The notes below the pieces were generated by a model. The model made no database searches. It had not been told where the DNA came from and saw only the letters and a list, made by a program, of their open reading frames with translations. 64,000 bases of DNA from Pararhodobacter zhoushanensis (GTDB lineage Bacteria > Pseudomonadota > Alphaproteobacteria > Rhodobacterales > Rhodobacteraceae): contig NZ_REEZ01000003.1 in the NCBI RefSeq assembly GCF_003990445.1, positions 62,001 through 126,000 on the forward strand, given 5' to 3'. Each line of letters begins with the position of its first letter. The stretch's first letter is position 1. Shown here one piece after another: positions 1-64,000 of this stretch. The translations under genes were made by a program, and so were the position numbers.

Positions 1-393
1 GTAAGCCAGGTGTTGAGCGACGACGCGCTGGCCCGGCTGGCGCAGATCGACTTGCCGGGCAACATCCCGCAGCTGCGGACCCTGATCCGCCGTGCAGCAC
101 TGTTGGCGGCGACACCCGGGATCATCCGGGGAGAGGATCTGGCGGCGGCGGAAGCGGTTGCCCCGCCCATGGCCGAAGCCGTTGCCGGAACCGATCCGTG
201 GAGCCGTGTTGCCGAGGAGTTCCGTGCTGGCAAGATCACCCTCGACAGCCTCAACGCGATGCTTCTTCGCGGTGCGCTGACAGACGCAGGCGGCAACATC
301 GCGGCGGCCGCGCGTCTTCTTGGCCTTACGCGGCCGCAAATGGCCTATCGCCTCGCCCAAATCGACGACGGGGCGACGGCGACGGGCGACTGA
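1..393 (+). CDS. C-terminal part of a sigma-54-dependent, Fis-type activator (partial)
   Basis: The frame is open to the left edge, so only the last ~130 residues are present. The first part (LPGNIPQLRTLIRRA) resembles the GN-x-R-E-L-x-N conserved stretch at the end of the AAA+ domain of NtrC-family activators. The last ~40 residues (GNIAAAARLLGLTRPQMAYR) form a Fis-type helix-turn-helix. Such proteins activate RNA polymerase with sigma-54 at enhancer sites. The target cannot be told because the sensory part lies outside the window. The gene converges with cysK. Confidence 0.75.
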   Translation, partial: VSQVLSDDALARLAQIDLPGNIPQLRTLIRRAALLAATPGIIRGEDLAAAEAVAPPMAEAVAGTDPWSRVAEEFRAGKITLDSLNAMLLRGALTDAGGNIAAAARLLGLTRPQMAYRLAQIDDGATATGD

Positions 394-751
394 TGCGCGC
401 CGCGATTGCTGAAGGCGCCAACGCCTGAGCGGGAATGACGGCACCCGGTCAAGCAGACAGCGCTGACGTCCGGGCGGGGCGGCAAGCGTGACGGCGCAAG
501 AAGAGAGGCGACTGTGACCTCTCAGGGGCGTGGTAGTTTTCGACCTTTTGCGCTTTCGGATGCGGCATGAGGTGGTGGTGAGGCCAGACTGTCCGAACGC
601 GCAGGCCGTCCATCCGGCCAGCAGCATCCTCGACATTCCCTTGCGCCTTGGCGCGGGCCTCGTCCCCAGTGACGGGGGCGAGGGTCACTTGGCCGAAAAC
701 GCTGTCTGGATGCGACACAGGCCGCACCAGTCCGCGGTTGCGTTGGGGGCG
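394..751. other. 358-bp gap with no recognised gene
   Basis: This lies between the converging activator and cysK genes. A 92-codon open frame on the minus strand (449-727) and an 82-codon frame on the plus strand (530-778) overlap here. Neither resembles a known family and neither has a convincing ribosome binding site. No strong terminator hairpin is evident. Confidence 0.4.
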
Positions 752-1831
752 TCAGCCCATCTGATACCCCGGCGTTGACAGTGACAACGCGGATTCTTCG
801 GCGTCCATGTCTTCGGGAATATCCGCGAACAAGGGCGTGGTGAGGTAGCGTTCGCCGGTATCGGGTAGCATCGCCAGAATGACCGTCCCCGGCTCGGCTT
901 TCTCGGCCAGTCCCATGGCAACAGCGAGGGTGGCGCCGCCCGAGATCCCGGTCAGGATCCCCTCACGCTGCGCCAGTTTCTTCGCCCAGGCGATGCCGTC
1001 GGCACCGGAAACCGGGATCAGCTGATCGTAGCCCCCTGTGTCGAGGCACTCTTGCAGCACCTTGGGAATGAAGTCCGGTGTCCAGCCCTGAATGGGATGC
1101 GGCTCGAAGCTGGGGTGGCCCGTGGCAGGCCCGCCGTCCGCGCTGCGCTCTTGCGCCACGCCGCTGCCGACCAGCTGCGCATTGGACGGCTCGCTGAGGA
1201 TAATCCGCGTTTCCGGCCGCTCTTTGCGTAGCACGCGGGCAAGCCCGGTCACCGTGCCACCAGTGCCATAGCCCGAAACGACATAGTCCAGACGGTCCCC
1301 GGCAAAATCGGCGATGACCTCGCGTGCCGTGGTCGATTCGTGGATGTCGGCATTGGCCGAGGTTTCAAACTGATGTGCCAGAAACCAGCCGTGTTGCGCG
1401 GCCAGCTCGACCGCTTTCAGATACATGCCGGTGCCTTTTTCGGCGCGCGGGGTCAGCACGACCTTAGCGCCCAGCATCCGCATCAAGCGCCGCCGCTCGA
1501 CCGAGAAACTCTCGGCCATGGTCACCACCAGCGGATAGCCCTTTTGCGCGCAGACCATCGCCAGCCCGATGCCGGTGTTGCCGCTGGTCGCCTCGACCAC
1601 CGTTTGTCCGGGCTTGAGCGTGCCCGCGCGTTCCGCCGCTTCGATGATGTTGAGCGCCAGACGATCCTTGACCGAGGCCGCCGGATTGAAGGATTCCACC
1701 TTCACATAGACCCGAACTCCTGCGGGCGCGATGTTGTTGATCCGCACGACGGGCGTGTCGCCGACCGTTTCAAGGATGCTGTCGTACAGGCGTCCGCGTC
1801 CTTTGGTCGAGCGTATGGTTTTGGCGTCCAT
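752..1831 (-). CDS. cysK: Cysteine synthase A (O-acetylserine sulfhydrylase)
   Basis: PLP enzyme that makes L-cysteine from O-acetylserine and sulfide in the cytoplasm. The PLP lysine lies in NPAASVKDR near residue 45, followed by TSGNTG (substrate loop) and GTGGTVTG (phosphate-binding loop), as in CysK/CysM fold-type II enzymes. The 359-residue product is somewhat longer than the usual ~310 because of an insertion (~residues 210-235, near ERSADGGPATGHP) and a C-terminal extension after PDTGERYL. The ATG at 1831 is preferred over a start 12 codons upstream because a GGGGGAG ribosome binding site lies just before it. It could have another sulfhydrylase specificity within the family. Confidence 0.9.
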   Translation of the reverse strand: MDAKTIRSTKGRGRLYDSILETVGDTPVVRINNIAPAGVRVYVKVESFNPAASVKDRLALNIIEAAERAGTLKPGQTVVEATSGNTGIGLAMVCAQKGYPLVVTMAESFSVERRRLMRMLGAKVVLTPRAEKGTGMYLKAVELAAQHGWFLAHQFETSANADIHESTTAREVIADFAGDRLDYVVSGYGTGGTVTGLARVLRKERPETRIILSEPSNAQLVGSGVAQERSADGGPATGHPSFEPHPIQGWTPDFIPKVLQECLDTGGYDQLIPVSGADGIAWAKKLAQREGILTGISGGATLAVAMGLAEKAEPGTVILAMLPDTGERYLTTPLFADIPEDMDAEESALSLSTPGYQMG

Positions 1832-2002
1832 GAGTGCAGTCTCCCCCTCTCGATCAGCAAGGCCCAATGCCCGCTGTTTCCCGACTTTAACCTGTGAGGG
1901 GCGAACTTGCTTGAGGGAGTTTTGAAGAATGCGTGTCCGAGACTGACGTTTGCGCCATCCTGCCTAGGGGCGGGGGGACTCTTTTCCGCAGTGACGGGGC
2001 GC

Positions 2003-2674
2003 TCAAGGCACCTCGGCCGGGTTGCGGGAGGCCGCCTCGGCCCTGCGGATCGCGGCTTCGATGCCGTCGATGACCGGCAGGCCGTGCCGTTGCGACAGGC
2101 GCGCGGCGTGACCGGTCAGGCCACCCGACCCAAGGATGATCGCCTGCGCCCCGTCCTGATCGCGTGCGCGCGCGATGGTGGCGTCGAGCCGCCTCAGCGC
2201 CTCGGGCTCGCCCGCCGCCGCTGCCGCGACGCCGATGCCCGCCGCGCGGATGCTGCACTGGCTGGCAGCACCCAGTTGTGCAACCAGAGCCTCGATCCCC
2301 GGCACCATCGCCTCGACCGTGGTCACGATGCTGAACCGCTGCGCAAGACTGCGCGCGGCGGCGACCGAAGCCTCGACCGCGTCAAGGATCGGGGCCTTCA
2401 GGAAGGCCCGCGCCGGGGCGATGGCGATGTCGTCGAAGCAGGCCATGACATAGGCGTCATAGCCCGGATGCTGCGCCAGCAGCGCCAGCGCCAGCGGCTC
2501 GGCCAGCGCGCGGTCGGCGGGGGTCTCGATGGCATGCGGGCTTCCCGCGGGCTGCACGGCAAAGCCGTTGCAGCCCGGGCCAAGGATGCGGTCCGCGCAG
2601 GCTTGCGTGCGGGCCGTGACCTCGGGGTTGCCGTTGGGATTGACGATCAGCAACCGTCTGGGCGTGTCGGTCAT
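2003..2674 (-). CDS. Asp/Glu/hydantoin racemase superfamily protein lacking the second cysteine
   Basis: 223-residue protein of the Asp/Glu/hydantoin racemase superfamily. It opens with LLIVNPNGNPEVT, the N-terminal strand-loop of hydantoin racemases. The first catalytic cysteine is present (C79 in VMACFDD), but the second, normally LGCAG, reads LGSGGLTG with Ser183. Two-base racemases need both thiols. Single-cysteine members of the superfamily, such as arylmalonate decarboxylase, do other chemistry, though they keep the opposite cysteine. The ATG follows the stop of the TRAP large permease by one base, so it is probably translationally coupled and acts on what the transporter imports. The exact reaction is unknown. 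Confidence 0.75.
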   Translation of the reverse strand: MTDTPRRLLIVNPNGNPEVTARTQACADRILGPGCNGFAVQPAGSPHAIETPADRALAEPLALALLAQHPGYDAYVMACFDDIAIAPARAFLKAPILDAVEASVAAARSLAQRFSIVTTVEAMVPGIEALVAQLGAASQCSIRAAGIGVAAAAAGEPEALRRLDATIARARDQDGAQAIILGSGGLTGHAARLSQRHGLPVIDGIEAAIRRAEAASRNPAEVP

Positions 2675-2675
2675 G

Positions 2676-3977
2676 TCAACGACCCGAAGCAAGGTCGGGC
2701 AGCAGCAGGGCGATGCCGGGAACAAGGATCAACAGAGCGGCAAACACGATCATGATCACCACAAACGGGACCGAGCCCCAGATCACATCATTGAAATCCC
2801 CACCGCCCTTGCGCACGCCCTGCACGACGAACAGGTTCATGCCGACCGGCGGCGTGATCAGGCCGATCTCGCACATCACCACGACAAAGACGCCAAACCA
2901 GATGGGATCGATCCCCAGCGCCGTCACCATCGGCACGGCGATCGGCACGGTCAGCACCAGCATCGACATCGCGTCCATGAACATCCCAAGGATGACGTAG
3001 AAGACCACGAAGAGCAAAAGCAGCATCGTCGGGCTCAGGCCCAGTCCGGTGACCCAGCGCGTCACCGCTTGCGTGCCGCCGGTCATCGACAGGGTGACGT
3101 TGAGCAAGAGCGCGCAGACGATCACAAGGATCACCATGCCCGAGGTGCGGGCGGACTGGATAAAGCAGGTCTCGAGCAGCGCCCAGTTCAGGCGCTTGTT
3201 TTTCCAGACGAAAGAGAACGCGGCCATGACGCCCAGGGCGGCGCTTTCGGTCGGCGTCGCCAGCCCGCCATAGATTGAGCCCATGACGATACCGAAGATG
3301 ATCGCGGGCGGCACCAGATGGCGCAGCAGGCGCAGTTTCTCGGCGCGGGGGACGGCGATGGCCTCGCTGTCGCGTCCCGCGTTGGGATAGCTGATGGCAA
3401 CGTAGAGCATGAACAGCAGGGTCAGGATCACGCCCGGCAGAACCCCGGCGATGAACAACTGCCCGACCGAGACATTGGCGAGCGAGCCATAGACCAGCAG
3501 GTTGACCGAGGGCGGGATCAGGATGCCCAGCGTGCCGCCTGCTGCCAGCGTGCCCAGCGAAGGGCGCACCGGGTAGTTACGCTCGCTGAGCGCGGGCAGG
3601 GCGATGGTGCCGACCGTGGCCGCCGTGGCCACCGACGAGCCCGAGGTCGCCGAGAACAGCGCGCAGGTGCCGATGTTCGTATGCAGCAACCCGCCAGGCA
3701 ACCGCCCCAGCCAGACCGCCAGCGCGTCGAACATCTTGTCGGCGATGCCGCCGCGCAGCAGCAGCTCGCCCAGCAGCATGAACAACGGGATCGCGGTCAT
3801 CACCGGGTTGTTCAGCGTGCCCCAGACCACGCCGCCCATGGTTTCAACCAGCGGCATGCCATAGGCCATATAGCCGCCGATGCCGCCCACGGTCAGGATC
3901 GCCACGGCGACGGGCATGGACAGGAACATCAGGGCGAGCATGGCCAGAAAGCCAAGGGCAATGACGGTGATGCTCAT
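2676..3977 (-). CDS. dctM: TRAP transporter large permease (DctM family)
   Basis: 433-residue inner-membrane protein with about a dozen hydrophobic segments, the usual size for the DctM ion-coupled subunit of tripartite ATP-independent periplasmic transporters. Family features include the early GGVVWGTLNNPVMTAIPLF stretch, FSATSGSSVATAATVG in the first half and the glycine/proline-rich IGLITPPVGMNLFVVQG near the end. Its start overlaps the small permease by four bases. It forms the transport channel with DctQ and receives substrate from the periplasmic binding protein encoded upstream. Confidence 0.93.
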   Translation of the reverse strand: MSITVIALGFLAMLALMFLSMPVAVAILTVGGIGGYMAYGMPLVETMGGVVWGTLNNPVMTAIPLFMLLGELLLRGGIADKMFDALAVWLGRLPGGLLHTNIGTCALFSATSGSSVATAATVGTIALPALSERNYPVRPSLGTLAAGGTLGILIPPSVNLLVYGSLANVSVGQLFIAGVLPGVILTLLFMLYVAISYPNAGRDSEAIAVPRAEKLRLLRHLVPPAIIFGIVMGSIYGGLATPTESAALGVMAAFSFVWKNKRLNWALLETCFIQSARTSGMVILVIVCALLLNVTLSMTGGTQAVTRWVTGLGLSPTMLLLLFVVFYVILGMFMDAMSMLVLTVPIAVPMVTALGIDPIWFGVFVVVMCEIGLITPPVGMNLFVVQGVRKGGGDFNDVIWGSVPFVVIMIVFAALLILVPGIALLLPDLASGR

Positions 3978-4531
3978 GAGCGTTGCTCCAGATCGGACAG
4001 TTCGCTGGCCAGTTCATCCTCGACCGCGTCGGGGCCGAAGTCGGAGAGCAGGGCGTTGGTGTCGCGGCGCAGGGCCAGCAGAACGGCGCGCGCGGCCAGC
4101 AGAACCGTCGCCAGCGTGAACACGCCCATCGCCACCAGCCACGCGGTTTGCGGCCAGATAAGCGGGGTCATCCACGGGGTCTGCGCGACCGAGCCGAACA
4201 TCTGCGTTTCAGCCACGGTGCGATAGGTGAAGGTCACCAGATAGAGCGACAGCGCGGCCAGAGAGAGCGCCGCCAGCAGGTTCAGCGCGGCCTGCATCCC
4301 GCGCGGCATCCGCATGTGCAACAGGTTGATACGGATGTGACTTTGCTCGATGGCCGCGATGGTGAAACACAGCGGCGCACCGATGGCGATGGCGTAGCCA
4401 GAGAGTTCGTCCACCCCGGCAAGGGAATGGTTGAACAGCTTGCGCAGCACCGTCTCGACCGAGATGACGACGCAAAGCGCCGTCATCATCAGGCCGAAGG
4501 CCACCGCACACAGACGCGAATAGGTCTTCAT
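3974..4531 (-). CDS. dctQ: TRAP transporter small permease (DctQ family)
   Basis: 185-residue membrane protein with four predicted transmembrane helices (about residues 9-30, 45-65, 85-108, 130-150), the DctQ size and topology. The sequence GYAIAIGAPLCFTIAAIEQ and the following basic HIRINLL are typical of the family. The C-terminal ~35 residues are acidic and cytoplasmic. It lies between the binding-protein and large-permease genes of one operon, with 20 bases to the former and a four-base overlap with the latter. Confidence 0.88.
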   Translation of the reverse strand: MKTYSRLCAVAFGLMMTALCVVISVETVLRKLFNHSLAGVDELSGYAIAIGAPLCFTIAAIEQSHIRINLLHMRMPRGMQAALNLLAALSLAALSLYLVTFTYRTVAETQMFGSVAQTPWMTPLIWPQTAWLVAMGVFTLATVLLAARAVLLALRRDTNALLSDFGPDAVEDELASELSDLEQRS

Positions 4532-4551
4532 GGCACCGCCCCTTCGTCAGA

Positions 4552-5580
4552 TCACAGGCCGAGCTGGGTGCCGACCGTGGCCATCCAGTCCGCCTCGCAG
4601 GTCGGGTTGACCGCGTTGCACTGCGCAGTCCACGCGGGCAGTGAGCTGCCGACCAGCGCGCTGGCCACCGCCGCCAGATCAGCGTCCGAGATCGGCGCGG
4701 CGGTCAGAGTGTAGGGCGTGCCATGCACACAGGGTTGCTGCCCGGTGTTGCAGTTCAGCGCGTCCTGATACAACTCTTCGGAATAGGTCCAGATCTGGTC
4801 GATCAGCCCGTCCATCGCCGTTTGCAACTGCGTCTGTTGCTCGGGGCTCATCTCGGCCCAACTGTCGTTGTTGATGACATAGCCGTTCATCGCCAGCTGC
4901 AGCGCAATCGGCAGCACGGTCGTCGTCACCTCGGGCCAGCCCGCCGAGTTGGCCGAGGCCGGGCCGGTGATCGCGCAATCCACGACGCCGCGTGAGAGTG
5001 ATTGCTGCACCTCGCCGAAGGGCATCGGCACGCCGGTTGCGCCAAATTGCGCGACAAAGGCAGCGGCGGATTGGTCGCCGACGCGGACCTTCAGCCCCTC
5101 AAGATCGGCCAGCCCGGTGATTTCGGGCACGCAGAACAACACCTGCGGACCGGCGGGCCAGACACCCAGCACGCGGGCGTTGAAGCGGCTCTCGACGGCG
5201 GTGCTGACGGTGGGCAGGAAAGCTTCGGCATGGGCGCGGCCGCTGGCGTAATCGGGGTTCAGCCCAACCAGATCGAGGCCCAGCATCGTCGGCTCGTCCC
5301 GGCTGACCTGCGGGCCCCGGAAGGACACGATGTCGAACAGGCCGGTGCGCACGACGCGCATGCCGTCATTGTCGGGGATGCCCGCGACATCGACGGGCAG
5401 GTAATCAAACGTCGCATCCATGCCGCTGGCGGCGGCGAGGCCTTCAAAGAAGGGCTGCTCGACCTGCTGCTGGATCAGGCCCGAGCCAACGGGCTGGCCC
5501 AGAACGCGGAACGAAAGCGTGTCAGCCGAGGCGGCCCCGGCAAGGCAAAGGGCGGCGGAGGTCATAAGAACGGTGCGCAT
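4552..5580 (-). CDS. dctP: TRAP transporter periplasmic substrate-binding protein (DctP family)
   Basis: 342-residue exported protein. The chosen ATG at 5580 begins a clear Sec signal peptide (MRTVLMTSAALCLAGAASA) and is preceded by AGAGGAC; an open frame runs further upstream but would bury the signal. Around residues 150-200 it carries LADLEGLKVRVGDQS, MPFGEVQQSLSRGVVDCAI, the conserved DctP core including the arginine that usually binds the carboxylate of the ligand. Four extra cysteines lie in the C-terminal 80 residues. First gene of the TRAP operon; two inverted repeats matching the RpiR site lie 60-118 bases upstream. The ligand is probably a small carboxylate, but its identity is unknown. 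Confidence 0.88.
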   Translation of the reverse strand: MRTVLMTSAALCLAGAASADTLSFRVLGQPVGSGLIQQQVEQPFFEGLAAASGMDATFDYLPVDVAGIPDNDGMRVVRTGLFDIVSFRGPQVSRDEPTMLGLDLVGLNPDYASGRAHAEAFLPTVSTAVESRFNARVLGVWPAGPQVLFCVPEITGLADLEGLKVRVGDQSAAAFVAQFGATGVPMPFGEVQQSLSRGVVDCAITGPASANSAGWPEVTTTVLPIALQLAMNGYVINNDSWAEMSPEQQTQLQTAMDGLIDQIWTYSEELYQDALNCNTGQQPCVHGTPYTLTAAPISDADLAAVASALVGSSLPAWTAQCNAVNPTCEADWMATVGTQLGL

Positions 5581-5639
5581 GAAGAAGTCCTCTCTGTGGG
5601 GGCCGGACAGACCGGTTGAACCCGATTCCCGGTGCTGGT

Positions 5640-5659
5640 CATGAAAACACATTTTCATG
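5640..5659. promoter_or_regulatory. Putative RpiR operator 1 (upstream of the TRAP operon)
   Basis: Perfect inverted repeat with 8-base arms CATGAAAA and TTTTCATG separated by four bases, 60 bases before the binding-protein start. The same ATGAAA(A/T)-N4-TTTTC pattern recurs at 5682-5698 and in front of the regulator gene at 6612-6629. Confidence 0.65.
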
Positions 5660-5681
5660 ATGGCCGTGTCGGCGTGATCCA

Positions 5682-5698
5682 ATGAAAACATGTTTTCT
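5682..5698. promoter_or_regulatory. Putative RpiR operator 2
   Basis: ATGAAAA-N4-TTTTCT, in register with operator 1. Its centre is the perfect 14-base palindrome GAAAACATGTTTTC (5684-5697). It lies about 100 bases before the TRAP operon and 70 bases after the end of the regulator gene. Confidence 0.6.
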
Positions 5699-5727
5699 CG
5701 TCCTGTCATCTGTTTTCGCACAGGACG
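5699..5727 (-). terminator. Hairpin after the RpiR gene
   Basis: Eight-base perfect stem CGTCCTGT/ACAGGACG with a 13-base loop, located 40 bases beyond the regulator stop codon. There is no T-run directly after it on the minus strand, so it may be an attenuating structure rather than a full terminator. Confidence 0.35.
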
Positions 5728-5766
5728 AAAGCGATTTTTCACCGCTCTGCGCAGAAGACAGGCGCT

Positions 5767-6600
5767 TTACAGCTCGCCCAGACGGTCGTTGAGCGCCTCG
5801 ATCGCTGCCAGACGCGCGCGCCCGGCCTCACCGGCGGTGTCGATGGTGCGATTCGCCACGAGGTTCAGCAGGGCCATGACGCCGACATGGCTGAACAGCG
5901 GCCCCGACGATTCGGTCGCGCAGCGGAAATGCCAGGTGGCAGGGGCGTGGGTGGGCATGCTCTCGTCGGTGATGAACGCCAGCTGCGCGCCGCTGGCTTC
6001 GATCTCGGCAAGCACGGGCTCCATCAGCGTCACCCGGCGGCGCAGGCCGAACAGGACGACGACGTCATCGCGGTGCACCCCCGCCAGATTTTCACCCATG
6101 GTCTGCCCTGCGCCGGGCAGGGCGACGATAGTCTCAACCACCTGAAGCAGTTGCCATTGCAGGTAATGCGCCAGCGGCGCGCCGACGCGAAAGCCGATCA
6201 CCCAGACCTTGCGCGCGCTCAGCAGCGCCTCGGCCAGACGGTCGATGTCGGCTTCGTCGATTGCGTCGATGGTGCGCTGGATGTTGCGCATGTCGGTTTC
6301 GGCATAGGCTTGCGGTGCATGCGGGGCGGGAACCTTGACCGTGCCCAGATACAGCCGCGACCCGCTATCCTTTTCCAACCGCGCGTGGCGGCGCGCTTCC
6401 TCATAGGATTTATAGCCCAGACGGCGAATGAACCGGCTGACCGTGGCGTTCGACACCTCGGCCAGATCGGCAAGTTCCGAGGCCGAATAGCTGGCCAGCT
6501 CACCGGGGAAGTTGCACACCAGCTCGCCCAGCTTGCGCTCGGCGGGGTGGAGGTCGGGCAGGATCTTGCGGACACGCGAAAGGAAGGGACGGTCGGTCAT
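5767..6600 (-). CDS. RpiR/MurR family transcriptional regulator (HTH + SIS domain)
   Basis: 277 residues: an N-terminal HTH_6 domain (about 1-75; SELADLAEVSNATVSRFIRRLGYKSYEEARR is split across the recognition helix) and a C-terminal SIS phosphosugar-isomerase-fold domain (about 110-240) that normally senses the inducer. It is encoded upstream of the TRAP operon on the same strand. An inverted repeat 11 bases before its start matches two repeats before the TRAP operon, so the protein very likely controls both itself and the transporter. RpiR proteins usually sense sugar phosphates; members beside TRAP or amino-acid genes can sense other ligands. Confidence 0.9.
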   Translation of the reverse strand: MTDRPFLSRVRKILPDLHPAERKLGELVCNFPGELASYSASELADLAEVSNATVSRFIRRLGYKSYEEARRHARLEKDSGSRLYLGTVKVPAPHAPQAYAETDMRNIQRTIDAIDEADIDRLAEALLSARKVWVIGFRVGAPLAHYLQWQLLQVVETIVALPGAGQTMGENLAGVHRDDVVVLFGLRRRVTLMEPVLAEIEASGAQLAFITDESMPTHAPATWHFRCATESSGPLFSHVGVMALLNLVANRTIDTAGEAGRARLAAIEALNDRLGEL

Positions 6601-6610
6601 GAGGCCCAGC

Positions 6611-6630
6611 GATGAAATTGCATTTTCATG
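6611..6630. promoter_or_regulatory. Putative RpiR operator 3 (autoregulatory)
   Basis: ATGAAAT-TGCA-TTTTCAT (6612-6629), 11 bases upstream of the RpiR start codon. The spacing and arms match operators 1 and 2. This position would block the regulator's own transcription. Confidence 0.6.
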
Positions 6631-6688
6631 CTAGGGTGGGGTGAAGCAAAGCTCCAGCGTTTTCCGCGCTGGCTGCGCGCCGCTCGGA

Positions 6689-7015
6689 TCAGTCGTTGAA
6701 CGGCGTCATCTGCGCGACGATCACCGCGTTCTCGTCGAGCGCGCGCTGCATCAACTCGCGCTCTTCGGGGTCGATTTCGTCGCCCTGCTCCAGCCGTTCC
6801 TCCAGCGTGCCGTAGCCGGTGACGTCAAGCGGCGACATGTCGGCCTGCTTGAGGATCGCCACGGTTTCGCGCACCGCTTCGGCCTCATCCACACCCGCCG
6901 CATAGCAGACCAGCCCCGCACCGGTGCTGCCCTTGGGCAGGCCATCGCCCGCCGAGCGGCCAACCTCGACCAACAGGGTAAAGACCTTTTGCGGGCGTTT
7001 GGGTTTGTCGGTCAT
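6689..7015 (-). CDS. Conserved hypothetical protein, 108 residues
   Basis: Small cytoplasmic, acidic protein without signal or membrane segment. It starts MTDKPKRPQKVFTLLVEVGR and has the pattern of a two-strand/two-helix domain (AGDGLPKGSTGAGLVCYAAG, then a long helical region DEAEAVRETVAILKQ). The ATG at 7015 is chosen because a GAGGT site precedes it; a GTG three codons upstream is possible. Codon use is like its neighbours, so the gene is probably real. I do not recognise a family. It lies between the RpiR gene and the SGNH hydrolase on the same strand. Confidence 0.7.
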   Translation of the reverse strand: MTDKPKRPQKVFTLLVEVGRSAGDGLPKGSTGAGLVCYAAGVDEAEAVRETVAILKQADMSPLDVTGYGTLEERLEQGDEIDPEERELMQRALDENAVIVAQMTPFND

Positions 7016-7083
7016 GGCGGGCACCTCGGGCTGTTCGTATGGGGTGATACAGCCAACGGCGCGGCAGGGGAAGGTGGCGGTTT

Positions 7084-7782
7084 TCAGGCGTGCAAGCGGA
7101 TCTTCTCGGCCAGTTCGCGCGCCCAGAGCGCGTAAATCTGCGGACCGGGGTGAAAGCCATCCTCGGCCAGCATCGCGGGCGTGAGGCGCGCGGGATCAAA
7201 GGGCAGATGATGCAGCGGACCGGTGGAATCCGCCGCCAGCGCCGCGTCGAACCGGCGGGCCTGCGCGCCCAGCACGTCGCGCAAGGGGCGGGGCAGCAGG
7301 GTGAACTGCCGCATCGGCGGCACGCCACAGCGCCAGACCTGCCGCGCGCCGTGGGTGACCAGGAGCTGCGACAGCGCGGCCTGTTGCCGCCGCCAGCGGC
7401 GCAAGGATACCTGACGGAGGACGTCATTGACCCCCGAGACCGTCACAGCAACGTCGAGGGGCCCCAGATCAAGGCCCTGTAAATGGTGTAAAACCTGTCC
7501 GCTCGTCGCACCGCTGCGCGCCTCAAGCCGCCACTGCACGGTGAAATCGCGCGCAAGCGCCGCGACCAACTGCCCGGCCAATGCCAGATCCTGCACGGCC
7601 ACGCCAACCCCGGCGGCAGAGCTATCGCCCGCGATCAGCAGGCGCAGGGTCGGGCCGCTGCCGGTGGTGCCCCATCGCGGGCCGGCTGCCTCGGGCAGAA
7701 CCAGCGCGCGACGGCGCACGGCGATGGCCTGCGGGAGCAGGACGGGCAGCAGCGCAAGGCGGACGGGCAGGAGAGCGAGCAT
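7084..7782 (-). CDS. SGNH/GDSL-type hydrolase
   Basis: 232-residue esterase-like protein. The SGNH blocks are visible: GDSS (nucleophile Ser, block I, about residue 55), SGVNDV (block III Asn) and DGFHPG near the C-terminus (block V, Asp and His). The N-terminus MLALLPVRLALLPVLLPQAIA is hydrophobic and could be a signal anchor placing it in the envelope. The ATG at 7782 is preferred to upstream starts since the residues before it are low-complexity and poorly coding. Substrate unknown (acyl ester or thioester). It is transcribed divergently from the rhodanese gene. Confidence 0.85.
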   Translation of the reverse strand: MLALLPVRLALLPVLLPQAIAVRRRALVLPEAAGPRWGTTGSGPTLRLLIAGDSSAAGVGVAVQDLALAGQLVAALARDFTVQWRLEARSGATSGQVLHHLQGLDLGPLDVAVTVSGVNDVLRQVSLRRWRRQQAALSQLLVTHGARQVWRCGVPPMRQFTLLPRPLRDVLGAQARRFDAALAADSTGPLHHLPFDPARLTPAMLAEDGFHPGPQIYALWARELAEKIRLHA

Positions 7783-7867
7783 GGTAAGGGCCTCAGGGCC
7801 GGGGCTGGGAAATGCGCACTTGCGCGGTAGAAAGCGGCATGAAAACCTGACGAAAAGGGAGAACGCC

Positions 7868-8263
7868 ATGAAGAAAACCGCCGATATGGTCGCCGAGGCC
7901 AACCGCCTTGTAAACCACGCACCAGCCGCCGAATTGCTGGCACTGCATGGCGACGAAGGCGTTACCTTTGTCGATCTGCGCGACCCGCGTGAACTGGAGC
8001 GCGAGGGGATGATCCCCGGCGCCTTTCACTGCCCGCGCGGGATGCTGGAATTCTGGGTCGACCCCACCAGCCCCTACGCCAAGCCGCAATTCCAGACCGG
8101 CAACCGCATCGTGTTCTACTGTGCGAGCGGCTGGCGTTCTGCGCTGTCGGCGCGGCTGGTGCAGGAGATGGGGCTGGAGAATGTGATGCACATCACCGAC
8201 GGGTTCACCGGCTGGAAGGCAGCGGGCGGTCCGGTGGGCGACAAGCCGCAAAAGAACGGGTAA
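7868..8263 (+). CDS. Rhodanese-like domain protein
   Basis: 131-residue single-domain rhodanese. The active-site loop FYCASGWRS contains the persulfide-forming cysteine. Upstream FVDLRDPRELEREGMIPGA is the typical first half of the fold. It probably transfers sulfane sulfur to cyanide or a thiol acceptor in the cytoplasm (no signal peptide). The ATG at 7868 has an AAGGGAG site seven bases before it. An 85-base divergent promoter region separates it from the SGNH hydrolase. Confidence 0.9.
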   Translation: MKKTADMVAEANRLVNHAPAAELLALHGDEGVTFVDLRDPRELEREGMIPGAFHCPRGMLEFWVDPTSPYAKPQFQTGNRIVFYCASGWRSALSARLVQEMGLENVMHITDGFTGWKAAGGPVGDKPQKNG

Positions 8264-8515
8264 TCGCGCACGCAACACAGGGACCGCGCACGATGCGGTT
8301 TGCGCATTTGGCAGGCAGGCGCTTTGACACTGTGGTCAATTTCCCAAGTTGCGGTCAAAAAATCGGCTCTTCCTTGTCTGTCCTGACGGTTTCCGCCTAA
8401 GCTGTGACAGTTCGACGCAGCGTCGGGCAAAAAGTTCGAGATCGGAACGGGGCAGGCCGCACACCAGTGCCTGCCCGACGCCGACAAGGCGGTTAGTGCC
8501 AGAAGGGACAGACGG

Positions 8516-9943
8516 ATGGGTTTTCTCGACACGATCTTCAACGCAATCAATGATCTGACGTGGGGCTGGGCGCTGATCCCGTTCCTTGTCGTTCTGGGCG
8601 TGTTTTTTACCATTGCCAGTGGCTTCGCGCAGTTTCGTTTCTTCAAGCGGATGTTCCGCGTGCTCAGAAGCGACGCCGATGCTGACCCCAGCCGGATCAG
8701 CGCCCGCGCGGCCCTGTTCGTTTCGGTCGGCGGGCGCGTCGGCGGCGGGAACATCGCGGGCGTCGCGGTGGCGATCACCGCAGGCGGCCCGGGGGCTGTG
8801 TTCTGGATGTGGGCCATTGCGCTGATCGGCATGTGCTCGGCGCTGATCGAGGCAACGCTGGCGCAGCTTTACAAGCGCACTGAGCCGGGCGGCGATTATC
8901 GCGGCGGTCCGGCACGGTCGATCATCCACGGGCTGGGCGAGAATTATCGCTGGCTGGCCATCATCTATTCCGTCTGCCTGATCGCGTCTTTCGCCATCGG
9001 GTTCAACGCGTTCCAGGGCAATACCGTGGCGGGCGCGGCGCTCGACAGCCTGTCGATCCCACGGATCTATACCGGGGTTGTGCTGTCCCTGGCCACGGGC
9101 GTGATCGTCTTTGGCGGGATCCACCGCATCGCCAAGGCCGCGGATATCGTGGTGCCGGTCATGGCCATCGGCTATCTGGGCATGGCGCTGCTGATCATCG
9201 TGATGAACCTGACCAGCCTTCCGGGCGTGATCATCGACATCGTCGCCAACGCCTTTGGCTTCCGCGAGGCTGTCGCGGGCGGCGTCGGGGCGGCGATTGC
9301 GCAGGGTCTGCGTCGCGGTCTGTTCTCGAACGAGGCGGGCCTCGGCTCGGCGCCCAATGTGGCGGCGACGGCCTATGTGCGCCACCCGGTCAGCCAGGGC
9401 ATCACGCAAAGCTTTTCGGTGTTCATCGACACGATCCTGATCTGCTCGTGCACCGCGTTCATCATCCTGCTGGGTGACGTGTACGTACCCGGCGCGGACG
9501 GTGTGGACGGGGTGATCCTGACCCAGCAATCCATGGTCAGCCATGTCGGTGCCTGGGCGCAGTACTACCTGACGGCGGCGATCTTCCTCTTCTCGTTCTC
9601 GTCGATCATGTACAATTACTATCTGGGTGAAAACGCGCTCAGCTTCATGACCGACAGCATGATGGCGCGGAATGTCTTGCGTGTGTCGATCATGGCCATC
9701 GTGTTTCTGGGCGCAGTGGCGCCGGGGGCGACCTTTGTGTTCTCGTTCTCGGACCCGATGATGGGCATTCTGGCCGTGGTCAACCTGCTGGCGCTGATGA
9801 TGCTGTTCCCGGTGGCGCTGCGGATCATCAACGATTACCGCGCACAGCTGAAGTCGGGGATCAAGCGTCCGGTGTTCGACCCGGCCAAGTTCCCCGATCT
9901 GGACACCGATCCGACCGCGTGGCCGGATGCACCCAAGGCGTAA
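8516..9943 (+). CDS. Alanine/glycine:cation symporter family protein (AGCS)
   Basis: 475-residue inner-membrane protein with about ten hydrophobic segments. AGCS signatures include GGNIAGVAVAITAGGPGAVFW near residue 80, EPGGDYRGGPA, and GLRRGLFSNEAGLGSAPNVAA near residue 265, which is the most diagnostic stretch of the family. It imports alanine or glycine with sodium or protons. The start has an AGAAGGGA site eight bases upstream. The preceding 252 bases carry no gene. Confidence 0.93.
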   Translation: MGFLDTIFNAINDLTWGWALIPFLVVLGVFFTIASGFAQFRFFKRMFRVLRSDADADPSRISARAALFVSVGGRVGGGNIAGVAVAITAGGPGAVFWMWAIALIGMCSALIEATLAQLYKRTEPGGDYRGGPARSIIHGLGENYRWLAIIYSVCLIASFAIGFNAFQGNTVAGAALDSLSIPRIYTGVVLSLATGVIVFGGIHRIAKAADIVVPVMAIGYLGMALLIIVMNLTSLPGVIIDIVANAFGFREAVAGGVGAAIAQGLRRGLFSNEAGLGSAPNVAATAYVRHPVSQGITQSFSVFIDTILICSCTAFIILLGDVYVPGADGVDGVILTQQSMVSHVGAWAQYYLTAAIFLFSFSSIMYNYYLGENALSFMTDSMMARNVLRVSIMAIVFLGAVAPGATFVFSFSDPMMGILAVVNLLALMMLFPVALRIINDYRAQLKSGIKRPVFDPAKFPDLDTDPTAWPDAPKA

Positions 9944-9951
9944 GACAGAAA

Positions 9952-9981
9952 ATCGCCCGGTCGCTGCTGCGACCGGGCGAT
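9952..9981. terminator. Hairpin between symporter and dapD
   Basis: Perfect 13-base stem ATCGCCCGGTCGC/GCGACCGGGCGAT with a four-base loop, eight bases after the symporter stop. A T-rich stretch (TATTTTT) lies 14 bases further on. It probably ends the symporter transcript. A second, weaker hairpin at 10016-10038 (GGGGCG/CGCCCC) lies on the dapD side. Confidence 0.7.
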
Positions 9982-10014
9982 GCCTCCGGCGGGAGTATTT
10001 TTCGACAAGATGAT
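9982..10014. repeat. Intergenic element with GGCGGGAGTATTTTT core
   Basis: The stretch GCCTCCGGCGGGAGTATTTTT followed by CGACAAGATGA has the same design as the elements at 42541-42613 and 51872-51942: a GC-rich hairpin, then a (G)GATATTT-like core, then an A-rich tail. From memory, sequences of this kind are common between genes in Rhodobacteraceae. Confidence 0.45.
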
Positions 10015-10044
10015 AGGGGGCGTCCGACAGGGCGCCCCTTGACG

Positions 10045-10872
10045 TTAGTCGCGCAGCAGCTCGTTGATCGAGGTCTTCGAGCGCGTCTGCGCGTCCACCC
10101 GCTTCACGATCACCGCGCAGTAAAGGTTCACGCCGTTCTTGGACGGCATCGAGCCCGAGACCACGACCGAGCCAGAAGGCACTTCACCATACATGATTTC
10201 GCCGGTCTCGCGGTCGACGATCTTGGTCGATTTGCCGATGAACACACCCATGCCCAGCACAGAGCCTTCGCGCACGATGCAGCCCTCGACCACTTCCGAG
10301 CGGGCACCGATGAAGCAGTTGTCCTCGATGATGGTCGGACCCGCCTGCATCGGCTCCAGCACGCCGCCGATGCCGACGCCGCCTGACAGGTGGACGTTCT
10401 TGCCGATCTGCGCGCAGCTGCCGACGGTGGCCCAGGTGTCGACCATCGTGCCGCTGTCGACATAAGCACCGAGGTTCACGAAGGACGGCATCAGCACCAC
10501 GCCCGGCGCGATATAGGCCGATTTGCGCACGATGCAGTTGGGAACGGCGCGGAAGCCGGCGGCTTTCCACTGGTTGTCGTCCCAGCCCTTGAACTTGCTG
10601 TCGACCTTGTCCCACCAGCCGCTGCCCTGTGGGCCGCCGTCCTGCTGTTCCATGTCCTTGATGCGGAAGCCCAGCAACACGGCTTTCTTGGCCCATTGAT
10701 TGACGTGCCAGTCGCCATTCTGCTGCCGCTCGGCCACACGCAGCTTGCCGCTATCCAGCTCGTTGAGCGTGTCTTCGATGGCCTCGCGGGTCTCACCGGT
10801 GGTCGCGGGCGTGATCTGCTCGCGCGCCTCCCAGGCGGCTTCGATGGCGGCTTCCAGATGCGCGTTCGACAT
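10045..10872 (-). CDS. dapD: 2,3,4,5-tetrahydropyridine-2,6-dicarboxylate N-succinyltransferase
   Basis: 275 residues, exactly the usual DapD length. It transfers succinyl from succinyl-CoA to tetrahydrodipicolinate in the succinylase route to meso-diaminopimelate and lysine. The left-handed beta-helix hexapeptide repeats run from about residue 100 to 230 ([19 protein letters not shown], then [10 protein letters not shown] and [12 protein letters not shown]). The start at 10872 has a GGGAGA site. An open frame continues upstream, but the translation there is not DapD-like. dapE lies 4.8 kb away on the other strand, so the two do not form an operon. Confidence 0.96.
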
Positions 10873-11025
10873 GGCGTTTCTCCCGGTTCCGTCGTGCATT
10901 TCCCTGCCTATAGCGGGCAAGGGGGGGACAAACAATGCGGCGTTTGCAGGTGCCGCCCGTTGCATCCGGGCCGGGCTGCATGGCATTGCGGGGGCATCTG
11001 TCCCCCTGCGGCAAGGAGCTTTCCC

Positions 11026-11421
11026 ATGGCCAAAGCCATTCACAGCATGATCCGGGTTCTGGACGAGGCGCGCTCGGTTGCGTTCTACGACGCAGCTTTC
11101 GGGCTCAAGATCGCCGACCGGCTGGATTTTCCGACCTTCACGCTGGTCTATCTGTCGAACCCGGAAACCGGGTTCGAACTGGAACTGACCGTCAACAAGG
11201 ACCGCTCCGAGCCCTATGATCTGGGCGACGGATACGGCCATCTGGCGGTGTCGGTCGAGGATGTGTCCGCAGAACATGCGCGGTTCGAGGCCGAGGGCCT
11301 GCAGCCCCGCAAGCTGGTCGACTTCGCCCCGGCAGGTGAGGTCATCGCGCGGTTCTTCTTTGTCGCTGACCCCGATGGCTATCAGATCGAAGTCCTGCAG
11401 CGCGGCGGGCGGTATCTCTAG
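11026..11421 (+). CDS. gloA: Lactoylglutathione lyase (glyoxalase I)
   Basis: 131-residue single VOC-fold protein, the length of bacterial GloA. It converts the methylglyoxal-glutathione hemithioacetal to S-lactoylglutathione. Candidate metal ligands match the GloA pattern: His6 (AIHSMIRV), Glu in ETGFELEL, His in GYGHLAVS and Glu in YQIEVLQ. The start at 11026 follows an AAGGAG site. Its stop codon shares the bases CTAG with the stop of the convergent dehydratase. Confidence 0.9.
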
Positions 11422-12329
11422 ACCGGCTCGGGCGCGACATTCGCCCCGCAGAGCAGCACCGCCACCTGCTCGCCCGGCGCGGGTTTGTAGGCACCGCTGA
11501 GCAGCGCGGCCAACGCGGTTGCCCCGGCGGGTTCGACCAGTTGGCGCGCCTCTTGCCAGAGCACGCGCTGGGCCTCGATGATCGCGTCGTCGCTGACCAG
11601 CACGCACTCAACCCCCTGCGCCTGCGCCAGCTCAAAGCACAATGCGCCGACTTTGCGCGCGCCCAACGCGTTGGCAGCAACGCCCGAGACATCGACATCC
11701 ACCGGCTTGCCCGCCGCCAGCGCCGCATGCAGCGCGCAGGAGGTTTCCGGCTCGACGGCGACGATCTTGCGCGTGCCCTGCAGCCAGCCCATCGCGCCGC
11801 CGATCAGCCCGCCGCCGCCCACGGCGATCAGCACCGTGTCGGCTTGCAGGCCCTGTTCCTCCCATTCGCGCAGGCAGGTGCCTTGCCCGGCCAGTGTGCC
11901 GGGCGCGTCATAGGCATGAACCTGCATCGCGCCGGTTTCGGCTTCATAGGCGAGGGCGGCGTTCAGCGCGTCGGCGAATTGGCCGGGCACCACGGTCAGC
12001 CCTGCGCCGGTCCGCTCGATCAGCGCGATCTTTGAGGGGCCCGCGATTTCTGGCACGAAAATCTGCGCCGGAATTCCCAGACTGGCCGCCGCGTAAGCCA
12101 CCGCCGCGCCGTGGTTCCCGCCCGAGGCCGCCACCACGCCCCCCGCCGGAACCGGCCCCTTGATCAGCGAATTGAACGCGCCGCGTGCCTTGAAGACACC
12201 GGTGTGCTGTAAGTGCTCCAGCTTGATCTCGACGGTGTGGCCGCCCAGCGTGATCTCCATCACCGGCGTGCGGCGGATATGCCCTTCGATCCGTGCTGCC
12301 GCCGCGTCGATTTCTGCCCGCCAGTCCAT
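11418..12329 (-). CDS. Threonine/serine dehydratase family protein (PLP)
   Basis: 303-residue fold-type II PLP enzyme. The PLP lysine lies in [12 protein letters not shown] (about residue 47), SGGNHGAA is the substrate loop, and VGGGGLIGG the phosphate-binding glycine loop. It deaminates threonine or serine to a 2-oxoacid; it has no C-terminal regulatory ACT domain, so it resembles catabolic (TdcB-like) or serine-racemase-like members. A second member, about as long, lies at 44105-45052. Tail-to-tail four-base overlap with gloA. Confidence 0.87.
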
Positions 12330-12415
12330 CGTTCACCCACTTGTCATTCCTGCGGCTGGTCTTGCCGCGTGGCGGACGATACTCAGGGGCGACCGGCGAG
12401 GAAAGGGAAACCACC

Positions 12416-13231
12416 ATGACAGACCACCGCAGCCACGCGTTTCGCGACAGCCATCAGGACATCGCCACTGCGCGCAAGATCCCCGAGACGCCGCAAACCC
12501 TGTCGCCGACCTATCGCCTTGCCTTTGCCGACAGCGATTTTCTGTGCCGCGACGAGTTGCGTCCGGTGCGGTTGCAGCTGGAATTGCTCAAGCCCGAGAT
12601 GGCGATGAACGAGGCAGGCGTGACCTCGACCGTGGTGCTGTTCGGCGGCGCGCGGATCCCCGCGCCCGAGCGCAAGGAGACGGCAAAGACCCCGATGCTG
12701 GCCGATCTGAGCCGCTACTACACCGAGGCGCAGATCTTCGCGCGGATGATGACCGAAATTTCGATGCAGGGCGGCGGGACGGAGTACATCATCACCACCG
12801 GCGGCGGCCCCGGCGTGATGGAGGCGGGGAATAGGGGCGCGGCAGAGGCGGGTGGCAAGTCGATCGGTCTGAACATCGTGCTGCCGCATGAACAGGCGCC
12901 GAACCTCTATGTCACGCCCGAACTCAGCTTCAATTTCCACTACTTCGCCCTGCGCAAGATGCATTTCCTGATGCGGGCGCGGGCTGTGGTGGTGTTTCCG
13001 GGCGGATTTGGCACGCTGGATGAGATGTTCGAATCCCTGACGCTGATCCAGACACGGCGGATGAAGCGCATCCCGTTCCTGCTGTTTGGCCGCGAGTTTT
13101 GGCAAAACGTGGTGAACTGGGACATGCTGGCCGAGGCGGGCACCATTTCGCGTGAAGATCTTGCGCTGTTCCGGTTCGTGGAAACAGCGCAAGAGGCGGT
13201 TGATGCGATCCTGACCTGGGACGACGCCTGA
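12416..13231 (+). CDS. LOG family / TIGR00730 Rossmann-fold protein
   Basis: 271 residues with the two LOG signatures: GGGPGVMEAGNRGA (about residue 125) and PGGFGTLDEMFE (about residue 200). Proteins with this pair are nucleoside 5'-monophosphate phosphoribohydrolases; many are misnamed lysine decarboxylases. It has a ~70-residue N-terminal extension compared with the short ~190-residue LOG proteins. The ATG at 12416 has GGAAAGGGAAA before it. It is transcribed divergently from the dehydratase gene. Confidence 0.87.
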   Translation: MTDHRSHAFRDSHQDIATARKIPETPQTLSPTYRLAFADSDFLCRDELRPVRLQLELLKPEMAMNEAGVTSTVVLFGGARIPAPERKETAKTPMLADLSRYYTEAQIFARMMTEISMQGGGTEYIITTGGGPGVMEAGNRGAAEAGGKSIGLNIVLPHEQAPNLYVTPELSFNFHYFALRKMHFLMRARAVVVFPGGFGTLDEMFESLTLIQTRRMKRIPFLLFGREFWQNVVNWDMLAEAGTISREDLALFRFVETAQEAVDAILTWDDA

Positions 13232-13237
13232 CGCGCG

Positions 13238-15424
13238 TTATTCGGCGGCGTTGCTGCGGCCGTCAGGCTGGGTGTGGCGGCGTCCGCGCTCTTCAACCAG
13301 CGTGTTGAGCGCCGAACGCAGCCGGTCCAGCTGAAGCGGCTTGGTCAGGCAATCGTCGAACCCGGCGGCAAGATAGCCCTCTACCTGATGCGACATGGCG
13401 TTGGCGGTGAAGGCCACGATCGGCAACGGGGTCTCGGGCGCTTTGGGTCCGAGTTCCTCGGCGCGCTTGGCTTCGCGCGCGCGGATTTCGCGCAGGACCG
13501 ACACGCCGTCGAGATTCGGCATCGAGATGTCCAGAATGATCAGGTCGAACCCTTCGCGCCCATAGGCGTCCAGCGCTTCGGTGCCATCCTGAACCAGCAC
13601 CGACGAAATCCCCAGTTGGCCCATCATCGCGCCCAGAATCATCCGGTTGGTGTGGTTGTCATCGGCGGCAAGCACGCGCATGCCTTGCAGGTCCGCCGAC
13701 GGCCCGCCCGAGGCTGAGGTGCGCGGCGCGCGCGGCTCGGGCGTGTCCGTGCGGCGCAGGGGCAGGGTGATCATCACCGCCGTGCCCTCATCAGGCACGG
13801 ATTCCAGCGAGATCGTGCCATCCATCATCTCGACCAGACGTCGGACAATCGGCATGCCCAACCCTGTGCCGCCAAAGCGCCGTGCGATCGAACTGTCAGC
13901 CTGACCGAATTCTTCGAACACTTGGGTTTTCTGTTCGTCGGTCATGCCAATGCCGGTGTCGCGCACCAGCAGGGTGATCGCGTCGGGCTCGGTGCAGTCC
14001 ATCTCGACTTCGACCGAGCCTTCTTCGGTGAACTTGATCGCGTTCGAGATGACGTTGTGCATGATCTGCAAGATGCGGTTGGGATCGCCCAAACGCATGG
14101 ACTTGTCCTCACCCTTGACCACCACGTCAAAGCCGATGTGCTTTTCGGTGGCCTTGAGCGTGTGCACCGACTCGATCCGTTTGGCCAGATCCGCCGGGAC
14201 GAAGGGTGTCATCTCGATTTCGAGCAGATCGGCCTCGATCTTGGACATGTCGAGCAAGTCGTTGATGATGCTCAGCAACAGCTCGCCAGATTCGTGCATC
14301 ACATGCACCATCCGGCGCTGATCCTCGTCGACGATTAGTGAATCGAGAACCTCGGCCACGCCCAGAACGCCGTTGAGCGGGGTGCGCATCTCATGGCTCA
14401 TCTTGGCCAGGAAATTAGACTTGGCGGCGTTGGCGCGATGCGCCTCTTCCAGAGCTTCCTGCCGGGCGCGTTCGCCCGCGACCTGCTCCGTCACATCGAC
14501 AAGGGCATACACCACCCGCGCTGCCGTCGCGTCACCGCGCACCGGGGCCGCGTGGACCGAGCAATACCGCAGCCCCTCAGGGCAATGCAGCGCAAAGCGT
14601 TCGGGTGGCGACGGCTCGCCGGTTCTGACCGTATGGTCGTAAGGCGTCTCGCCGGGCTGGAACGGCGTGCCATCCTCACGAGTATAGGCCCAGCCGCGCG
14701 AATCGTGGCGACGGCCGATCATCTGTTCGCGCGACGCGCCCATGATCGACTCGGCCGAGTCGTTGCAGAACTGGATGATCCCTGCGGCATCGATCACGAT
14801 GATACCCATCGCCGAGGTCGCCAGAATGGAAGCAAGGAAGGCTCGCTCGCCCGCCAGCTCGGCCTGAGCGGCGCGCACGGCCTGATCTTTTTCACGGCGG
14901 GTCAATACCGAGCAAATGACATCCGCCAAAGATTGCAGCAGATAAACTTCGCCCGGCAAAAACGCGTGGGTGTTATGGACGCCGTCAAAACCGACGAAGC
15001 CGTAAGTTTTTCCTTCCGAGCGCATCGGCACCAAAAGGATCGAGCGAATCTCTTGCGATTCGAGCACTTCGCGGGACGGCGACCCTTCGGGAAGTTTCTG
15101 AACATCGGGTACGTGGAACGGCTCACCCAGATCCAGGGCCTCGGCGATCGGGCCGTACAGCTCGATCGGCAGCCCTTGCAGGTGCTCGATCATCGGTTCG
15201 ATGCCGTTGGCGCACCATTCATGCGTGTTGTTGGTGGCGTCGCCTTCATGAACGAAAACATACGCGCGGTCGCGCACGCAGTACTCGCCCAGCCGGGTGA
15301 TGGCCTCGTTCACGACGTGGTCGGTTTGGTCGATGGGCGCACGAAGAAGGTTGCTTAAAATGTCAACCACAAGCGCCTGAATGCGTGTCAGGCGTGTCTC
15401 GTTGCTTATAATCTCGTCGTTCAT
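13238..15424 (-). CDS. Hybrid sensor histidine kinase with GAF, PAS and receiver domains
   Basis: 728 residues without a transmembrane segment. An N-terminal GAF domain (about 20-175) is followed by a PAS domain (about 195-315), HisKA with His344 in AKMSHEMRTPLNG, the HATPase (N box NAIKF, G boxes DTGIGM and GGTGLGM, about 450-560), and a receiver domain (about 582-715) with Asp588/589, phosphoacceptor Asp632 in ILDISMPNLDG, and the KPL lysine. It is a soluble sensor that likely passes phosphate to its own receiver and then to a phosphotransferase encoded elsewhere. No cognate regulator gene is adjacent. Confidence 0.93.
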   Translation of the reverse strand: MNDEIISNETRLTRIQALVVDILSNLLRAPIDQTDHVVNEAITRLGEYCVRDRAYVFVHEGDATNNTHEWCANGIEPMIEHLQGLPIELYGPIAEALDLGEPFHVPDVQKLPEGSPSREVLESQEIRSILLVPMRSEGKTYGFVGFDGVHNTHAFLPGEVYLLQSLADVICSVLTRREKDQAVRAAQAELAGERAFLASILATSAMGIIVIDAAGIIQFCNDSAESIMGASREQMIGRRHDSRGWAYTREDGTPFQPGETPYDHTVRTGEPSPPERFALHCPEGLRYCSVHAAPVRGDATAARVVYALVDVTEQVAGERARQEALEEAHRANAAKSNFLAKMSHEMRTPLNGVLGVAEVLDSLIVDEDQRRMVHVMHESGELLLSIINDLLDMSKIEADLLEIEMTPFVPADLAKRIESVHTLKATEKHIGFDVVVKGEDKSMRLGDPNRILQIMHNVISNAIKFTEEGSVEVEMDCTEPDAITLLVRDTGIGMTDEQKTQVFEEFGQADSSIARRFGGTGLGMPIVRRLVEMMDGTISLESVPDEGTAVMITLPLRRTDTPEPRAPRTSASGGPSADLQGMRVLAADDNHTNRMILGAMMGQLGISSVLVQDGTEALDAYGREGFDLIILDISMPNLDGVSVLREIRAREAKRAEELGPKAPETPLPIVAFTANAMSHQVEGYLAAGFDDCLTKPLQLDRLRSALNTLVEERGRRHTQPDGRSNAAE

Positions 15425-15690
15425 GCCTGCCCGTCATTCCCGGCTCTCAGAAACGAGCGACGCGCGTTTCCTTGCCATTCATCGGTTTGCCAAGAACTCG
15501 TTAAAAACTGCTTCGCTTGAATCTCGTGCAACATCACACGGCTTCACTATTAGTTATCCAAGACTTTGCCCCGTCGCACTCGTCACGTCAATGCGAGGTT
15601 TGTGCATAGGCAGTTTCCAGCCCCGACTTGCGACAGGGGGTGACCTGAGCTACTAAGTCGATCAAAATCCTCGAATTATGGACATGTCGG

Positions 15691-16842
15691 ATGCCCGGAC
15701 CGCTTGATGCCATCGACCTGACCGCCCGCCTGATCCGCTGCCCGTCGGTCACACCACATGACGGTGGTGCGTTGGGGTTACTCGCCGCCGAATTGACCGC
15801 CGCAGGTTTCACCTGCACCCGCGTTGACCGAAATGGAACGGTCAATCTGTTCGCCCGCTGGGGTGCCAAGGGCGCGAACCGCAGTTTCGGCTTCAACGGT
15901 CACACTGACGTGGTCCCGCCGGGCGATGCTGCGGACTGGCGTTTTGATCCGTTTTCCGGTGCTCTGGTCGAGGGCAAGCTGTGGGGGCGCGGGGCCTGTG
16001 ACATGAAATCGGGCGTTGCGGCCTTTGTCGCCGCCGCCGTGGATTTCGTGCGCGAGACGCCGCCGGACGGGGCTGTGGTTCTGGCGATCACTGGTGATGA
16101 AGAGGGCGACGCGACCGATGGCACCGTGGCGCTGCTCGACTGGATGCAGGCCGAGGGCGAGCGCATGACGCATTGTCTGGTCGGCGAGCCAACCTGCCCG
16201 TCGGTCATGGGCGAGATGATCAAGAACGGGCGTCGCGGGTCGATGACTGCACGGGTCGAGGCGCGCGGCGTGCAGGGGCACGCGGCCTATCCGCACCGTG
16301 CCAAGAACCCGCTGCCCGCCTTGGTGCGGCTGCTGGACCGGCTTGCCTCGCATGAGCTGGATCAGGGCAACGCGCTGTTTGACCCCTCGACGCTGGCGCT
16401 GACCACCATCGACACGGGTAACCCGGCGACCAACGTGATCCCGGCGCTGGCCCGCGCGACGCTGAACATCCGCTTCAACGATCTGCACAGTGGCGCGAGC
16501 CTGTCGCAATGGCTGCACGACCAGGCGGCGCAAGTGCAGGCAGAGACGGGGATCGAGCTGGGCCTGACCATCAAGATCTCGGGCGAGAGCTTCGTCACCG
16601 AGCCGGGCGATTTCACCGACATGGTCGCCAATGCCGTCGAGGCCGAGTGCGGCATCCGCCCGGTGCTGTCCACGTCCGGCGGCACGTCCGATGCACGCTT
16701 TGTGAAAAACCACTGCCCGGTGGTCGAATTCGGGCTGGTCGGCCAGTCGATGCACAAGGTCGATGAGCACGTCGAAACCGCGCATATCGTGCAGCTCAAG
16801 GCCGTCTATCGCCGGATTCTGGACCAGTATTTCGCCGACTGA
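15691..16842 (+). CDS. dapE: Succinyl-diaminopimelate desuccinylase
   Basis: 383-residue M20-family dizinc amidohydrolase that releases succinate and LL-diaminopimelate, later in the same pathway as DapD. Metal-site motifs are present: [10 protein letters not shown] (His), [10 protein letters not shown] (bridging Asp), [12 protein letters not shown] (catalytic Glu and ligand Glu) and the late SMHKVDEHV His. It starts at the ATG at 15691. Upstream ATGs are out of frame, and the ribosome binding site is weak. The gene ends three bases before the convergent selD fusion gene. Confidence 0.95.
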
Positions 16843-16845
16843 CGC

Positions 16846-19014
16846 TCAGATCACCCGCAGCGCGGGCTGATCGTCCCGCGCGCGGATCGTGCCGATGCTG
16901 GCGGCGGTGAAGCCAGCCTGCTCCAGTTGCCTGAGCACCGGCACGGCGTCGGCCTCGGCCACCGCCGCCAGCAACCCGCCCGCGGACTGGGGATCGAAGA
17001 GCAGCGCGGCCGCTGCTGTCTGCGGCGCGGCGATCCGGCCCAGCAAGGCGGCGCGGTTGGCGGGTGCGATGGTCGAGGCGACGCCCGCCGCCGCCATTGC
17101 CTCGGCCCCGTCGAACAGCGGGATCGCCGCCATCGCCAGATCCGCCGCGACGTCTCCGGCCCGCATCATCTCGTCCAGATGCCCGGCCAGCCCGAACCCG
17201 GTCACATCGGTCATCGCATGGGCGACCGGCGTCAGGATCGCTGCCGCCGCGCCCTGCGGTTGGGTCAGATAGGGCCAGAGCGCAGCCATCGCGCGGCCCG
17301 GTGCCCGTTTCTGCATTTCAGCCGCCAGCAGCGTGCCCGAGCCGATCGGCTTGGTCAGGATCAACGCATCGCCCGGGCGCGCGCCGCCCTTGGTCAGGAT
17401 ACGGTTCCCCGCAATCCCGGTCACCGTCAGGCCAATCGTCAGCTCGGCCCCCTGCGTGGTGTGCCCGCCCGCGATGCTGGCCCCGGCAGCGCTCAGCACC
17501 TCGGACACGCCCGCCATGATCTCGGCCAGCGTTCGGCTTTGCAGCTCTTCGGACAGGCGCGGGAGGATCAGGCTGACAAGCGCTGCCTGCGGTTTCGCGC
17601 CCATTGCCCAGACATCGCCCAAGGCGTGAACCGTGGTGATCTTGGCCATCAGATAGGGGTCTTCGGTCACCGCGCGTAGGTGGTCCGTGGCAATCACCTG
17701 CCGCGTTTCGCCCATTGCCAGCACCGCCGCGTCATCGCCCGCGCCCAGCTCAACCGCGCCGCTGGCCGCCAGCCCGCTCAGCGCCCGTCGCAGCGCGTCG
17801 GGCCCGACCTTGGCCCCGCAACCACCGCACATCGGTTTGTCGCCCAAGGCCTCGACCAGACCCAGCGTGTGCTCGCGGGGCAGGGGGGGCGTGGGCATCT
17901 CAGGCAAGGCGTGGAACATGCGCATGAACTTGGCGTCGATGCGGTCCTTGAGCCACCACAGACCCCGGCCCGCCAACGGCAAGCCCCATTTATCCGCCAG
18001 CGCCTTGCGCTCGCCCAGCGAGATCAGCTTGAGGTAATCGCGCTGCGGTCTGTAGGCGCGCATCGGCCCGCCGCTCAACGCGGCGCGCAGGTTGTGGTGC
18101 AGGAACGGGGCCTGGCGGACCGCAAACACCCCGGCCTTGGGGCGCGGGCTGGCGGCCATGTGTGCACAGTCGCCAACTGCAAAGACATCGGGGTGCGAGG
18201 TCGAGCGCAGCTCAGGGTCGATGGTGATGAACCCGTCGGTCAGATGCAGGCCGGTGCCCGCCAGCCAGCCCTGCGGGCGGCTGCCCGCCGCACCCAGCGT
18301 GAAATCCGAGGGGATCTTGCGACCATCGGCCAGCACCACGCCATCCGCCTCGATTGCCGCCGCCTGCGTGCCGGTCAGCAGGACAATCCCGCGCTCGGCC
18401 AACAGCGCCTGCAGCCGACCGCGCGCCCAAACGCCCAGATGGGGCAGCGCGTTGTCCTTCTCGATCACCGTGATGCGCCGTCCGGGCACCGCGCGCAGCC
18501 GATGCGCCATCGCCAGCGCCAGTTCGACCCCGGCGACGCCCGCGCCCAGCACCACAATCTGCGGTGCCGCGCGCCCGCTCGCCAGAAACTGCGCCCAGCG
18601 CTCGGCATAATCGCCCAGCGGCTTGGCGGCGACGGCGTGTTCGGTGAACCCCGGCAACTGCGGCAGGTCCGAGGTGATCCCGACATCCACCGACGCCACG
18701 TCATAGGCTACCGGCGGACGCCCCGGCACGCTGATCGTTTTCGCCACCGGATCCAGCCCGTCCGCCCGGCCCAGAATCAGCCGCGCTCCGGCATGGCGGG
18801 CCAGCGCCACAAGGTCCATCTCCAGATCGGCACGGGCGTAGTGCCCGGCAATCAAGCCCGGCAGCATGCCGGTATAGGGCGCTGTCGGATGCGGGTCGAT
18901 CACCGTCAGCCGCGCCCCGGCCAGCGGGTTCATCGCCCAGCGCAGCAGCACCAGCGCATGCGCATGGCCGCCGCCGATTAGGACAAGATCACGGGTCTGG
19001 GGCAGGGTTTGCAT
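16846..19014 (-). CDS. selD: Fused FAD/NAD(P)-dependent oxidoreductase - selenide, water dikinase
   Basis: 722 residues. The N-terminal ~370 form a NADH dehydrogenase-like flavoprotein (FAD motif LVLIGGGHAHA at 10-20, second Rossmann motif VVLGAGVAGVELA at 154-166, HPDVFAVGDCAH at 274-285). The C-terminal ~340 are SelD, with MCGGCGAK carrying Cys396/Cys399 and Lys402, which makes selenophosphate from selenide and ATP. Such fusions are known. The start at 19014 has a CGGAGG site. The fused flavoprotein may reduce selenium compounds for the kinase; this is inference. Selenophosphate would serve selenouridine in tRNA or selenocysteine; neither route is visible here. Confidence 0.93.
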   Translation of the reverse strand: MQTLPQTRDLVLIGGGHAHALVLLRWAMNPLAGARLTVIDPHPTAPYTGMLPGLIAGHYARADLEMDLVALARHAGARLILGRADGLDPVAKTISVPGRPPVAYDVASVDVGITSDLPQLPGFTEHAVAAKPLGDYAERWAQFLASGRAAPQIVVLGAGVAGVELALAMAHRLRAVPGRRITVIEKDNALPHLGVWARGRLQALLAERGIVLLTGTQAAAIEADGVVLADGRKIPSDFTLGAAGSRPQGWLAGTGLHLTDGFITIDPELRSTSHPDVFAVGDCAHMAASPRPKAGVFAVRQAPFLHHNLRAALSGGPMRAYRPQRDYLKLISLGERKALADKWGLPLAGRGLWWLKDRIDAKFMRMFHALPEMPTPPLPREHTLGLVEALGDKPMCGGCGAKVGPDALRRALSGLAASGAVELGAGDDAAVLAMGETRQVIATDHLRAVTEDPYLMAKITTVHALGDVWAMGAKPQAALVSLILPRLSEELQSRTLAEIMAGVSEVLSAAGASIAGGHTTQGAELTIGLTVTGIAGNRILTKGGARPGDALILTKPIGSGTLLAAEMQKRAPGRAMAALWPYLTQPQGAAAAILTPVAHAMTDVTGFGLAGHLDEMMRAGDVAADLAMAAIPLFDGAEAMAAAGVASTIAPANRAALLGRIAAPQTAAAALLFDPQSAGGLLAAVAEADAVPVLRQLEQAGFTAASIGTIRARDDQPALRVI

Positions 19015-19163
19015 GGGGCCTCCGGGCTGATCCAGACCTAGACTGCACAGCCGCGCAAAGCGAGAGGGCAAAGCACCGCCAGACTGCGCCATTTCCCTCT
19101 TGACGCCCCTGCGAGGCTGCCCTAGGAAGCCGCCAGCCAGCAGGCCCAAGGGTCCGGCAGCGT

Positions 19164-19240
19164 GGCGGAGTAGCTCAGTTGGTTAGAGCAGCGGAATCAT
19201 AATCCGCGTGTCGGGGGTTCAAGTCCCTCCTCCGCTACCA
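19164..19240 (+). tRNA. tRNA-Met (anticodon CAU)
   Basis: 77 bases folding as a full cloverleaf with encoded CCA. The acceptor stem GGCGGAG pairs with CTCCGCT (G1-U72 wobble at the end), the D arm is GCTC...GAGC, the anticodon stem is GCGGA/TCCGC with loop ATCATAA, and the T arm carries TTCAAGT. It lacks the C1-A72 mismatch and the three G-C pairs of the initiator, so it is elongator Met. A lysidine-modified Ile2 tRNA also has CAU and cannot be fully excluded. Confidence 0.93.
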
Positions 19241-19315
19241 CATTTCCTTTTTCAGAACATTTTGATGCGGTCCGGCCAGTCCGCCCGCTTGCGGCATCAT
19301 GCGCCGGCGGGCGTT

Positions 19316-20069
19316 TTACTCCGCCATCGCCAGAAGGGGAGCGATCATGGCGTCGATGGAATGGTGGGTTCGGGCCCAGGCTTTGGCCGAGGCGCTGACG
19401 GTCGGGCGGTTGCGGATGACCTGATCCAGAAATTCGACAATCTCGTCCGTCTGGGAATACCGATCAAACCGTATCCCTGTCATCGTCGATCCAACCAGCT
19501 CTTCGGGCAAGGCATCTGCCTGACCGACGACAGCGGCACCGGCCAGTTGGGCCTCGACGACCTGGTTTTCGTAAAGCCCGGGATAAACGGTGCGGCCGTT
19601 GGCTGGCGGCAAAGCTCTTGGTGGCAAGGGCAAAGTCGCTGTTCATGGCCAGACCGACGATATCATAGCGGTCTGTTATGCCCTTGAAGATCCGGGCATC
19701 GCGACCGGGGTCGCCGACCAGAAGGCGCGGTGTATTCTTGGCGACGATCCGCGCAGCTTTGCGGATGGCGGGCCAGAAAGCCTCATCTTCTTTGAAATAG
19801 CTTTGCCAGATTACCAGATCGAAGCGTCCCAGATCCGTGTCCGGCTCAATGACGCGGATGTCGAAGGCTTCGGCGTCGACGCTATCGAGGTCGCTCACGC
19901 TCTTGCCGAGCTTGGCAAGCCGCGCGTGCTGCGAGCGGATCCCGACCTCAGGCAGAAGCAGCGTGACGTCATGGCCGAGGCGCGAGAACCCTTAGACGAG
20001 ATTGGCGGACATCAAGGCGTTGAAGCCGGGGTGCAGGTCCGGGTGATGGCCAGAGACACCGGCTTTCAT
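19316..20069 (-). pseudogene. Decayed GT-B glycosyltransferase
   Basis: Reading down from an ATG at 20069, the frame gives MKAGVSGHHPDLHPGFNALM, then a TAA at 19994-19992, then resumes in the same frame (GFSRLGHDVTLLLPEVG) to about 19610. There the coding signal jumps to another frame that runs to the stop at 19316 (YPGLYENQVVEAQLAGAAV, a typical late GT-B stretch). One nonsense codon plus one frameshift, and a total of ~250 codons where the family has ~370, indicate internal deletion as well. It lies 75 bases after the tRNA and may be a remnant related to the saccharide cluster beginning at 22.7 kb. Confidence 0.75.
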
Positions 20070-20327
20070 GAAGGATCGTCCTTATATTCCAATGCATTGG
20101 CCGTACAGCGCCGCCGCTGACATTGTGTGGTCCGTACCTTGGTCGGAGCCGTGCCGCAACCGCGGCCCAAAAGTTTGGGGTCTGTCTGGACTGGTTCGCG
20201 CCGCGTCTCAAGGAGGGGGGGCGCCTTGGCCCGCAAGGCCTACGTTGGGGGAGAAAGCCGCGCTGCGTGCTAGGAACTTTGCGAAGATGCGGTAAGCTGT
20301 CTCCTTGGGTTTATCCAGGAGAGTGAT

Positions 20328-22619
20328 TTGCTCGCTGTTGTCCGTCTTGCGCTTTTGGCGTTCGGTCTGCTTGCCTGCCCCGCGCTGGGGCAGGAGGGAC
20401 GCGACTGGACCGGGGTCTGGGATACGTTCTGGCGCGATGGCGAGGCGCGGATGACCCTGCAACGCGACGGGGATCGCGTGACCGGCAGCTATGTGCCCGG
20501 GGCGGGGTCGGTCGAGGGGACACTCGACGGGCGTGTGATGACCGGGATCTGGCGGCAGGACGGGCTGGAAGGGCCGATCGTATTCTCACTGGCAGAAGAC
20601 GGCCAGAGCTTTACCGGCCGCTATGTCGATGGCGAATACTGGAACGGCAGCCGTGTCGCTCCGCAGGAGATGTCCCAGCCCACGACCCCAGCTGCCACCC
20701 CGAGAGAGGCGCTCGAGCGCTTCGTTGCGCTGCAAAATGCAGCCGATTATGGCAGCAACCTGTCGGCGGTGGGCGCCTTGGACGGGTTGATGCTCTATGC
20801 GGGCGAACCTCTGGGGGACCGCGATCAGCGACACCGGCGCAACCTGCTGTGGACGCTGATCGACCTGTCGACCTTTCGTCTGTACGACGCGCCGGGTGAG
20901 GTTGCCGAGGATAGTGCCGAGTTCCGACTGGGGCCGTCTGCCGCGACGGCCGATTTCACCCTGAACTTTCAGCGCCGTGATGGTGCGTGGCACCTCGTTG
21001 CCCCGTCCGAGGCCGCGTTGCGTGCAACGCTCGATCGCTTTCTGTCCACGCTGGGCTATCCGACGCTGGCCGCGCTGAATGCCGCGCGGGAAAACAGCCC
21101 CCGGCAGACGATGCGCGATTTTCTGCAAGGCATCCGTGCGTGGAATTCGGGCGGTGAGGCGCAGACGCTGAGAACGCTCGATCTGTCGGGCGTGCCGCCC
21201 CGGCTGTATACGGTCGAGGCACCGCTGCTGGCCGAATACCTCAAGCAGGTGATAGACCGCGCGGGCTATGTCACGTGGCAGGAAATCCCCGACGACCCCG
21301 AGCGCACGCTGCCCTATGTCTTCTATCGTCACCCCGCCGGGTCAATCGTCATCGACCGCGTCGCGGGGGCCGAGGGTGCGCCGGATCGCTGGCTGTTCAC
21401 GGCCGAAACCCTGCGCGATGCGCCCGCGCTCTTTGCGGCAATGCAGGATCTGCCCACGGCTGACGGCATTCCGCCGTCGGCGCCCGTTACCCGTTTCTTC
21501 GAGATCCGCGAATGGTTCCGCGCGCTGTCGCCGCGGCTGTTGCACCGCATTGGCCCGCTGGATCTGTGGCAATGGATCGCGCTGCCGCTGTCCGTCGCGG
21601 TGGCGCTGGTGCTGGGCTGGATCGCGGGGCACGGGGTGACGCTGCTGGCGTTCACGACCCTGCGCCACGCCGAACGCGGGGTCAGGGTCGATGCGACGCG
21701 GCTTCTGGGGCGGCCGACCGGCACGCTGGTGGCCAGCGGTGCGGCGGTCTGGCTGTTCACCAAGGCCGGGCTGGCGCAGACGTTGCTGGGCACGCTGACC
21801 GTCGTGCTGGCGGCAATCGCCACCGTCGCCGTGGGCTGGTTGTGTTATGTCGGGGTCGAGGTTCTGGGCGGCTATTTCCAGCGTCGCGCGCAGCGCACGC
21901 GCGGATTTGTGGATGAGATCGCCACCTCGCTGACGCTGGGAATCCTCAAGGTGATCATCGTGGCGCTGACGCTCATCGCCATGGCTGACGTGACCGGGCT
22001 GCCCTATGAAGGGGTGATCGCCGGGCTGGGCGTCGGCGGTGTCGCGCTGGCTTTTGCCGCGCGCGAGACGGTCACCAACCTGATCGGTGGCGCGATCCTG
22101 ATGAGCGACCGGCCGTTTCGCCGTGGCGACCTGGTCGAGACCGGAGACACCCGCGCCAGGGTCGAGCAAGTCGGCCTGCGCTCGACTCGGTTGCGGACCT
22201 TTGACGATTGCACGCTGATCATCCCGAATTCGCAGCTGACCGACAAGTCGATCATCAACTGGGGACAGCGCCGCAAGCGCAAGGTCCAGCTGGTGATTTC
22301 GCTGACCTATGACACCCCGCGAGAGCGGCTCGACGTCTTTGTCACCCGCCTGCGCGCGCTCTATCTGGCGCAGCCGGGCGCTGATGCAACGACCGGTTTT
22401 GTCGGTCTGAAGGCGCTTGGCGCCTCGTCGCTGGATGTTGAACTGTGGGGGTATTTCTTTGTCGCCGACTACCCCGCGCACGTCGCGGCCCAGCACCGGC
22501 TGATCGGGGATATTGTCGAGCTTGCCCAGTCGCTCGACATCCATTTCGCCTTTCCCACCCAGACCATCCATGTCGTGCCGGATGAAGGGCAGGCGGAAGG
22601 CGTCAAAAATAACCGATAA
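20328..22619 (+). CDS. MscS-family mechanosensitive channel with large N-terminal domain
   Basis: 763 residues. A signal peptide (LAVVRLALLAFGLLACPALG) precedes a ~370-residue periplasmic region, then four to five membrane segments (about 405-560) and the MscS pore helix and beta domain (GLGVGGVALAFAARETVTN, SDRPFRRGDLVETGD, then VEQVGLRSTRLRTFDD). It releases solutes on osmotic downshock; YbdG/MscK-like members carry similar extra domains. The start is TTG at 20328, chosen because an AGGAGA site lies six bases before it and the signal peptide begins there. Confidence 0.9.
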   Translation: MLAVVRLALLAFGLLACPALGQEGRDWTGVWDTFWRDGEARMTLQRDGDRVTGSYVPGAGSVEGTLDGRVMTGIWRQDGLEGPIVFSLAEDGQSFTGRYVDGEYWNGSRVAPQEMSQPTTPAATPREALERFVALQNAADYGSNLSAVGALDGLMLYAGEPLGDRDQRHRRNLLWTLIDLSTFRLYDAPGEVAEDSAEFRLGPSAATADFTLNFQRRDGAWHLVAPSEAALRATLDRFLSTLGYPTLAALNAARENSPRQTMRDFLQGIRAWNSGGEAQTLRTLDLSGVPPRLYTVEAPLLAEYLKQVIDRAGYVTWQEIPDDPERTLPYVFYRHPAGSIVIDRVAGAEGAPDRWLFTAETLRDAPALFAAMQDLPTADGIPPSAPVTRFFEIREWFRALSPRLLHRIGPLDLWQWIALPLSVAVALVLGWIAGHGVTLLAFTTLRHAERGVRVDATRLLGRPTGTLVASGAAVWLFTKAGLAQTLLGTLTVVLAAIATVAVGWLCYVGVEVLGGYFQRRAQRTRGFVDEIATSLTLGILKVIIVALTLIAMADVTGLPYEGVIAGLGVGGVALAFAARETVTNLIGGAILMSDRPFRRGDLVETGDTRARVEQVGLRSTRLRTFDDCTLIIPNSQLTDKSIINWGQRRKRKVQLVISLTYDTPRERLDVFVTRLRALYLAQPGADATTGFVGLKALGASSLDVELWGYFFVADYPAHVAAQHRLIGDIVELAQSLDIHFAFPTQTIHVVPDEGQAEGVKNNR

Positions 22620-22735
22620 ATAAAGCCGACAATTACCAACCTGTATTCGATTCGCGGTCTGGTTGCGCAGCGCGCGAAGGTAAGGGATACTCAAAGCGCA
22701 CTTCGCAGCCTCCCTCTTTATATGAAAGGCGCTTC

Positions 22736-23023
22736 ATGACCTCCGACGCGCACCTGTCACCCCCTGCCGATGCCGAGGCTATCCAGAACTGGATGGTGAC
22801 CTATATCACCTCGGTCATCGATGTTGCCGCGGACCCCTTTCCGGTTGCCGAACGATTTGACAACTATGGCCTTGATTCCATTGAGATTACGATCATGTGC
22901 GGCATGATGGAAGAAACCTATGCAATCGAGGTGGGGCCGACCGAAGTCTTTGATCATCCCAGCGTCACCGAGCTGTCTCAGCATATCGCAGGACGGCTCA
23001 AAGACAGGTCTGCCGCGGCGTGA
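22736..23023 (+). CDS. Acyl carrier protein
   Basis: 95-residue carrier protein. The phosphopantetheine attachment site is Ser48 in YGLDSIEIT, and the four-helix pattern is preserved (helix II IEITIMCGMMEE). The GLDSIE motif fits PKS/NRPS-type carriers better than the housekeeping fatty-acid ACP. It is the first gene of the putative acyl-saccharide cluster, and its stop overlaps the next gene as GTGA. It probably carries an acyl or aminoacyl group for the oxygenases downstream, possibly loaded by the acyl-AMP ligase at 36.6 kb. Confidence 0.9.
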   Translation: MTSDAHLSPPADAEAIQNWMVTYITSVIDVAADPFPVAERFDNYGLDSIEITIMCGMMEETYAIEVGPTEVFDHPSVTELSQHIAGRLKDRSAAA

Positions 23024-24327
23024 CAACGGCGGCAGATCAGCGGGGAGACGTCCGCAACGTCATGATTTGCGGCATGTTCGACATGCGCAACTTTGGCGAT
23101 CTCTTGTTCCCGCTGATTGCTGAGCATGAGCTGGGTCTGCACGGATACAACGTGCAGGCTGTGTCGCCGACCGGCGCGGCTACCGGGCTGAGCGACGCGA
23201 TGCCTTCGCGCCCGATTGCGCAGCTTTTCGACCCGGATCTGCCCTGCGCCGCCGTGGTGATCGGCGGCGGGTATCTGGTCCACACGCACCGCATGGACAT
23301 GCTGCACGAATACCGCGGCCTTGGTGTCGGGGCCTGTGCCGCGTCGTCGATGTGGCTGGGCGCGACGCTAGCGGCGGCGCTGCGTGATGTGCCGCTGGCG
23401 TGGAATGCGCCGGGTGTTCCGCACCCGCTGCGGCCCAGTTTTCAACCCCTCGCAGGCGCTGCCTTCGACGCGGCGGATTACCTGTCCCTGCGCGACCCGG
23501 GTTCGGTCCGTATGGCGGGTTTGGTTGCTGGTGGCCCGGTGCAGGTGGTTCCTGACCCGGTGCTCGGCCTTGCGCGGATGTGGCCCAAAGCCAGCTTGCG
23601 TGGCGATTTTGACCGGCTGGCGCAGCGCCTCGGGTTAACCACACGCGAGGGGATTCTGGCCGTCAGCGTGCGCCGCCGCTCGCTCGGCGATGTGCCCGTC
23701 GCAGCGTTTGCGCAAGACTTGGGCGCGCGGTGCAAGGCCTTGAACCTGACGCCGGTGATGATCGGTCTGGGCAGCGCGCATAGCGATGACCGGATCGCGC
23801 GCGAGGTATCGGCGGCGTTGACCGCGATGGGCTGCCCGAACGCGGCGCTCGATCAGCCTGAACAGTTGCGCGATATTGCGGCGCTGATCGCGTATGCCTC
23901 GGCCTATGCGGGATCGTCGCTGCACGGTTATGTTGCCGCGGCTGCCTATGGCACGCCGGGGCTGTTGGTCGCGCGTCCGGCCTACCGCAAGTTTGACGGT
24001 CTGGTGCAGCATCTGGACCGGGACGCGGACAAGGTGAACGACTGGTCGCAGGCGCTGGGCCGGTTGTCCGATGCCATCTGCCAGCCACGCACCACCCTGT
24101 CATCGGCTGTCCAGAACGCGCTGACGCAGCATTGGAACCAGATCGTTGCGGCGATCGAAGGCGGGGCCACGCCGCGCCGTGCTGCCCGGCTGCGGTTTGC
24201 GGCGCTGTCGATGGGCGAGGGGATGCGGCAGGAGAACGCACTCTGGGCCATGCTTCCCTATACCTCCGCCCGCGACAGGGCCGCAGCCCTGTCTGGCGAA
24301 GATGTCGCGCACAAGGAGCCGTTCTGA
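23020..24327 (+). CDS. Polysaccharide pyruvyl transferase family protein (copy 1)
   Basis: 435 residues. Family signs are GMFDMRNFGDLLFPLIAEH (the N-terminal N-x-GD motif), VVIGGGYLVHT, and the late GSSLHGYVAAAAYGTPGLLV with the conserved SLHG. Members add pyruvate ketals from phosphoenolpyruvate to sugars of exopolysaccharides or cell-wall polymers (CsaB, WcaK). It starts with GTG at 23020, coupled to the ACP stop. A homologue lies at 31295-32485. Some family members have other roles, so pyruvylation is likely but not certain. Confidence 0.82.
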   Translation: MTTAADQRGDVRNVMICGMFDMRNFGDLLFPLIAEHELGLHGYNVQAVSPTGAATGLSDAMPSRPIAQLFDPDLPCAAVVIGGGYLVHTHRMDMLHEYRGLGVGACAASSMWLGATLAAALRDVPLAWNAPGVPHPLRPSFQPLAGAAFDAADYLSLRDPGSVRMAGLVAGGPVQVVPDPVLGLARMWPKASLRGDFDRLAQRLGLTTREGILAVSVRRRSLGDVPVAAFAQDLGARCKALNLTPVMIGLGSAHSDDRIAREVSAALTAMGCPNAALDQPEQLRDIAALIAYASAYAGSSLHGYVAAAAYGTPGLLVARPAYRKFDGLVQHLDRDADKVNDWSQALGRLSDAICQPRTTLSSAVQNALTQHWNQIVAAIEGGATPRRAARLRFAALSMGEGMRQENALWAMLPYTSARDRAAALSGEDVAHKEPF

Positions 24328-24330
24328 CAG

Positions 24331-25194
24331 ATGACCGACGCCCGCCCCATGTCCAATGCGCTTTCCGCCGATGCCGTCGCGCAGTTCGCGCGCGACGGGG
24401 TGGTGGCGCCGATCAACGCCCTGCCGCCGGCGGACGCCCGCCAGTTGCTGGCCGATTTCGAGCGGATCGAGGAGACTCGCCACGGGCGGTTGTCCGGGCT
24501 GGTGCGGATCAAGCCGCATTTGTTGCTGCCGTTCCTGTGGGACGTGGTCCACGATCCGCGCATCGTCGATGCGGTGGCCAGCGTTCTGGGGCCTGATATC
24601 TTGTGTATCGGGTGCAGTTCGATCGACAAACCTGCTGCATCGGACGGGTATGTTGCCTGGCATCAGGATGCGACCTTCTGGGGGCTCAGCGCCACCGATG
24701 GCGCGACGGCGTGGCTGGCGCTGACCCCGTCGACACATGAGTCTGGCTGCATGGAGGTCGTCCCCGGCACCCAGACCCGGCAGCTGAACCATCTCGACAC
24801 GCAAGATCCGCAGAACATGCTTGGCGCGCGCGAAGAAGTGGCGGTCAAGGTCGATCCGGCACATGCGCGCCCGTTGATCCTGAACCCCGGCCAGATGTCG
24901 CTGCATCATCCGCTGGTGCTGCATGGCTCGGGTCGGAACACGACGGCGCAGCGCCGGTTGGGCTTTGTGATCCGCTACGTCGCGGCCAGTGTCCGGCAAG
25001 AAGGCGGGACGGCAACGCTGGTGCGGGGCTGCAACCTGTCGGGGATGGAGCTTGAACGCGCGCCCGAGGGCGAAATGCACCCCGACGCGCTGGCACGCCA
25101 CAGCGACATCGTCCGTCGTGCCGGGCGGGTGATCAGAAACGGCAAGCTGGCGCATCTGGCAGCTTCGTCGGCAAAACCGGTGGACCAGTCATGA
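24331..25194 (+). CDS. Phytanoyl-CoA dioxygenase (PhyH) family oxygenase, copy 1
   Basis: 287-residue Fe(II)/2-oxoglutarate-dependent oxygenase. The iron triad is visible: His111 and Asp113 in AWHQDATFW and His198 in LVLHGSGRN; Arg209 or Arg215 (RRLGFVIRY) would bind 2-oxoglutarate. PhyH proteins hydroxylate, halogenate or rearrange CoA- or carrier-bound substrates. The stop overlaps the next start as ATGA, and the two oxygenases are clear paralogues (both share FLWDVVHDPRI and WLALTPST). Presence in the cluster with a free ACP suggests an ACP-bound acyl or amino acid substrate. Confidence 0.87.
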   Translation: MTDARPMSNALSADAVAQFARDGVVAPINALPPADARQLLADFERIEETRHGRLSGLVRIKPHLLLPFLWDVVHDPRIVDAVASVLGPDILCIGCSSIDKPAASDGYVAWHQDATFWGLSATDGATAWLALTPSTHESGCMEVVPGTQTRQLNHLDTQDPQNMLGAREEVAVKVDPAHARPLILNPGQMSLHHPLVLHGSGRNTTAQRRLGFVIRYVAASVRQEGGTATLVRGCNLSGMELERAPEGEMHPDALARHSDIVRRAGRVIRNGKLAHLAASSAKPVDQS

Positions 25195-26009
25195 CCGACA
25201 CCTTGTCCGAGCGCTTCGCCCAGAGCGGCTATGCCGCGCCGATCCCGGTACTCGAAACGGTTGAGGTCGACGCGATCCTGTCCCAGCTGCTGGCCGCAGA
25301 AGCGCGGTTCGGCGGGCAGTTCCCGATGGCGATCAACGCCAAGGCGCATCTGCTGTTTCCCTTCCTGTGGGACGTTGTTCACGATCCCCGTATCCTGGAC
25401 GCCGTTGCGCAGATCCTCGGGCCGGATCTGTTGTGCTGGGGGTCGAGCTTTTTCTCCAAGGACGCCGGGTCCGATGATGTCGTGCCGTGGCATCAGGACG
25501 GCACCTGTTGGGGACTGGATCAGCCCAAGGCGCTGACCGTGTGGCTGGCGCTGACCCCCAGCACGCCCGAGATGGGTTGCCTGCGCGTGCTGCCCGGCAG
25601 CCACAAAACCCCGGTTCGCCACGCCATCCGCAACGCGCCATCCAGCATGTTGCCGCTGGGCGAAGAGGTCGCGCTGGAGGTGGATGAGGACCAGATCGTC
25701 GATTGCCCGCTGCGTCCGGGCGAAATGTCGATGCACCACGTCATGCTGGTCCATGGGTCGCACCCGAACCGGGCGCCCAGCGGGCGCCGCATCGGCTTTG
25801 CGATCCGTTATATCGCGGGCGATGTGGCGCAACGGCATGGCAGCCGGGGGTTTGCGACGCTGGTGCGGGGGCGCGATCACGGCACGTACGATCTGGAGCA
25901 ACGCCCCGACAAGGCCCTGTCGCCGGAGGCGCTGCGCCGCCACAAGGCGATCCTGCAACGATCCCGTGATATTGTCGCGGCCGAGGCGGCGCAGCTCGAC
26001 GGCGCTTAG
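25191..26009 (+). CDS. Phytanoyl-CoA dioxygenase (PhyH) family oxygenase, copy 2
   Basis: 272-residue paralogue of the preceding gene. The triad is intact: His101 and Asp103 (PWHQDGTCW) and His188 (LVHGSHPN). PWHQD followed by an aromatic and RIGFAIRYIAG fits the family. It is translationally coupled to copy 1 (ATGA) and ends in a four-base tail-to-tail overlap with the GT2 gene. Two tandem copies suggest two successive oxidations or action on two related substrates; a heteromer is another possibility. Confidence 0.87.
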   Translation: MTDTLSERFAQSGYAAPIPVLETVEVDAILSQLLAAEARFGGQFPMAINAKAHLLFPFLWDVVHDPRILDAVAQILGPDLLCWGSSFFSKDAGSDDVVPWHQDGTCWGLDQPKALTVWLALTPSTPEMGCLRVLPGSHKTPVRHAIRNAPSSMLPLGEEVALEVDEDQIVDCPLRPGEMSMHHVMLVHGSHPNRAPSGRRIGFAIRYIAGDVAQRHGSRGFATLVRGRDHGTYDLEQRPDKALSPEALRRHKAILQRSRDIVAAEAAQLDGA

Positions 26010-26881
26010 CCTTTGGCCAGCGTGCCGTTGGCCGCGTCAAAGACCCAGCCTTTCTCGCGGACCATGCGCGGCGGATGGCCACGCAGCGCGTTGTAGGCCC
26101 GCGAGGCTTGCTTGACCATTGCGACGGTCTTGTCCGCATCGCTGGTCGATGTGCCGCCGTGGATCTGGTGAAAGGTCGAGACGCCTTTCATGTATATCAA
26201 CTGTGTACCCGGATGGGCCACGGCGCGCGTCAGCATGTCCGGGTTGCACATCCCGCCGCCAGCGTCGGTAAAGGCCGGATCGTAGCCGCCCAGAGCGTCC
26301 CAGGTGTGCCGCGCCATGAACAGCGCGTTGGATTCCAGAATAGCCCCCGAAGTGCTGGACATTTCGGGACAGGACACCGCGACGAGATCCGCCTCGGGGT
26401 TTGGCCAGCCCGCCGTCTCCAGAAGCGCATCCTCAACGGTCTGGTTGTATCCGTCGCGCGCGCTGACCGACTGGTGGGCGGGGCCGAACTGGCGGTTCAT
26501 CGTGGCGATGACCGGGGCAGGGTGATGGGCAGCCGCCGCCCGGACACAGTCCAGCAGATTGGCCGAGGCCAAGCGCGCCCCGTCGATCCACGCGCCGATC
26601 AGCGGGGCCTTTGCCAGCGCCAATGCCTCGTTCATCGCGCCGACAGGTGAGGCGCTGGGTCGCGAGACACGACGGATCTGCGGCGCGGGCTCCATCGCGG
26701 GGGCAACGGGCAACGAGTCCGAGCCATTGTCCACGACTATGATCTCGTAGTGCAGATCATCAATGCCTTGTTGAAAGGTCCGCGACAATGACCAAAGCGT
26801 GCGTGGTAACTCGCGCGCCATGTTCCAGCAAACCACGACAACCGAGATTTCAGGAGAGTCGGCCAATTTCGCTTTCCTCAA
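26006..26881 (-). CDS. Glycosyltransferase family 2-like protein
   Basis: 291 residues of GT-A fold. The nucleotide-binding start ISVVVVCWNMARELPRTL and IIVVDNGSDS are typical GT2 features; a DxD-like site is less clear (GAWIDGARL). YDPAFTDAGGGMCNPDMLTR resembles the acceptor-site region. It has no membrane anchor. It is the only short gene of the block on the minus strand, besides the large TPR-glycosyltransferase. It probably transfers a hexose to the cluster product. Confidence 0.82.
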   Translation of the reverse strand: MRKAKLADSPEISVVVVCWNMARELPRTLWSLSRTFQQGIDDLHYEIIVVDNGSDSLPVAPAMEPAPQIRRVSRPSASPVGAMNEALALAKAPLIGAWIDGARLASANLLDCVRAAAAHHPAPVIATMNRQFGPAHQSVSARDGYNQTVEDALLETAGWPNPEADLVAVSCPEMSSTSGAILESNALFMARHTWDALGGYDPAFTDAGGGMCNPDMLTRAVAHPGTQLIYMKGVSTFHQIHGGTSTSDADKTVAMVKQASRAYNALRGHPPRMVREKGWVFDAANGTLAKG

Positions 26882-26935
26882 TGATGTGAAAGGCCTAGGT
26901 TGACCGGACCATAGTCATGTCAGGCCTTTGCAACA

Positions 26936-28078
26936 ATGCCCCATGCGGACAATCAGGCACGGCGGCGGGCGTCAATCGCGGACGGTTGTCGCGATCCGAT
27001 CGAGAGCAGAGCGCCGCACAGGATCGGGTTCGGCAAGTGGCGCGTGTCGCGGATGGCCGATGTTCGCGGCGTTATGTCCGACGCCGCGACCACCGTCGAT
27101 CTTGTCCTGTCCAAACGACTTGCACTGGAATGTCAGCGCCAGAACCAGACCGACGCCTCGCTGTTGACGGTCTTTGGGGCTGTCCTGCGTGCTCACCGTG
27201 TACCCAATGACGCCGAACGGCGCGCGGCCAACGCGCTGACCAAGCGTCTGGCCGAACAGGTGCCGGATCTCGACGTCGCCGGATTTTTGCGCGACCGCAT
27301 TACCTGCCGGACGACAATCGAAGTTACTGCCGGGCTTGTCCGACCGCTTCTCGGCCGGTTGCGGGCGACGGCGTTCGGGCTGGATGAGGCGCTGGCAAAC
27401 GCGACCGAAGCCCAGTTTGCCCAGACTCTTTACGACATTGACGAGTTGGGTATAGACGATCTGTCGCGTCTGCAATCCCGCGCGGCCGAGGCCTTTGCGC
27501 TGCTTGAGCAGTTGGATGTTCAGCACTCGACCTGCGGCGACATACCTGCCCTGCATTGGCTCTCACCGGCATTTTTGGCCTTGAGACCGCTGACGCATCT
27601 CACCGTTAACATGATGTGCAACCTTGCCGAAACGCCCGATCTGCAAGAGCGCCTGCGCGCCGAGCCCGCGCTGCGCGCGCCTTATCTGCTGGAGGTAGAG
27701 CGCCTTTATGGGAGCTTGCGGTATGTGTGGCGCCAAAGCGGGGCGCAGCCGCTGGAACTGGGCGATGTCACGCTGCCGCCCGGCAGTCTGGTGCTGCTCG
27801 ATCTGGTTTCGGCCAATCGCGATCCGGCGGTTTGGGACGAGCCCGACACGCTGCGTCTGGATCGCCCGCGCGCTGTGACTGCAAGTTTCGCCTTTGGGCC
27901 TTTGGGCTGTACCGGCGCCCTGGCAAGCCGTCTGTTTCTGGCGCGCGTTCTGGACGCGCTGCTCGACGGCTGGCGTGTAAGCCTGCCCGCGTCGGCTGCT
28001 GAAGCCCGGTGCGAGCTTGCGACCTGGTCGGTCATTCGGGGCTACGAGCGGTGCCCGCTGGTCGTTGAGCCGATCTGA
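26936..28078 (+). CDS. Divergent cytochrome P450
   Basis: 380 residues. P450 landmarks: GKWRVSRMADVRGVMSDA near residue 34 (B region), the ExxR of helix K at Glu253-Arg256 (LLEVERLYGS), VSANRDPAVWDEP, and the haem loop FAFGPLGCTG with Cys325 as haem ligand. The I-helix stretch around 214-232 (LALRPLTHLTVNMMCNL) does not show the usual A-G-x-x-T oxygen-activating motif. Coding resemblance extends to the first ATG at 26936, so that start is used. It may hydroxylate or couple a carrier-bound substrate, or have unusual chemistry if the missing threonine is real. Confidence 0.78.
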   Translation: MPHADNQARRRASIADGCRDPIESRAPHRIGFGKWRVSRMADVRGVMSDAATTVDLVLSKRLALECQRQNQTDASLLTVFGAVLRAHRVPNDAERRAANALTKRLAEQVPDLDVAGFLRDRITCRTTIEVTAGLVRPLLGRLRATAFGLDEALANATEAQFAQTLYDIDELGIDDLSRLQSRAAEAFALLEQLDVQHSTCGDIPALHWLSPAFLALRPLTHLTVNMMCNLAETPDLQERLRAEPALRAPYLLEVERLYGSLRYVWRQSGAQPLELGDVTLPPGSLVLLDLVSANRDPAVWDEPDTLRLDRPRAVTASFAFGPLGCTGALASRLFLARVLDALLDGWRVSLPASAAEARCELATWSVIRGYERCPLVVEPI

Positions 28079-28081
28079 GTA

Positions 28082-31000
28082 CTATGGGAACCGCGCGCGC
28101 AACCGTTCATCGACGTGCGCCCAGATGGTGTCCATCTTGCTTTCCCACGATAGCGCTTTTTTCAGCGCATCGGGCATCTGCTTGCGTGGCTGAGTGCTCG
28201 CTTCGATCAGCGTGTCATTCACGGCGCGGATAAAGCCGTCGGTGTCGGTCGCTGCCCGGATCTCGCCCTGCATGTCGTCCAGATTGGCGACGCCAGACGT
28301 GACCACGGGCACCCCCAGCGAGCGATAGACGTACACCTTCAGCGGGTTCATCCGGTCGGACATATCGTTGCGGATATGCGGAACGATGGCGACATCAAAG
28401 CCCGCGATACAGGCCTGCGCCGCGTCGTGACGTCGGACCCCCAGAACATGCACATTCGGCAAGGCAAGCATCCGCGCCCGTTCAGCCTTGAGGGACAGTT
28501 TGCCGATCAACACGATCTGCACATCGGGCCGTGCGCGCGACAGCGACTCGACCAGATCGAAATCGAAGCGGTCGTTCATATTGCCGCAATAGCCAACGAC
28601 CGGCCCCCCCAGCCGCGTGATCTCATCCGCCGGGCGCGGGGGTGCCTGCGGTGTGTCGACGCCATTGGGGACCATCAAAGTCTGCAACCCTTCGCCTGCC
28701 AGGGCGTCGGCAACCGGCACGCAATTGGCCAGTGCCAAATCGGTGTGTTGCGCCATGAAACGGTAGTTGTCGCGGATCATCCGATCCTTGAGTGCCGAGT
28801 TCGTCCAGAACCGTTGGTCGTCAATGTAATCGGACACGATAAAAGGAAAGTTGAGCCGCGCCTGCACATCGGCAAACCCGTCGACCACCGGGCAGACCCA
28901 GGCGATACAGTTGTCGATCATCTCCAGTCCGCGCAGCCAGGACTCGACCACATTGGGGAAGCTGTCAGGCGACAGCAGGCGCGTGCCCAGCACGGTGTCA
29001 CCCGCAGTTCCCATCACAAAGCTGCGGCGAAACAGATTGCCCTCATCCGCCAGTCCCGCCAACCGCAACAGCGCGTTGGCCGAGCTCATCTGCCGTTCGT
29101 TGTCAACCGGGGGGCGCATCGGGTTGGTGTTGAATTGCAACTGCTTGGCCGCAATCGGCGCGTCGATATGCAGGACGCGCCCGATCTCGGGGCGGCGCGC
29201 CAATTCGCGCACCAGCATGTCCTGACGGCGGCCATACAGCCCGGAATCGTTTTGCTTCCAGAAGAAGGCGACGTTGATCGGCTTGTCGGAGTCGATCGTG
29301 CGGGCCAGCGACGGGGCGCAGCGCAAATGCGGTGCCGCAAGGGCCGACAGATCTGCCGGCAAGACGCCCGGCATCTCGGTGTCGATGAAACGCAGCAGGC
29401 GCCCGGCATCGGCGGTCAGGCGCTGGGTGGACTGACGGGCGGTCGTGATCGCGTCCAGCGCGCGACGCTGGTTGGGCCCGTACGCCATCTCTTGCGCAAA
29501 GAACGGATGGACGCCTTGGGGGCGCGGCTGGGCAAGAACCGCGCGCAGGCGCTCGCTCAGAACTTCGCCTTTGGCAATCGCCATGGCGGCCCCGGCCTCG
29601 ATGACATCGGCAACGGGCGGGACATCGGTGATCAGCACAGGCGAGCCGACGGCCACCGCGTCCGTCAGCTTCGCCGGGGTTTGGCTTTGCGAGATCGGGC
29701 TTTCGCGATCTTGCAGCAGCACCACCAGATCCGCCATCGCATTCAGGTCCAGCACCCGCGAGAACGGCTGCTCGTACAGCCGTTTCAGGCGCAGGCCGGG
29801 CAGGGCCTTGAGCGCGTTTTCCATGTCGGTATCGACCGCGGATCCGGCAATGCACAGCACAAGATCGGGATCATTCTGAGCCACGACCGCCTGCGCCAGT
29901 TCCAGCAGGCCCTTGTGCCGACGCGGGGTGCCCAGAAACAGAACCACCCGGTCTTGCGGCGCAAACCCGTGCGTCAGGCGCGTTTGCGCGCGCGCAGCAA
30001 TCGCGCGTTCGGCGTCCGCGTCCCGGCGGCCGTGCCGGACCAGAGCCGCACCGTGGCGCGCGCTCAGAACCGGGTTGCAGGCGGTCAGGCCATCGACCAT
30101 CGGCACCATGCCCATCCCCAGCTCGGTCCAGATCTTGCCTTGCGGGCGTTGCCAGTCCTGCGGCTCCATGCGCTCGACAAAGCTTTGAAAGTCGCGCGGC
30201 GCTTCGCCGTTCACAAAGGCCAGCTCATCGTCATCGAGGTCGCACAGCACGGTCGCGCCGTGTACGTGTTTGTAGAGCAAACCGATCAGCATCGACGGAA
30301 AGCGCGGCTTCGAGATCCACACCGTCTTTGCCGGCCATTCCTGTACCAGCCGCAAGCTGCCTTCAACGAGGTGACGAAAATGCGGGGCGTTCCAGCCTAT
30401 GATCGGCACCGTGCGGTCGGCGTCGGCCAGCGGGGGCCACAGCTCGGTGCCATACATCGGGAACATTGGTCCGGCGACGGCAGTGGGCACGGCATCGCTG
30501 ATCGTTTCAGCCATGGTGATCCCCCGACCCACCACGTTGTGGGCTATGTCCCAGGAGACAACCAGCACACGTTCTTGCGGGGTCGCGGTCAGGAAATCTG
30601 CCGGCCCTTTCGCGGGCCAGATCCGCAGCGGCGCGGGCGCGGTCCGGGTGCGCTGTTTCTCGACCTCCTCGGCCAGCTTGTCGAGCCGGGTCTTGATTTT
30701 CGCGTTGTCGGGCATGCGCGCATGCGCGTCCCGCAGATGAACCAGCGCGCGATCACTGTCGGCATGGCACATCGCCAGGTCGGCTTCGATCAGCGGTGTC
30801 CATGGGAATGCAGGCGCGATTGTGCGCAAGGTCGCAAGATGCGTTTCCGCGTTCTCCAGCGCCCCGGTTTTAATGCAGATATCGGCCAGCCGGATCAAGA
30901 CGACTGCGGTCGGTCCGGCCTTGTCGAGTGCTTGCGAATAAAGCTGCGCGGCCTGTTGAAACTGACCCGCGTTGAACTGGGCTTCGCCCTGTATCAGCAA

Positions 31001-31102
31001 GGTATTATACGAGGGGCTGTCGGTGTCCGAAGGCCGCGCTGGCGCGGTCTGCTCGGGGCCTTTCGTCAGATGCGGCGCGGTCTTGCCGTCCAGAGTTTTC
31101 AT
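28082..31102 (-). CDS. Large TPR protein with two GT-B glycosyltransferase halves
   Basis: 1006 residues. The N-terminal part (about 25-150) is tetratricopeptide repeats (GEAQFNAGQFQQAAQLYSQA, LADICIKTGALENAETHLAT). A first GT-B-like region (about 160-560) contains VVLFLGTPRRHKGLLELAQA. A second (about 610-1005) contains VGYCGNMNDRFDFDL and late NPLKVYVYRSLGVPVV, typical of GT1/GT4 C-terminal domains. Two glycosyltransferase units in one chain suggest addition of two sugars or of a repeat unit. ATG 31102 is preferred to a TTG eleven codons upstream; neither has a strong ribosome binding site. Confidence 0.78.
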   Translation of the reverse strand: MKTLDGKTAPHLTKGPEQTAPARPSDTDSPSYNTLLIQGEAQFNAGQFQQAAQLYSQALDKAGPTAVVLIRLADICIKTGALENAETHLATLRTIAPAFPWTPLIEADLAMCHADSDRALVHLRDAHARMPDNAKIKTRLDKLAEEVEKQRTRTAPAPLRIWPAKGPADFLTATPQERVLVVSWDIAHNVVGRGITMAETISDAVPTAVAGPMFPMYGTELWPPLADADRTVPIIGWNAPHFRHLVEGSLRLVQEWPAKTVWISKPRFPSMLIGLLYKHVHGATVLCDLDDDELAFVNGEAPRDFQSFVERMEPQDWQRPQGKIWTELGMGMVPMVDGLTACNPVLSARHGAALVRHGRRDADAERAIAARAQTRLTHGFAPQDRVVLFLGTPRRHKGLLELAQAVVAQNDPDLVLCIAGSAVDTDMENALKALPGLRLKRLYEQPFSRVLDLNAMADLVVLLQDRESPISQSQTPAKLTDAVAVGSPVLITDVPPVADVIEAGAAMAIAKGEVLSERLRAVLAQPRPQGVHPFFAQEMAYGPNQRRALDAITTARQSTQRLTADAGRLLRFIDTEMPGVLPADLSALAAPHLRCAPSLARTIDSDKPINVAFFWKQNDSGLYGRRQDMLVRELARRPEIGRVLHIDAPIAAKQLQFNTNPMRPPVDNERQMSSANALLRLAGLADEGNLFRRSFVMGTAGDTVLGTRLLSPDSFPNVVESWLRGLEMIDNCIAWVCPVVDGFADVQARLNFPFIVSDYIDDQRFWTNSALKDRMIRDNYRFMAQHTDLALANCVPVADALAGEGLQTLMVPNGVDTPQAPPRPADEITRLGGPVVGYCGNMNDRFDFDLVESLSRARPDVQIVLIGKLSLKAERARMLALPNVHVLGVRRHDAAQACIAGFDVAIVPHIRNDMSDRMNPLKVYVYRSLGVPVVTSGVANLDDMQGEIRAATDTDGFIRAVNDTLIEASTQPRKQMPDALKKALSWESKMDTIWAHVDERLRARFP

Positions 31103-31294
31103 GTCGCTGTCGCAGGGTCCGGTTCTTTTGGCCAAAACGCACGAATGCGGTTGCTGAGGGTGTTGCCGGGATGATTTACTAATGCAATAGCCAAATCAAT
31201 TCAGAACGGTAGAAGGCAGGGGGTCGACGGCGAGCGTTCCGTGGTCCGATGCAGGGGTAACGGGTGTCATGTCGAAAACAAGCGGCTCTTGAAG

Positions 31295-32485
31295 ATGGCA
31301 ACTGCACGCCAGACCCGTCGCGTCGCCATCCTGGGCACATTTGACGTCGAGAATTACGGCGATTTGTTGTTCCCGCTGGTCGCGCAGGCGTGTCTTGCAG
31401 AGAGCGGGATCGAGGTCGTTGCCGTGTCGCCGACCTCGGAACTGACCCGCTATCGCGATGCGATCCGGCCAATATCGTTCAAGGAAATGACCGCGACAAT
31501 CGAGAGTTTCGATGCTGTTTTGATTGGTGGCGGCAATATCGTCCACCTGCATGATTTCGGTTTGCCGACCTATGCCGCCAGCGCCTACCCGTCGCTTTGG
31601 GTCGGTGCCACGGCGCATGCGGTGCTGCACGGCAAAGCGGTGCTGTGGAATGCGCCCGGCGTGCTGGCTCCGCGTGATCCGGGCGAGCCGCCAGCGTGGT
31701 TGCGGCGGGTTGTCGAGGCGGCGGACCACTTCATGGTGCGCGATGAGGCCAGCGCCCGCGCACTGGCGCGGTGGTCGGGGCGCAGGCCAGAGGTTCTGCC
31801 TGACACGGCGCTGGATCTGCCGCGCCTGTGGTCTCCTGCAACGCTTGCCGCGCGGTTCGGCACCGTCAAGAAAAGCCTCGGCGTCGCTGCGCAAACGCCG
31901 GTTGTCGCCGTGCATGTCAAGCGCCGCAGCCTTGGCGCGCTGGATGTCGCGCGCTTTGCGGCGGCGCTGGATGCGGCGCTGGGACAGGCGGGTGCGGTGG
32001 GGATCTTGCTGGCGCTGGGACGATGCCATGGCGATCACGAGCTGGTGCAGGAGCTGCACGGGCTGATCCCCGACCGCACTGCTCCCTTCGACGGGGCCGA
32101 GGCGCTGGGCGACGTGGCAGCAGTGATCGCGGGCGCGCAGGCGCATATCGGAGCCTCGCTGCACGGCCACATCACGGCGGTCGCGTATGGGACGCCCGCG
32201 CGGCTGGTGGCGGTTCCGGCGCTGCACAAGTTCATGGGGCAGGCCGAGCAAACGTCCCGTCAGGACGAGCTGGCCTCAGACTGGACGGCCGCATTGGCCG
32301 ACCTGCCCGCGCTTGTGACCGCGCCGCGCCGGTCTCTCGATCCCGCAGTTGGAACACGGCTGCAAGCCCATTGGCAGGCTGTGAGCGCCCTGGCGAAAGC
32401 CGAGCAGCCGCGCCAGAAGCGGGCGGCGGTGTTCGACGATCCTGATCCCGACACCGCGCTGGAAAAGGTGCTTCGGGTATCGTAG
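31295..32485 (+). CDS. Polysaccharide pyruvyl transferase family protein (copy 2)
   Basis: 396 residues, homologous to the product at 23020-24327: VAILGTFDVENYGDLLFPLVA matches the copy 1 start, IGGGNIVHLHDFG the second motif and GASLHGHITAVAYGTPARLV the third. The ATG at 31295 is chosen; open frame continues to a GTG at 31241 without family similarity. It is divergent from the large TPR-glycosyltransferase across a ~190-base region that probably holds both promoters. Function as for copy 1; the pair may modify two different sugars. Confidence 0.82.
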   Translation: MATARQTRRVAILGTFDVENYGDLLFPLVAQACLAESGIEVVAVSPTSELTRYRDAIRPISFKEMTATIESFDAVLIGGGNIVHLHDFGLPTYAASAYPSLWVGATAHAVLHGKAVLWNAPGVLAPRDPGEPPAWLRRVVEAADHFMVRDEASARALARWSGRRPEVLPDTALDLPRLWSPATLAARFGTVKKSLGVAAQTPVVAVHVKRRSLGALDVARFAAALDAALGQAGAVGILLALGRCHGDHELVQELHGLIPDRTAPFDGAEALGDVAAVIAGAQAHIGASLHGHITAVAYGTPARLVAVPALHKFMGQAEQTSRQDELASDWTAALADLPALVTAPRRSLDPAVGTRLQAHWQAVSALAKAEQPRQKRAAVFDDPDPDTALEKVLRVS

Positions 32486-32552
32486 TGATGCGTCTAACAC
32501 GTTTTGGTTGTGTGTCCGCTTGTTTTGGGCGTCAGAGCGAATGAGGGGCATA

Positions 32553-34214
32553 ATGGATCAGGCCAAAAGCGAAACCTGGGATCATGCACGGGTCAATCGG
32601 CTGATCGAACAGAAAGACTACGCAAACGCCGCATCGCAGATCGCCGCGTTTCTGGACCAGCAACCCAAGTCGGTCGCGCCACGGATCGCACGGGTGCGGT
32701 TGCATCTGGCGACGGGCGAGGGAGCCGAGGCGCGCGCCCTGGCAACGCAGCTTCTGGCCGACGCACCTGACAATCTTTGGGTCTGGGCGCTTGGCATTCA
32801 GGCCCTGACGCAGGACGGTGACATCGAGGGTGCCGTTGCATTGTTTGGCGACGGTCAGGCGCGGCTTTCGCCCGATGAAAACGCGCTCACGGCGGCGGTG
32901 AACGGGCTGTTGCCCGCGCTGGGCAGCTGGTCTGCGCAGGTCGCTTTTCTGAAAGACGCGCTTGCCCGGCAACCCGACAGCCGCACCGTGCAACTGCGTC
33001 TTGCCAGCCGTGCGATGCAAGTCGGCGAGTTCGATCTTGCCCAGCAACTGCTGCAAAAGGCCGAAGAGACAGGGCCGCTGCCAGCCTATGCCAAAAGCAT
33101 TCAAAGCCGTCTTTATCCGATGACGGCCAGCATGGCCGACTCGGCCGAGCGGGTCGCGCAGGACATCAGCCAGGGCAATGAGACCTCGGAAGCGCTGTGC
33201 CGCCTGTGCCGCTTTGCGGCAGCGGCGGGCAATTTCGAGCAGGCGGAGCGTGCTCTGATGCGCGCGCTCGATCTGTTTCCGGCGGACTGGCGGGTGCTTT
33301 ACCGGCTCAACCGGGTCTTCCTGCCTGCCGCGCAGGATACCGCCGTGTACGCGCGTCTGGCGACGCAGGCCGAGCGTGGCGAGGTTGACCAGAACTGGCA
33401 GCTGCAATTCGCCCTGTTCGCGCTGCGTGCGGGGCAGGTGGACACGGCGCAGCGGGTTCTGAGGCAGCTCACGCAGGATCCGCGCATCGGTGAGACGGTG
33501 CTTTCCGTGCTGGCGGCGCTTGAGGCGCTGGGCGACGCGCCGCCACGGGCAGGGGTGCTGCAGGATTCGGATCTGTGCGTGGTCAGGGCAGAGAACCCTC
33601 AAGGGACGCTGTTTGTCTTCGGCAGTTTTCTGGGCGGGGTAAACTATGTGCCCAATCGCAATCTGGATGCGCTGTTTGCCGATCTTGCGGTGAATGTCGT
33701 CTATTTGCGCGATCCCTACGGGAGGGCCTTTCTGAAGGGCCTGCCCGGTTTCGGTGACGGGGAAGCCGATTTGCATCACAGGCTGCAAGTGCTGGCAGCG
33801 GAGCTGGGCGGCTCGAAGATCGTCACGTTGGGCAGTTCGGCGGCGGGCTACGCCGCTTTGCGCGCAGGTCTGGCGATCAAGGCAAACGCGGTGATATCGC
33901 TGGCCGGGCTGGTTGCGCCGTCGCGCGACCACGACGCGCAGGCAACGCATCTCAGGCAGGGCGACGCCGAGCTGTTCCGCGAGGCCAAAGAGCCGGTGGA
34001 CCTGAGGCCGGCACTGGCGGGCCAGCCGCAGACGCATCTGACGCTGGTTATCGGCGACAGCTATGCGCCGGATGTCGCGCGCAGTGACGCGGTGAAGGGG
34101 ATCGCCAACGCGACGGTCATCGCCGTTCCGGGGGCGACCACCCACCATGTCGGCATGCCTGCGATGGCCAGCGGGCTGTTGCGGGATCTGGTGCGCGACG
34201 CGTTTGACCGGTGA
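32553..34214 (+). CDS. TPR protein with C-terminal alpha/beta-hydrolase-like domain
   Basis: 553 residues. The first ~350 are helical TPR-type repeats (for example NRLIEQKDYANAASQIAAFL and AAAAGNFEQAERALMRALDL). The last ~200 look like an alpha/beta hydrolase: a nucleophile elbow LGSSAAGYAALRAG near residue 430, and late AVPGATTHHVGMP with a candidate catalytic His. The ATG at 32553 has GAGGGG before it. The next gene starts within its stop (GTGA). It might be a deacylase, thioesterase or transferase acting on the cluster product, or a scaffold; this is inference. Confidence 0.65.
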   Translation: MDQAKSETWDHARVNRLIEQKDYANAASQIAAFLDQQPKSVAPRIARVRLHLATGEGAEARALATQLLADAPDNLWVWALGIQALTQDGDIEGAVALFGDGQARLSPDENALTAAVNGLLPALGSWSAQVAFLKDALARQPDSRTVQLRLASRAMQVGEFDLAQQLLQKAEETGPLPAYAKSIQSRLYPMTASMADSAERVAQDISQGNETSEALCRLCRFAAAAGNFEQAERALMRALDLFPADWRVLYRLNRVFLPAAQDTAVYARLATQAERGEVDQNWQLQFALFALRAGQVDTAQRVLRQLTQDPRIGETVLSVLAALEALGDAPPRAGVLQDSDLCVVRAENPQGTLFVFGSFLGGVNYVPNRNLDALFADLAVNVVYLRDPYGRAFLKGLPGFGDGEADLHHRLQVLAAELGGSKIVTLGSSAAGYAALRAGLAIKANAVISLAGLVAPSRDHDAQATHLRQGDAELFREAKEPVDLRPALAGQPQTHLTLVIGDSYAPDVARSDAVKGIANATVIAVPGATTHHVGMPAMASGLLRDLVRDAFDR

Positions 34215-36568
34215 CGACGGCTGACCAGCGTGCGCAGCGGCAAGGACAAGGGAAGGGCGTGGCTTTGACGGGACGTGATTTCGACGGGCTCTGCTCGATC
34301 TGCGGCGCGGCGGGTACGTTCGTGCGCGGCGACCACCGGTCTGTGCGCGAATCCTACCCCTGTCCGAAGTGCCGGTTCACCCTGCGGTGGCGCGATCAGG
34401 CGGGTGTTATTCTGGACGAGTTCGCGCGCGGGCAGGCGGTTTCGCTGGATGCACTGATCGCAAAAGGCCTGCTGGATACCGTCGATATTTTCGAGCCCGC
34501 GCTGCGAGGCCCCTTCGTTCGCCGTTTTCGTGGTCTCCCCGGCTATGTGCAGTCTTATTTCACCCCCGAACTGCCCTTGGGCAGCACCCGGGACGACGGC
34601 GTGCGCAACGAGGATCTGACGCAGCTGACCTTTGCCGATGACAGTTTTGATCTGGTGATCACCAGCGACGTGATGGAGCATCTGCCTGATATCGAGGCCG
34701 CGTTTGCCGAGATCCTGCGCGTGCTGCGACCCGGTGGGTGTCACGTCTGCTCGATCCCGAATGACTTTCCCTTTCCCGAGACCACCAGCCCGCGGGTGGA
34801 AATCCGCGACGGGCAAGAGTTCAACCTCAAGCCGCCGGTGTATCATAACTCGGGTGATGGCTCGACGTGTCTGGTGTACACTGACTACGGCGCGGATCTG
34901 ACGGATCTGATCCGCTCGCTGGGCGGGCATCTGTCCGTGGTGCGGCGCAGTGGCGTGCTCGAGACATGTAACACCAACGCGACCTTCGTAATGCGTAAAC
35001 TGGGGCCGGTAACTGCAGCCCGGCAGACACCCCGCACAGGGGCCGCTGCGCCCGCATCACCGACCGTGACGACGAAAGATCAAAGCCCGATGACCGCGAC
35101 CAAGCAATGCCCGATCTGCGACGGAACCACGTTTCAGGACTTTGGCGGGCGCAAGGATGCGCGCTGTTCAACCTGTCAGGGGGTCGAGCGGACGCGGTTG
35201 ATGTACATGGCGATTGAGCGCTTGGGCGGCTTCGAAGCAGGCAAGCGCGTGTTGCATTTTGCCCCCGAACTGGGGCTGGGGCGGCGGTTTCTGGCGCTGT
35301 CGGGCGAAAAGTATCACCCCGTCGATCTCGCTCCCGAACGCTATAAAAGCAAGGTGTTCACGGTCGGCAAAATGGATATGTGCAGCGATCTCGCCGGGAT
35401 CGCCGACGACAGCTATGATCTTATCGTGCACAGCCATGTGCTTGAGCATGTGCCCTGCGATGTGACGGGCGTGTTGCAGCAGCTTGATCGCATTCTTGCG
35501 CCGGGCGGCCTGCATTTCCTCTGCGTGCCCATCCGTGGGGACGAGACGATCGAGGATCTGTCCCGCAGCCTGACCGACGCCGAGCGCATGGAACGCTTCG
35601 GGCAGGAAGACCATGTGCGGGTGTTTGGCAGCAGAGATCTGCAAGCGCAACTGGCGCAGGTCTGGGGGCCCGAAAAGCATCTGATCGACCCCTTGGCGCT
35701 GTTTGAACCGGAGGTTTTGCGCCGCGCCGCTATCCCGGCAGAGGCGTGGAAGGGCGTTTCTGGCCACAGCATTTTTTACTACCGCAAGGGCGGGCAATCC
35801 CCCGCTGACGCCAAGCCCGTTACTGCCGCGCCTGCGCCCAAAGCGCCGCCGGCCTTTCCAAAAGAAGATGTCTTCCCCGGCTCAAAAATCACCCATGGCC
35901 TCAAGTTTCTGCGCCGGGACAACCCGTGGCCGGAATTCCCTTGGGGCGAGCACGCGCCGTTCATGCTGGCCCTCGACGCCAACGGACGGGGCGGGCGCGA
36001 GATCATCACGCGTGAGATCGTCGACAAGAATGTCACCCTGATGGCCGAGGTCGGCTGTTTTCTGGGCGGGTCCGTGCGGCATTGGCTGGATGCAAAGCCC
36101 GACCTTACCGTGATCGGAGTGGACCCGTGGGATGGCAACTGGGCGGCCTATATCGAGCGGATGGTGAACCATCCGCAAATGGCGCGTCACGTCTGGCACA
36201 TGGACGACGCCGAGGTCGCGCGCATCGTCCAGATGCTGCGCCAGTATGGCAACTACGGCGTCGCGCTGAATAACCTGCGGCTTTACAAAGAGCGCTTCAT
36301 CCCCGTGCGCCGCTTCTCGCCCGAGGCGCTGTTCTATCTCTCTGAACGCCAGATCCCGATCGAAATGATCTATATCGACGCGTTCAAGCACCGCGACGAT
36401 CTGGATGCGGCCTATGCCTATTATCCCAATGCGATCCTGAGCGGCGACGACTGGCTCTGGCCGGACGAAACCGGCAAATTTGTCATGCAGGATCACATCA
36501 AGGCCTTCGCCCACGAGCACGGGTTCGAGATCGAGAGCAGCCGTCAGACATGGCTCTTGCACCGGTGA
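34211..36568 (+). CDS. Three-domain methyltransferase with two zinc ribbons
   Basis: 785 residues. A first Cys4 ribbon (Cys28/31/51/54) precedes a class I SAM methyltransferase (about 65-265; DSFDLVITSDVMEHLPD, VLRPGG). A second Cys4 ribbon (Cys300/303/319/322) precedes a second methyltransferase (about 325-535; LHFAPELGLGRRFLAL, YDLIVHSHVLEHVPCD). A Pro/Ala-rich linker (about 540-565) leads to a third class I-like domain (MAEVGCFLGGSVRHWLD, VIGVDPWDGNW, IEMIYIDAFKHRDDL). It starts with GTG at 34211, coupled to the gene before. It probably O-methylates sugars; the repeated ribbon-plus-enzyme pairs suggest internal duplication. Confidence 0.8.
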   Translation: MTTADQRAQRQGQGKGVALTGRDFDGLCSICGAAGTFVRGDHRSVRESYPCPKCRFTLRWRDQAGVILDEFARGQAVSLDALIAKGLLDTVDIFEPALRGPFVRRFRGLPGYVQSYFTPELPLGSTRDDGVRNEDLTQLTFADDSFDLVITSDVMEHLPDIEAAFAEILRVLRPGGCHVCSIPNDFPFPETTSPRVEIRDGQEFNLKPPVYHNSGDGSTCLVYTDYGADLTDLIRSLGGHLSVVRRSGVLETCNTNATFVMRKLGPVTAARQTPRTGAAAPASPTVTTKDQSPMTATKQCPICDGTTFQDFGGRKDARCSTCQGVERTRLMYMAIERLGGFEAGKRVLHFAPELGLGRRFLALSGEKYHPVDLAPERYKSKVFTVGKMDMCSDLAGIADDSYDLIVHSHVLEHVPCDVTGVLQQLDRILAPGGLHFLCVPIRGDETIEDLSRSLTDAERMERFGQEDHVRVFGSRDLQAQLAQVWGPEKHLIDPLALFEPEVLRRAAIPAEAWKGVSGHSIFYYRKGGQSPADAKPVTAAPAPKAPPAFPKEDVFPGSKITHGLKFLRRDNPWPEFPWGEHAPFMLALDANGRGGREIITREIVDKNVTLMAEVGCFLGGSVRHWLDAKPDLTVIGVDPWDGNWAAYIERMVNHPQMARHVWHMDDAEVARIVQMLRQYGNYGVALNNLRLYKERFIPVRRFSPEALFYLSERQIPIEMIYIDAFKHRDDLDAAYAYYPNAILSGDDWLWPDETGKFVMQDHIKAFAHEHGFEIESSRQTWLLHR

Positions 36569-36575
36569 GCCGCAC

Positions 36576-38573
36576 GTGAGCTTGCCAGCCCTTCTGCTGC
36601 CACAGCAGATCGCCCGGAGCGCCGTGCGGCGGCCCGAAAAACTGGCGTATGCTTTTGTCGGGCCTGCGTCCGAGCCGGAAGAACTGAGCTATGCGGCGTT
36701 GCTCGCGCGCGCCTCGGGTGTCGCCGCGATGCTGCGCGCGGCGGACTGTGGCAAGGGCGCACGGGTCGCGCTGGTTTTCGAGCCCGGTCTGAACTTTGCC
36801 GTCGCCCTGCTGGGCGCGTTCCTTGGCGGTTGCGCGGCAGTGCCGGTCGCGGTTCCGTCCAGCGCCAAGGCGCGCGGGCGCGCCGATGCCATCCTGCGCG
36901 AGAGCGGCTGCAGGGCGGTGCTGACCGACACGCAAACTCTTGTCGGTGTGCCCGACAGCTGGCCCGCCGAGATCGCGCGCGCGCGGTGTCTGCGGGTCGA
37001 CACGGCGGTCGACTCGCCGGTGATCGCGCCGCAAACCAGCCCGGACGATATCGCCTTTCTTCAGTATACCTCGGGCTCGACCGGTGCGCCCAAAGGCGTT
37101 GTGGTGACACACCGGGCCTTGCTGGGTCAGATGCACGCCATCCAGCGCGCGGTGCAAGGCAGCGAGGACGAGCGCGTCGTTACCTGGCTCCCGCCCGAGC
37201 ATGACATGGGGCTTGTCGGCGGTGTCTTGTTCCCCTGCTGGCTTGGCGGGTCGGTCTATATCCTGTCCCCGCAAAGCTTTGTGCGCCGTCCGGTGCTGTG
37301 GCTGGACACGATCAGCCGGTATCGCGGCACGATCACCGTCGCGCCCAACTTCGCCTTCGAGCTTTGTGTGCGTACCATATCGCCCTCCCGTCGGGCCGAA
37401 CTGGACCTGTCGTCGTGCCGCGTGCTGCTCAACGGCTCGGAACCGGTGCGCCCCGAGACGATCGACGCCTTTGTCGAGACTTTCGCGGATGCAGGCCTGT
37501 CGCCCGGTGCCGTCATGCCCTGCTACGGTCTGGCCGAGGCAACGCTGCTGGTCGCCGGAGCAGTACGCGGCAGCGGCGCGCTTTCCGCGTGGTTTGACCC
37601 AACGGCATTGGACCAGCGGCAGGTAACAGAGGTGGCTGAGGGGCAGGGGCGGCGGCTGGTGTCGTCGGGCCTGGTGCGCACCTCGCACCCCGTGCGCATC
37701 GTCGACCCCGACGCGCGCCGTACCTGCCCACCGGACAGGATCGGCGAGATCTGGATCGCTGGCGACAGCCTCGGCTCGGCCTATCACAACCGCCCCGACG
37801 CCAGTGAGGCCACTTTCGGTGCCCGGCTGGACGATGGGTCGGGCCCCTATCTGCGCAGCGGCGATCTGGGGTTTTTGTGGCTGGGTGAGCTGTTCGTGAC
37901 CGGCCGGATCAAGGACGTCGTGCTGTGGCACGGGCGCACGCTGCATGCCTCGGATCTGGAGACCAGCCTTGAGGGCGTCGACCCCGGTCTGCGCCGGGGA
38001 CGGGTTGCGGTGCATCAGCGCCCGGACGGCGCGGTGGCGGTGTTGTGCGAGATCACGCCCGGGCGGCTGGCGGAAGGCGAGGCGCTGGCCGCGCGGATCT
38101 GGCGGCAATTGCTGGACCGGTCAGGGGTCGAGGCGGCGCATGTCCTGTTGTTGCGCACGGGCAGTCTGTTGTGGACAACCAGCGGCAAACTGCGCCGCGC
38201 CGACAGCGATGCCGCGCTTGCCGAGACACCGGAGCGGGTGTTGCTCGACTGGTCCCCGCGCGCTGCGTCTCAGACGGCGCAGGCGCGCGCGGTGGCGATC
38301 GCGCAGCTGAAACAGGCGCTGGCCGGGACGGGCGATCCCTATGCCGCCTATCTTGGCTTTTTCGCCGACTGGATCGCGGTCGCCACGCAGCAAGAGGTGG
38401 ACGCGGTCGACCCGATGCTCGCCTGGGCCGATCAGGGGCTGGATTCGCTGATGATCACCGAGATGATCCTCGATCTTGAAGCCGCCACCGGGCAGACCCT
38501 GACAGCCGATATCCTGTTTGAGCTGCCTGAGCCTGCAGCCCTCGCCGCCGCCCTTGCGCGCGGAGCGCTGTAG
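36576..38573 (+). CDS. Fatty acyl-AMP ligase fused to an acyl carrier domain
   Basis: 665 residues. The adenylation part (about 1-565) has the P-loop YTSGSTGAPKGVVVTH, LPPEHDMGLVGGVLFP and CYGLAEATLL motifs that mark FAAL-type acyl-AMP ligases. The C-terminal ~80 residues are a carrier domain with Ser624 in QGLDSLMIT. Such di-domain proteins activate a fatty acid as its adenylate and load it onto the attached phosphopantetheine. The GTG at 36576 lies eight bases after the methyltransferase stop. No ketosynthase or condensation domain accompanies it, so the acyl chain is probably passed to the cluster's oxygenases or a transferase. Confidence 0.88.
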   Translation: MSLPALLLPQQIARSAVRRPEKLAYAFVGPASEPEELSYAALLARASGVAAMLRAADCGKGARVALVFEPGLNFAVALLGAFLGGCAAVPVAVPSSAKARGRADAILRESGCRAVLTDTQTLVGVPDSWPAEIARARCLRVDTAVDSPVIAPQTSPDDIAFLQYTSGSTGAPKGVVVTHRALLGQMHAIQRAVQGSEDERVVTWLPPEHDMGLVGGVLFPCWLGGSVYILSPQSFVRRPVLWLDTISRYRGTITVAPNFAFELCVRTISPSRRAELDLSSCRVLLNGSEPVRPETIDAFVETFADAGLSPGAVMPCYGLAEATLLVAGAVRGSGALSAWFDPTALDQRQVTEVAEGQGRRLVSSGLVRTSHPVRIVDPDARRTCPPDRIGEIWIAGDSLGSAYHNRPDASEATFGARLDDGSGPYLRSGDLGFLWLGELFVTGRIKDVVLWHGRTLHASDLETSLEGVDPGLRRGRVAVHQRPDGAVAVLCEITPGRLAEGEALAARIWRQLLDRSGVEAAHVLLLRTGSLLWTTSGKLRRADSDAALAETPERVLLDWSPRAASQTAQARAVAIAQLKQALAGTGDPYAAYLGFFADWIAVATQQEVDAVDPMLAWADQGLDSLMITEMILDLEAATGQTLTADILFELPEPAALAAALARGAL

Positions 38574-38638
38574 CGTCTGCCAGACCCAGCGGTCGGCGCG
38601 TCGGGTGAGCGTTTGAACCGCGACACCTGGCTTCGCGC

Positions 38639-39226
38639 TCACGCGGCTTTCAGCAGCGCCATCGCCTGCGCGACCAGCCCCAGCGCAAAGGCCTTGTCCA
38701 GCGGCAGATGCCCGACCAGCAGGCGGTAAAAGATCGGTGCGTAGATCATGTCGAGGCACACGTCCCCGTCGCGGGGCGCGGCGATTTCACCCGATGCTAC
38801 GGCCTCGGCGATCAGCGCCCGCCCGGCCTCGCGCCCGGACAGGATGACGCGGTTGCGGAACGCGCGGGTCATCTCGCTGTCGCGATCCGCTGCCGCCAGT
38901 GCCAGCCCGATCTGCCGCCCCCGCGTGGTGGCAAAGGCGGTCACAATGCCGAGGATCTGTTGTTCGAGCCTTTCATGCAGGCTTCCTGTCGGGTGTGCGG
39001 CGGCGGCGGGGTGCCCCTCCATCAAGGCGGCCATCGCCAGTTCGCTGGCATTCGCCCAGTGGCGGTAAAGTGTCGGCTTGCCAACGCCTGACCGCGCCGC
39101 GACGCCTTCGATGGTCAGGCGGCCAAAGCCATCCTGCATGAGGATCTCGAAGGCAGCGGCCAAGGCCTTGCGCTTTGCGGCCTGACTGGGCGGACGGCCA
39201 CGGGGTTTGGGGATGTCTTGACTCAT
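38639..39226 (-). CDS. TetR/AcrR family transcriptional regulator
   Basis: 195 residues. The N-terminal HTH (about 10-60) reads LTIEGVAARSGVGKPTLYRHW, typical TetR. The C-terminal ligand domain matches the TetR_C_33-like group (SGREAGRALIAEAVASGEI). The ATG at 39226 is chosen; the frame stays open upstream without similarity. It diverges from a VOC protein gene, and a palindrome between the two is its probable operator. Confidence 0.9.
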   Translation of the reverse strand: MSQDIPKPRGRPPSQAAKRKALAAAFEILMQDGFGRLTIEGVAARSGVGKPTLYRHWANASELAMAALMEGHPAAAAHPTGSLHERLEQQILGIVTAFATTRGRQIGLALAAADRDSEMTRAFRNRVILSGREAGRALIAEAVASGEIAAPRDGDVCLDMIYAPIFYRLLVGHLPLDKAFALGLVAQAMALLKAA

Positions 39227-39230
39227 TATA

Positions 39231-39243
39231 TTACGGATCGTAA
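39231..39243. promoter_or_regulatory. Putative TetR operator
   Basis: Perfect inverted repeat TTACG-GAT-CGTAA in the 54-base gap between the divergent regulator and VOC genes, within an AT-rich stretch (39225-39259) that stands out in this GC-rich DNA and may include both promoters. Confidence 0.55.
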
Positions 39244-39280
39244 CGTAAATATAAATATGAAGCAAGCCAAGGATCAAACA

Positions 39281-39721
39281 ATGCCGCTGTCTGTCACGCC
39301 CTATCTGGTCGCGAAGGGGGCTGAAAAGGCCCTCGCTTTCTATGTCCAAGCCTTCGGCGCGGTTGAGGAATTCCGCATGACCGACCCCGGCGACGGGCGC
39401 ATCGGTCATGCCGAACTGACCATCGGCACCTCGCGGATCATGCTGAGCGATGAGTATCCCGATTTCGGCGCGGTCAGCCCCGATACCCTGGGTGGCACAG
39501 CGGTGACGCTGCATCTGGCGACCGAGGCTGTCGATGCTGACGTGGCCCGTGCAGCTGACGCCGGGGCCACCGTGCTGCGCGCGCCGGCAGATCAGTCGTT
39601 TGGCGAGCGCACGGCGACGGTAATGGACCCGTTCGGCCACCGCTGGATTCTGTCGCAGACCGTCGAGACGGTCACGCCCGCGCAAATGCAGAAACGTTGG
39701 GAAGACGAGACGTCGGCCTGA
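39281..39721 (+). CDS. VOC family (PhnB-like glyoxalase/bleomycin resistance) protein
   Basis: 146 residues. SVTPYLVAKGAEKALAFY and the late DPFGHRWILSQ are typical of PhnB-like VOC proteins. These are often annotated as glyoxalase-like and sometimes bind toxic compounds. The ATG at 39281 is preferred over one at 39257 because an AAGGA site lies seven bases before it. Probably controlled by the divergent TetR regulator. Confidence 0.85.
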   Translation: MPLSVTPYLVAKGAEKALAFYVQAFGAVEEFRMTDPGDGRIGHAELTIGTSRIMLSDEYPDFGAVSPDTLGGTAVTLHLATEAVDADVARAADAGATVLRAPADQSFGERTATVMDPFGHRWILSQTVETVTPAQMQKRWEDETSA

Positions 39722-39723
39722 CG

Positions 39724-40521
39724 TCAGGGGGCCTTGGCAACCAGCACATCGGTGGGCGGCGCGCGCATCAGGTCGCGGGCGTAATTGCCCAGGGTCTGAG
39801 GGTCTTTGCCCGACTGCGCGCCCAGACAGATCAGATCGGCACCCAGTTCCTCGCGCCGGAAAGCCAGCACCTGATGGACCCCACCGGGGACGATCTCGGG
39901 CGGTTCGGCAAGCGCGGGCAGGCCGGGGGTCTGCAGGAAGGCGTCGCGCGCGGCTTCGGCTTTCTCCAGTGCAGCCTCGCTGTCACGGCTTCCCCGGCTG
40001 AACGCCGAGCCGGGCTCGAGCGCGTGAATGGCGTGGAATTCGGCCTGCGGGGCCAGCTGCGCGGCAGCGATCAGCGCCGCCGCCGAGCCGGGCGAGAAAT
40101 CCGTGGCCAGCAGCACCTGACGATAGGGCCGCTCGGGCGGTAGCTGCGCGATCAGCACAGGGCAGGGCGCGGCCAGCACGATGCGCTCCATGGTGGTCAG
40201 GCGCAACAGGTCCAGCACCCGCCGCTCGCGGTGCAGGCCTAGCACGATCAGTCCGGCGTGTTCGGTTGTTGCCAGTTCAGACAGCGCCGCGCCGGATTCG
40301 CCGCTCAGCACCCGGATGCCGTTCGACCCTGCGTCGCTGGCAACGCGGGTCAGCGCGGCCTCGATTTCATCGCGGTTGCGGCGCTTCTTGCCCTCGTCGG
40401 GCAGCACATGCGCCAGCAAGACCTGCGCGCCGGGCTGCCGGGCCAGAAGGCGGGCGCGGCCGGGCACCTGCGCCGAGCGGTCGGTAAGGTCAGTGGCGGC
40501 GATGACAGAGGCAAAGGGCAT
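39724..40521 (-). CDS. Universal stress protein, tandem UspA domains
   Basis: 265 residues made of two UspA-like halves (about 1-128 and 132-265). The first begins FASVIAATDLTDRSAQV and contains the IVLGLHRERRVLDLL segment; the second begins RQVLLATDFSPGSAAAL and contains ICLGAQSGKD. The ATP-binding G-x2-G-x9-G(S/T) motif is not clean in either half. It ends two bases from the convergent VOC gene. Confidence 0.82.
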   Translation of the reverse strand: MPFASVIAATDLTDRSAQVPGRARLLARQPGAQVLLAHVLPDEGKKRRNRDEIEAALTRVASDAGSNGIRVLSGESGAALSELATTEHAGLIVLGLHRERRVLDLLRLTTMERIVLAAPCPVLIAQLPPERPYRQVLLATDFSPGSAAALIAAAQLAPQAEFHAIHALEPGSAFSRGSRDSEAALEKAEAARDAFLQTPGLPALAEPPEIVPGGVHQVLAFRREELGADLICLGAQSGKDPQTLGNYARDLMRAPPTDVLVAKAP

Positions 40522-40530
40522 GGCGGGCTT

Positions 40531-41526
40531 TCAGGCGCGGAGGGCGCTGGGACGGTCGCGCAGGCGCGAGACCAGCTCGGGGCGCAGATCGGCGCCGGTG
40601 TGCAGGCGTTGACTGAGACCGGGGAAGGCATCGCGCAGCGGCGCGGCCAGATCCTCGGGCAGGCGGGTCAGGACCGAGGGGCAGACCATCAGGCTCTCAC
40701 ACGGCACACCCTCGGCATAGATGACTTCATGCGCGTCGAAGACCAGCGAGAAATATTCAACGAAGCCGCCCTCGCGGCGCAGGATTGTGGCATCGTCGAC
40801 CAGATGACGGGCCTGCACCAGCAGCTCTGCCGCGCCCGCCAGCGCCCGGGCGTCGCGGCGATAGAGGAACAGGCGGTGATAGGGGCTGACCGACAGCGGG
40901 CCGGGATTGCCCATCACGCCGGGCAGTACCACGACCGGGGCAAAGCCCCCCTCGGCCCTCAGCGTCACAGCGCCTTTCCAGCGCAGGGGCTGGGCGGCAT
41001 GGTCGCGGGTGATCACCACGTCGCCGGGTTGTAGATCCTCGACCGGCAGCTGCCGCCCGTCGGCCAGCGCGATGCGGGTGCCGCGCGCGAAGGCCCCGGC
41101 GACGACATCGGCCAGCCGGATCGGGCCGGGCGCGTCATCGGTGGCGATGAGCGTATAGGTCAGCTTGGCGCGCAACGGCGACAGCGGCAGCGCAACCCGT
41201 GCGCCGGTGATGGCCAGCACAAGGACTTCGACCAGATCGCCATCGGGGGCCATCAGGGACAGCCGGCCCTGCAGCTGCACGGTGTCCCCGGCCCCGCCAA
41301 AGGCGCAGCCGTCGGCCAGTCGCCCGGCCTCGAGGTCCAGCATCAGGGTGATCGGTGCGGCGTCCTCGGCCAGCCGGTAGTAATCGCCATGGATGCTGTC
41401 CACCGGCGCAGGCAACGGATCGCCCGCGTTCGCGCCAGAAAGCACGCGCAAGCCGTCGGCGGCGTAGACCGTGACCGCATGCGCAGCCGGGGCCGAAGAG
41501 CGCGCGGTCAGGGGCTGGGCGGGCAT
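40531..41526 (-). CDS. Hint-domain protein without the catalytic cysteine
   Basis: 331 residues. The C-terminal half is a Hedgehog/intein (Hint_2) fold: GAFARGTRIALADG, PVEDLQPGDVVITRDH, SPYHRLFLYRRDA and HEVIYAEGVPCESLM. In related proteins the domain begins with Cys (CFxPGT); here the position is Ala145. Self-cleavage through an N-S shift would therefore be impossible. The N-terminal ~130 residues have no recognised fold. The ATG at 41526 is used. It lies ten bases upstream of the universal stress protein gene on the same strand, probably in one transcript. Confidence 0.75.
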   Translation of the reverse strand: MPAQPLTARSSAPAAHAVTVYAADGLRVLSGANAGDPLPAPVDSIHGDYYRLAEDAAPITLMLDLEAGRLADGCAFGGAGDTVQLQGRLSLMAPDGDLVEVLVLAITGARVALPLSPLRAKLTYTLIATDDAPGPIRLADVVAGAFARGTRIALADGRQLPVEDLQPGDVVITRDHAAQPLRWKGAVTLRAEGGFAPVVVLPGVMGNPGPLSVSPYHRLFLYRRDARALAGAAELLVQARHLVDDATILRREGGFVEYFSLVFDAHEVIYAEGVPCESLMVCPSVLTRLPEDLAAPLRDAFPGLSQRLHTGADLRPELVSRLRDRPSALRA

Positions 41527-41678
41527 AGGTGATTTCCGGCTGCGGGTGAACAAGCGGCGATACTACGGGTAGGGGGTGTTGAACGTCAATCGGCGGTTGC
41601 AGGCGGTCGCGCAAGCCTGCGCGTTGCCGCCGAAGGGGACGGGTGCTAGGTCTTGGGAAAACAGCAGGAGACATCGGT

Positions 41679-42458
41679 ATGGATCTGGGGATCAAGGGAA
41701 AACGCGCGCTGGTGTGCGCTTCGTCCAAGGGCTTGGGCCGGGGCTGCGCCGAGGCGCTGGCCGAGGCGGGCTGCACAGTCGTGATGAACGCGCGCGGGGC
41801 CGAGGCGCTTGAGGCGACAGCGGCCGAGATCCGGGCGAAATACGGCGTCGAGGTGATCGCCGTCGCGGCGGATATCACCAGCGAGGAGGGCCGTCGCAAG
41901 GTGCTCGACGCGGCCGGGCAGATCGACATTCTGGTCACCAACGCGGGCGGCCCCCCTCCGGGGATGTGGAGCGACTGGACCCGCGACGATTTCATCAAGG
42001 CGCTGGATGGCAACATGCTGACCCCGATCGCGCTGATGCAGGCCAGCCTGCCCGGGATGATGGAGCGCGGCTGGGGCCGGGTGGTCAACATCACCAGTCA
42101 GGCGGTCAAAGCCCCGCTGGGTGTGCTGGGCCTGTCCAATTCGGCGCGCACCGGACTGACGGGCTTTGTTGCAGGCACCGCGCGGCAGGTCGCCGGGTCC
42201 GGCGTAACGATCAACAACCTGCTGCCGGGCACGCATGACACCGACCGTGCCGTATCGCTGGATACGGGCGCAGCCAAGGCGCAGGGTGTGAGCATGGACG
42301 AAGCGCGCAAGGCGCGGCAGGCGTCGATCCCCGCCGGGCGTTACGGCACGGCCGCCGAGTTCGGCGCTGCCTGCGCCTTCCTGTGCAGCCAGCACGCCGG
42401 CTTCATCGTCGGGCAGAACCTGCTGCTGGACGGTGGGGCGGTGAACACCACGATGTAA
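41679..42458 (+). CDS. Short-chain dehydrogenase/reductase family protein, atypical active site
   Basis: 259-residue Rossmann protein. The NAD(P) motif is CASSKGLGRG near residue 12 and NAG occurs in ILVTNAGGPPP. The catalytic serine lies in NITSQAVK, but the Tyr-x-x-x-Lys is replaced by LSNSARTGL. A subgroup of 3-oxoacyl-ACP-reductase-like SDRs is known to lack the canonical tetrad. RBS CAGGAG precedes the ATG at 41679. Its substrate cannot be inferred. Confidence 0.83.
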   Translation: MDLGIKGKRALVCASSKGLGRGCAEALAEAGCTVVMNARGAEALEATAAEIRAKYGVEVIAVAADITSEEGRRKVLDAAGQIDILVTNAGGPPPGMWSDWTRDDFIKALDGNMLTPIALMQASLPGMMERGWGRVVNITSQAVKAPLGVLGLSNSARTGLTGFVAGTARQVAGSGVTINNLLPGTHDTDRAVSLDTGAAKAQGVSMDEARKARQASIPAGRYGTAAEFGAACAFLCSQHAGFIVGQNLLLDGGAVNTTM

Positions 42459-42540
42459 AGGGGGGGGGGGAGCGGCGCTCGGGGGCATCTTGCGTCACGG
42501 GCAATCGTCCACTGGACGATTGCCTTTTCGCTCCTCACCC

Positions 42541-42613
42541 CTCGCGCCGCCGGGGGGCGCTGCCCCCCACCGGGCCGTTCCGGCCCGCCCCCCGGGATAT
42601 TTTCAGAGCAAAG
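42541..42613. repeat. Intergenic hairpin-GGATATTT element, copy 1
   Basis: Nearly identical to 51872-51942: a CTCGCGCCGC lead, a hairpin GGGGGGCGC.. /CCCCCC, a second hairpin CGGGCC-GTTCC-GGCCCG, then CCCGGGATATTTTCAG and an A-rich tail. It lies between the SDR and HAD genes, directly in front of the latter's ribosome binding site. Two copies 9 kb apart in non-homologous contexts indicate a dispersed element. Confidence 0.65.
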
Positions 42614-42634
42614 AAACAGGGACAGGGGGTTGCG

Positions 42635-43234
42635 GTGCACGTGGTTTTCGATGTCGGGAATGTCTTGATCCGCTGGCGGCCTGAGCGGGCGGTGGCGCAT
42701 GTCTATCCTGATCGGGATGAGGCTTTGGCCTATCTTGAGGCCGTCGGGTTTGCTGAATGGAACTATACTCAGGACGGCGGGCGGTCTTTTGCCGAAGGGA
42801 TTGCGGCATTGGAAGCGGCCCATCCGGGGCAGAGTGGTCCGCTGAGCAGCTATGTCGCGCGGTTTGGCGAGACGATTGCCGAGCCGATCAGCGGGACCTG
42901 GGAGCTGCTCGACCGGCTCAAGGCGCGCGGGCACCGGTTGTTCGCGATCACCAATTTCGCCGCCGAGACATGGCCGGTGGCCCTGCAGGTTCACCCGCGG
43001 CTGGGCGAAGTGTTCGAGGATGTCGTGGTGTCGGGGTTCGAGAAACTGCTCAAGCCGGAACCCGCGATTTTTGATTGCCTGCTCAAGCGCAACGGCTTGC
43101 AGGCGCAGGACTGCCTGTTCATCGACGACAGCCCCGCCAATGTGACCGGCGCGCAAGCCGTCGGCATGGCCGCGCACCTCTTCACCACGCCTGAGGCGCT
43201 GGAAGCCGACTTGATCGCCAGCGCGCTGCTCTGA
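42635..43234 (+). CDS. HAD-IA family hydrolase (YihX-like)
   Basis: 199 residues. Motif I reads VVFDVGNVLIRW (nucleophile Asp in D-x-G-N-V-L, the YihX-like variant), motif II AITNFA, motif III Lys in KLLKPEPAIF and motif IV FIDDSPAN. YihX-like enzymes dephosphorylate sugar phosphates such as glucose-1-phosphate. The start is a GTG at 42635 with AGGGGG six bases before it. No in-frame ATG lies near the domain start. Confidence 0.87.
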   Translation: MHVVFDVGNVLIRWRPERAVAHVYPDRDEALAYLEAVGFAEWNYTQDGGRSFAEGIAALEAAHPGQSGPLSSYVARFGETIAEPISGTWELLDRLKARGHRLFAITNFAAETWPVALQVHPRLGEVFEDVVVSGFEKLLKPEPAIFDCLLKRNGLQAQDCLFIDDSPANVTGAQAVGMAAHLFTTPEALEADLIASALL

Positions 43235-43289
43235 ACCTTGCCCGCCCCCGTGCCGCGTGGTCTAGTGCATCAAAACGAGAGTTCGGCCC

Positions 43290-44108
43290 ATGCCCCATTT
43301 CACCGCCGCCGATGGTGCGCGTCTCTATTTCACCGACGAAGGGCACGGTATCCCGCTGCTCTGCCTTGCCGGGCTGACGCGCAATTCCTCGGACTTTGAT
43401 TACCTTGCCCCGCATCTGCCGCCCCTGCGCCTGATCCGCATAGATTATCGCGGGCGCGGGCAGTCGGACTGGACCGGGGCCGAGAGCTATACCATCGTGC
43501 AGGAGGGCGCCGATGCGCTGGCGCTGCTCGACCATCTGGGGCTCGAGAGCGCGGCGATTCTGGGCACCTCGCGCGGCGGGCTGATCGGCATGTATCTGAG
43601 CGCAATCGCCCCTGACCGGGTGCGCGGGCTGATCCTGAACGATGTCGGCCCGGTGATCGACCCGCTGGGGCTGGCACGGATTGGCGACTACATCGGTCGC
43701 GCCCCCTCGGCGCGCAGCTATGCCGCAATGGCGGTGGCGCTGGAGCACATGATGGACGGGTTCGAGGTGCCTCCCAGTCGCTGGATGGAAGAGGCGAAGA
43801 AGCACTATATCCTGACCGATCAGGGGCTTGATCTGACCTATGATCCTGCCCTGCGCACCGCCTTCCTTGAGGCGATGAAAGCCCCCGCCGCCGATGCCTG
43901 GCCGCTGTTTGACGCCTGCAAGACCAAGCCGCTGGCGCTGATCCGGGGGGCCAATTCGGACCTGCTGACGCAGGCGACGGCGGATGAGATGGCCGAGCGC
44001 GCGCCTGACATGATCTACGAGGAAGTGCCCGACCGCGCGCATATCCCGTTCCTTGACGAACCCGAGGCGCTGCGCGCCATCCACCGCTTTCTGGGACTGC
44101 TGATATGA
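43290..44108 (+). CDS. Alpha/beta-fold hydrolase
   Basis: 272 residues. The nucleophile elbow is GTSRGGLIG (Ser near residue 95), the oxyanion-region text is LLCLAGLTRNSSDF, the acid lies near LALIRGANSDLLT and the His in PDRAHIPFLDEPE. Cytoplasmic. Its stop overlaps the next start (ATGA), so it is coupled with a dehydratase and DUF167 gene in one operon. Substrate unknown. Confidence 0.85.
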   Translation: MPHFTAADGARLYFTDEGHGIPLLCLAGLTRNSSDFDYLAPHLPPLRLIRIDYRGRGQSDWTGAESYTIVQEGADALALLDHLGLESAAILGTSRGGLIGMYLSAIAPDRVRGLILNDVGPVIDPLGLARIGDYIGRAPSARSYAAMAVALEHMMDGFEVPPSRWMEEAKKHYILTDQGLDLTYDPALRTAFLEAMKAPAADAWPLFDACKTKPLALIRGANSDLLTQATADEMAERAPDMIYEEVPDRAHIPFLDEPEALRAIHRFLGLLI

Positions 44109-45052
44109 GTGACATCACGATGATCGAGGCCGCCGCCGGGCGGCTGGCCGGCCACGCGCGGCGCACGCCCCTGCTGACCTCACCCTTTCTGGACGAGATC
44201 GCCGGGCGGCCGGTCTTTGTGAAGGCCGAATGCCTGCAACACACCGGCTCGTTCAAGTTTCGCGGCGCGTGGAATGCGGTCTCGGCGCTGAAACCGGCGG
44301 GGGTGCTGGCCTATTCCTCGGGCAACCACGCGCAGGGCGTGGCGCTGGCGGCAAGGCTGCACGGGATCCCGGCGGTGATCGTGATGCCCGCCGACTCGCC
44401 CGCGATCAAGCTGGCCAATACCCGCGCGCTGGGGGCCGAGGTGATCACCTATGACCGCGCCACGGTGGACCGTGACGCTCTGGGCGCGAAGATCGCGGCC
44501 GAGCGGGGGCTGACGCTGATCAAGCCGTTCGACATGGCCGAGGTCATCGCGGGGCAGGGCACCACGGGGCTGGAGATCGCCGAGCAAGCGGCCGAGGCCG
44601 GGGTGACGGCGGCCGAGGTGCTGGTCCCCTGCGGCGGCGGTGGGCTGACCTCGGGCATCGCGCTGGCGCTGGCGGCACGCGCGCCGGGCATGGTGGTGCG
44701 GCCTTGCGAGCCGGAGGGCTTCGACGACGTGGCGCGCTCGCAGGCGGCAGGCCAGCGGCTGCGCAACGACCGGCTCTCGGGCTCGATCTGCGACGCGATC
44801 ATCACGCCCGAGACGGGCGATCTCACCTGGCCCCTGCTGCGCGATCTGTGCGGTCCGGGGCTGGTGGTGAGCGAGGATGAGGCGCTCAAAGCGATGGCGC
44901 TGGCCCATGACCGGCTCAAGATCGTGCTGGAACCGGGCGGGGCCGTGGCGCTGGCCGCTGCCCTCTTCCGCCCCGGCACCGGGCCGGTGATCGCGGTCGC
45001 TTCGGGCGGCAACGTCGACCGGGCGATGATGGCGCGCGCGCTGGCGACATGA
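44105..45052 (+). CDS. Threonine/serine dehydratase family protein (PLP), second copy
   Basis: 315 residues with the same motifs as 11418-12329: PLP lysine in HTGSFKFRGAWN (residue ~50), SSGNHAQG, and CGGGGLTSG. It lacks an ACT regulatory domain. HTGSFKFRGA and the glycine loop are closer to serine racemase/threonine dehydratase than to the other copy, so the two probably differ in substrate or role. It is coupled by ATGA overlaps to the hydrolase before and the DUF167 gene after it. Confidence 0.87.
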   Translation: MSDITMIEAAAGRLAGHARRTPLLTSPFLDEIAGRPVFVKAECLQHTGSFKFRGAWNAVSALKPAGVLAYSSGNHAQGVALAARLHGIPAVIVMPADSPAIKLANTRALGAEVITYDRATVDRDALGAKIAAERGLTLIKPFDMAEVIAGQGTTGLEIAEQAAEAGVTAAEVLVPCGGGGLTSGIALALAARAPGMVVRPCEPEGFDDVARSQAAGQRLRNDRLSGSICDAIITPETGDLTWPLLRDLCGPGLVVSEDEALKAMALAHDRLKIVLEPGGAVALAAALFRPGTGPVIAVASGGNVDRAMMARALAT

Positions 45053-45300
45053 GCCTGCCGGACCTCTCGGCCCGCGCGCTTCCCGGCGCGCGGCTCACCG
45101 TTCGCGCGACGCCCAAGGCCCGCCGCAATGCGATCGAGGACGCTGATCCGCTCAGGATCTGGGTGACCGCCGCGCCTGAGGACGGCAAAGCCAACGACGC
45201 AATTCGTAAAATTTTAGCGAAATCGCTGGGCGTCGCGCCCACAAGGCTCACCTTGCTGCGCGGCCAGACGGCACGCGATAAGCTGTTTCAGCTGGACTGA
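45049..45300 (+). CDS. DUF167 (YggU) family protein
   Basis: 83 residues. LTVRATPKARRNAIE and APEDGKANDAIRKILAKSLG are the two conserved parts of the family, whose function is unknown. It is the last gene of the hydrolase-dehydratase operon (ATGA overlap) and overlaps the convergent 83-residue gene by 13 bases. Confidence 0.88.
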   Translation: MSLPDLSARALPGARLTVRATPKARRNAIEDADPLRIWVTAAPEDGKANDAIRKILAKSLGVAPTRLTLLRGQTARDKLFQLD

Positions 45301-45539
45301 GGATTGCCTGTAGGCCGCAGCCGGTACACGCCCTCGGGCAGATCCAGCGCCGCGCTCAATTCCTTGAGTTGGTGCATCGACAGATGCACCGCGCTGACCT
45401 CATCGGTGTCGGGATCGACCTGCAACAGCGATACGCCCGCGTCGTGGCTTTCGATGATCACATCCTCATGCAAGGGGGTTTCCCCCTCGTCGATAAGGGT
45501 GATCACGGTGGCGTCGAATTCGTGCTCGATGGTGAACAT
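45288..45539 (-). CDS. Conserved small hypothetical protein, 83 residues
   Basis: Acidic cytoplasmic protein beginning MFTIEHEFDATVITLIDEG. A regular strand-helix pattern and a C-terminal SMHQLKELSAALDLPEGVY suggest a small alpha/beta domain. No family is recognised. The frame has the codon bias of real genes here. It converges with the DUF167 gene. Confidence 0.65.
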   Translation of the reverse strand: MFTIEHEFDATVITLIDEGETPLHEDVIIESHDAGVSLLQVDPDTDEVSAVHLSMHQLKELSAALDLPEGVYRLRPTGNPQSS

Positions 45540-45592
45540 GCGCCAAGCCTAGCGCAGCCATCCCCACGCGCAATCGAAATCGCCTGCCATTT

Positions 45593-45680
45593 TCTGTCCG
45601 TAAATATCCACGGGGGGATCCCCAAGGGGGGAGCGTGCTCCCCCCTTGGGCGAGGGGGTTCGGGGGGCGAGCAGCCCCCC
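45593..45680. repeat. GC-rich hairpins with GGATATTT core on the minus strand
   Basis: On the minus strand this reads GGGGGGC-loop-GCCCCCC (45662-45680), then a perfect 13-base stem CCCAAGGGGGGAG/CTCCCCCCTTGGG with a four-base loop (45621-45650), then CCCCCCGTGGATATTTACGG. It shares the layout of the elements at 42541 and 51872. It follows the secreted-protein gene at 45690 and may serve as its terminator. Confidence 0.5.
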
Positions 45681-45689
45681 GACGCTCGC

Positions 45690-46640
45690 TCAATCCGTCT
45701 CGGTGATCGCCGCAGACCCCAGCGCAACCCGCGCCACCTCGGTCTCGCCAAACAGCAGCCGTGCCTCGGTCAGCCCCTCGGGCACCACCCAGATCACCGT
45801 GCGCTCGGCTGAGTCGCCGATATCGGTGCCGTTGAACTGCGAATCGAGGATGCGGCGCATGAAGCGTTCGCCGATCATCCCCATCGTCGCACCCGAGGCG
45901 TCGACCAGCCGGAAGTTATGCGTGTTCCAAGTAAAGCGTTCGCCGTCGTCGACCTGGTTCGACGTGACGCCCGTCACCTCGATCTCGACCTCGGCCAGCA
46001 CCATTCCCGCGGGGGCGGTGATCGTCGAACTCATCATCTCATCCCCACGCCCGTCCTCCAGCGCGACCGTGCGAAAGCGGCGCACGGCAGTGGGGCGGAA
46101 GCTGGCGAACGCGGCCGCGTCCTCTTCCATCACCGGGCCGGGGATACTGACCTGCCCCTCGAAGCGCACATCGTCGCCACCAATGCGCAGGGTTGCGGTG
46201 TTCACGCCCTTGGGCACGCGGAACATGCCGTTCCAATAGACATCCTGATCCTCGTCAGGAAAATTGCGCGGGCGGCGAGCGGACATCGTTCGCGATTGCA
46301 GGCTCAACTGTCCCCAGGTTGCATAACTGCCCTGTGCTTCCAATTCGGTCCCGTCGGGCAGCACCAGCAGGATGTCGCGGGTATTGGCCTGCACGCGCTC
46401 GATGCTGTCGGACCACGGCCCGTCAAACACCGCGCGCACGTCGACCAGCACATGCCCCGGTATGCGCACGGTTTCGACCAGACCCGCAGGACGGTAGGGC
46501 CGTTCCTGCCAGTTGCTGGCCGATTCATACGAACGGGCGGTGACGCTTAACGGTGTGAGGGTGACCTGCGCCAGACCCGGAAGGGCAAGCAATGCCAGCG
46601 CAGAGGAAAGGGCAAAAGCCCTGAATGGTTTAGATTTCAT
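45690..46640 (-). CDS. Secreted protein of unknown function
   Basis: 316 residues. The ATG at 46640 starts a clear signal peptide (MKSKPFRAFALSSALALLALPGLA). The mature protein is mostly predicted beta structure with no recognised domain. Segments such as TWNTHNFRLVDASGA and TVIWVVPEGLTEARLLFGE resemble DUF4352-like extracellular beta-sandwich domains, but this is only a resemblance. Probably periplasmic. It lies downstream of metG on the same strand, separated from it by a terminator hairpin. Confidence 0.7.
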   Translation of the reverse strand: MKSKPFRAFALSSALALLALPGLAQVTLTPLSVTARSYESASNWQERPYRPAGLVETVRIPGHVLVDVRAVFDGPWSDSIERVQANTRDILLVLPDGTELEAQGSYATWGQLSLQSRTMSARRPRNFPDEDQDVYWNGMFRVPKGVNTATLRIGGDDVRFEGQVSIPGPVMEEDAAAFASFRPTAVRRFRTVALEDGRGDEMMSSTITAPAGMVLAEVEIEVTGVTSNQVDDGERFTWNTHNFRLVDASGATMGMIGERFMRRILDSQFNGTDIGDSAERTVIWVVPEGLTEARLLFGETEVARVALGSAAITETD

Positions 46641-46661
46641 AGCAAAAATGACCCATGCAAA

Positions 46662-46688
46662 ACCCCGCCCAAAATCAGCGGGCGGGGT
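46662..46688 (-). terminator. Terminator after metG
   Basis: Perfect nine-base stem ACCCCGCCC/GGGCGGGGT with a nine-base loop, 50 bases beyond the metG stop. On the minus strand it is followed by TTGCATGGGTCATTTTT. It would separate metG from the secreted-protein gene. Confidence 0.7.
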
Positions 46689-46737
46689 CAGGGTCGTGTA
46701 CAGGGTGATTCGCGTCAACCCAGCGGGGGTCAGCGCA

Positions 46738-48468
46738 TCAGCTCCGCACCCCGGCAAAGCGGCTTTGCCAGTCTTCGCGCTGCTCGTCGGTGATCTTGGT
46801 GAACAGCACCTCGGGCGTGGTAAACGCGTGGCCGGCGGGCAGCAGTTGCAGGGCAGCGGCCACGTCATCCGGCCAGCTCCAGTCGTCGGACGCCATCGCC
46901 GACATGGTCGATTGCGCCGCCTCGGGGATGAAGGGCTGCGAGATCACGGCGTAGAGCCGGATCAGGTTCAGCGCCAGACGGATCTGCGCCGCGGCCAGCG
47001 CCGGGTCGGTCTTGAAGGTCGACCACGGCGCTGCCTCTTGCAGGTATTCGTTGCCCAAGACCCAGATCGCGCGCAGCTCGTTGGCCGATTTGCGCACTTC
47101 CATCGCTTCCATCAGCTGCTCATAGCTGCGGATCTTCGCGGTCAGGTCGGCCACCAGCTGCGCTTCACGCGGGCCGGTTTCGCCGCCCTCGGGCACCACT
47201 TCGCCGAATTTCGAGCGGCAGAACTTGGTCACCCGGCTGACAAGGTTGCCCAGCACATCGGCCAGATCCTTGTTGGCCGAGGTCTGAAAATTCTCCCACG
47301 TAAACTCGCTGTCCGAGGATTCCGGCGCGTGGCTGAGCAGCCACCAGCGCCAGTAATCGGCGGGCAGCAGGCTGAGCGCCTGATCCATGAACACGCCGCG
47401 TCCCTGCGAGGTGCTGAACTGGCCGCCGTCATAGTTCAGGTAGTTGAACGACTTGATGTAATCGACCAGTTTCCACGGCTCGGCCCCGTCGAAATTGGCA
47501 CCCATCAGCGTGGCGGGGAAGCTGAGCGTGTGGAAGGGGACGTTGTCCTTGCCCATGAACTCGACATAGCGCACGTCCGCCGCGCCCTTGTCCTCGCGCC
47601 ACCAGCGTTCCCATGCGTCATCGCCCAGACCCTGCGCATGGGCCCATTCGGCGGTCGCGGCGATATATTCGATGGGCGCGTCGAACCAGACGTAAAAGAC
47701 CTTGCCCTCCATGCCGGGCCACGGCGCGTCGCCGTCCCTGACAGCAACCCCCCAGTCCAGATCGCGGGTAATGCCGCGGTCCTGCAGTCCGTCGCCGTCA
47801 TCAAGCCATTTCAGCGCGATCGAGGTGGTCAGGATTGGCCAGTCGTGCTTGGACTTGATCCAGTCGCGCAGGCTGTCGCGCATCGACTTCTGACGCAGGA
47901 ACAGGTGTTTGGTCTCGCGCACCTCCAGATCGGTCGAACCCGAGATCGCTGAGCGCGGGTTGATCAGGTCGGTGGGGTCCAGCTGCTTGGTGCAATTTTC
48001 GCACTGATCGCCGCGCGCCCGGTCATACCCGCAGTTGGGGCAGGTGCCCTCGATATAGCGATCAGGCAGAAAGCGGCCATCGGCATTGGAATAGACCTGC
48101 TTTTCGCTGACTTCGGAAATCAGGCCCGCCGCTTTCAAACGCCCGGCCATATGCTGCGTCAGCTGGTGGTTTTCGGGGCTGGACGAGCGGCCGTAATGGT
48201 CGAACGACAGTTTAAAACCATTTGCCAGCTCGGCCTGAACATCGTGCATTTCGGCGCAATACTCGGCCACCGGCTTGCCTGCCTTGGCAGCGGCCAGTTC
48301 GGCGGGGGTGCCGTGTTCGTCGGTTGCACAGATGAACATGACCTCGTGGCCACGGGCCCGCATGTAGCGGGCATAGAGATCTGCGGGCAACTGGCTGCCA
48401 ACCAGATTGCCCAAGTGCTTGATCCCATTGATATAAGGTAACGCAGAGGTGATAAGGATGCGCGCCAT
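46738..48468 (-). CDS. metG: Methionyl-tRNA synthetase
   Basis: 576 residues. The HIGH-type motif is KHLGNLVG after ALPYING. The zinc knuckle has four cysteines ([17 protein letters not shown]). The [15 protein letters not shown] segment is the methionine pocket region. The KMSKS loop reads [11 protein letters not shown], so the first lysine is Gln and the second Thr. The C-terminal dimerisation domain of longer MetRS is absent. The start at 48468 is chosen because the translation upstream is not MetRS-like. It charges elongator and initiator tRNA-Met. Confidence 0.95.
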
Positions 48469-48645
48469 GTGGGGATGTCCCTGTCTTGCCGTATGCCGGA
48501 TTTGCCTGTCCTTACAGCAAGGTGACGCTTGCTTCCATCCCCAGTGCACCTTGCCGTGAGAAGGCGGCAAGGTGATTGACGCCCACCAAGCGCACAAGGC
48601 AAGCTTTCGTTGTGGGCATTTGCCGAAGCTAAAAAGGAATTGTGA

Positions 48646-50442
48646 ATGACGCGTATTCAACGGAACCGATTGTCAATGAGTACTGCCGCAGTGGCCTTGT
48701 TCCTGCCGATGACGGCGGGCGTGGCATTGGCGCAAAGCTCGGGATTCGCCATCGAAATCGGGCCGGGCACCGATCCCTATTCCAGCACCCGGATCGGCGC
48801 GCGTGTGTTCGGGACGGCCACCGACCCGGCCGCAAGCTTCGTGCGTGGCTGTCAGGGGGCGATGATCCCTGAAGCGTCAGGGGCGGCGTTCGAGGTTACG
48901 GACCGGATGGAAACGCTGGCCTTCACCGCTGCGGGCGAGGGGCTGCGCAGTCTGGTGGTGGGCTCGCCGAACGGTCTGTATCAATGCGCATTGGCCGATG
49001 ACGAGGGCTTTGTGAGCACGCAGCTGGCCGGTGTCGCGCCGGGGCGTTACACCGTCTGGCTGGGCGGCGAGGAAGGCAGCACGATTGACGCACGCCTCTT
49101 TGCCTCCGAGCGTGCGGTGTCGGCCATGGAGCTCTTCGGGCTGAATGTCGCCCGTCTGGGCGAACCGCGCGCCGGTCGCTTTGTCTTCGCCGCCAGCGCC
49201 GAAACCGGCCGTCAGGATCTGGTGCAGGACGGCGTTCTGTATGCCAACACCGAAATGCGCCCACTCGCGCCCGAAAGCTGCTGGGGCTACAGTCAGTTCG
49301 ATGCCGCCGATGCGGTGCTGACGCTGGACGAAGACGGCGATGACTTCAGCATCTTTGCGATGTCGGATCGTGATCTGGTGATGGCGGTGGTCGATCCTTC
49401 GGGGCAGGTGCATTGCAACGACGACGTGTACCAGCTGAATCCCGGCGTCACGCTGACAGGGGCGGCAGGCGATTATCAGATCTTCGTCGGCGGCTATGGA
49501 CAGGGAGGCGACGGCTCGACCTATGATCTGTACACCTCGGTCGGCGCGCCGGCGTTCTCGAACGCCATCGTCGATCTGGACGGCGCGCCGCGCGCAGGCA
49601 CAATCAGCTTCGATCTGAGCGATGCGGGGCAGGGGCAATTGCTGGCGACCGGGCCGGTCCACGCGTTTGATCCGGTCAATCTGTTGCCAATGAGCAGCGA
49701 TTGCCGGGGGTACACCGATCTGTCGGCCCCCGATCTGGTCATGACGCTTGATGCCGCCGAGCCGATGATCTCGCTCTACGCACGCTCCGAGACGGATCTG
49801 GTCATGGCGGTGCGCGCGCCGGACGGCAGCTGGTCGTGCAACGATGACAGTTTCGAGCTGAACCCGGGCCTGAGTTTCACCGATGCGCAACCGGGTGAGT
49901 ATCTGGTCTATGTCGGCGCCTATATGTCCGACGTGACGGGCGAGTATAACCTCTACGCGTCGATGGGGTCGCCCAACTGGGGCGGTGCGGTCCCGGCCGG
50001 GGGCTCGATGGCGCCCGACAGCCTGAACGTCACGGCCGAACCGACGGTGGGCACGCTGTCCTTCGGGCCGGACACTCTGCTTGATCCGCGTATCATCTTC
50101 GATATCGAGGCCAGCACCACCGAGGCTTTTGGCATGGGAACCGGCTGTGCCGGGTTCATCTCGCCCAGCCAGCCGGATCTGGTGATCGATGCGCAAAGCG
50201 GACTGCCGCAGCTGATGATCTACATGGTCGGCGATGTGGACAGCACGCTGGCTGTGGTCGGACCGGACGGTCAGATCTATTGCAACGATGATTTCGAGCA
50301 ACTGAACCCCGGTGTGATGATCCCCAACCCGCAGCCCGGGCCCTATGCTGTCTTTGCGGGCAGCTATGGCGGCGATGGCGGTCTGGCGACGCTGGGTGTC
50401 ACCATTGCCTCGCCGCAATGGGTCATGGACCGCGAGCACTGA
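48646..50442 (+). CDS. Secreted protein with four CNDD repeats
   Basis: 598 residues with a signal peptide (cleavage after MTAGVALA). The mature protein has three strong and one weak repeat of ~130 residues: Cys-x-Gly-(Tyr/Phe) ... D-x-x-MAV ... CNDD-x-x-x-x-LNPG ... G-x-Y-x-(V/I)-(F/Y). The repeats begin near C213 ([11 protein letters not shown]), C355 ([11 protein letters not shown]) and C502 ([11 protein letters not shown]); the first, near C69, lacks CNDD. The layout resembles pre-peptidase C-terminal-type beta-sandwiches, where CNDD acidic residues could bind calcium. AAAAAGGA precedes the ATG. The next gene encodes a secreted serine protease, a possible partner. Confidence 0.75.
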
Positions 50443-50518
50443 GCACGCCCCGCCCCCCGGTTTTTGCGCCGGGGGGCGACCACGCTATTTTGCCGACGCG
50501 TATTTCCGGGGGGTTCCC

Positions 50519-51832
50519 ATGCGTTTTTCCACTGATTCTTTGACCCGTTTGGGTTTTGCTCTTGGCGTCAGCCTGATGATCGGGCTGCCGGGGGCGGCTC
50601 TGGCGCAGGAAAACACCTGCCGCTGGGCGAATGACAACGAATGCGATGAAGCGCGCTATCAGGGGACCGGGGCCTGCGACAATGGCACCGACGCCAATGA
50701 TTGCCGGGCCGAGGCCGCGGCGTGGCAGCGGCTGATGGACGCGGTGCCCTCGGCCGTGCGGGCCTCGTTGGGCACCGACAGCTGCCGCTGGGCCAATGAC
50801 CGAGAATGCGACGACATCAATTTTGGCGGCACCGGGGCGTGCTCGCCGGGCACCGATGCGTCCGACTGCCGGGCGCTGGCAATCGGCGGCGACGAGAGCT
50901 GCCGCTGGGCGCATGACAATGAATGCGACGAACCGGGGATCGGCACGGGGGTCTGTACCTCGGGCACGGATACGTCGGATTGCGCGGCAGCGGCTTTCCT
51001 GCGCAACCGCTCGAACAATTGTGAGACCGCGTTCAACGATATCTGCGAAGAGCCGGGCAGCGGGCGCGGCTCGTGCCGGGCCTATACCGACACCGCCGAT
51101 TGCGTGGGCCGGGATCGGCCCGTGACCGGGCGTGACCATTACTTTGGCCATGACGACCGCGTTCAGGTCGATGTCACGCAAATGCCGTGGCGGGCTGTCG
51201 GTTTGCTGACGCTCGAAGATGGCTCGTGCACCGCAACGCTGATCGCACCGCGACTGATCGCGACGGCAGCGCATTGCATGCAGGGCGAGAACGGCGCGAT
51301 GGCCAAAGTGGTCAGCTTCCGCGCCGGGGCGCGCGGGGATACCGAACAGGGCCGCGCCGGTGTGATCAGCAGCGTGGTCGCGCCGGATTACTCGGATCAG
51401 AGCGCCCCGCCCAATGGGGGGAATGGCGACGACTGGGCGATCCTGACGCTGGACCGCGATCTGGGGACCGAAATCGGCTTTGTGCGGCCCTACGTGTTCG
51501 ACAAGACCGACCTGTCGGCGATCAGAGCCGGGACATTTATGGTGAGCCAGGCGGGCTATAGCTGGGATACGGGCGGTTATCTGTCGGGGCACATGGATTG
51601 CCGGATCCTTACGGCCTATCGCGACGGTTCGATGATCCATACCTGCGACACCACCCGGGGCGACAGCGGTTCGCCGATCTTGCACCAGATCAACGGCGAG
51701 TGGCGGCTGATCGCGGTGGACAGCCAGTTCTTCGACGCGCAGCCGCCGTTCCCACAGATGTCGTCGTCGCATCTTGCCGTCGACACCCGCGCTTTCGCGG
51801 ACGCGCTGCGCCGCGCTGGTGCGCTGAACTGA
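50519..51832 (+). CDS. Secreted trypsin-like serine protease with four Cys-rich repeats
   Basis: 437 residues. After a signal peptide (to ALAQ30) come four ~40-residue repeats of the type C-RWA-x-D-x-ECD ... GTG-x-C-x-x-GTD-x-x-DC (Cys34/42/53/62, 89/97/108/117, 128/136/146/155 and 168/176/186/195). Then follows a trypsin-like domain with His252 (ATAAHC), Asp305 (GDDWAILTLD) and Ser383 (TRGDSGSPI). The repeats resemble small disulfide/calcium modules and may bind cell surface or substrate. The ATG is at 50519; open frame upstream lacks a signal. Confidence 0.88.
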   Translation: MRFSTDSLTRLGFALGVSLMIGLPGAALAQENTCRWANDNECDEARYQGTGACDNGTDANDCRAEAAAWQRLMDAVPSAVRASLGTDSCRWANDRECDDINFGGTGACSPGTDASDCRALAIGGDESCRWAHDNECDEPGIGTGVCTSGTDTSDCAAAAFLRNRSNNCETAFNDICEEPGSGRGSCRAYTDTADCVGRDRPVTGRDHYFGHDDRVQVDVTQMPWRAVGLLTLEDGSCTATLIAPRLIATAAHCMQGENGAMAKVVSFRAGARGDTEQGRAGVISSVVAPDYSDQSAPPNGGNGDDWAILTLDRDLGTEIGFVRPYVFDKTDLSAIRAGTFMVSQAGYSWDTGGYLSGHMDCRILTAYRDGSMIHTCDTTRGDSGSPILHQINGEWRLIAVDSQFFDAQPPFPQMSSSHLAVDTRAFADALRRAGALN

Positions 51833-51871
51833 ATGGATAGGCAGGGGCGGCGCTCGCCCCCATCGAGGGGG

Positions 51872-51942
51872 CTCGCGCCGCTCGGGGGCGCTGCCCCCGC
51901 CGGGCCGTTCCGGCCCGCCCCCGGGATATTTCAGGCATAAAG
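51872..51942. repeat. Intergenic hairpin-GGATATTT element, copy 2
   Basis: Matches 42541-42613 at most positions: CTCGCGCCGC, a GGGGGCGCTGCCCCC hairpin, CGGGCCGTTCCGGCCCG and CCCGGGATATTTCAG, then an A-rich tail. It follows the serine protease gene and leads into the long inverted repeat at 51924-51992. Confidence 0.65.
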
Positions 51943-51992
51943 TTGGACAAGGTTAACGAAAAGTTAAGCCCAACTTTATGCTCTAAATATCC
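51924..51992. repeat. Long imperfect inverted repeat (23-base arms)
   Basis: Left arm 51924-51946 (GGATATTT...GCATAAAGTTGG) and right arm 51970-51992 (CCAACTTTATGC...AAATATCC) match at 20 of 23 positions, with a 23-base AT-rich centre. The GGATATTT core of the dispersed element is thus present on both strands. This could be a bidirectional terminator or two elements facing each other. Confidence 0.65.
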
Positions 51993-52021
51993 TCGGGGGG
52001 TGAATTTGGCTTTAGCCAAAG

Positions 52022-52042
52022 AGGGGGGCAGAAGGCCCCCCT
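52022..52042. terminator. Bidirectional terminator
   Basis: Eight-base stem AGGGGGGC/GCCCCCCT with a five-base loop. TTTCT follows on the plus strand and CTCTTT on the minus strand. It lies between the converging serine protease and holin-like genes. Confidence 0.65.
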
Positions 52043-52055
52043 TTCTACTGTCCTG

Positions 52056-52361
52056 TCAGCGGCGGGACTTCAGGGCCTGAGCCGAGCCATAGCCTTGCGC
52101 GAAGGCGGCGATTACCGCGGTCAGGGGGCTTGCCGGGGGCGGCGGCAGGCGACGGGGCCGGCGTATCAGCAGGGCCAGAGTCGCGCCGCCGATGATCAGC
52201 AAGGCACCGCCCATGGCAGCGGCGGTCCACATCGGGCCCCAACTCAAGACCAAGGCGATCCAGACAGCGCGCAGCAGCAAAACCAGCCCCGCCCCGGTGA
52301 GGGCGAGGCCGAGGGCCCCGACGACCGCCGTTTTAGCGATGTGACGGGGGTCAGGCAGCAT
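52056..52361 (-). CDS. Small membrane protein (holin/YqjE-like)
   Basis: 101 residues with two transmembrane helices (about 11-37 and 44-66), then a basic Arg/Pro-rich tail. The size and pairing with the DUF883 gene are like E. coli yqjD-yqjE, and the family is often called phage holin family protein. The start shares one base with the stop of the gene before (TGATG). It is probably expressed with its neighbour from an EcfG promoter. Confidence 0.7.
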   Translation of the reverse strand: MLPDPRHIAKTAVVGALGLALTGAGLVLLLRAVWIALVLSWGPMWTAAAMGGALLIIGGATLALLIRRPRRLPPPPASPLTAVIAAFAQGYGSAQALKSRR

Positions 52362-52705
52362 CAGCGGCGCGTCGCCAGAGCGCCGACGAGAAAGCCCACC
52401 GCAGCGGCACCGGCAACGGCACCTGCGGGGTGTTCCTTGAGCAGATCTTCCGCGTTCCCTGCGACGGTTTCCGCCGTCGAGCGCAGGTTTTGCAGCTGCT
52501 TCTCACCTGTTTCACGGACCGAAGCGGTCACCGAGCCTGCGGTGTCGCGCACCGAGGCAGCCGTGTCGGCCGCGCGTTGGCTCATCGAGCGTTCCTGCGC
52601 CGAAGCAAAGGCGCGCAATTCACTGGTCAGCGCGCCGAGGTCTGCTTTCAGGGTGTCGAACTCTTTCTTCAGGTCGGCAGTGCTAGGCTGGGTCGTTCTG
52701 GCCAT
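52361..52705 (-). CDS. DUF883 (ElaB/YqjD) family protein
   Basis: 114 residues. A long amphipathic helical region (about 10-85, with TADLKKEFDTLKADLGALTS and QNLRSTAETVAGNAEDLL) precedes a C-terminal glycine-rich membrane helix (AGAVAGAAAVGFLVGALATRR), the family layout. E. coli YqjD/ElaB associate with ribosomes at the membrane in stationary phase. The ATG at 52705 has a GGAGG site. An exact EcfG promoter lies 40-64 bases upstream, making it a likely member of the general stress regulon. Confidence 0.87.
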   Translation of the reverse strand: MARTTQPSTADLKKEFDTLKADLGALTSELRAFASAQERSMSQRAADTAASVRDTAGSVTASVRETGEKQLQNLRSTAETVAGNAEDLLKEHPAGAVAGAAAVGFLVGALATRR

Positions 52706-52744
52706 GGTGGCCTCCTTTGAATACGTTTCCACGTCTGGTGGTAA

Positions 52745-52769
52745 AACGCGTCAGCGCGGATCGGGTTCC
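52745..52769 (-). promoter_or_regulatory. EcfG-type promoter for the DUF883/holin pair
   Basis: Minus strand: GGAAC at 52769-52765, 16 bases, CGTT at 52748-52745. This is an exact match to the known alphaproteobacterial general-stress consensus GGAAC-N16/17-CGTT. Confidence 0.8.
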
Positions 52770-52793
52770 ACACCGCAAGCAGACTCTTTTTTC

Positions 52794-52819
52794 GGAACCA
52801 ATTGTCGCAGGCCCCTGTT
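52794..52819 (+). promoter_or_regulatory. Weaker EcfG-like promoter for the DUF1328 gene
   Basis: GGAAC at 52794-52798, 16 bases, then CTGTT at 52815-52819 in place of CGTT. The same CTGTT variant appears upstream of the SH3 gene. It lies 54 bases before the DUF1328 start. Confidence 0.45.
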
Positions 52820-52872
52820 GATGTGGTGAAGGTCGGGCATTTTGCTCGCCACATTTTCAAAGGAGAACTGCC

Positions 52873-53046
52873 ATGCTCGGTTGGGCCCTCACGTTCTTTG
52901 TCATCGCCATCATCGCCGCCGTCTTTGGGTTTGGCGGCATCGCCACTGCTTCGGCCGGGATCGCCAAGATCCTGTTCGTTATCTTCCTGGCGCTGTTCGT
53001 CATTGCCCTGATCGCCCGCGCCGTGCGCGGTCAGCCGCCAGTCTGA
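52873..53046 (+). CDS. DUF1328 (YtjA) small membrane protein
   Basis: 57-residue protein with two hydrophobic helices: [20 protein letters not shown] and [19 protein letters not shown], joined by [12 protein letters not shown], the DUF1328 signature. An AGGAGA site lies six bases before the ATG. Function unknown; in this family the genes often belong to the general stress regulon, which fits the promoter upstream and the surrounding genes. Confidence 0.88.
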
Positions 53047-53103
53047 CGCGCCGGTAAAAGGCTCAGTCAGCCTGACGACCGTCCTGAAAGGCTGACCAAT
53101 CAA

Positions 53104-53135
53104 GGGGCGGGCAGTGTGCTCGCCCCCTGCTTTTT
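53104..53135 (+). terminator. Terminator after the DUF1328 gene
   Basis: Ten-base stem GGGGCGGGCA/TGCTCGCCCC (one G-T pair), three-base loop, then CTGCTTTTTC. Confidence 0.75.
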
Positions 53136-53169
53136 CAGCACCCTGAGACTATTCTGAGGAGACAACACC

Positions 53170-53667
53170 ATGAAAGATCTTCGCACCGTTACGCCCGACG
53201 CCACCAAAGTGAACACCGGCGTCAAGAACCCCGAAAAAGTCGCGGAATCGCTGACGCAATTGCTCTCGGGCACCTACGATCTGCTGATCCGCACGCATGA
53301 AGTGCACTGGAATATCGAAGGTCCGATGTTCTACTCTGTCCACATGCTGACCGAAGGCCAGTACGGCGAGCTTTTCACCGCGACCGATGTGCTGGCCGAG
53401 CGTATCCGTGCCCTTGGTCAACTCGCGCCGATCCAGCCCGGTGGCTTGGTCCATCCCGACGCGCCCAAAAAGGACGCGGCACCGGCAACGGCCGAAAAGA
53501 TGGTCGAAATGCTCAAAGACCGGCACGAGGCGCTGGCGCGTCTGTCGCACGAGTTGGTCGAGATTGCCGAAAAGGCGAAGGATCCGGTGACGGCCGATCT
53601 GGCGACTGCCCGGTCGACGGTTCACGAAAAGGCCGCGTGGATGTTGCGGTCGATGATCGCGCACTGA
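53170..53667 (+). CDS. dps: Dps-family DNA starvation/stationary-phase protection protein
   Basis: 165 residues. The ferroxidase residues are visible: His in THEVHWNIEGPMF and the Asp/Glu pair in ATDVLAERIRALG. Dps oxidises Fe(II) with H2O2 and, as a dodecamer, stores iron and shields DNA. No EcfG box is visible directly upstream, though the gene lies inside the stress island. The start codon at 53170 has a GAGGAGA site. Confidence 0.9.
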   Translation: MKDLRTVTPDATKVNTGVKNPEKVAESLTQLLSGTYDLLIRTHEVHWNIEGPMFYSVHMLTEGQYGELFTATDVLAERIRALGQLAPIQPGGLVHPDAPKKDAAPATAEKMVEMLKDRHEALARLSHELVEIAEKAKDPVTADLATARSTVHEKAAWMLRSMIAH

Positions 53668-53723
53668 CGGTCTGGTGCAGGCTCCGATCGATCCCTCGTA
53701 CAACCGCTCGGGCTTGTAAAACT

Positions 53724-53757
53724 GCCCCGCGTCCAGACGGGCGCGGGGCTTTCTTTT
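53724..53757 (+). terminator. Terminator after dps
   Basis: Perfect eight-base stem GCCCCGCG/CGCGGGGC with a ten-base loop, followed by TTTCTTTT. Confidence 0.85.
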
Positions 53758-53784
53758 CCGTCGCCTTCCGCGCTGTAACAAATA

Positions 53785-53806
53785 AGGGCGCCCCGAAGGG
53801 CGCCCT
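53785..53806 (-). terminator. Terminator after phyR
   Basis: Perfect nine-base stem AGGGCGCCC/GGGCGCCCT around CGAA. On the minus strand it is followed by TATTTGTT. It lies 30 bases beyond the phyR stop. Confidence 0.8.
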
Positions 53807-53836
53807 CATGCGATAAAAGCGACTGCAAATGCCGGA

Positions 53837-54649
53837 TCAGGCGCGCAGTGTTTCGGTCGACGCGAAGAACATCGCCTGGCTGACCGCCGAGCGAACCTGT
53901 TCTTCGGTATAGGGTTTGGTGATGACAAACGCAGGCTCGGGCCGGTCGCCGGTCAGCAGACGCTCGGGGAAGGCGGTGATGAAGATCACCGGCACATCGG
54001 CGGCGCTTTTGAGGATCTCGTTCACGGCCTCGATGCCCGACGAGCCATCGGCCAACTGGATGTCCGACAGGATCAGATCCGGGCGTTCCTTGCCAAACAG
54101 GGCGGTTGCAGCCTTGTGGGTCGGTGCGACACCAGTGATCCGGTGGCCCATGTCGGCGACGATGGATTGCAGATCCAGCGCGATGATTGCCTCATCTTCG
54201 ATGATCAGGACGCGGCCGGCGATGCTGTCTTCCATGTCGCGCAGGGCGATGCGGTACAGCTCGGTCACTTCGCTTTTCTCGACGCCCATGATCTCGGCGA
54301 TCTCGTCTTCGGTGAATTCCTCGATGGTGCGCAGGAGCAGCACTTCACGGGTGTTGGGTGCCAGACGCGACAAATGGCGTTGGGCGCGCGCAGAGATACC
54401 GCTATCGGTGCTCTCGGTCAGGGCGCCTGAGGTGGACCAGATCGCATGAAACGACTTGAACAGCGCAACCTTGTGCGAATGCCCTTCGTCGAACACCGAA
54501 CGATCAGTCAGCAAGGCTTCGAGCGTGGCGGCTGCATAGCGGTCGCCGGTGGACTGGTTTCCACTGAGGGCACGCGCGTAACGGCGCAGGAACGGCAGCA
54601 GATCAGCGACGATGACAGAGAGGAACTGCTCCTTCTGGGAGGTCGGCAT
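53837..54649 (-). CDS. phyR: General stress response anti-anti-sigma factor PhyR
   Basis: 270 residues. The N-terminal ~140 are sigma-like (EcfG mimic: sigma-2-like about 10-80, sigma-4-like about 85-140 with EVLLLRTIEEFTEDEIAEIM). The C-terminal part is a receiver domain with Asp151-152, phosphoacceptor Asp196 in ILSDIQLADG and Lys245. Once phosphorylated, PhyR binds NepR and frees EcfG. It diverges from nepR-ecfG, and both face overlapping EcfG promoters, giving positive feedback. Confidence 0.97.
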   Translation of the reverse strand: MPTSQKEQFLSVIVADLLPFLRRYARALSGNQSTGDRYAAATLEALLTDRSVFDEGHSHKVALFKSFHAIWSTSGALTESTDSGISARAQRHLSRLAPNTREVLLLRTIEEFTEDEIAEIMGVEKSEVTELYRIALRDMEDSIAGRVLIIEDEAIIALDLQSIVADMGHRITGVAPTHKAATALFGKERPDLILSDIQLADGSSGIEAVNEILKSAADVPVIFITAFPERLLTGDRPEPAFVITKPYTEEQVRSAVSQAMFFASTETLRA

Positions 54650-54678
54650 TTTTTATCAGTCCTTTCGCGAATTTTCTT

Positions 54679-54703
54679 GGAACCAAACGCGGCTCAGGAC
54701 GTT
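54679..54703 (+). promoter_or_regulatory. EcfG-type promoter for nepR-ecfG
   Basis: GGAAC at 54679-54683, 16 bases, CGTT at 54700-54703. It overlaps the oppositely oriented phyR promoter. The nepR start follows 58 bases later. Confidence 0.85.
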
Positions 54704-54710
54704 CGGTTCC
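54686..54710 (-). promoter_or_regulatory. EcfG-type promoter for phyR
   Basis: Minus strand: GGAAC at 54710-54706, 16 bases, CGTT at 54689-54686. It overlaps the nepR-ecfG promoter almost completely. The phyR start lies 36 bases beyond the -10. Confidence 0.85.
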
Positions 54711-54761
54711 AAACGACGTACAACTTTTTTGCGCCACAGGCACGCATCCCGAGAAGGGCAC

Positions 54762-54920
54762 ATGGATCAAGAAACAAATCAACACGACATCGAGGACCAG
54801 ATCTCAGAGAATCTTCGCCGGGCGTTCAAAGAGCGCGCGGATGAAAAGGTTCCGGATCGGTTCCTCGATCTCCTTCGTCAACTCCGTGATCAGGACGGAG
54901 AGCAAATGAATGGCCAATGA
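54762..54920 (+). CDS. nepR: Anti-sigma factor NepR
   Basis: 52 residues, a typical NepR length. It has the two helices of the family: ISENLRRAFKERADEKVP and RFLDLLRQLRDQ. NepR holds EcfG until phospho-PhyR binds it. The ATG at 54762 has GAGAAGGG before it. It overlaps the ecfG start by 11 bases, so the two proteins are made in coupled amounts. Confidence 0.92.
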   Translation: MDQETNQHDIEDQISENLRRAFKERADEKVPDRFLDLLRQLRDQDGEQMNGQ

Positions 54921-55485
54921 CACGCCACAGATCGATCCGAGAGACGATCTGGTCAATCACCTCGGACCGATGCGGGCCTTTGCGCTGTCCTTGACGCGCA
55001 ACGGTGCCGAAGCTGATGATCTGGTACAAGAAGCGGTGATGAAAGCCTGGAAGAACATCGAAAGCTTCCAGGTTGGCACGAACATGCAGGCGTGGCTCTT
55101 CACCATCTTGCGCAACACGTTCTACTCGCTGCGCCGCAAACGCTCGCGCGAAGTGTCGGATCCCGATGGGATCGCCGCCTCGCAGCTGTCGGTGAAACCT
55201 GCGCATGATGGCCGGTTGCAACTGGGTGAGTTCTTCGAGGCCTTTGCCAAGCTGCCGGTCGAACAGCGCGAAGCGCTGGCGCTGGTCGGGGCATCTGGCT
55301 TTTCGTACGAAGAAGCGGCCGATATGTGCGGCGTTGCTGTCGGCACGATCAAGAGCCGCGCGAACCGCGGTCGTGCGCGGCTTGCCGAACTGATGCACAC
55401 CGGCGAAGAGGGCTATGCCGACATGACGGACCGTGTCACAACGGCTATCGTCAATTCCGGTGCACAGGGGCGGCTGATCGCGTGA
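54910..55485 (+). CDS. ecfG: General stress response ECF sigma factor EcfG
   Basis: 191 residues of the ECF15 type. Region 2 (about 25-90; RNGAEADDLVQEAVMKAW, WLFTILRNTFYSLRR) and region 4 (about 120-175; YEEAADMCGVAVGTIKSRANRGRARL) are intact. It directs RNA polymerase to GGAAC-N16/17-CGTT promoters, several of which occur within 6 kb. Its stop overlaps the kinase start as GTGA. Confidence 0.95.
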   Translation: MANDTPQIDPRDDLVNHLGPMRAFALSLTRNGAEADDLVQEAVMKAWKNIESFQVGTNMQAWLFTILRNTFYSLRRKRSREVSDPDGIAASQLSVKPAHDGRLQLGEFFEAFAKLPVEQREALALVGASGFSYEEAADMCGVAVGTIKSRANRGRARLAELMHTGEEGYADMTDRVTTAIVNSGAQGRLIA

Positions 55486-57239
55486 CAAAGACATCCTGGT
55501 GGCCGTTCCGGGGCCTGGCGGCTCGGGTCGCCGGGACACTGGCAGTGGCGCTGCTGCCGATCGGGGCGATTGCCGTGTTTCAGGCCGTCCAGATCGGGGC
55601 GGAAGAACAGCGGCGCCTTGAAGCCGCCCTGCTGACCTCAACGGCCGAAGCGTCTGCCGGTGAAGCCCTGGCAATCGCCTCGGCTTCCGGGGCAGTGTCG
55701 ACACTGGCCGCGCATATGGCTGCCGATGGCAGGACGGGCGACAACTGCTCGGACATGTTCGAGACGCTGGTGCAATACACGCGGCAGTTTTCCTTCGCCG
55801 GATACACCGATCTCGACGGCACGTTGCAATGTGCCTCGGAAGGGGTAGGGCGCGATATGCGCGACGGCATGGTCTTTCCGATCATGGACGAACAACGCCG
55901 CCCGTTGGTTCTGGCCAGCGGCTATGGTTCGATCAGCGGAACGTCGGTGATCGTGTCGGCAGCGCCGGTCTATCGCGGCACCGACTATCTGGGGTTCGTT
56001 GCGGTCTCGGTGCCGCATTCGCGTATTTTTGGGATTCCCGGGAGTGTAGGCACCGAAAGTGCCCTGAACATCGTCACCTTCAACGCCGACGGTGCCGTGC
56101 TGTCGGCGGATCGCGCGTTCGACCGGCTGGAGAACACGTTGCCCGTGGGGCGCGCGCTTACCTCGCTGGTCAGTCCGCGCCAGTATGCGTTTTCCGGGCG
56201 TTCCGTGGATGGCGAGGACCGGATGTTCGCCGTCGTTCCCATCATCCCCGGCGTGATCTACGCCCTTGGCAGCTGGCCGCGCGAGACCATCGTATGGTCG
56301 CGCCTTTCCCCCGTGCTGTTTCCGGTGCTGATGCTGATCGTCGGGCTGATCGTGGCCTTTGGCGCGGTGAATGCGCTGGTGATCCGCCATATCCGGCGGC
56401 TCAAGAACAACCTCAAGGTCTTCTCGGGCTCACGCCGCATCGTGCCGCTGTCGAATGGCCGGGGCATGGCGCAAGAGCTGGCCGAGATTGACGAGGCCTG
56501 GACCGATCTGGCCAGCCAACTGGTGCATGACGAGGCCGAGCTTGAGAACATGGTGCACGAAAAGAACGTGCTGCTCAAAGAGGTGCACCACCGGGTCAAG
56601 AACAACCTGCAACTGATCGCCTCGATCGTGAACCTGAAGATCCGGCGCGCCCATTCGCCCGAAGCCCGGCGCACCTTGAAAGAGGTGCAGGGCCGGGTGA
56701 TGAGCATCGCGTCGGTACACCGGGCGCTCTATTCCAGCCCGAGCAACGCGCAGGTTCGCGCCGACGAACTGCTGCGCTCGGTGATCGACTCGACCATCAT
56801 GGCGGGCACGACCGAGGATTGGAGCGTCGAGATCAACCAGACCTATGCGCCGGTGCTCTTGTATCCCGATCAGGCGGTGCCGCTGTTGCTGCTGGCCAGC
56901 GAAGCCGTCACCAACGCCTTGAAATATATCGGACGTCTGGACGATGGCCGCGCCGAGCTGGACATTGCCCTGACCTCGGTGACCGAGGATGAAGCGATGC
57001 TGCGCGTCAACAACACGCGCGGCACGCCGTTCATTCCACCTGATCAGGTGGCGGGTTCCGGGCTTGGTCGCTCGCTGATTGCCGGCTTTGCGACGCAGGT
57101 GGGTGGCACGGTCGAGACGCTGGTGGATGACAATTTCTACGACTTTCGCCTGACGTTCGAGGCCGAGGCTTTCGATCCCTCAGAGCGTGAAACCATCGTC
57201 GAGGATGTTGAACTCGACCGCGAGGGCGACAGCGATTGA
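55482..57239 (+). CDS. Membrane sensor histidine kinase, HWE/HisKA_2 type (candidate PhyK)
   Basis: 585 residues. TM1 (about 12-38), a periplasmic sensory domain (about 40-270), TM2 (about 275-300), then HisKA_2 with His370 in EVHHRVKNNLQLI, and an ATPase part (ASEAVTNALKY, GSGLGRSLI, 470-560). The HRVKNN motif is typical of kinases that feed PhyR. The GTG at 55482 is coupled to the ecfG stop, which supports the kinase role in the same pathway. The cysteine-containing periplasmic part (TGDNCSDMF, LQCASEG) may sense redox or a ligand. Confidence 0.88.
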   Translation: MTKTSWWPFRGLAARVAGTLAVALLPIGAIAVFQAVQIGAEEQRRLEAALLTSTAEASAGEALAIASASGAVSTLAAHMAADGRTGDNCSDMFETLVQYTRQFSFAGYTDLDGTLQCASEGVGRDMRDGMVFPIMDEQRRPLVLASGYGSISGTSVIVSAAPVYRGTDYLGFVAVSVPHSRIFGIPGSVGTESALNIVTFNADGAVLSADRAFDRLENTLPVGRALTSLVSPRQYAFSGRSVDGEDRMFAVVPIIPGVIYALGSWPRETIVWSRLSPVLFPVLMLIVGLIVAFGAVNALVIRHIRRLKNNLKVFSGSRRIVPLSNGRGMAQELAEIDEAWTDLASQLVHDEAELENMVHEKNVLLKEVHHRVKNNLQLIASIVNLKIRRAHSPEARRTLKEVQGRVMSIASVHRALYSSPSNAQVRADELLRSVIDSTIMAGTTEDWSVEINQTYAPVLLYPDQAVPLLLLASEAVTNALKYIGRLDDGRAELDIALTSVTEDEAMLRVNNTRGTPFIPPDQVAGSGLGRSLIAGFATQVGGTVETLVDDNFYDFRLTFEAEAFDPSERETIVEDVELDREGDSD

Positions 57240-57240
57240 A

Positions 57241-57278
57241 CAAACACCGCGCAAGGCATGTGCCCTGCGCGGTGTTTG
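57241..57278 (+). terminator. Terminator after the kinase gene
   Basis: Perfect 13-base stem CAAACACCGCGCA/TGCGCGGTGTTTG with a 12-base loop, starting two bases after the stop codon. The T-run after it is weak (GCTTTC). Confidence 0.75.
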
Positions 57279-57298
57279 GCTTTCGCGGTGATGATCCG

Positions 57299-58318
57299 TT
57301 ACGAATAGCTTGGATCAGAAGCCAGCCGTTGCGACGCCGCGCTCCACAGCGCTTGCGACCATAGCACCAGCGGGATCGCGACGATGCCGCCGATCGGCCC
57401 CCACAGCCACAGCCAGATCGTCAGCGACAAGAACACCAGCAGCGGGTCCAGTTTCAGGCGCTGGCCGACAACCATCGGGGTGACGAATTGCGCCTCGATC
57501 AGGTTGATCGACAGATAGATCACAGCGGGAACCACGACGGCGAACCCGTCAAAACTGACGGTCCCGGCCAGCAACAGGGCACCGGCCACCACCGCCGGGC
57601 CGAGATAGATCACGAAATTGGCCAGCGCCACGACCATGCCCCAGACCGGAGCACCAGGCAGGCCATAGGCGGTCAAGGCCAGCCCCACCGCCAGCCCGAG
57701 CCCGGCGTTGATCAGCGAGACCGCACCAAAATAATGCGCGACGCGCGCTTCGGCGTTCTCGAAATCCGCGCGGGTGAAACCGGCAACTTCGGCCCAGCCA
57801 TACGCCCGGTCCTTGCCCAGCAGGAAAAAGAACAACCCGCCCAGAAACAGCAGCGCCTGCGCCATCACCTGCGGCGCCAGCCATGCCGCATCGGCGAGCG
57901 AGGGCAGGGCGCTGCCATCGCCGCCGGCATCTGCACCGGCGCTATCGGGGGCGATCGCCTCCATCACCTCGCGTTGCAGGTTGAACAGCCCGGTCAGCTT
58001 GCTGCGCAGGTCCAGCCCGGCCGAGCGCAGTTCGCGCACCAGTTGCGGCCAGTCGGCGATGATATCGGCCACCCAGGGCCGGAAGATCAGCATGAGCGCC
58101 GCAATCACCGACAGCGCCAGAAACAGCGTGGCCAGCGCAGCGGCGGCGGCGGGTGCGCCCATCCGGCGAAAGGCGTTCTGGGCCGGCGCAAGCACCAGAG
58201 CCGTGACGAAGGCCAACACCAGCGGCGCGAGGACGACTTCGGCCTCGCGCAGGGCAGCGGCGACAAGCAGCAAGGCGATGATCGTCTCGGGCCAGCGTTG
58301 GCGCAGAAAGGCGGACAT
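57299..58318 (-). CDS. AI-2E family transporter (PerM-like)
   Basis: 339 residues with about eight membrane segments. The family motif region reads LGLAVGLALTAYGLPGAPVWG and the late part NLIEAQFVTPMVVGQRLKLDPLLVFLSL is diagnostic. Members move autoinducer-2 or act as Na+/H+ antiporters; the role here is unknown. The ATG at 58318 is used, with a GTG eleven codons upstream as an alternative. It lies just after the PRC-barrel gene on the same strand. Confidence 0.85.
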   Translation of the reverse strand: MSAFLRQRWPETIIALLLVAAALREAEVVLAPLVLAFVTALVLAPAQNAFRRMGAPAAAAALATLFLALSVIAALMLIFRPWVADIIADWPQLVRELRSAGLDLRSKLTGLFNLQREVMEAIAPDSAGADAGGDGSALPSLADAAWLAPQVMAQALLFLGGLFFFLLGKDRAYGWAEVAGFTRADFENAEARVAHYFGAVSLINAGLGLAVGLALTAYGLPGAPVWGMVVALANFVIYLGPAVVAGALLLAGTVSFDGFAVVVPAVIYLSINLIEAQFVTPMVVGQRLKLDPLLVFLSLTIWLWLWGPIGGIVAIPLVLWSQALWSAASQRLASDPSYS

Positions 58319-58355
58319 GGGGAACCTGTGCGGTGAGAGGGGTGGGGGCACTTAC

Positions 58356-58382
58356 GAAAAAGCGGGGCCCAAAGGCCCCGCT
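58356..58382 (-). terminator. Terminator after the PRC-barrel gene
   Basis: Perfect nine-base stem AGCGGGGCC/GGCCCCGCT, four-base loop; TTTTTC follows on the minus strand. Confidence 0.8.
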
Positions 58383-58403
58383 CTATGTAGCATAGTTACC
58401 GGA

Positions 58404-58916
58404 TTACATCTCGACTTCCGGCATGGCTTCCAGTTCTTCCTCGGTGTAGCTCACGGTCACGAAGTCCAGATCGCCATTGTCATCCATCGACGCGGTGGCC
58501 GAGGTGGCGTCAATCGCAACCGGCTTTTCACCGATGCCCAGGAAACCACCCACGTCGATCACCAGACGCTCTTCACCTTGGGTCTGCGAAGCAGGCAGCA
58601 CCGCGCTGATTTCGCCGACCAGCTCTTCGTTCTGGTCAAACACGCGGACGCCGACCAGCTCTTCAGCCGTCGCCAGCGTGGTAATCGACGGGGCCGCGTC
58701 CATCGGCGTGGTGGCGGTCGCGTTGTCGTCGGTCATCAGCAGCGGCGAGGTCGCATCGTCGGTCGCCTGATCTGCCGGGAGCGTCGCTGCCGGGGCTTCA
58801 GGCTGGATGGTCACGTCGGTATTGGTGTTGGCGTCCATGGTCTGGGCGTAAGCGGCGGTCGAACCGGCGGTCAGGCCAAGCATCATGGTGATAAGCAGAG
58901 CTTTGTTGGTACGCAT
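58404..58916 (-). CDS. Secreted PRC-barrel domain protein
   Basis: 170 residues with a signal peptide (cleavage near AAYAQ). A Thr/Asp/Ala-rich linker (about 26-80) leads to a PRC-barrel-like domain (about 82-150; ELVGVRVFDQNEELVGEIS, VIDVGGFLGIGEKPVAID). The tail is acidic. Alphaproteobacteria often express such proteins in stress or stationary phase. An exact EcfG promoter lies 48 bases upstream, which supports that here. Confidence 0.85.
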   Translation of the reverse strand: MRTNKALLITMMLGLTAGSTAAYAQTMDANTNTDVTIQPEAPAATLPADQATDDATSPLLMTDDNATATTPMDAAPSITTLATAEELVGVRVFDQNEELVGEISAVLPASQTQGEERLVIDVGGFLGIGEKPVAIDATSATASMDDNGDLDFVTVSYTEEELEAMPEVEM

Positions 58917-58963
58917 AATCTCTCTCCATCATGTCGACGCGTTGCTGCGTCTTCTGGGTATAC

Positions 58964-58988
58964 AACGCAAGGTTGGGTGGATGGTTCC
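58964..58988 (-). promoter_or_regulatory. EcfG-type promoter for the PRC-barrel gene
   Basis: Minus strand: GGAAC at 58988-58984, 16 bases, CGTT at 58967-58964; exact match to the general-stress consensus. Confidence 0.8.
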
Positions 58989-59067
58989 TGACCGGGGCAG
59001 ATTTCTTTCGCGAATCGGCGGATAATTTTCTTATAAAATCAATGTGATAAGCGGGATTTCGCCCAAA

Positions 59068-59101
59068 GGAAAGGCGCGGCTCACCTAAGGTGGGCCGCGC
59101 C
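59068..59101 (-). terminator. Terminator after the SH3-domain gene
   Basis: Eight-base stem GGCGCGGC/GCCGCGCC, extended by CACC/GGTG inside, then TTTCCTTT on the minus strand. Confidence 0.75.
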
Positions 59102-59137
59102 GGTGGTCGGGTCCGAAGACCCGGCCGGGGGGAGCTG

Positions 59138-59794
59138 TTAGCGGACCACCTGCACGATGCGGCGGCTTTCGCGTTCCACAACGACCAGATCGCCGTTGAC
59201 GTTCAGATAGGCCAGTTCAGAGGCCTGCGGCACGTCATACACCATGACGTCAGCCGGAACCGCCGCGCCAACCACCGGCTCACCGGTCAGGAACACGGGC
59301 TCGACCGGGTTTTCGGTGATGTAATAGGTGACCTCGGGGTCAACGGTCGCGTTGGCCGCAATGCCCGACACCATGCCGCCAACAACCGCACCCACCGGAC
59401 CCGCGATCAGCGCCCCCGCGATGGCACCTGCACCGGCCATCACCGCCGTAGCCTCGTCGCGCTCACCGGTGTCTTCGATCACGGTGACAGTCTGCGCGGT
59501 CATCTCGGGCAGGGGTTTGGCCGTGCCTTCGTCATCGAACATCAGGTAAGGGGCATAGGCCCAGCCCTGTGCATCGCCATTGTTGACCTCGCACCAATCC
59601 TGGGTGGACAGGCAGCCGGAAACCATCACGCTCTCGTCGCTCTGGATCACGTCGAGGATGTTATACTGCGGCCCGGGACCGGCGCGCAGGTTCAGATCCG
59701 AGGTCGCCGACGCCGTCAGCGCAGCGGCCATACCGCCCGAGGTAGCAAGGGCCAGAATCGACGCAGCGGCGATGGTATAGGGTTTCTTGATCAT
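59138..59794 (-). CDS. Secreted SH3-domain protein with glycine zipper and DUF1236-like tail
   Basis: 218 residues. A signal peptide (to about residue 27) is followed by a bacterial SH3 domain (SDLNLRAGPGPQYNILDVI, then GWAYAPYLMF). A Gly/Ala-rich hydrophobic stretch (AGAGAIAGALIAGPVGAVVG) comes next. The C-terminus (PVFLTGEPVVGAAVPADV, LAYLNVNGDLVVVE) matches DUF1236. It is probably in the envelope. A weaker EcfG-like box lies 57 bases upstream. Confidence 0.82.
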   Translation of the reverse strand: MIKKPYTIAAASILALATSGGMAAALTASATSDLNLRAGPGPQYNILDVIQSDESVMVSGCLSTQDWCEVNNGDAQGWAYAPYLMFDDEGTAKPLPEMTAQTVTVIEDTGERDEATAVMAGAGAIAGALIAGPVGAVVGGMVSGIAANATVDPEVTYYITENPVEPVFLTGEPVVGAAVPADVMVYDVPQASELAYLNVNGDLVVVERESRRIVQVVR

Positions 59795-59850
59795 AGGTCA
59801 CTCCATTCATTCTCCGCTCGGGCAGTCGCTGCCTGCGGTCACGGGGTGAA

Positions 59851-59876
59851 AACAGCGGCCCCCTCAGATCGGTTCC
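59851..59876 (-). promoter_or_regulatory. Weaker EcfG-like promoter for the SH3 gene
   Basis: Minus strand: GGAAC at 59876-59872, 16 bases, then CTGTT at 59855-59851. It is the same variant -10 as upstream of the DUF1328 gene. Confidence 0.45.
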
Positions 59877-60006
59877 GGCACAAATTTTTCGCACGGCGGG
59901 GAACCGCCTGCTGCTTGCCTGCGCAAACCGGTAGCCCAAACGCGGTTTTCTGCGCTTGCACGGTAGCGGGATAAGCCTATTCTGCCCGGCAAATGGAGGG
60001 ACGCTG

Positions 60007-62574
60007 ATGGCGAACCGGAACCTCAACTTGCTGGATTATTCGGAAATTACCGGAGCGGCGCCGATTGCGCTGCGCACCCATGGCTGGCGGGCCAAATGCC
60101 TGCAGCGGCTGGTCCGGCTGGACATGCCGGTGCCCAAAACGGTCGCATTGTCGTTCGAGGCCGTGCGCGCCATTGCCGCAGGGTCGATGCCGGATCTCAG
60201 CGGATTGGTAGGGCGGTTTGATGCGGGGCAGCTGTTGTCGGTGCGCCCTTCGGCCGAGAATACCGACTGGGGCGGTCCCGGTGCCGTGCTCAATATCGGC
60301 ATGAACAACGCACGCTATGCCGACATCACCGAAACCCATGGCGAGAAAGTCGCCACGGCGCTGTATCTGAGCTTTGTGCAGGCCTACGCCCAGCACGTCG
60401 CGCGGCTGGACCCCGACATGTTCGCCGTCAGTGAACCCAGCCCGCGGGCGCTGGAAGCTGCGCTCGACGATTATGAAAAGGAAATGGAAGAGCCGTTTCC
60501 GCAAGATCCAAAGAAGCAGTTGGCCGAGGTGCTGCGCTCGATGGCCCGCGCGTGGGAGGGGACGTCGGCCCGCTTGTTGCGTCAGGCCAAGGGCGCGTCG
60601 GCCGAGGCCGGGCTGGGGCTGGTGGTACAGGCAATGGCAGGGGGTTACGGCGCGCCCGAAACCGGCGCCGGTGTCATCCAGTTCATCGAGCCGGTGACGG
60701 GCGCGCCGCAGATCACCGGGCGCTATGCCGAGCGGGGGCAGGGGCGCGAGGCGGTCTCGAACAACCCGCAAGCGATGTACCTGACCTGCGACCCACGGGG
60801 CGCCTCGCTGGAAGAACTGCACCCCGCCGCGTTCAAAAGCCTCGTGCGCCACGGGGCCGATTGTCGCGAGAAGTTGCGCGAAGAGATGCAGATCGAGTTC
60901 ACGGTGGTGAATGGCGAGGTCTCGGTGCTGGATGCCGTCAAGGTGCAGCGCAACAGCCGTGCCGCTGTGCGCGTCGCCGTGTCGCTGGCCGAGGATGGCA
61001 TCATCACCCGCAAGGAAGCGCTGATGCGCGTAACACCGCGTGCGCTGTCCGAGCTGCTGCACCGTCAGGTCGATCCGCGCGGCCCGCGCGACGTGCTGGC
61101 GCGCGGTATCGCCGCCAGTCCGGGTGCTGCCACCGGGCGGCTGGTCTTCACCTCGACTGCCGCGCAGGCCAGTGCCTCACGCGGGGAACCCTGCATTCTG
61201 GTGCGCCGCGAAACCTCGCCCGAGGATATTCGCGGCATGCACGCCGCCGCCGGTGTCCTGACCGAGCGTGGCGGGATGACCAGCCATGCCGCCGTGATCG
61301 GGCGGGGGCTGGGCGTGCCCTGCATCGTGGGGGCAACGGGGCTGCGCATTGATCTGAAGAACCGTCAGTTGCACACGGGCCGTCGCGTTCTGTCCGAGGG
61401 CGATCTGATCACCATCGACGGCACCGCCGGGGAAATCCTGCCGGGCGAGGCTGATATGCTGGAACCGGCGCTGGACCAATGGTTCACCACGCTGCTCGAC
61501 TGGGCGGACGCACTGCGCGACATCGGCGTGCGCGCCAATGCCGACACCCCCGCCGACGCCCGCATCGCGCGTGGCTTCAAGGCTGAAGGGATCGGTCTGT
61601 GCCGTACCGAGCATATGTTCTTCGAGGATGATCGCCTGACGGTCATGCGCGAGATGATCTTTGCCGACACCGGCCCTGACCGGGCGGCGGCGCTGGCGCG
61701 GCTGTTGCCGATGCAACGCTCGGATTTCATCGAGCTGTTCTCGATCATGGAGGGATTGCCGGTCTGCATCCGCCTGTTCGATCCGCCGCTGCATGAATTC
61801 CTGCCCCATACCCGCGAGGGGATGAAACAACTGGCCGATGCGCTGGACAAGCCGCTCAGCGAAGTTGTGCGCCGGTCCGAGGAACTGGCCGAGTTCAACC
61901 CGATGCTGGGCCTGCGTGGCGTCCGGCTGGGCGTGACCCTGCCCGAGATCTACGAGATGCAGGCGCGCGCGATCTTCGAGGCGACGATTGCCATCGGACG
62001 GCGGGGCGGCAAGGTGGTGCCCGAGATCATGATCCCGCTCGTGTCGGCGATGCGTGAGGTCGAGCTGGTCAAGGCCCGTATCGACGCCGTCGCCGCTGCC
62101 GTCCGGGTCGAGCGCGGCAACGGGTTCGAATACCGGCTGGGCGTCATGGTCGAAACCCCACGCGCTGCGCTGCGCGCCGGTGAGATCGCTCAGCATGCCG
62201 AGTTCATGTCATTTGGCACAAACGATCTGACGCAGATGACCTATGGCCTGTCGCGCGACGATGCCGGGCGCTTCATGTCGTACTATGTGCAGGCCGGGGT
62301 CTTCCCCGAAGACCCGTTCCATGTGCTCGACACCGATGGGGTCGGAGAGCTTTTGCTCATCGCTGCCGAGCGCGGCCGCAAGGCGCGTAAAAGTCTGACA
62401 TTGTCCATTTGCGGCGAGCATGGCGGCAGCCCCGAATCGATAGCGTTCTGTCGCGATGCGGGCTTTGACTATGTGTCCTGCTCGCCGTTCCGTGTGCCCG
62501 TCGCACGGCTCGCTGCGGCGCAGCTGACGATCAAGGGCGACGAAGCGTCGGATCAAATGCCAGACCTTCGATGA
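60007..62574 (+). CDS. Pyruvate phosphate dikinase-like protein with altered nucleotide-binding part
   Basis: 855 residues. The swivelling His domain (RGGMTSHAAVIGRG, His427) and the C-terminal PEP barrel (GIGLCRTEHMF, LVSAMREVELVKA, SICGEHGGSPESIAFC with the catalytic Cys) are intact. The N-terminal ATP-grasp part is recognisable (LLSVRPSAENTDWGGPGAVL, TGAGVIQFIEPVTG, EFTVVNGE) but the glycine-rich GGKGxN start and the Q-T-R nucleotide triad are not present (HGWRAKCL; VLDAVK). It may not be an ordinary PPDK; it could be a PEP-dependent phosphotransferase with another substrate or be inactive toward ATP. The ATG at 60007 follows GGAGGGA. Confidence 0.82.
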   Translation: MANRNLNLLDYSEITGAAPIALRTHGWRAKCLQRLVRLDMPVPKTVALSFEAVRAIAAGSMPDLSGLVGRFDAGQLLSVRPSAENTDWGGPGAVLNIGMNNARYADITETHGEKVATALYLSFVQAYAQHVARLDPDMFAVSEPSPRALEAALDDYEKEMEEPFPQDPKKQLAEVLRSMARAWEGTSARLLRQAKGASAEAGLGLVVQAMAGGYGAPETGAGVIQFIEPVTGAPQITGRYAERGQGREAVSNNPQAMYLTCDPRGASLEELHPAAFKSLVRHGADCREKLREEMQIEFTVVNGEVSVLDAVKVQRNSRAAVRVAVSLAEDGIITRKEALMRVTPRALSELLHRQVDPRGPRDVLARGIAASPGAATGRLVFTSTAAQASASRGEPCILVRRETSPEDIRGMHAAAGVLTERGGMTSHAAVIGRGLGVPCIVGATGLRIDLKNRQLHTGRRVLSEGDLITIDGTAGEILPGEADMLEPALDQWFTTLLDWADALRDIGVRANADTPADARIARGFKAEGIGLCRTEHMFFEDDRLTVMREMIFADTGPDRAAALARLLPMQRSDFIELFSIMEGLPVCIRLFDPPLHEFLPHTREGMKQLADALDKPLSEVVRRSEELAEFNPMLGLRGVRLGVTLPEIYEMQARAIFEATIAIGRRGGKVVPEIMIPLVSAMREVELVKARIDAVAAAVRVERGNGFEYRLGVMVETPRAALRAGEIAQHAEFMSFGTNDLTQMTYGLSRDDAGRFMSYYVQAGVFPEDPFHVLDTDGVGELLLIAAERGRKARKSLTLSICGEHGGSPESIAFCRDAGFDYVSCSPFRVPVARLAAAQLTIKGDEASDQMPDLR

Positions 62575-62878
62575 CTGACGTCTGCGCTTGAATCTTAGCG
62601 ATAATTTAACCTGTGACGGACCGATGAACCCGCACGCTGCGCCCGAGTCGCGGCGCTGCGGCAATCGGCTTGGGCGCTGATCCGGGAAAACTGTTTCGAT
62701 TTCTGGACTTGTGACGCGTTTTGCGCTATCCGATGTGACGGTGATACTGCGGCCGGGGGGGGAATCCGGGCCGCGATACTCCCCAAAACAACCAAAAGAG
62801 GCCGCCCTTTCCGGGCGGCACACCGGACGCCCTTGGCAAAGCCTTCGAGCTGCCTCTGGCTGACACAGGATGGACGGT
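62575..62878 (+). other. 304-bp gap, leader of the cell wall hydrolase gene
   Basis: No gene is seen. The only clear structure is a seven-base hairpin GCCGCCC-TTTCC-GGGCGGC (62801-62819) in what would be the 5' leader. No strong promoter consensus is recognisable. Confidence 0.4.
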
Positions 62879-63526
62879 ATGGGACTCGTGAACCAATTGG
62901 CACCCCTCGGGGTCGCCCTTGCTGTCGCTTTGTCTGCGCAAAGCGCGGCGGCTGATTTGCCGCTGGAACAGTCACTGGCGCTGGCCTTCAGCGCCGAGCG
63001 TGAGGCGATGCGCGGCATGACCTCGTCGCTGGTCAGCCGGGCGACGACGCCGCTGGACGATCCGACGGCGATCCTGCGCTATGACGCCAGCTATCTGGTG
63101 ACCATGCCGCAATCGAGCGACGAAACGGTGCAGTGTCTGGCCGAAGCGATCTACCACGAAGCGCGCGGCGAAGACGTGTATGGCCAGTTCGCCGTGGCCG
63201 AGGTGATTCTGAACCGCGTTGATCTGCCGAACTATCCCGGCAGCGTCTGCGGCGTGGTTCATCAGAACGCCAGCCGCCTCAACGCCTGCCAGTTTTCCTA
63301 TGCCTGCAATGGCCGCTCGCGCGCCATGACAGAGCCGGGTGCGCGCCGGCTGGCCAATGCCATCGCGCAGGTCATGCTCGGCGGTGCGCCGCGTGAACTG
63401 ACCGACGGGGCCACGCATTTCCACACCAACGGGGTGCGGCCCCGCTGGGCGCTCAGCTTTCACCGCACCGCGCAGTATGGATCGCATCTGTTTTACCGCG
63501 AGCCGGTGCAGCTGACCAGCAACTGA
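62879..63526 (+). CDS. SleB-type cell wall hydrolase
   Basis: 215 residues with a signal peptide (GVALAVALSAQSAAA). A Hydrolase_2 domain (about 85-210) has LAEAIYHEARGEDVYGQFAV, with the Glu typical of the SleB catalytic site, NRVDLPNYPGSVCGVV, and GATHFHTNGVRPRWA. It cuts peptidoglycan in the periplasm, probably for cell-wall remodelling. The ATG at 62879 has AGGA before it; one at 62870 is an alternative. Confidence 0.87.
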   Translation: MGLVNQLAPLGVALAVALSAQSAAADLPLEQSLALAFSAEREAMRGMTSSLVSRATTPLDDPTAILRYDASYLVTMPQSSDETVQCLAEAIYHEARGEDVYGQFAVAEVILNRVDLPNYPGSVCGVVHQNASRLNACQFSYACNGRSRAMTEPGARRLANAIAQVMLGGAPRELTDGATHFHTNGVRPRWALSFHRTAQYGSHLFYREPVQLTSN

Positions 63527-63556
63527 CCGCCATGCGCTCGCGTTGCGCCGATCGGA

Positions 63557-63586
63557 AACGCCCGGGGGTCGCCTCGGGCGTTTTTC
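63557..63586 (+). terminator. Terminator after the cell wall hydrolase gene
   Basis: Perfect eight-base stem AACGCCCG/CGGGCGTT with a ten-base loop, followed by TTTCTT. Confidence 0.85.
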
Positions 63587-63661
63587 TTGCCGGGTTCAGA
63601 CTGGGCATCGGGGCCTGCGCAGAGTAAGTCCCTGACAGGTTCCCTTGACCGGAGGCTCGCC

Positions 63662-64000
63662 ATGAGCACCGACATCCATCTGGCCTTTGCCCATCCCGAA
63701 GAGCGCGCCGAGGCGACCGCCTCGGCAGATCCGCGCGACCGCATCTCGGTGCGCGATTTTCTGGTCGAGGCCGAAATCGGCGCCTTCCAGACCGAGCGTG
63801 GCCATACCCAGCGGCTGATGTTCAATGTCGTGGTCGAGGTCCGGCCGCAGACCGGCCCGGTCGATGACGACGTGGACCGCATCCTGTCCTATGACCGCAT
63901 CACCGAGTCGATCACCGATGAGCTGGCTCTGGGCCGTCTCAACCTGCTCGAAACGCTGGCCGAGCATGTGGCCGAGCGCGTGCTAGCCTCGCCGCAGGCG
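63662..64000 (+). CDS. folB: Dihydroneopterin aldolase family protein (partial)
   Basis: Open to the right edge; 113 codons present. After a ~28-residue extension the FolB-type domain begins: ISVRDFLVEAEIGAFQTER, LMFNVVVEV and ILSYDRITESITDEL, LNLLETLAEHVAE. The family converts dihydroneopterin to hydroxymethyl-dihydropterin in folate synthesis. The lysine of the active site would lie beyond the window. The ATG has a GGAGG site eight bases upstream. Confidence 0.85.
   Translation, partial: MSTDIHLAFAHPEERAEATASADPRDRISVRDFLVEAEIGAFQTERGHTQRLMFNVVVEVRPQTGPVDDDVDRILSYDRITESITDELALGRLNLLETLAEHVAERVLASPQA

Follow-up and report, generated by a model that had tools for sequence, protein, structure and literature searches.

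The locus studied here raises the question of what is made by a group of neighbouring genes that combines acyl activation, oxygenation, pyruvyl transfer, glycosylation and methylation. The window, i.e. the whole 64,000-nucleotide stretch of the Pararhodobacter zhoushanensis genome (G000) that was analysed, had been interpreted in a sequence-only reading as containing an eleven-gene block at 22736-38573, in which a carrier-protein-based acyl pathway is joined to glycosylation and methylation without the participation of a ketosynthase (KS). All eleven genes are present with the families assigned to them, most with Pfam scores over the cut-off (Table 1), and the two PhyH proteins match PF05721 at 95 and 107 bits.

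Table 1. Genes of the block, with positions in the window and the features on which their assignment is based
Gene	Position	Strand	Domains and motifs
Free acyl carrier protein (ACP)	22736..23023	+	PF00550, 46 bits; Ser attachment site in GLDSIE
PPT1, polysaccharide-pyruvyl-transferase family	23020..24327	+	PF04230, 59.3 bits (curated cut-off 25.3)
PhyH1, Fe(II)/2-oxoglutarate oxygenase	24331..25194	+	PF05721; HQD
PhyH2, Fe(II)/2-oxoglutarate oxygenase, paralogue of PhyH1	25191..26009	+	PF05721; HQD
GT2, family 2 glycosyltransferase	26006..26881	-	PF00535, 35.5 bits
P450-like protein	26936..28078	+	PF00067, 24.8 bits, weak (cut-off 22.8); retains haem Cys and ExxR, lacks the usual I-helix motif
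Double GT-B, TPR and two GT-B glycosyltransferase domains	28082..31102 (ORF start possibly 31135)	-	PF13692, PF00534, PF14559; 1017-aa ORF
PPT2, polysaccharide-pyruvyl-transferase family	31295..32485 (ORF start possibly 31241)	+	PF04230, 55.4 bits (curated cut-off 25.3)
TPR-hydrolase, TPR repeats and alpha/beta-hydrolase-like domain	32553..34214 (ORF start possibly 32508)	+	PF14559; conserved Ser/Asp/His; structure model
MT3, three methyltransferase regions, third weak	34211..36568	+	PF08241, PF13489; PF13578 at 22.5 bits, below cut-off (26.3)
FAAL-carrier, fatty acyl-AMP ligase and C-terminal carrier domain	36576..38573 (start inferred; longest ORF begins 36480)	+	PF00501, 215 bits; PF00550, 33 bits; GLDSLM

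The block had also been proposed to be expressed in a coupled manner. Four-base start/stop overlaps do exist, in the form of GTGA between ACP and PPT1 and between the TPR-hydrolase gene and MT3, and of ATGA between PhyH1 and PhyH2; the stops of GT2 and PhyH2 overlap tail to tail, likewise by four bases. A single coupled operon, however, does not hold, because nine genes lie on the plus strand and two (GT2 and double GT-B) on the minus strand, which produces four strand changes along the block. Scans for promoters and terminators returned no more signals than shuffled sequence. Ten of the genes have dN/dS values of 0.08-0.24.

The same gene set recurs in other genomes. One of 18 other genomes from the genus (G018) carries all eleven genes at 72-98% identity, with the P450-like protein at 72% and the remaining ten at 93-98%; PPT genes occur in two of the 19 genus genomes. 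Most block genes were also found in G330, G776, G559 and on a plasmid of Sphingobium RAC03, and fewer in G708, where the fetched stretch gave no PhyH, GT-B or MT3 matches. The free ACP is matched in all six other clusters (38-95% identity). Gene order is permuted between lineages carrying the cluster; PPT1 is followed directly by PhyH1-PhyH2 in G000, G330, G776 and G559, a single open frame joins PPT2 and the TPR-hydrolase in both G559 and G776, and apparently in G330 too (34551-37697), and RAC03 encodes a PPT-MT fusion. The contig of G559 ends inside GT2, and PPT1 of G018 was matched as two pieces in different frames. The set is thus conserved as a unit across genomes (reduced in G708) and represents one pathway; the lack of co-occurrence that would have refuted the sequence-only reading was not seen. 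The alternating strands would suit chance neighbours without a common pathway, a reading that we reject and consider virtually negligible in view of the recurring content in several lineages, the permuted order and the shared open frames.

Further searches were negative in their respective scopes: megablast of plasmids with the block and tblastn of phages with PPT2 gave no match, the surroundings of a PhyH match on a Ruegeria plasmid hold no other block genes by annotation, and a route to sphingomonad genomes via a GH3 neighbour led to none (0 of 115). Signs of mobility were seen at three places: an integrase gene adjoins the G776 cluster, the RAC03 copy is plasmid-borne (with an MFS transporter gene beside it), and a second locus of G000, described below, adjoins a tRNA-Thr gene.

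The reported lack of a ketosynthase is true inside the window, where tblastn with the orthologous KS of G000 itself found none, but not for the pathway. In each of G330, G776 and G559, the KS gene comes immediately after that of the FAAL-carrier protein, and the methyltransferase MTx lies in these clusters as well, whereas in G000 a KS, a malonyl-CoA-ligase-like (MatB-like) gene and MTx form a second locus on another contig (locus B, G000:C54:181833-186194). Judged by their sequences, the three locus-B genes are orthologues of genes residing inside the cluster in relatives: the G000 KS is 67% identical over 96-97% to the cluster KS of G330 and G776, the MatB-like protein 70% identical to that of G330, and MTx 66% and 59% identical to those of G776 and G330, respectively. 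A KS tree supports the four-row clade at 97/100, the G559 KS having no settled place in the tree. The KS occurs in two of the 19 genus genomes, the same two that carry the block and its PPT genes; as G000 is closely related to G018, this shared presence counts as one event. A FAAL with a carrier domain goes together with a cluster-type KS somewhere in the genome in five of five cases (G000, G018, G330, G776, G559), and a FAAL without carrier with no KS in the fetched stretch in two of two (RAC03, G708).

The Cys-His-His motifs of the G000 KS are present (DTACSS, EAHGSG, GHLEAAAG); a pattern search did not match the EAHGxG motif in the G776 KS. The best PDB matches of the MatB-like gene are malonyl-CoA synthetases. 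Its frame is open in G018 and broken in G000 and G330, and no orthologue was seen in G776 or G559, so that this gene cannot be a constant source of malonyl units. G330 and G776 also have an SGNH-like gene, for which the window gave no match and locus B one of only 21 residues. Repeats common to the ends of the two loci (A and B) are limited to matches of 10-15 bases.

At the sequence level, both PhyH proteins, the KS of G000 and the hydrolase keep their expected catalytic residues. Most top NCBIfam matches of the FAAL-carrier protein are FAAL families, all below their equivalog or subfamily cut-offs; its best PDB sequence matches are FAAL-type, the first three being FAALs as far as we are aware, and by sequence this AMP-binding protein resembles FAALs more than CoA ligases. 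In NCBIfam, the free ACP has a weak match to the N-terminal carrier of Pks13. In PhyH1 and PhyH2, HQD and the distal His (the HxD...H facial triad) are invariant in six of six aligned rows. The PDB sequences nearest to the PhyH profile are 6zyk/6zyl, which we take to be ThoJ (208 bits for 6zyk), and SyrB2/CytC3-like Fe/2OG enzymes (99 bits for CytC3). In Fe(II)/2OG halogenases of the SyrB2 type, Gly or Ala replaces the Asp of HxD. The block proteins differ from SyrB2 and CytC3 in keeping HxD, which argues for hydroxylases; the halogenase reading is rejected on this ground.

PPT1 and PPT2, like PhyH1 and PhyH2, are products of old duplications. Ser300, His302 and Gly303 of PPT1 are invariant across six aligned rows, and its structure model has a pLDDT of 77 and a pTM of 0.80; PPT profiles found no PDB sequence at E 0.001, nor even at E 10. 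The P450-like protein keeps the haem-ligand Cys (in FAFGPLGC) and ExxR (as EVER) in alignments. The P450 I-helix motif is (A/G)Gx(D/E)T; it is missing from the aligned G000, G018 and G776 proteins, and the region reads AGIETT in G708 and AGADS in RAC03. Assignment as a P450-derived glycosyltransferase activator (TIGR04515) was rejected at 44 bits against a cut-off of 343, the haem Cys being kept. The first two methyltransferase regions of MT3 pass Pfam. The ‘hydrolase’ part of the TPR-hydrolase has no Pfam match; one Ser, one Asp and one His are invariant in three aligned homologues, and an AlphaFold model (two sequences; mean pLDDT 74, pTM 0.58) places Ser428-Ser429 between strand 422-428 and helix 429-441. 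In this model the position resembles a nucleophile elbow, and with the conserved Asp and His the domain would be alpha/beta-hydrolase-like.

We consider it somewhat probable that these genes encode an acyl/polyketide-glycan pathway which starts with the FAAL, is apparently mobile and in G000 is divided between two loci. The FAAL would adenylate a fatty acid and load it onto a carrier, either its own or the free ACP, and the KS would extend it by a unit derived from malonyl. The carrier-bound chain may then be hydroxylated by PhyH1 and PhyH2, perhaps together with the P450-like protein; PPT1 and PPT2 would place pyruvate ketals or related groups on the new hydroxyls or on sugars. As many as three sugars could be attached by GT2 and the pair of GT-B domains, methylation would fall to MT3 and MTx, and the TPR-hydrolase would release or transfer the chain. 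The predicted product is a small, acidic, methylated and glycosylated hydroxy-lipid. A more specific version is tentative, and we regard it as possible though doubtful: the FAAL/KS lipids would form a new family, whose carrier-bound acyl chain is hydroxylated by the two oxygenases and ketalised at these hydroxyls by the two dedicated PPTs before glycosylation. A mobile cluster, at times divided between two loci, would thereby yield a pyruvate-ketal lipid glycoside.

Along the lines of the sequence-only reading, the product could instead be a glycan or glycolipid of the cell surface, pyruvylated and methylated, with PPT1 and PPT2 forming ketals on sugars and the acyl part serving just as an anchor. 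This reading draws on the PF04230 matches, a family shared with the CsaB-type S-layer/capsule pyruvyl transferases, on a weak CsaB similarity (28 and 52 bits, far below the equivalog cut-off of 213), on the three GT domains and on the presence of EvdO and SnoK, which act on sugars, among the PDB matches of PhyH. Against it, the block proteins scanned gave no match to a flippase, a polymerase, a priming transferase, a glycan ABC exporter or any sugar-nucleotide enzyme. The direct succession of PPT1 and the PhyH pair in four genomes and the KS that belongs to the pathway in the G000, G330, G776 and G559 lineages also speak against it, and the MFS transporter beside the RAC03 cluster would suit a small molecule equally; we hold the surface glycan to be unlikely.

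Capsule loci often contain genes of the GT, PPT and MT families, and the block might be taken for an ordinary locus of capsule or LPS synthesis to which tailoring genes have been added. Yet no capsule core genes (Wzx/Wzy, ABC exporter, priming transferase) were matched among the eleven block proteins, the recurring set centres on FAAL, ACP, PPT and, mostly, PhyH and KS, and it occurs in just two of the 19 genus genomes; we reject this explanation as very improbable. A protein glycosylation or lipidation system, with a protein as the acceptor and the TPR proteins presenting it, might be read from the TPR repeats of the GT-B and hydrolase genes and from O-GlcNAc transferase among the PDB matches of the TPR protein. 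That similarity is confined to the generic TPR repeats, however, and no acceptor protein gene was recognised in the recurring set, which leaves this reading with a low probability.

We found no described counterpart of the gene set in the literature searched, as the earlier reading had anticipated; searches for 6ZYK/6ZYL gave only chance text matches and for CP059262 none. FadD32-Pks13, FadD23 and FadD28 belong to FAAL-initiated lipid/polyketide pathways, in which an acid is adenylated by the FAAL for transfer to a carrier before a KS acts. The pathway proposed here would resemble them in this; it differs in that the KS is stand-alone, with no AT match in Pfam. We know of no counterpart in those pathways to the two PhyH, the two PPT, double GT-B and MT3. 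The nearest chemical precedent is chitinimine, likened by the family and description of its PF04230-type transferase: tailoring of a hydroxylated acyl chain in the chitinimine and megapolipeptin pathways has been attributed, as a proposal, to a ‘polysaccharide pyruvyl transferase’, with chitinimine acquiring a pyruvate-derived cyclic acetal (PMC13291983). As described there, both arise from PUFA-synthase-like and PKS-NRPS machinery with hydroxyls obtained via ketoreduction, unlike our set with its FAAL, oxygenases and GTs, in which no NRPS was seen (PMC13291983).

The cluster represents a rare type that recurs in several lineages and unites an unusual combination of enzymes. It illustrates that a second locus can hold genes of a pathway, such that the window alone leads to the wrong conclusion that there is no ketosynthase. 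Furthermore, it makes testable the idea that the large ‘polysaccharide pyruvyl transferase’ family may act also on carrier-bound lipid chains.

The eleven genes of the block, in the families proposed by the sequence-only reading, are all present in the window (see table). On the plus strand, 4-base overlaps join ACP to PPT1 (like PPT2 a polysaccharide-pyruvyl-transferase-family protein), PhyH1 to PhyH2 (both Fe(II)/2-oxoglutarate oxygenases) and TPR to the three-region methyltransferase MT3; gaps of 3 and 7 bases separate PPT1 from PhyH1 and, given the inferred start of the fatty acyl-AMP ligase (FAAL), MT3 from FAAL. The accompanying claim that the block does without a ketosynthase (KS) turned out to be an effect of the window, as an orthologous KS is encoded elsewhere in the same genome, at locus B, and a KS lies within the clusters of genomes G330, G776 and G559.

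Coordinates and gene orders of the block, its surroundings and related clusters
Feature	Sequence	Coordinates	Order or remarks
AIR-synthase-type (AIRS) fusion gene	window	16846-19149	
tRNA-Met	window	19164-19248	
Mechanosensitive-channel gene	window	20380-22482	just upstream of block
Segment collinear with G018	window	22482-45529	93% DNA identity; one small break near 42500
Block	window	22736-38573	ACP-PPT1-PhyH1-PhyH2 (+), GT2 (-), P450 (+), double GT-B gene (-), PPT2-TPR-MT3-FAAL (+)
P450-like gene	window	26936-28078	
Locus B	G000:C54 (own genome)	181833-186194	KS, MatB-like, MTx; outside window
tRNA-Thr	G000:C54	186156-186231	directly beside KS-MatB-MTx segment
SGNH-hydrolase-like gene	L053 (G776)	9206-10261	between MT3 and FAAL
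SGNH-hydrolase-like gene	L001 (G330, CP059262.1)	2370-3587	between MT3 and FAAL
Cluster	G330		MT3, SGNH-like(-), FAAL-carrier, KS, MatB-like, MTx(-), ACP, PPT1, PhyH1, PhyH2, GT2(-), P450, GT-B(-), PPT2, TPR
Cluster	G776		GT-B, MT3, SGNH-like(-), FAAL-carrier, KS, MTx(-), ACP, PPT1, PhyH1, PhyH2, GT2(-), P450, PPT2-TPR (one open frame), phage integrase
Cluster	G559		MT, FAAL-carrier, KS, MT, TPR-PPT2 (one open frame), ACP, PPT1, PhyH1, PhyH2, GT2(-) at contig end
Cluster	RAC03 plasmid		two MTs(-), PPT-MT fusion, TPR, PPT, ACP, GT-A, PhyH, FAAL, PhyH, P450, GT-B; last ten same strand
Cluster	G708		TPR, MT, PPT in two frames, PPT, FAAL, P450, ACP, GT-A

A search for PF00109 in eight chosen genomes identified a KS, encoded by an open frame of 651 residues, in the window's own genome (G000) and in G018, and found no such KS in the other four genus members among the eight. 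By tblastn the KS of G000 shares 67% identity, over 96-97%, with the copies in the clusters of G330 and G776. A 13-row tree unites the KS of G000, G018, G330 and G776 in one clade (support 97/100); the KS of G559 sits on a long branch whose position is uncertain, the cluster group having support 65/87. At locus B the KS adjoins a malonyl-CoA-synthetase-like (MatB-like) gene, with best PDB matches 4fut and 4fuq, and the methyltransferase MTx, 66% identical to the G776 copy. Of the MatB-like copies, that of G018 has an open frame and those of G000 and G330 have broken ones, and no orthologue was seen in G776 or G559. At E 1e-100 the KS occurs in two of 19 genus genomes, which are also the two that carry the PPT genes; because G000 and G018 are close relatives, this co-occurrence is one event and counts once. 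Independent support for the predicted membership of the KS comes from its in-cluster position in G330, G776 and G559. Regarding the tRNA-Thr gene, tRNA genes are typical integration sites.

The gene set is rare. PPT1 is present in two of 41 genomes, own included, and a PPT profile matched two of the 19 genus genomes (own and G018) and, in the family of G559, G559 itself (1 of 17); in the large genome draws, where counts are lower bounds, it matched at least 2 of 385 genomes across the class (own, G559), at least 3 of 391 across the order (own, G708, G776) and at least 1 of 398 across the phylum (own). FAAL at E 1e-100 was recovered from the own genome only (1/293). G330 was found by a short-pattern scan of genome contigs, and a plasmid collection yielded the cluster of Sphingobium sp. 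RAC03. Best-piece identities to the window genes are 72-98% in G018, 38-66% in G330, 41-68% in G776 (GT-B excepted, at 24%), 34-53% for the genes on the G559 contig (MT3 matched along only a quarter of its length, at 26%; neither P450 nor GT-B lies on that contig), 28-52% in RAC03 (P450 and MT3 covered over only 39% and 26% of their length) and 26-45% in G708, where PhyH, GT-B and MT3 found no match. Relative to G330, the window order is circularly permuted and lacks both the SGNH-like gene and the segment KS-MatB-MTx. The SGNH-like proteins of G776 and G330, which we so label from motifs, are 56% identical and have no Pfam match; in G000 a weak 21-residue match to them occurs upstream of the KS.

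CP059262.1 is titled as an Exiguobacterium profundum MAG; its fetched stretch has 69% G+C and its cluster is otherwise met in Alphaproteobacteria-like genomes, so the label looks wrong. The sequence contains ambiguous bases and broken frames. For the window itself, megablast of the flank downstream of the block against plasmids gave mostly Rhodobacterales matches, which suggests a host in that order. The mechanosensitive-channel gene is mostly missing from the corresponding place in G018, where the match is confined to 36 residues. Some 8 kb upstream of the point at which synteny with the window resumes, G018 carries a 58-base fragment containing the 3' portion of the tRNA-Met, and the caspase-domain and transposase-like genes in between suggest an element integrated at the tRNA. 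The neighbouring AIRS gene, fused to a pyridine-nucleotide oxidoreductase domain, we take to be probably a selenophosphate synthase fusion.

PPT1 and PPT2 separate with support 94/93 (12 rows); RAC03 PPTa, which we count as PPT2, branches basally on the PPT1 side when the tree is midpoint-rooted. In a tree of 10 rows, the PhyH1 and PhyH2 sequences from four clusters likewise separate (100/99), with both RAC03 sequences left unplaced. G330 pairs with G776, leaving G000 outside, for PPT1 (99/98), PhyH1 (95/94) and PhyH2 (91/92). Together, these paralogue splits and this sister grouping argue that the block genes were largely inherited jointly after old duplications.

The HQD motif and distal His are invariant in all six PhyH rows, hence the predicted hydroxylase function; the closest PDB sequences are 6zyk, CytC3 and SyrB2. 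The P450-like protein retains Cys and ExxR; an I-helix motif was not found in G000, G018 or G776, and is present as AGIETT in G708. Its gene is the fastest to diverge between G000 and G018 (dS 0.50, dN/dS 0.33, against 0.13-0.23 and 0.08-0.24 for the other ten), a difference suggestive of allele replacement or rapid change, and its role may be changing. FAAL bears a carrier in G000, G776 and G559 (alignment) and in G018 and G330 (coverage), and lacks one in RAC03 and G708. In the TPR-hydrolase Ser, Asp and His are conserved, the Ser sitting at a strand-helix turn of the predicted model; that of PPT1 (pLDDT 77, pTM 0.80) alternates strands and helices.

Our literature search, mostly outside subscription titles, found no paper describing this gene set. 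Chitinimines carry a pyruvate-derived cyclic acetal on a C22 chain, and its formation is ascribed to a putative polysaccharide pyruvyl transferase (PMC13291983), a precedent for PPT1 and PPT2 acting on a hydroxylated chain, as they might by analogy in the block. We infer the product, step order and acceptors. The block is one real, recurring pathway that appears to be mobile; we read it as FAAL/KS lipid biosynthesis in a variant form, distinguished by its unusual set of tailoring genes.
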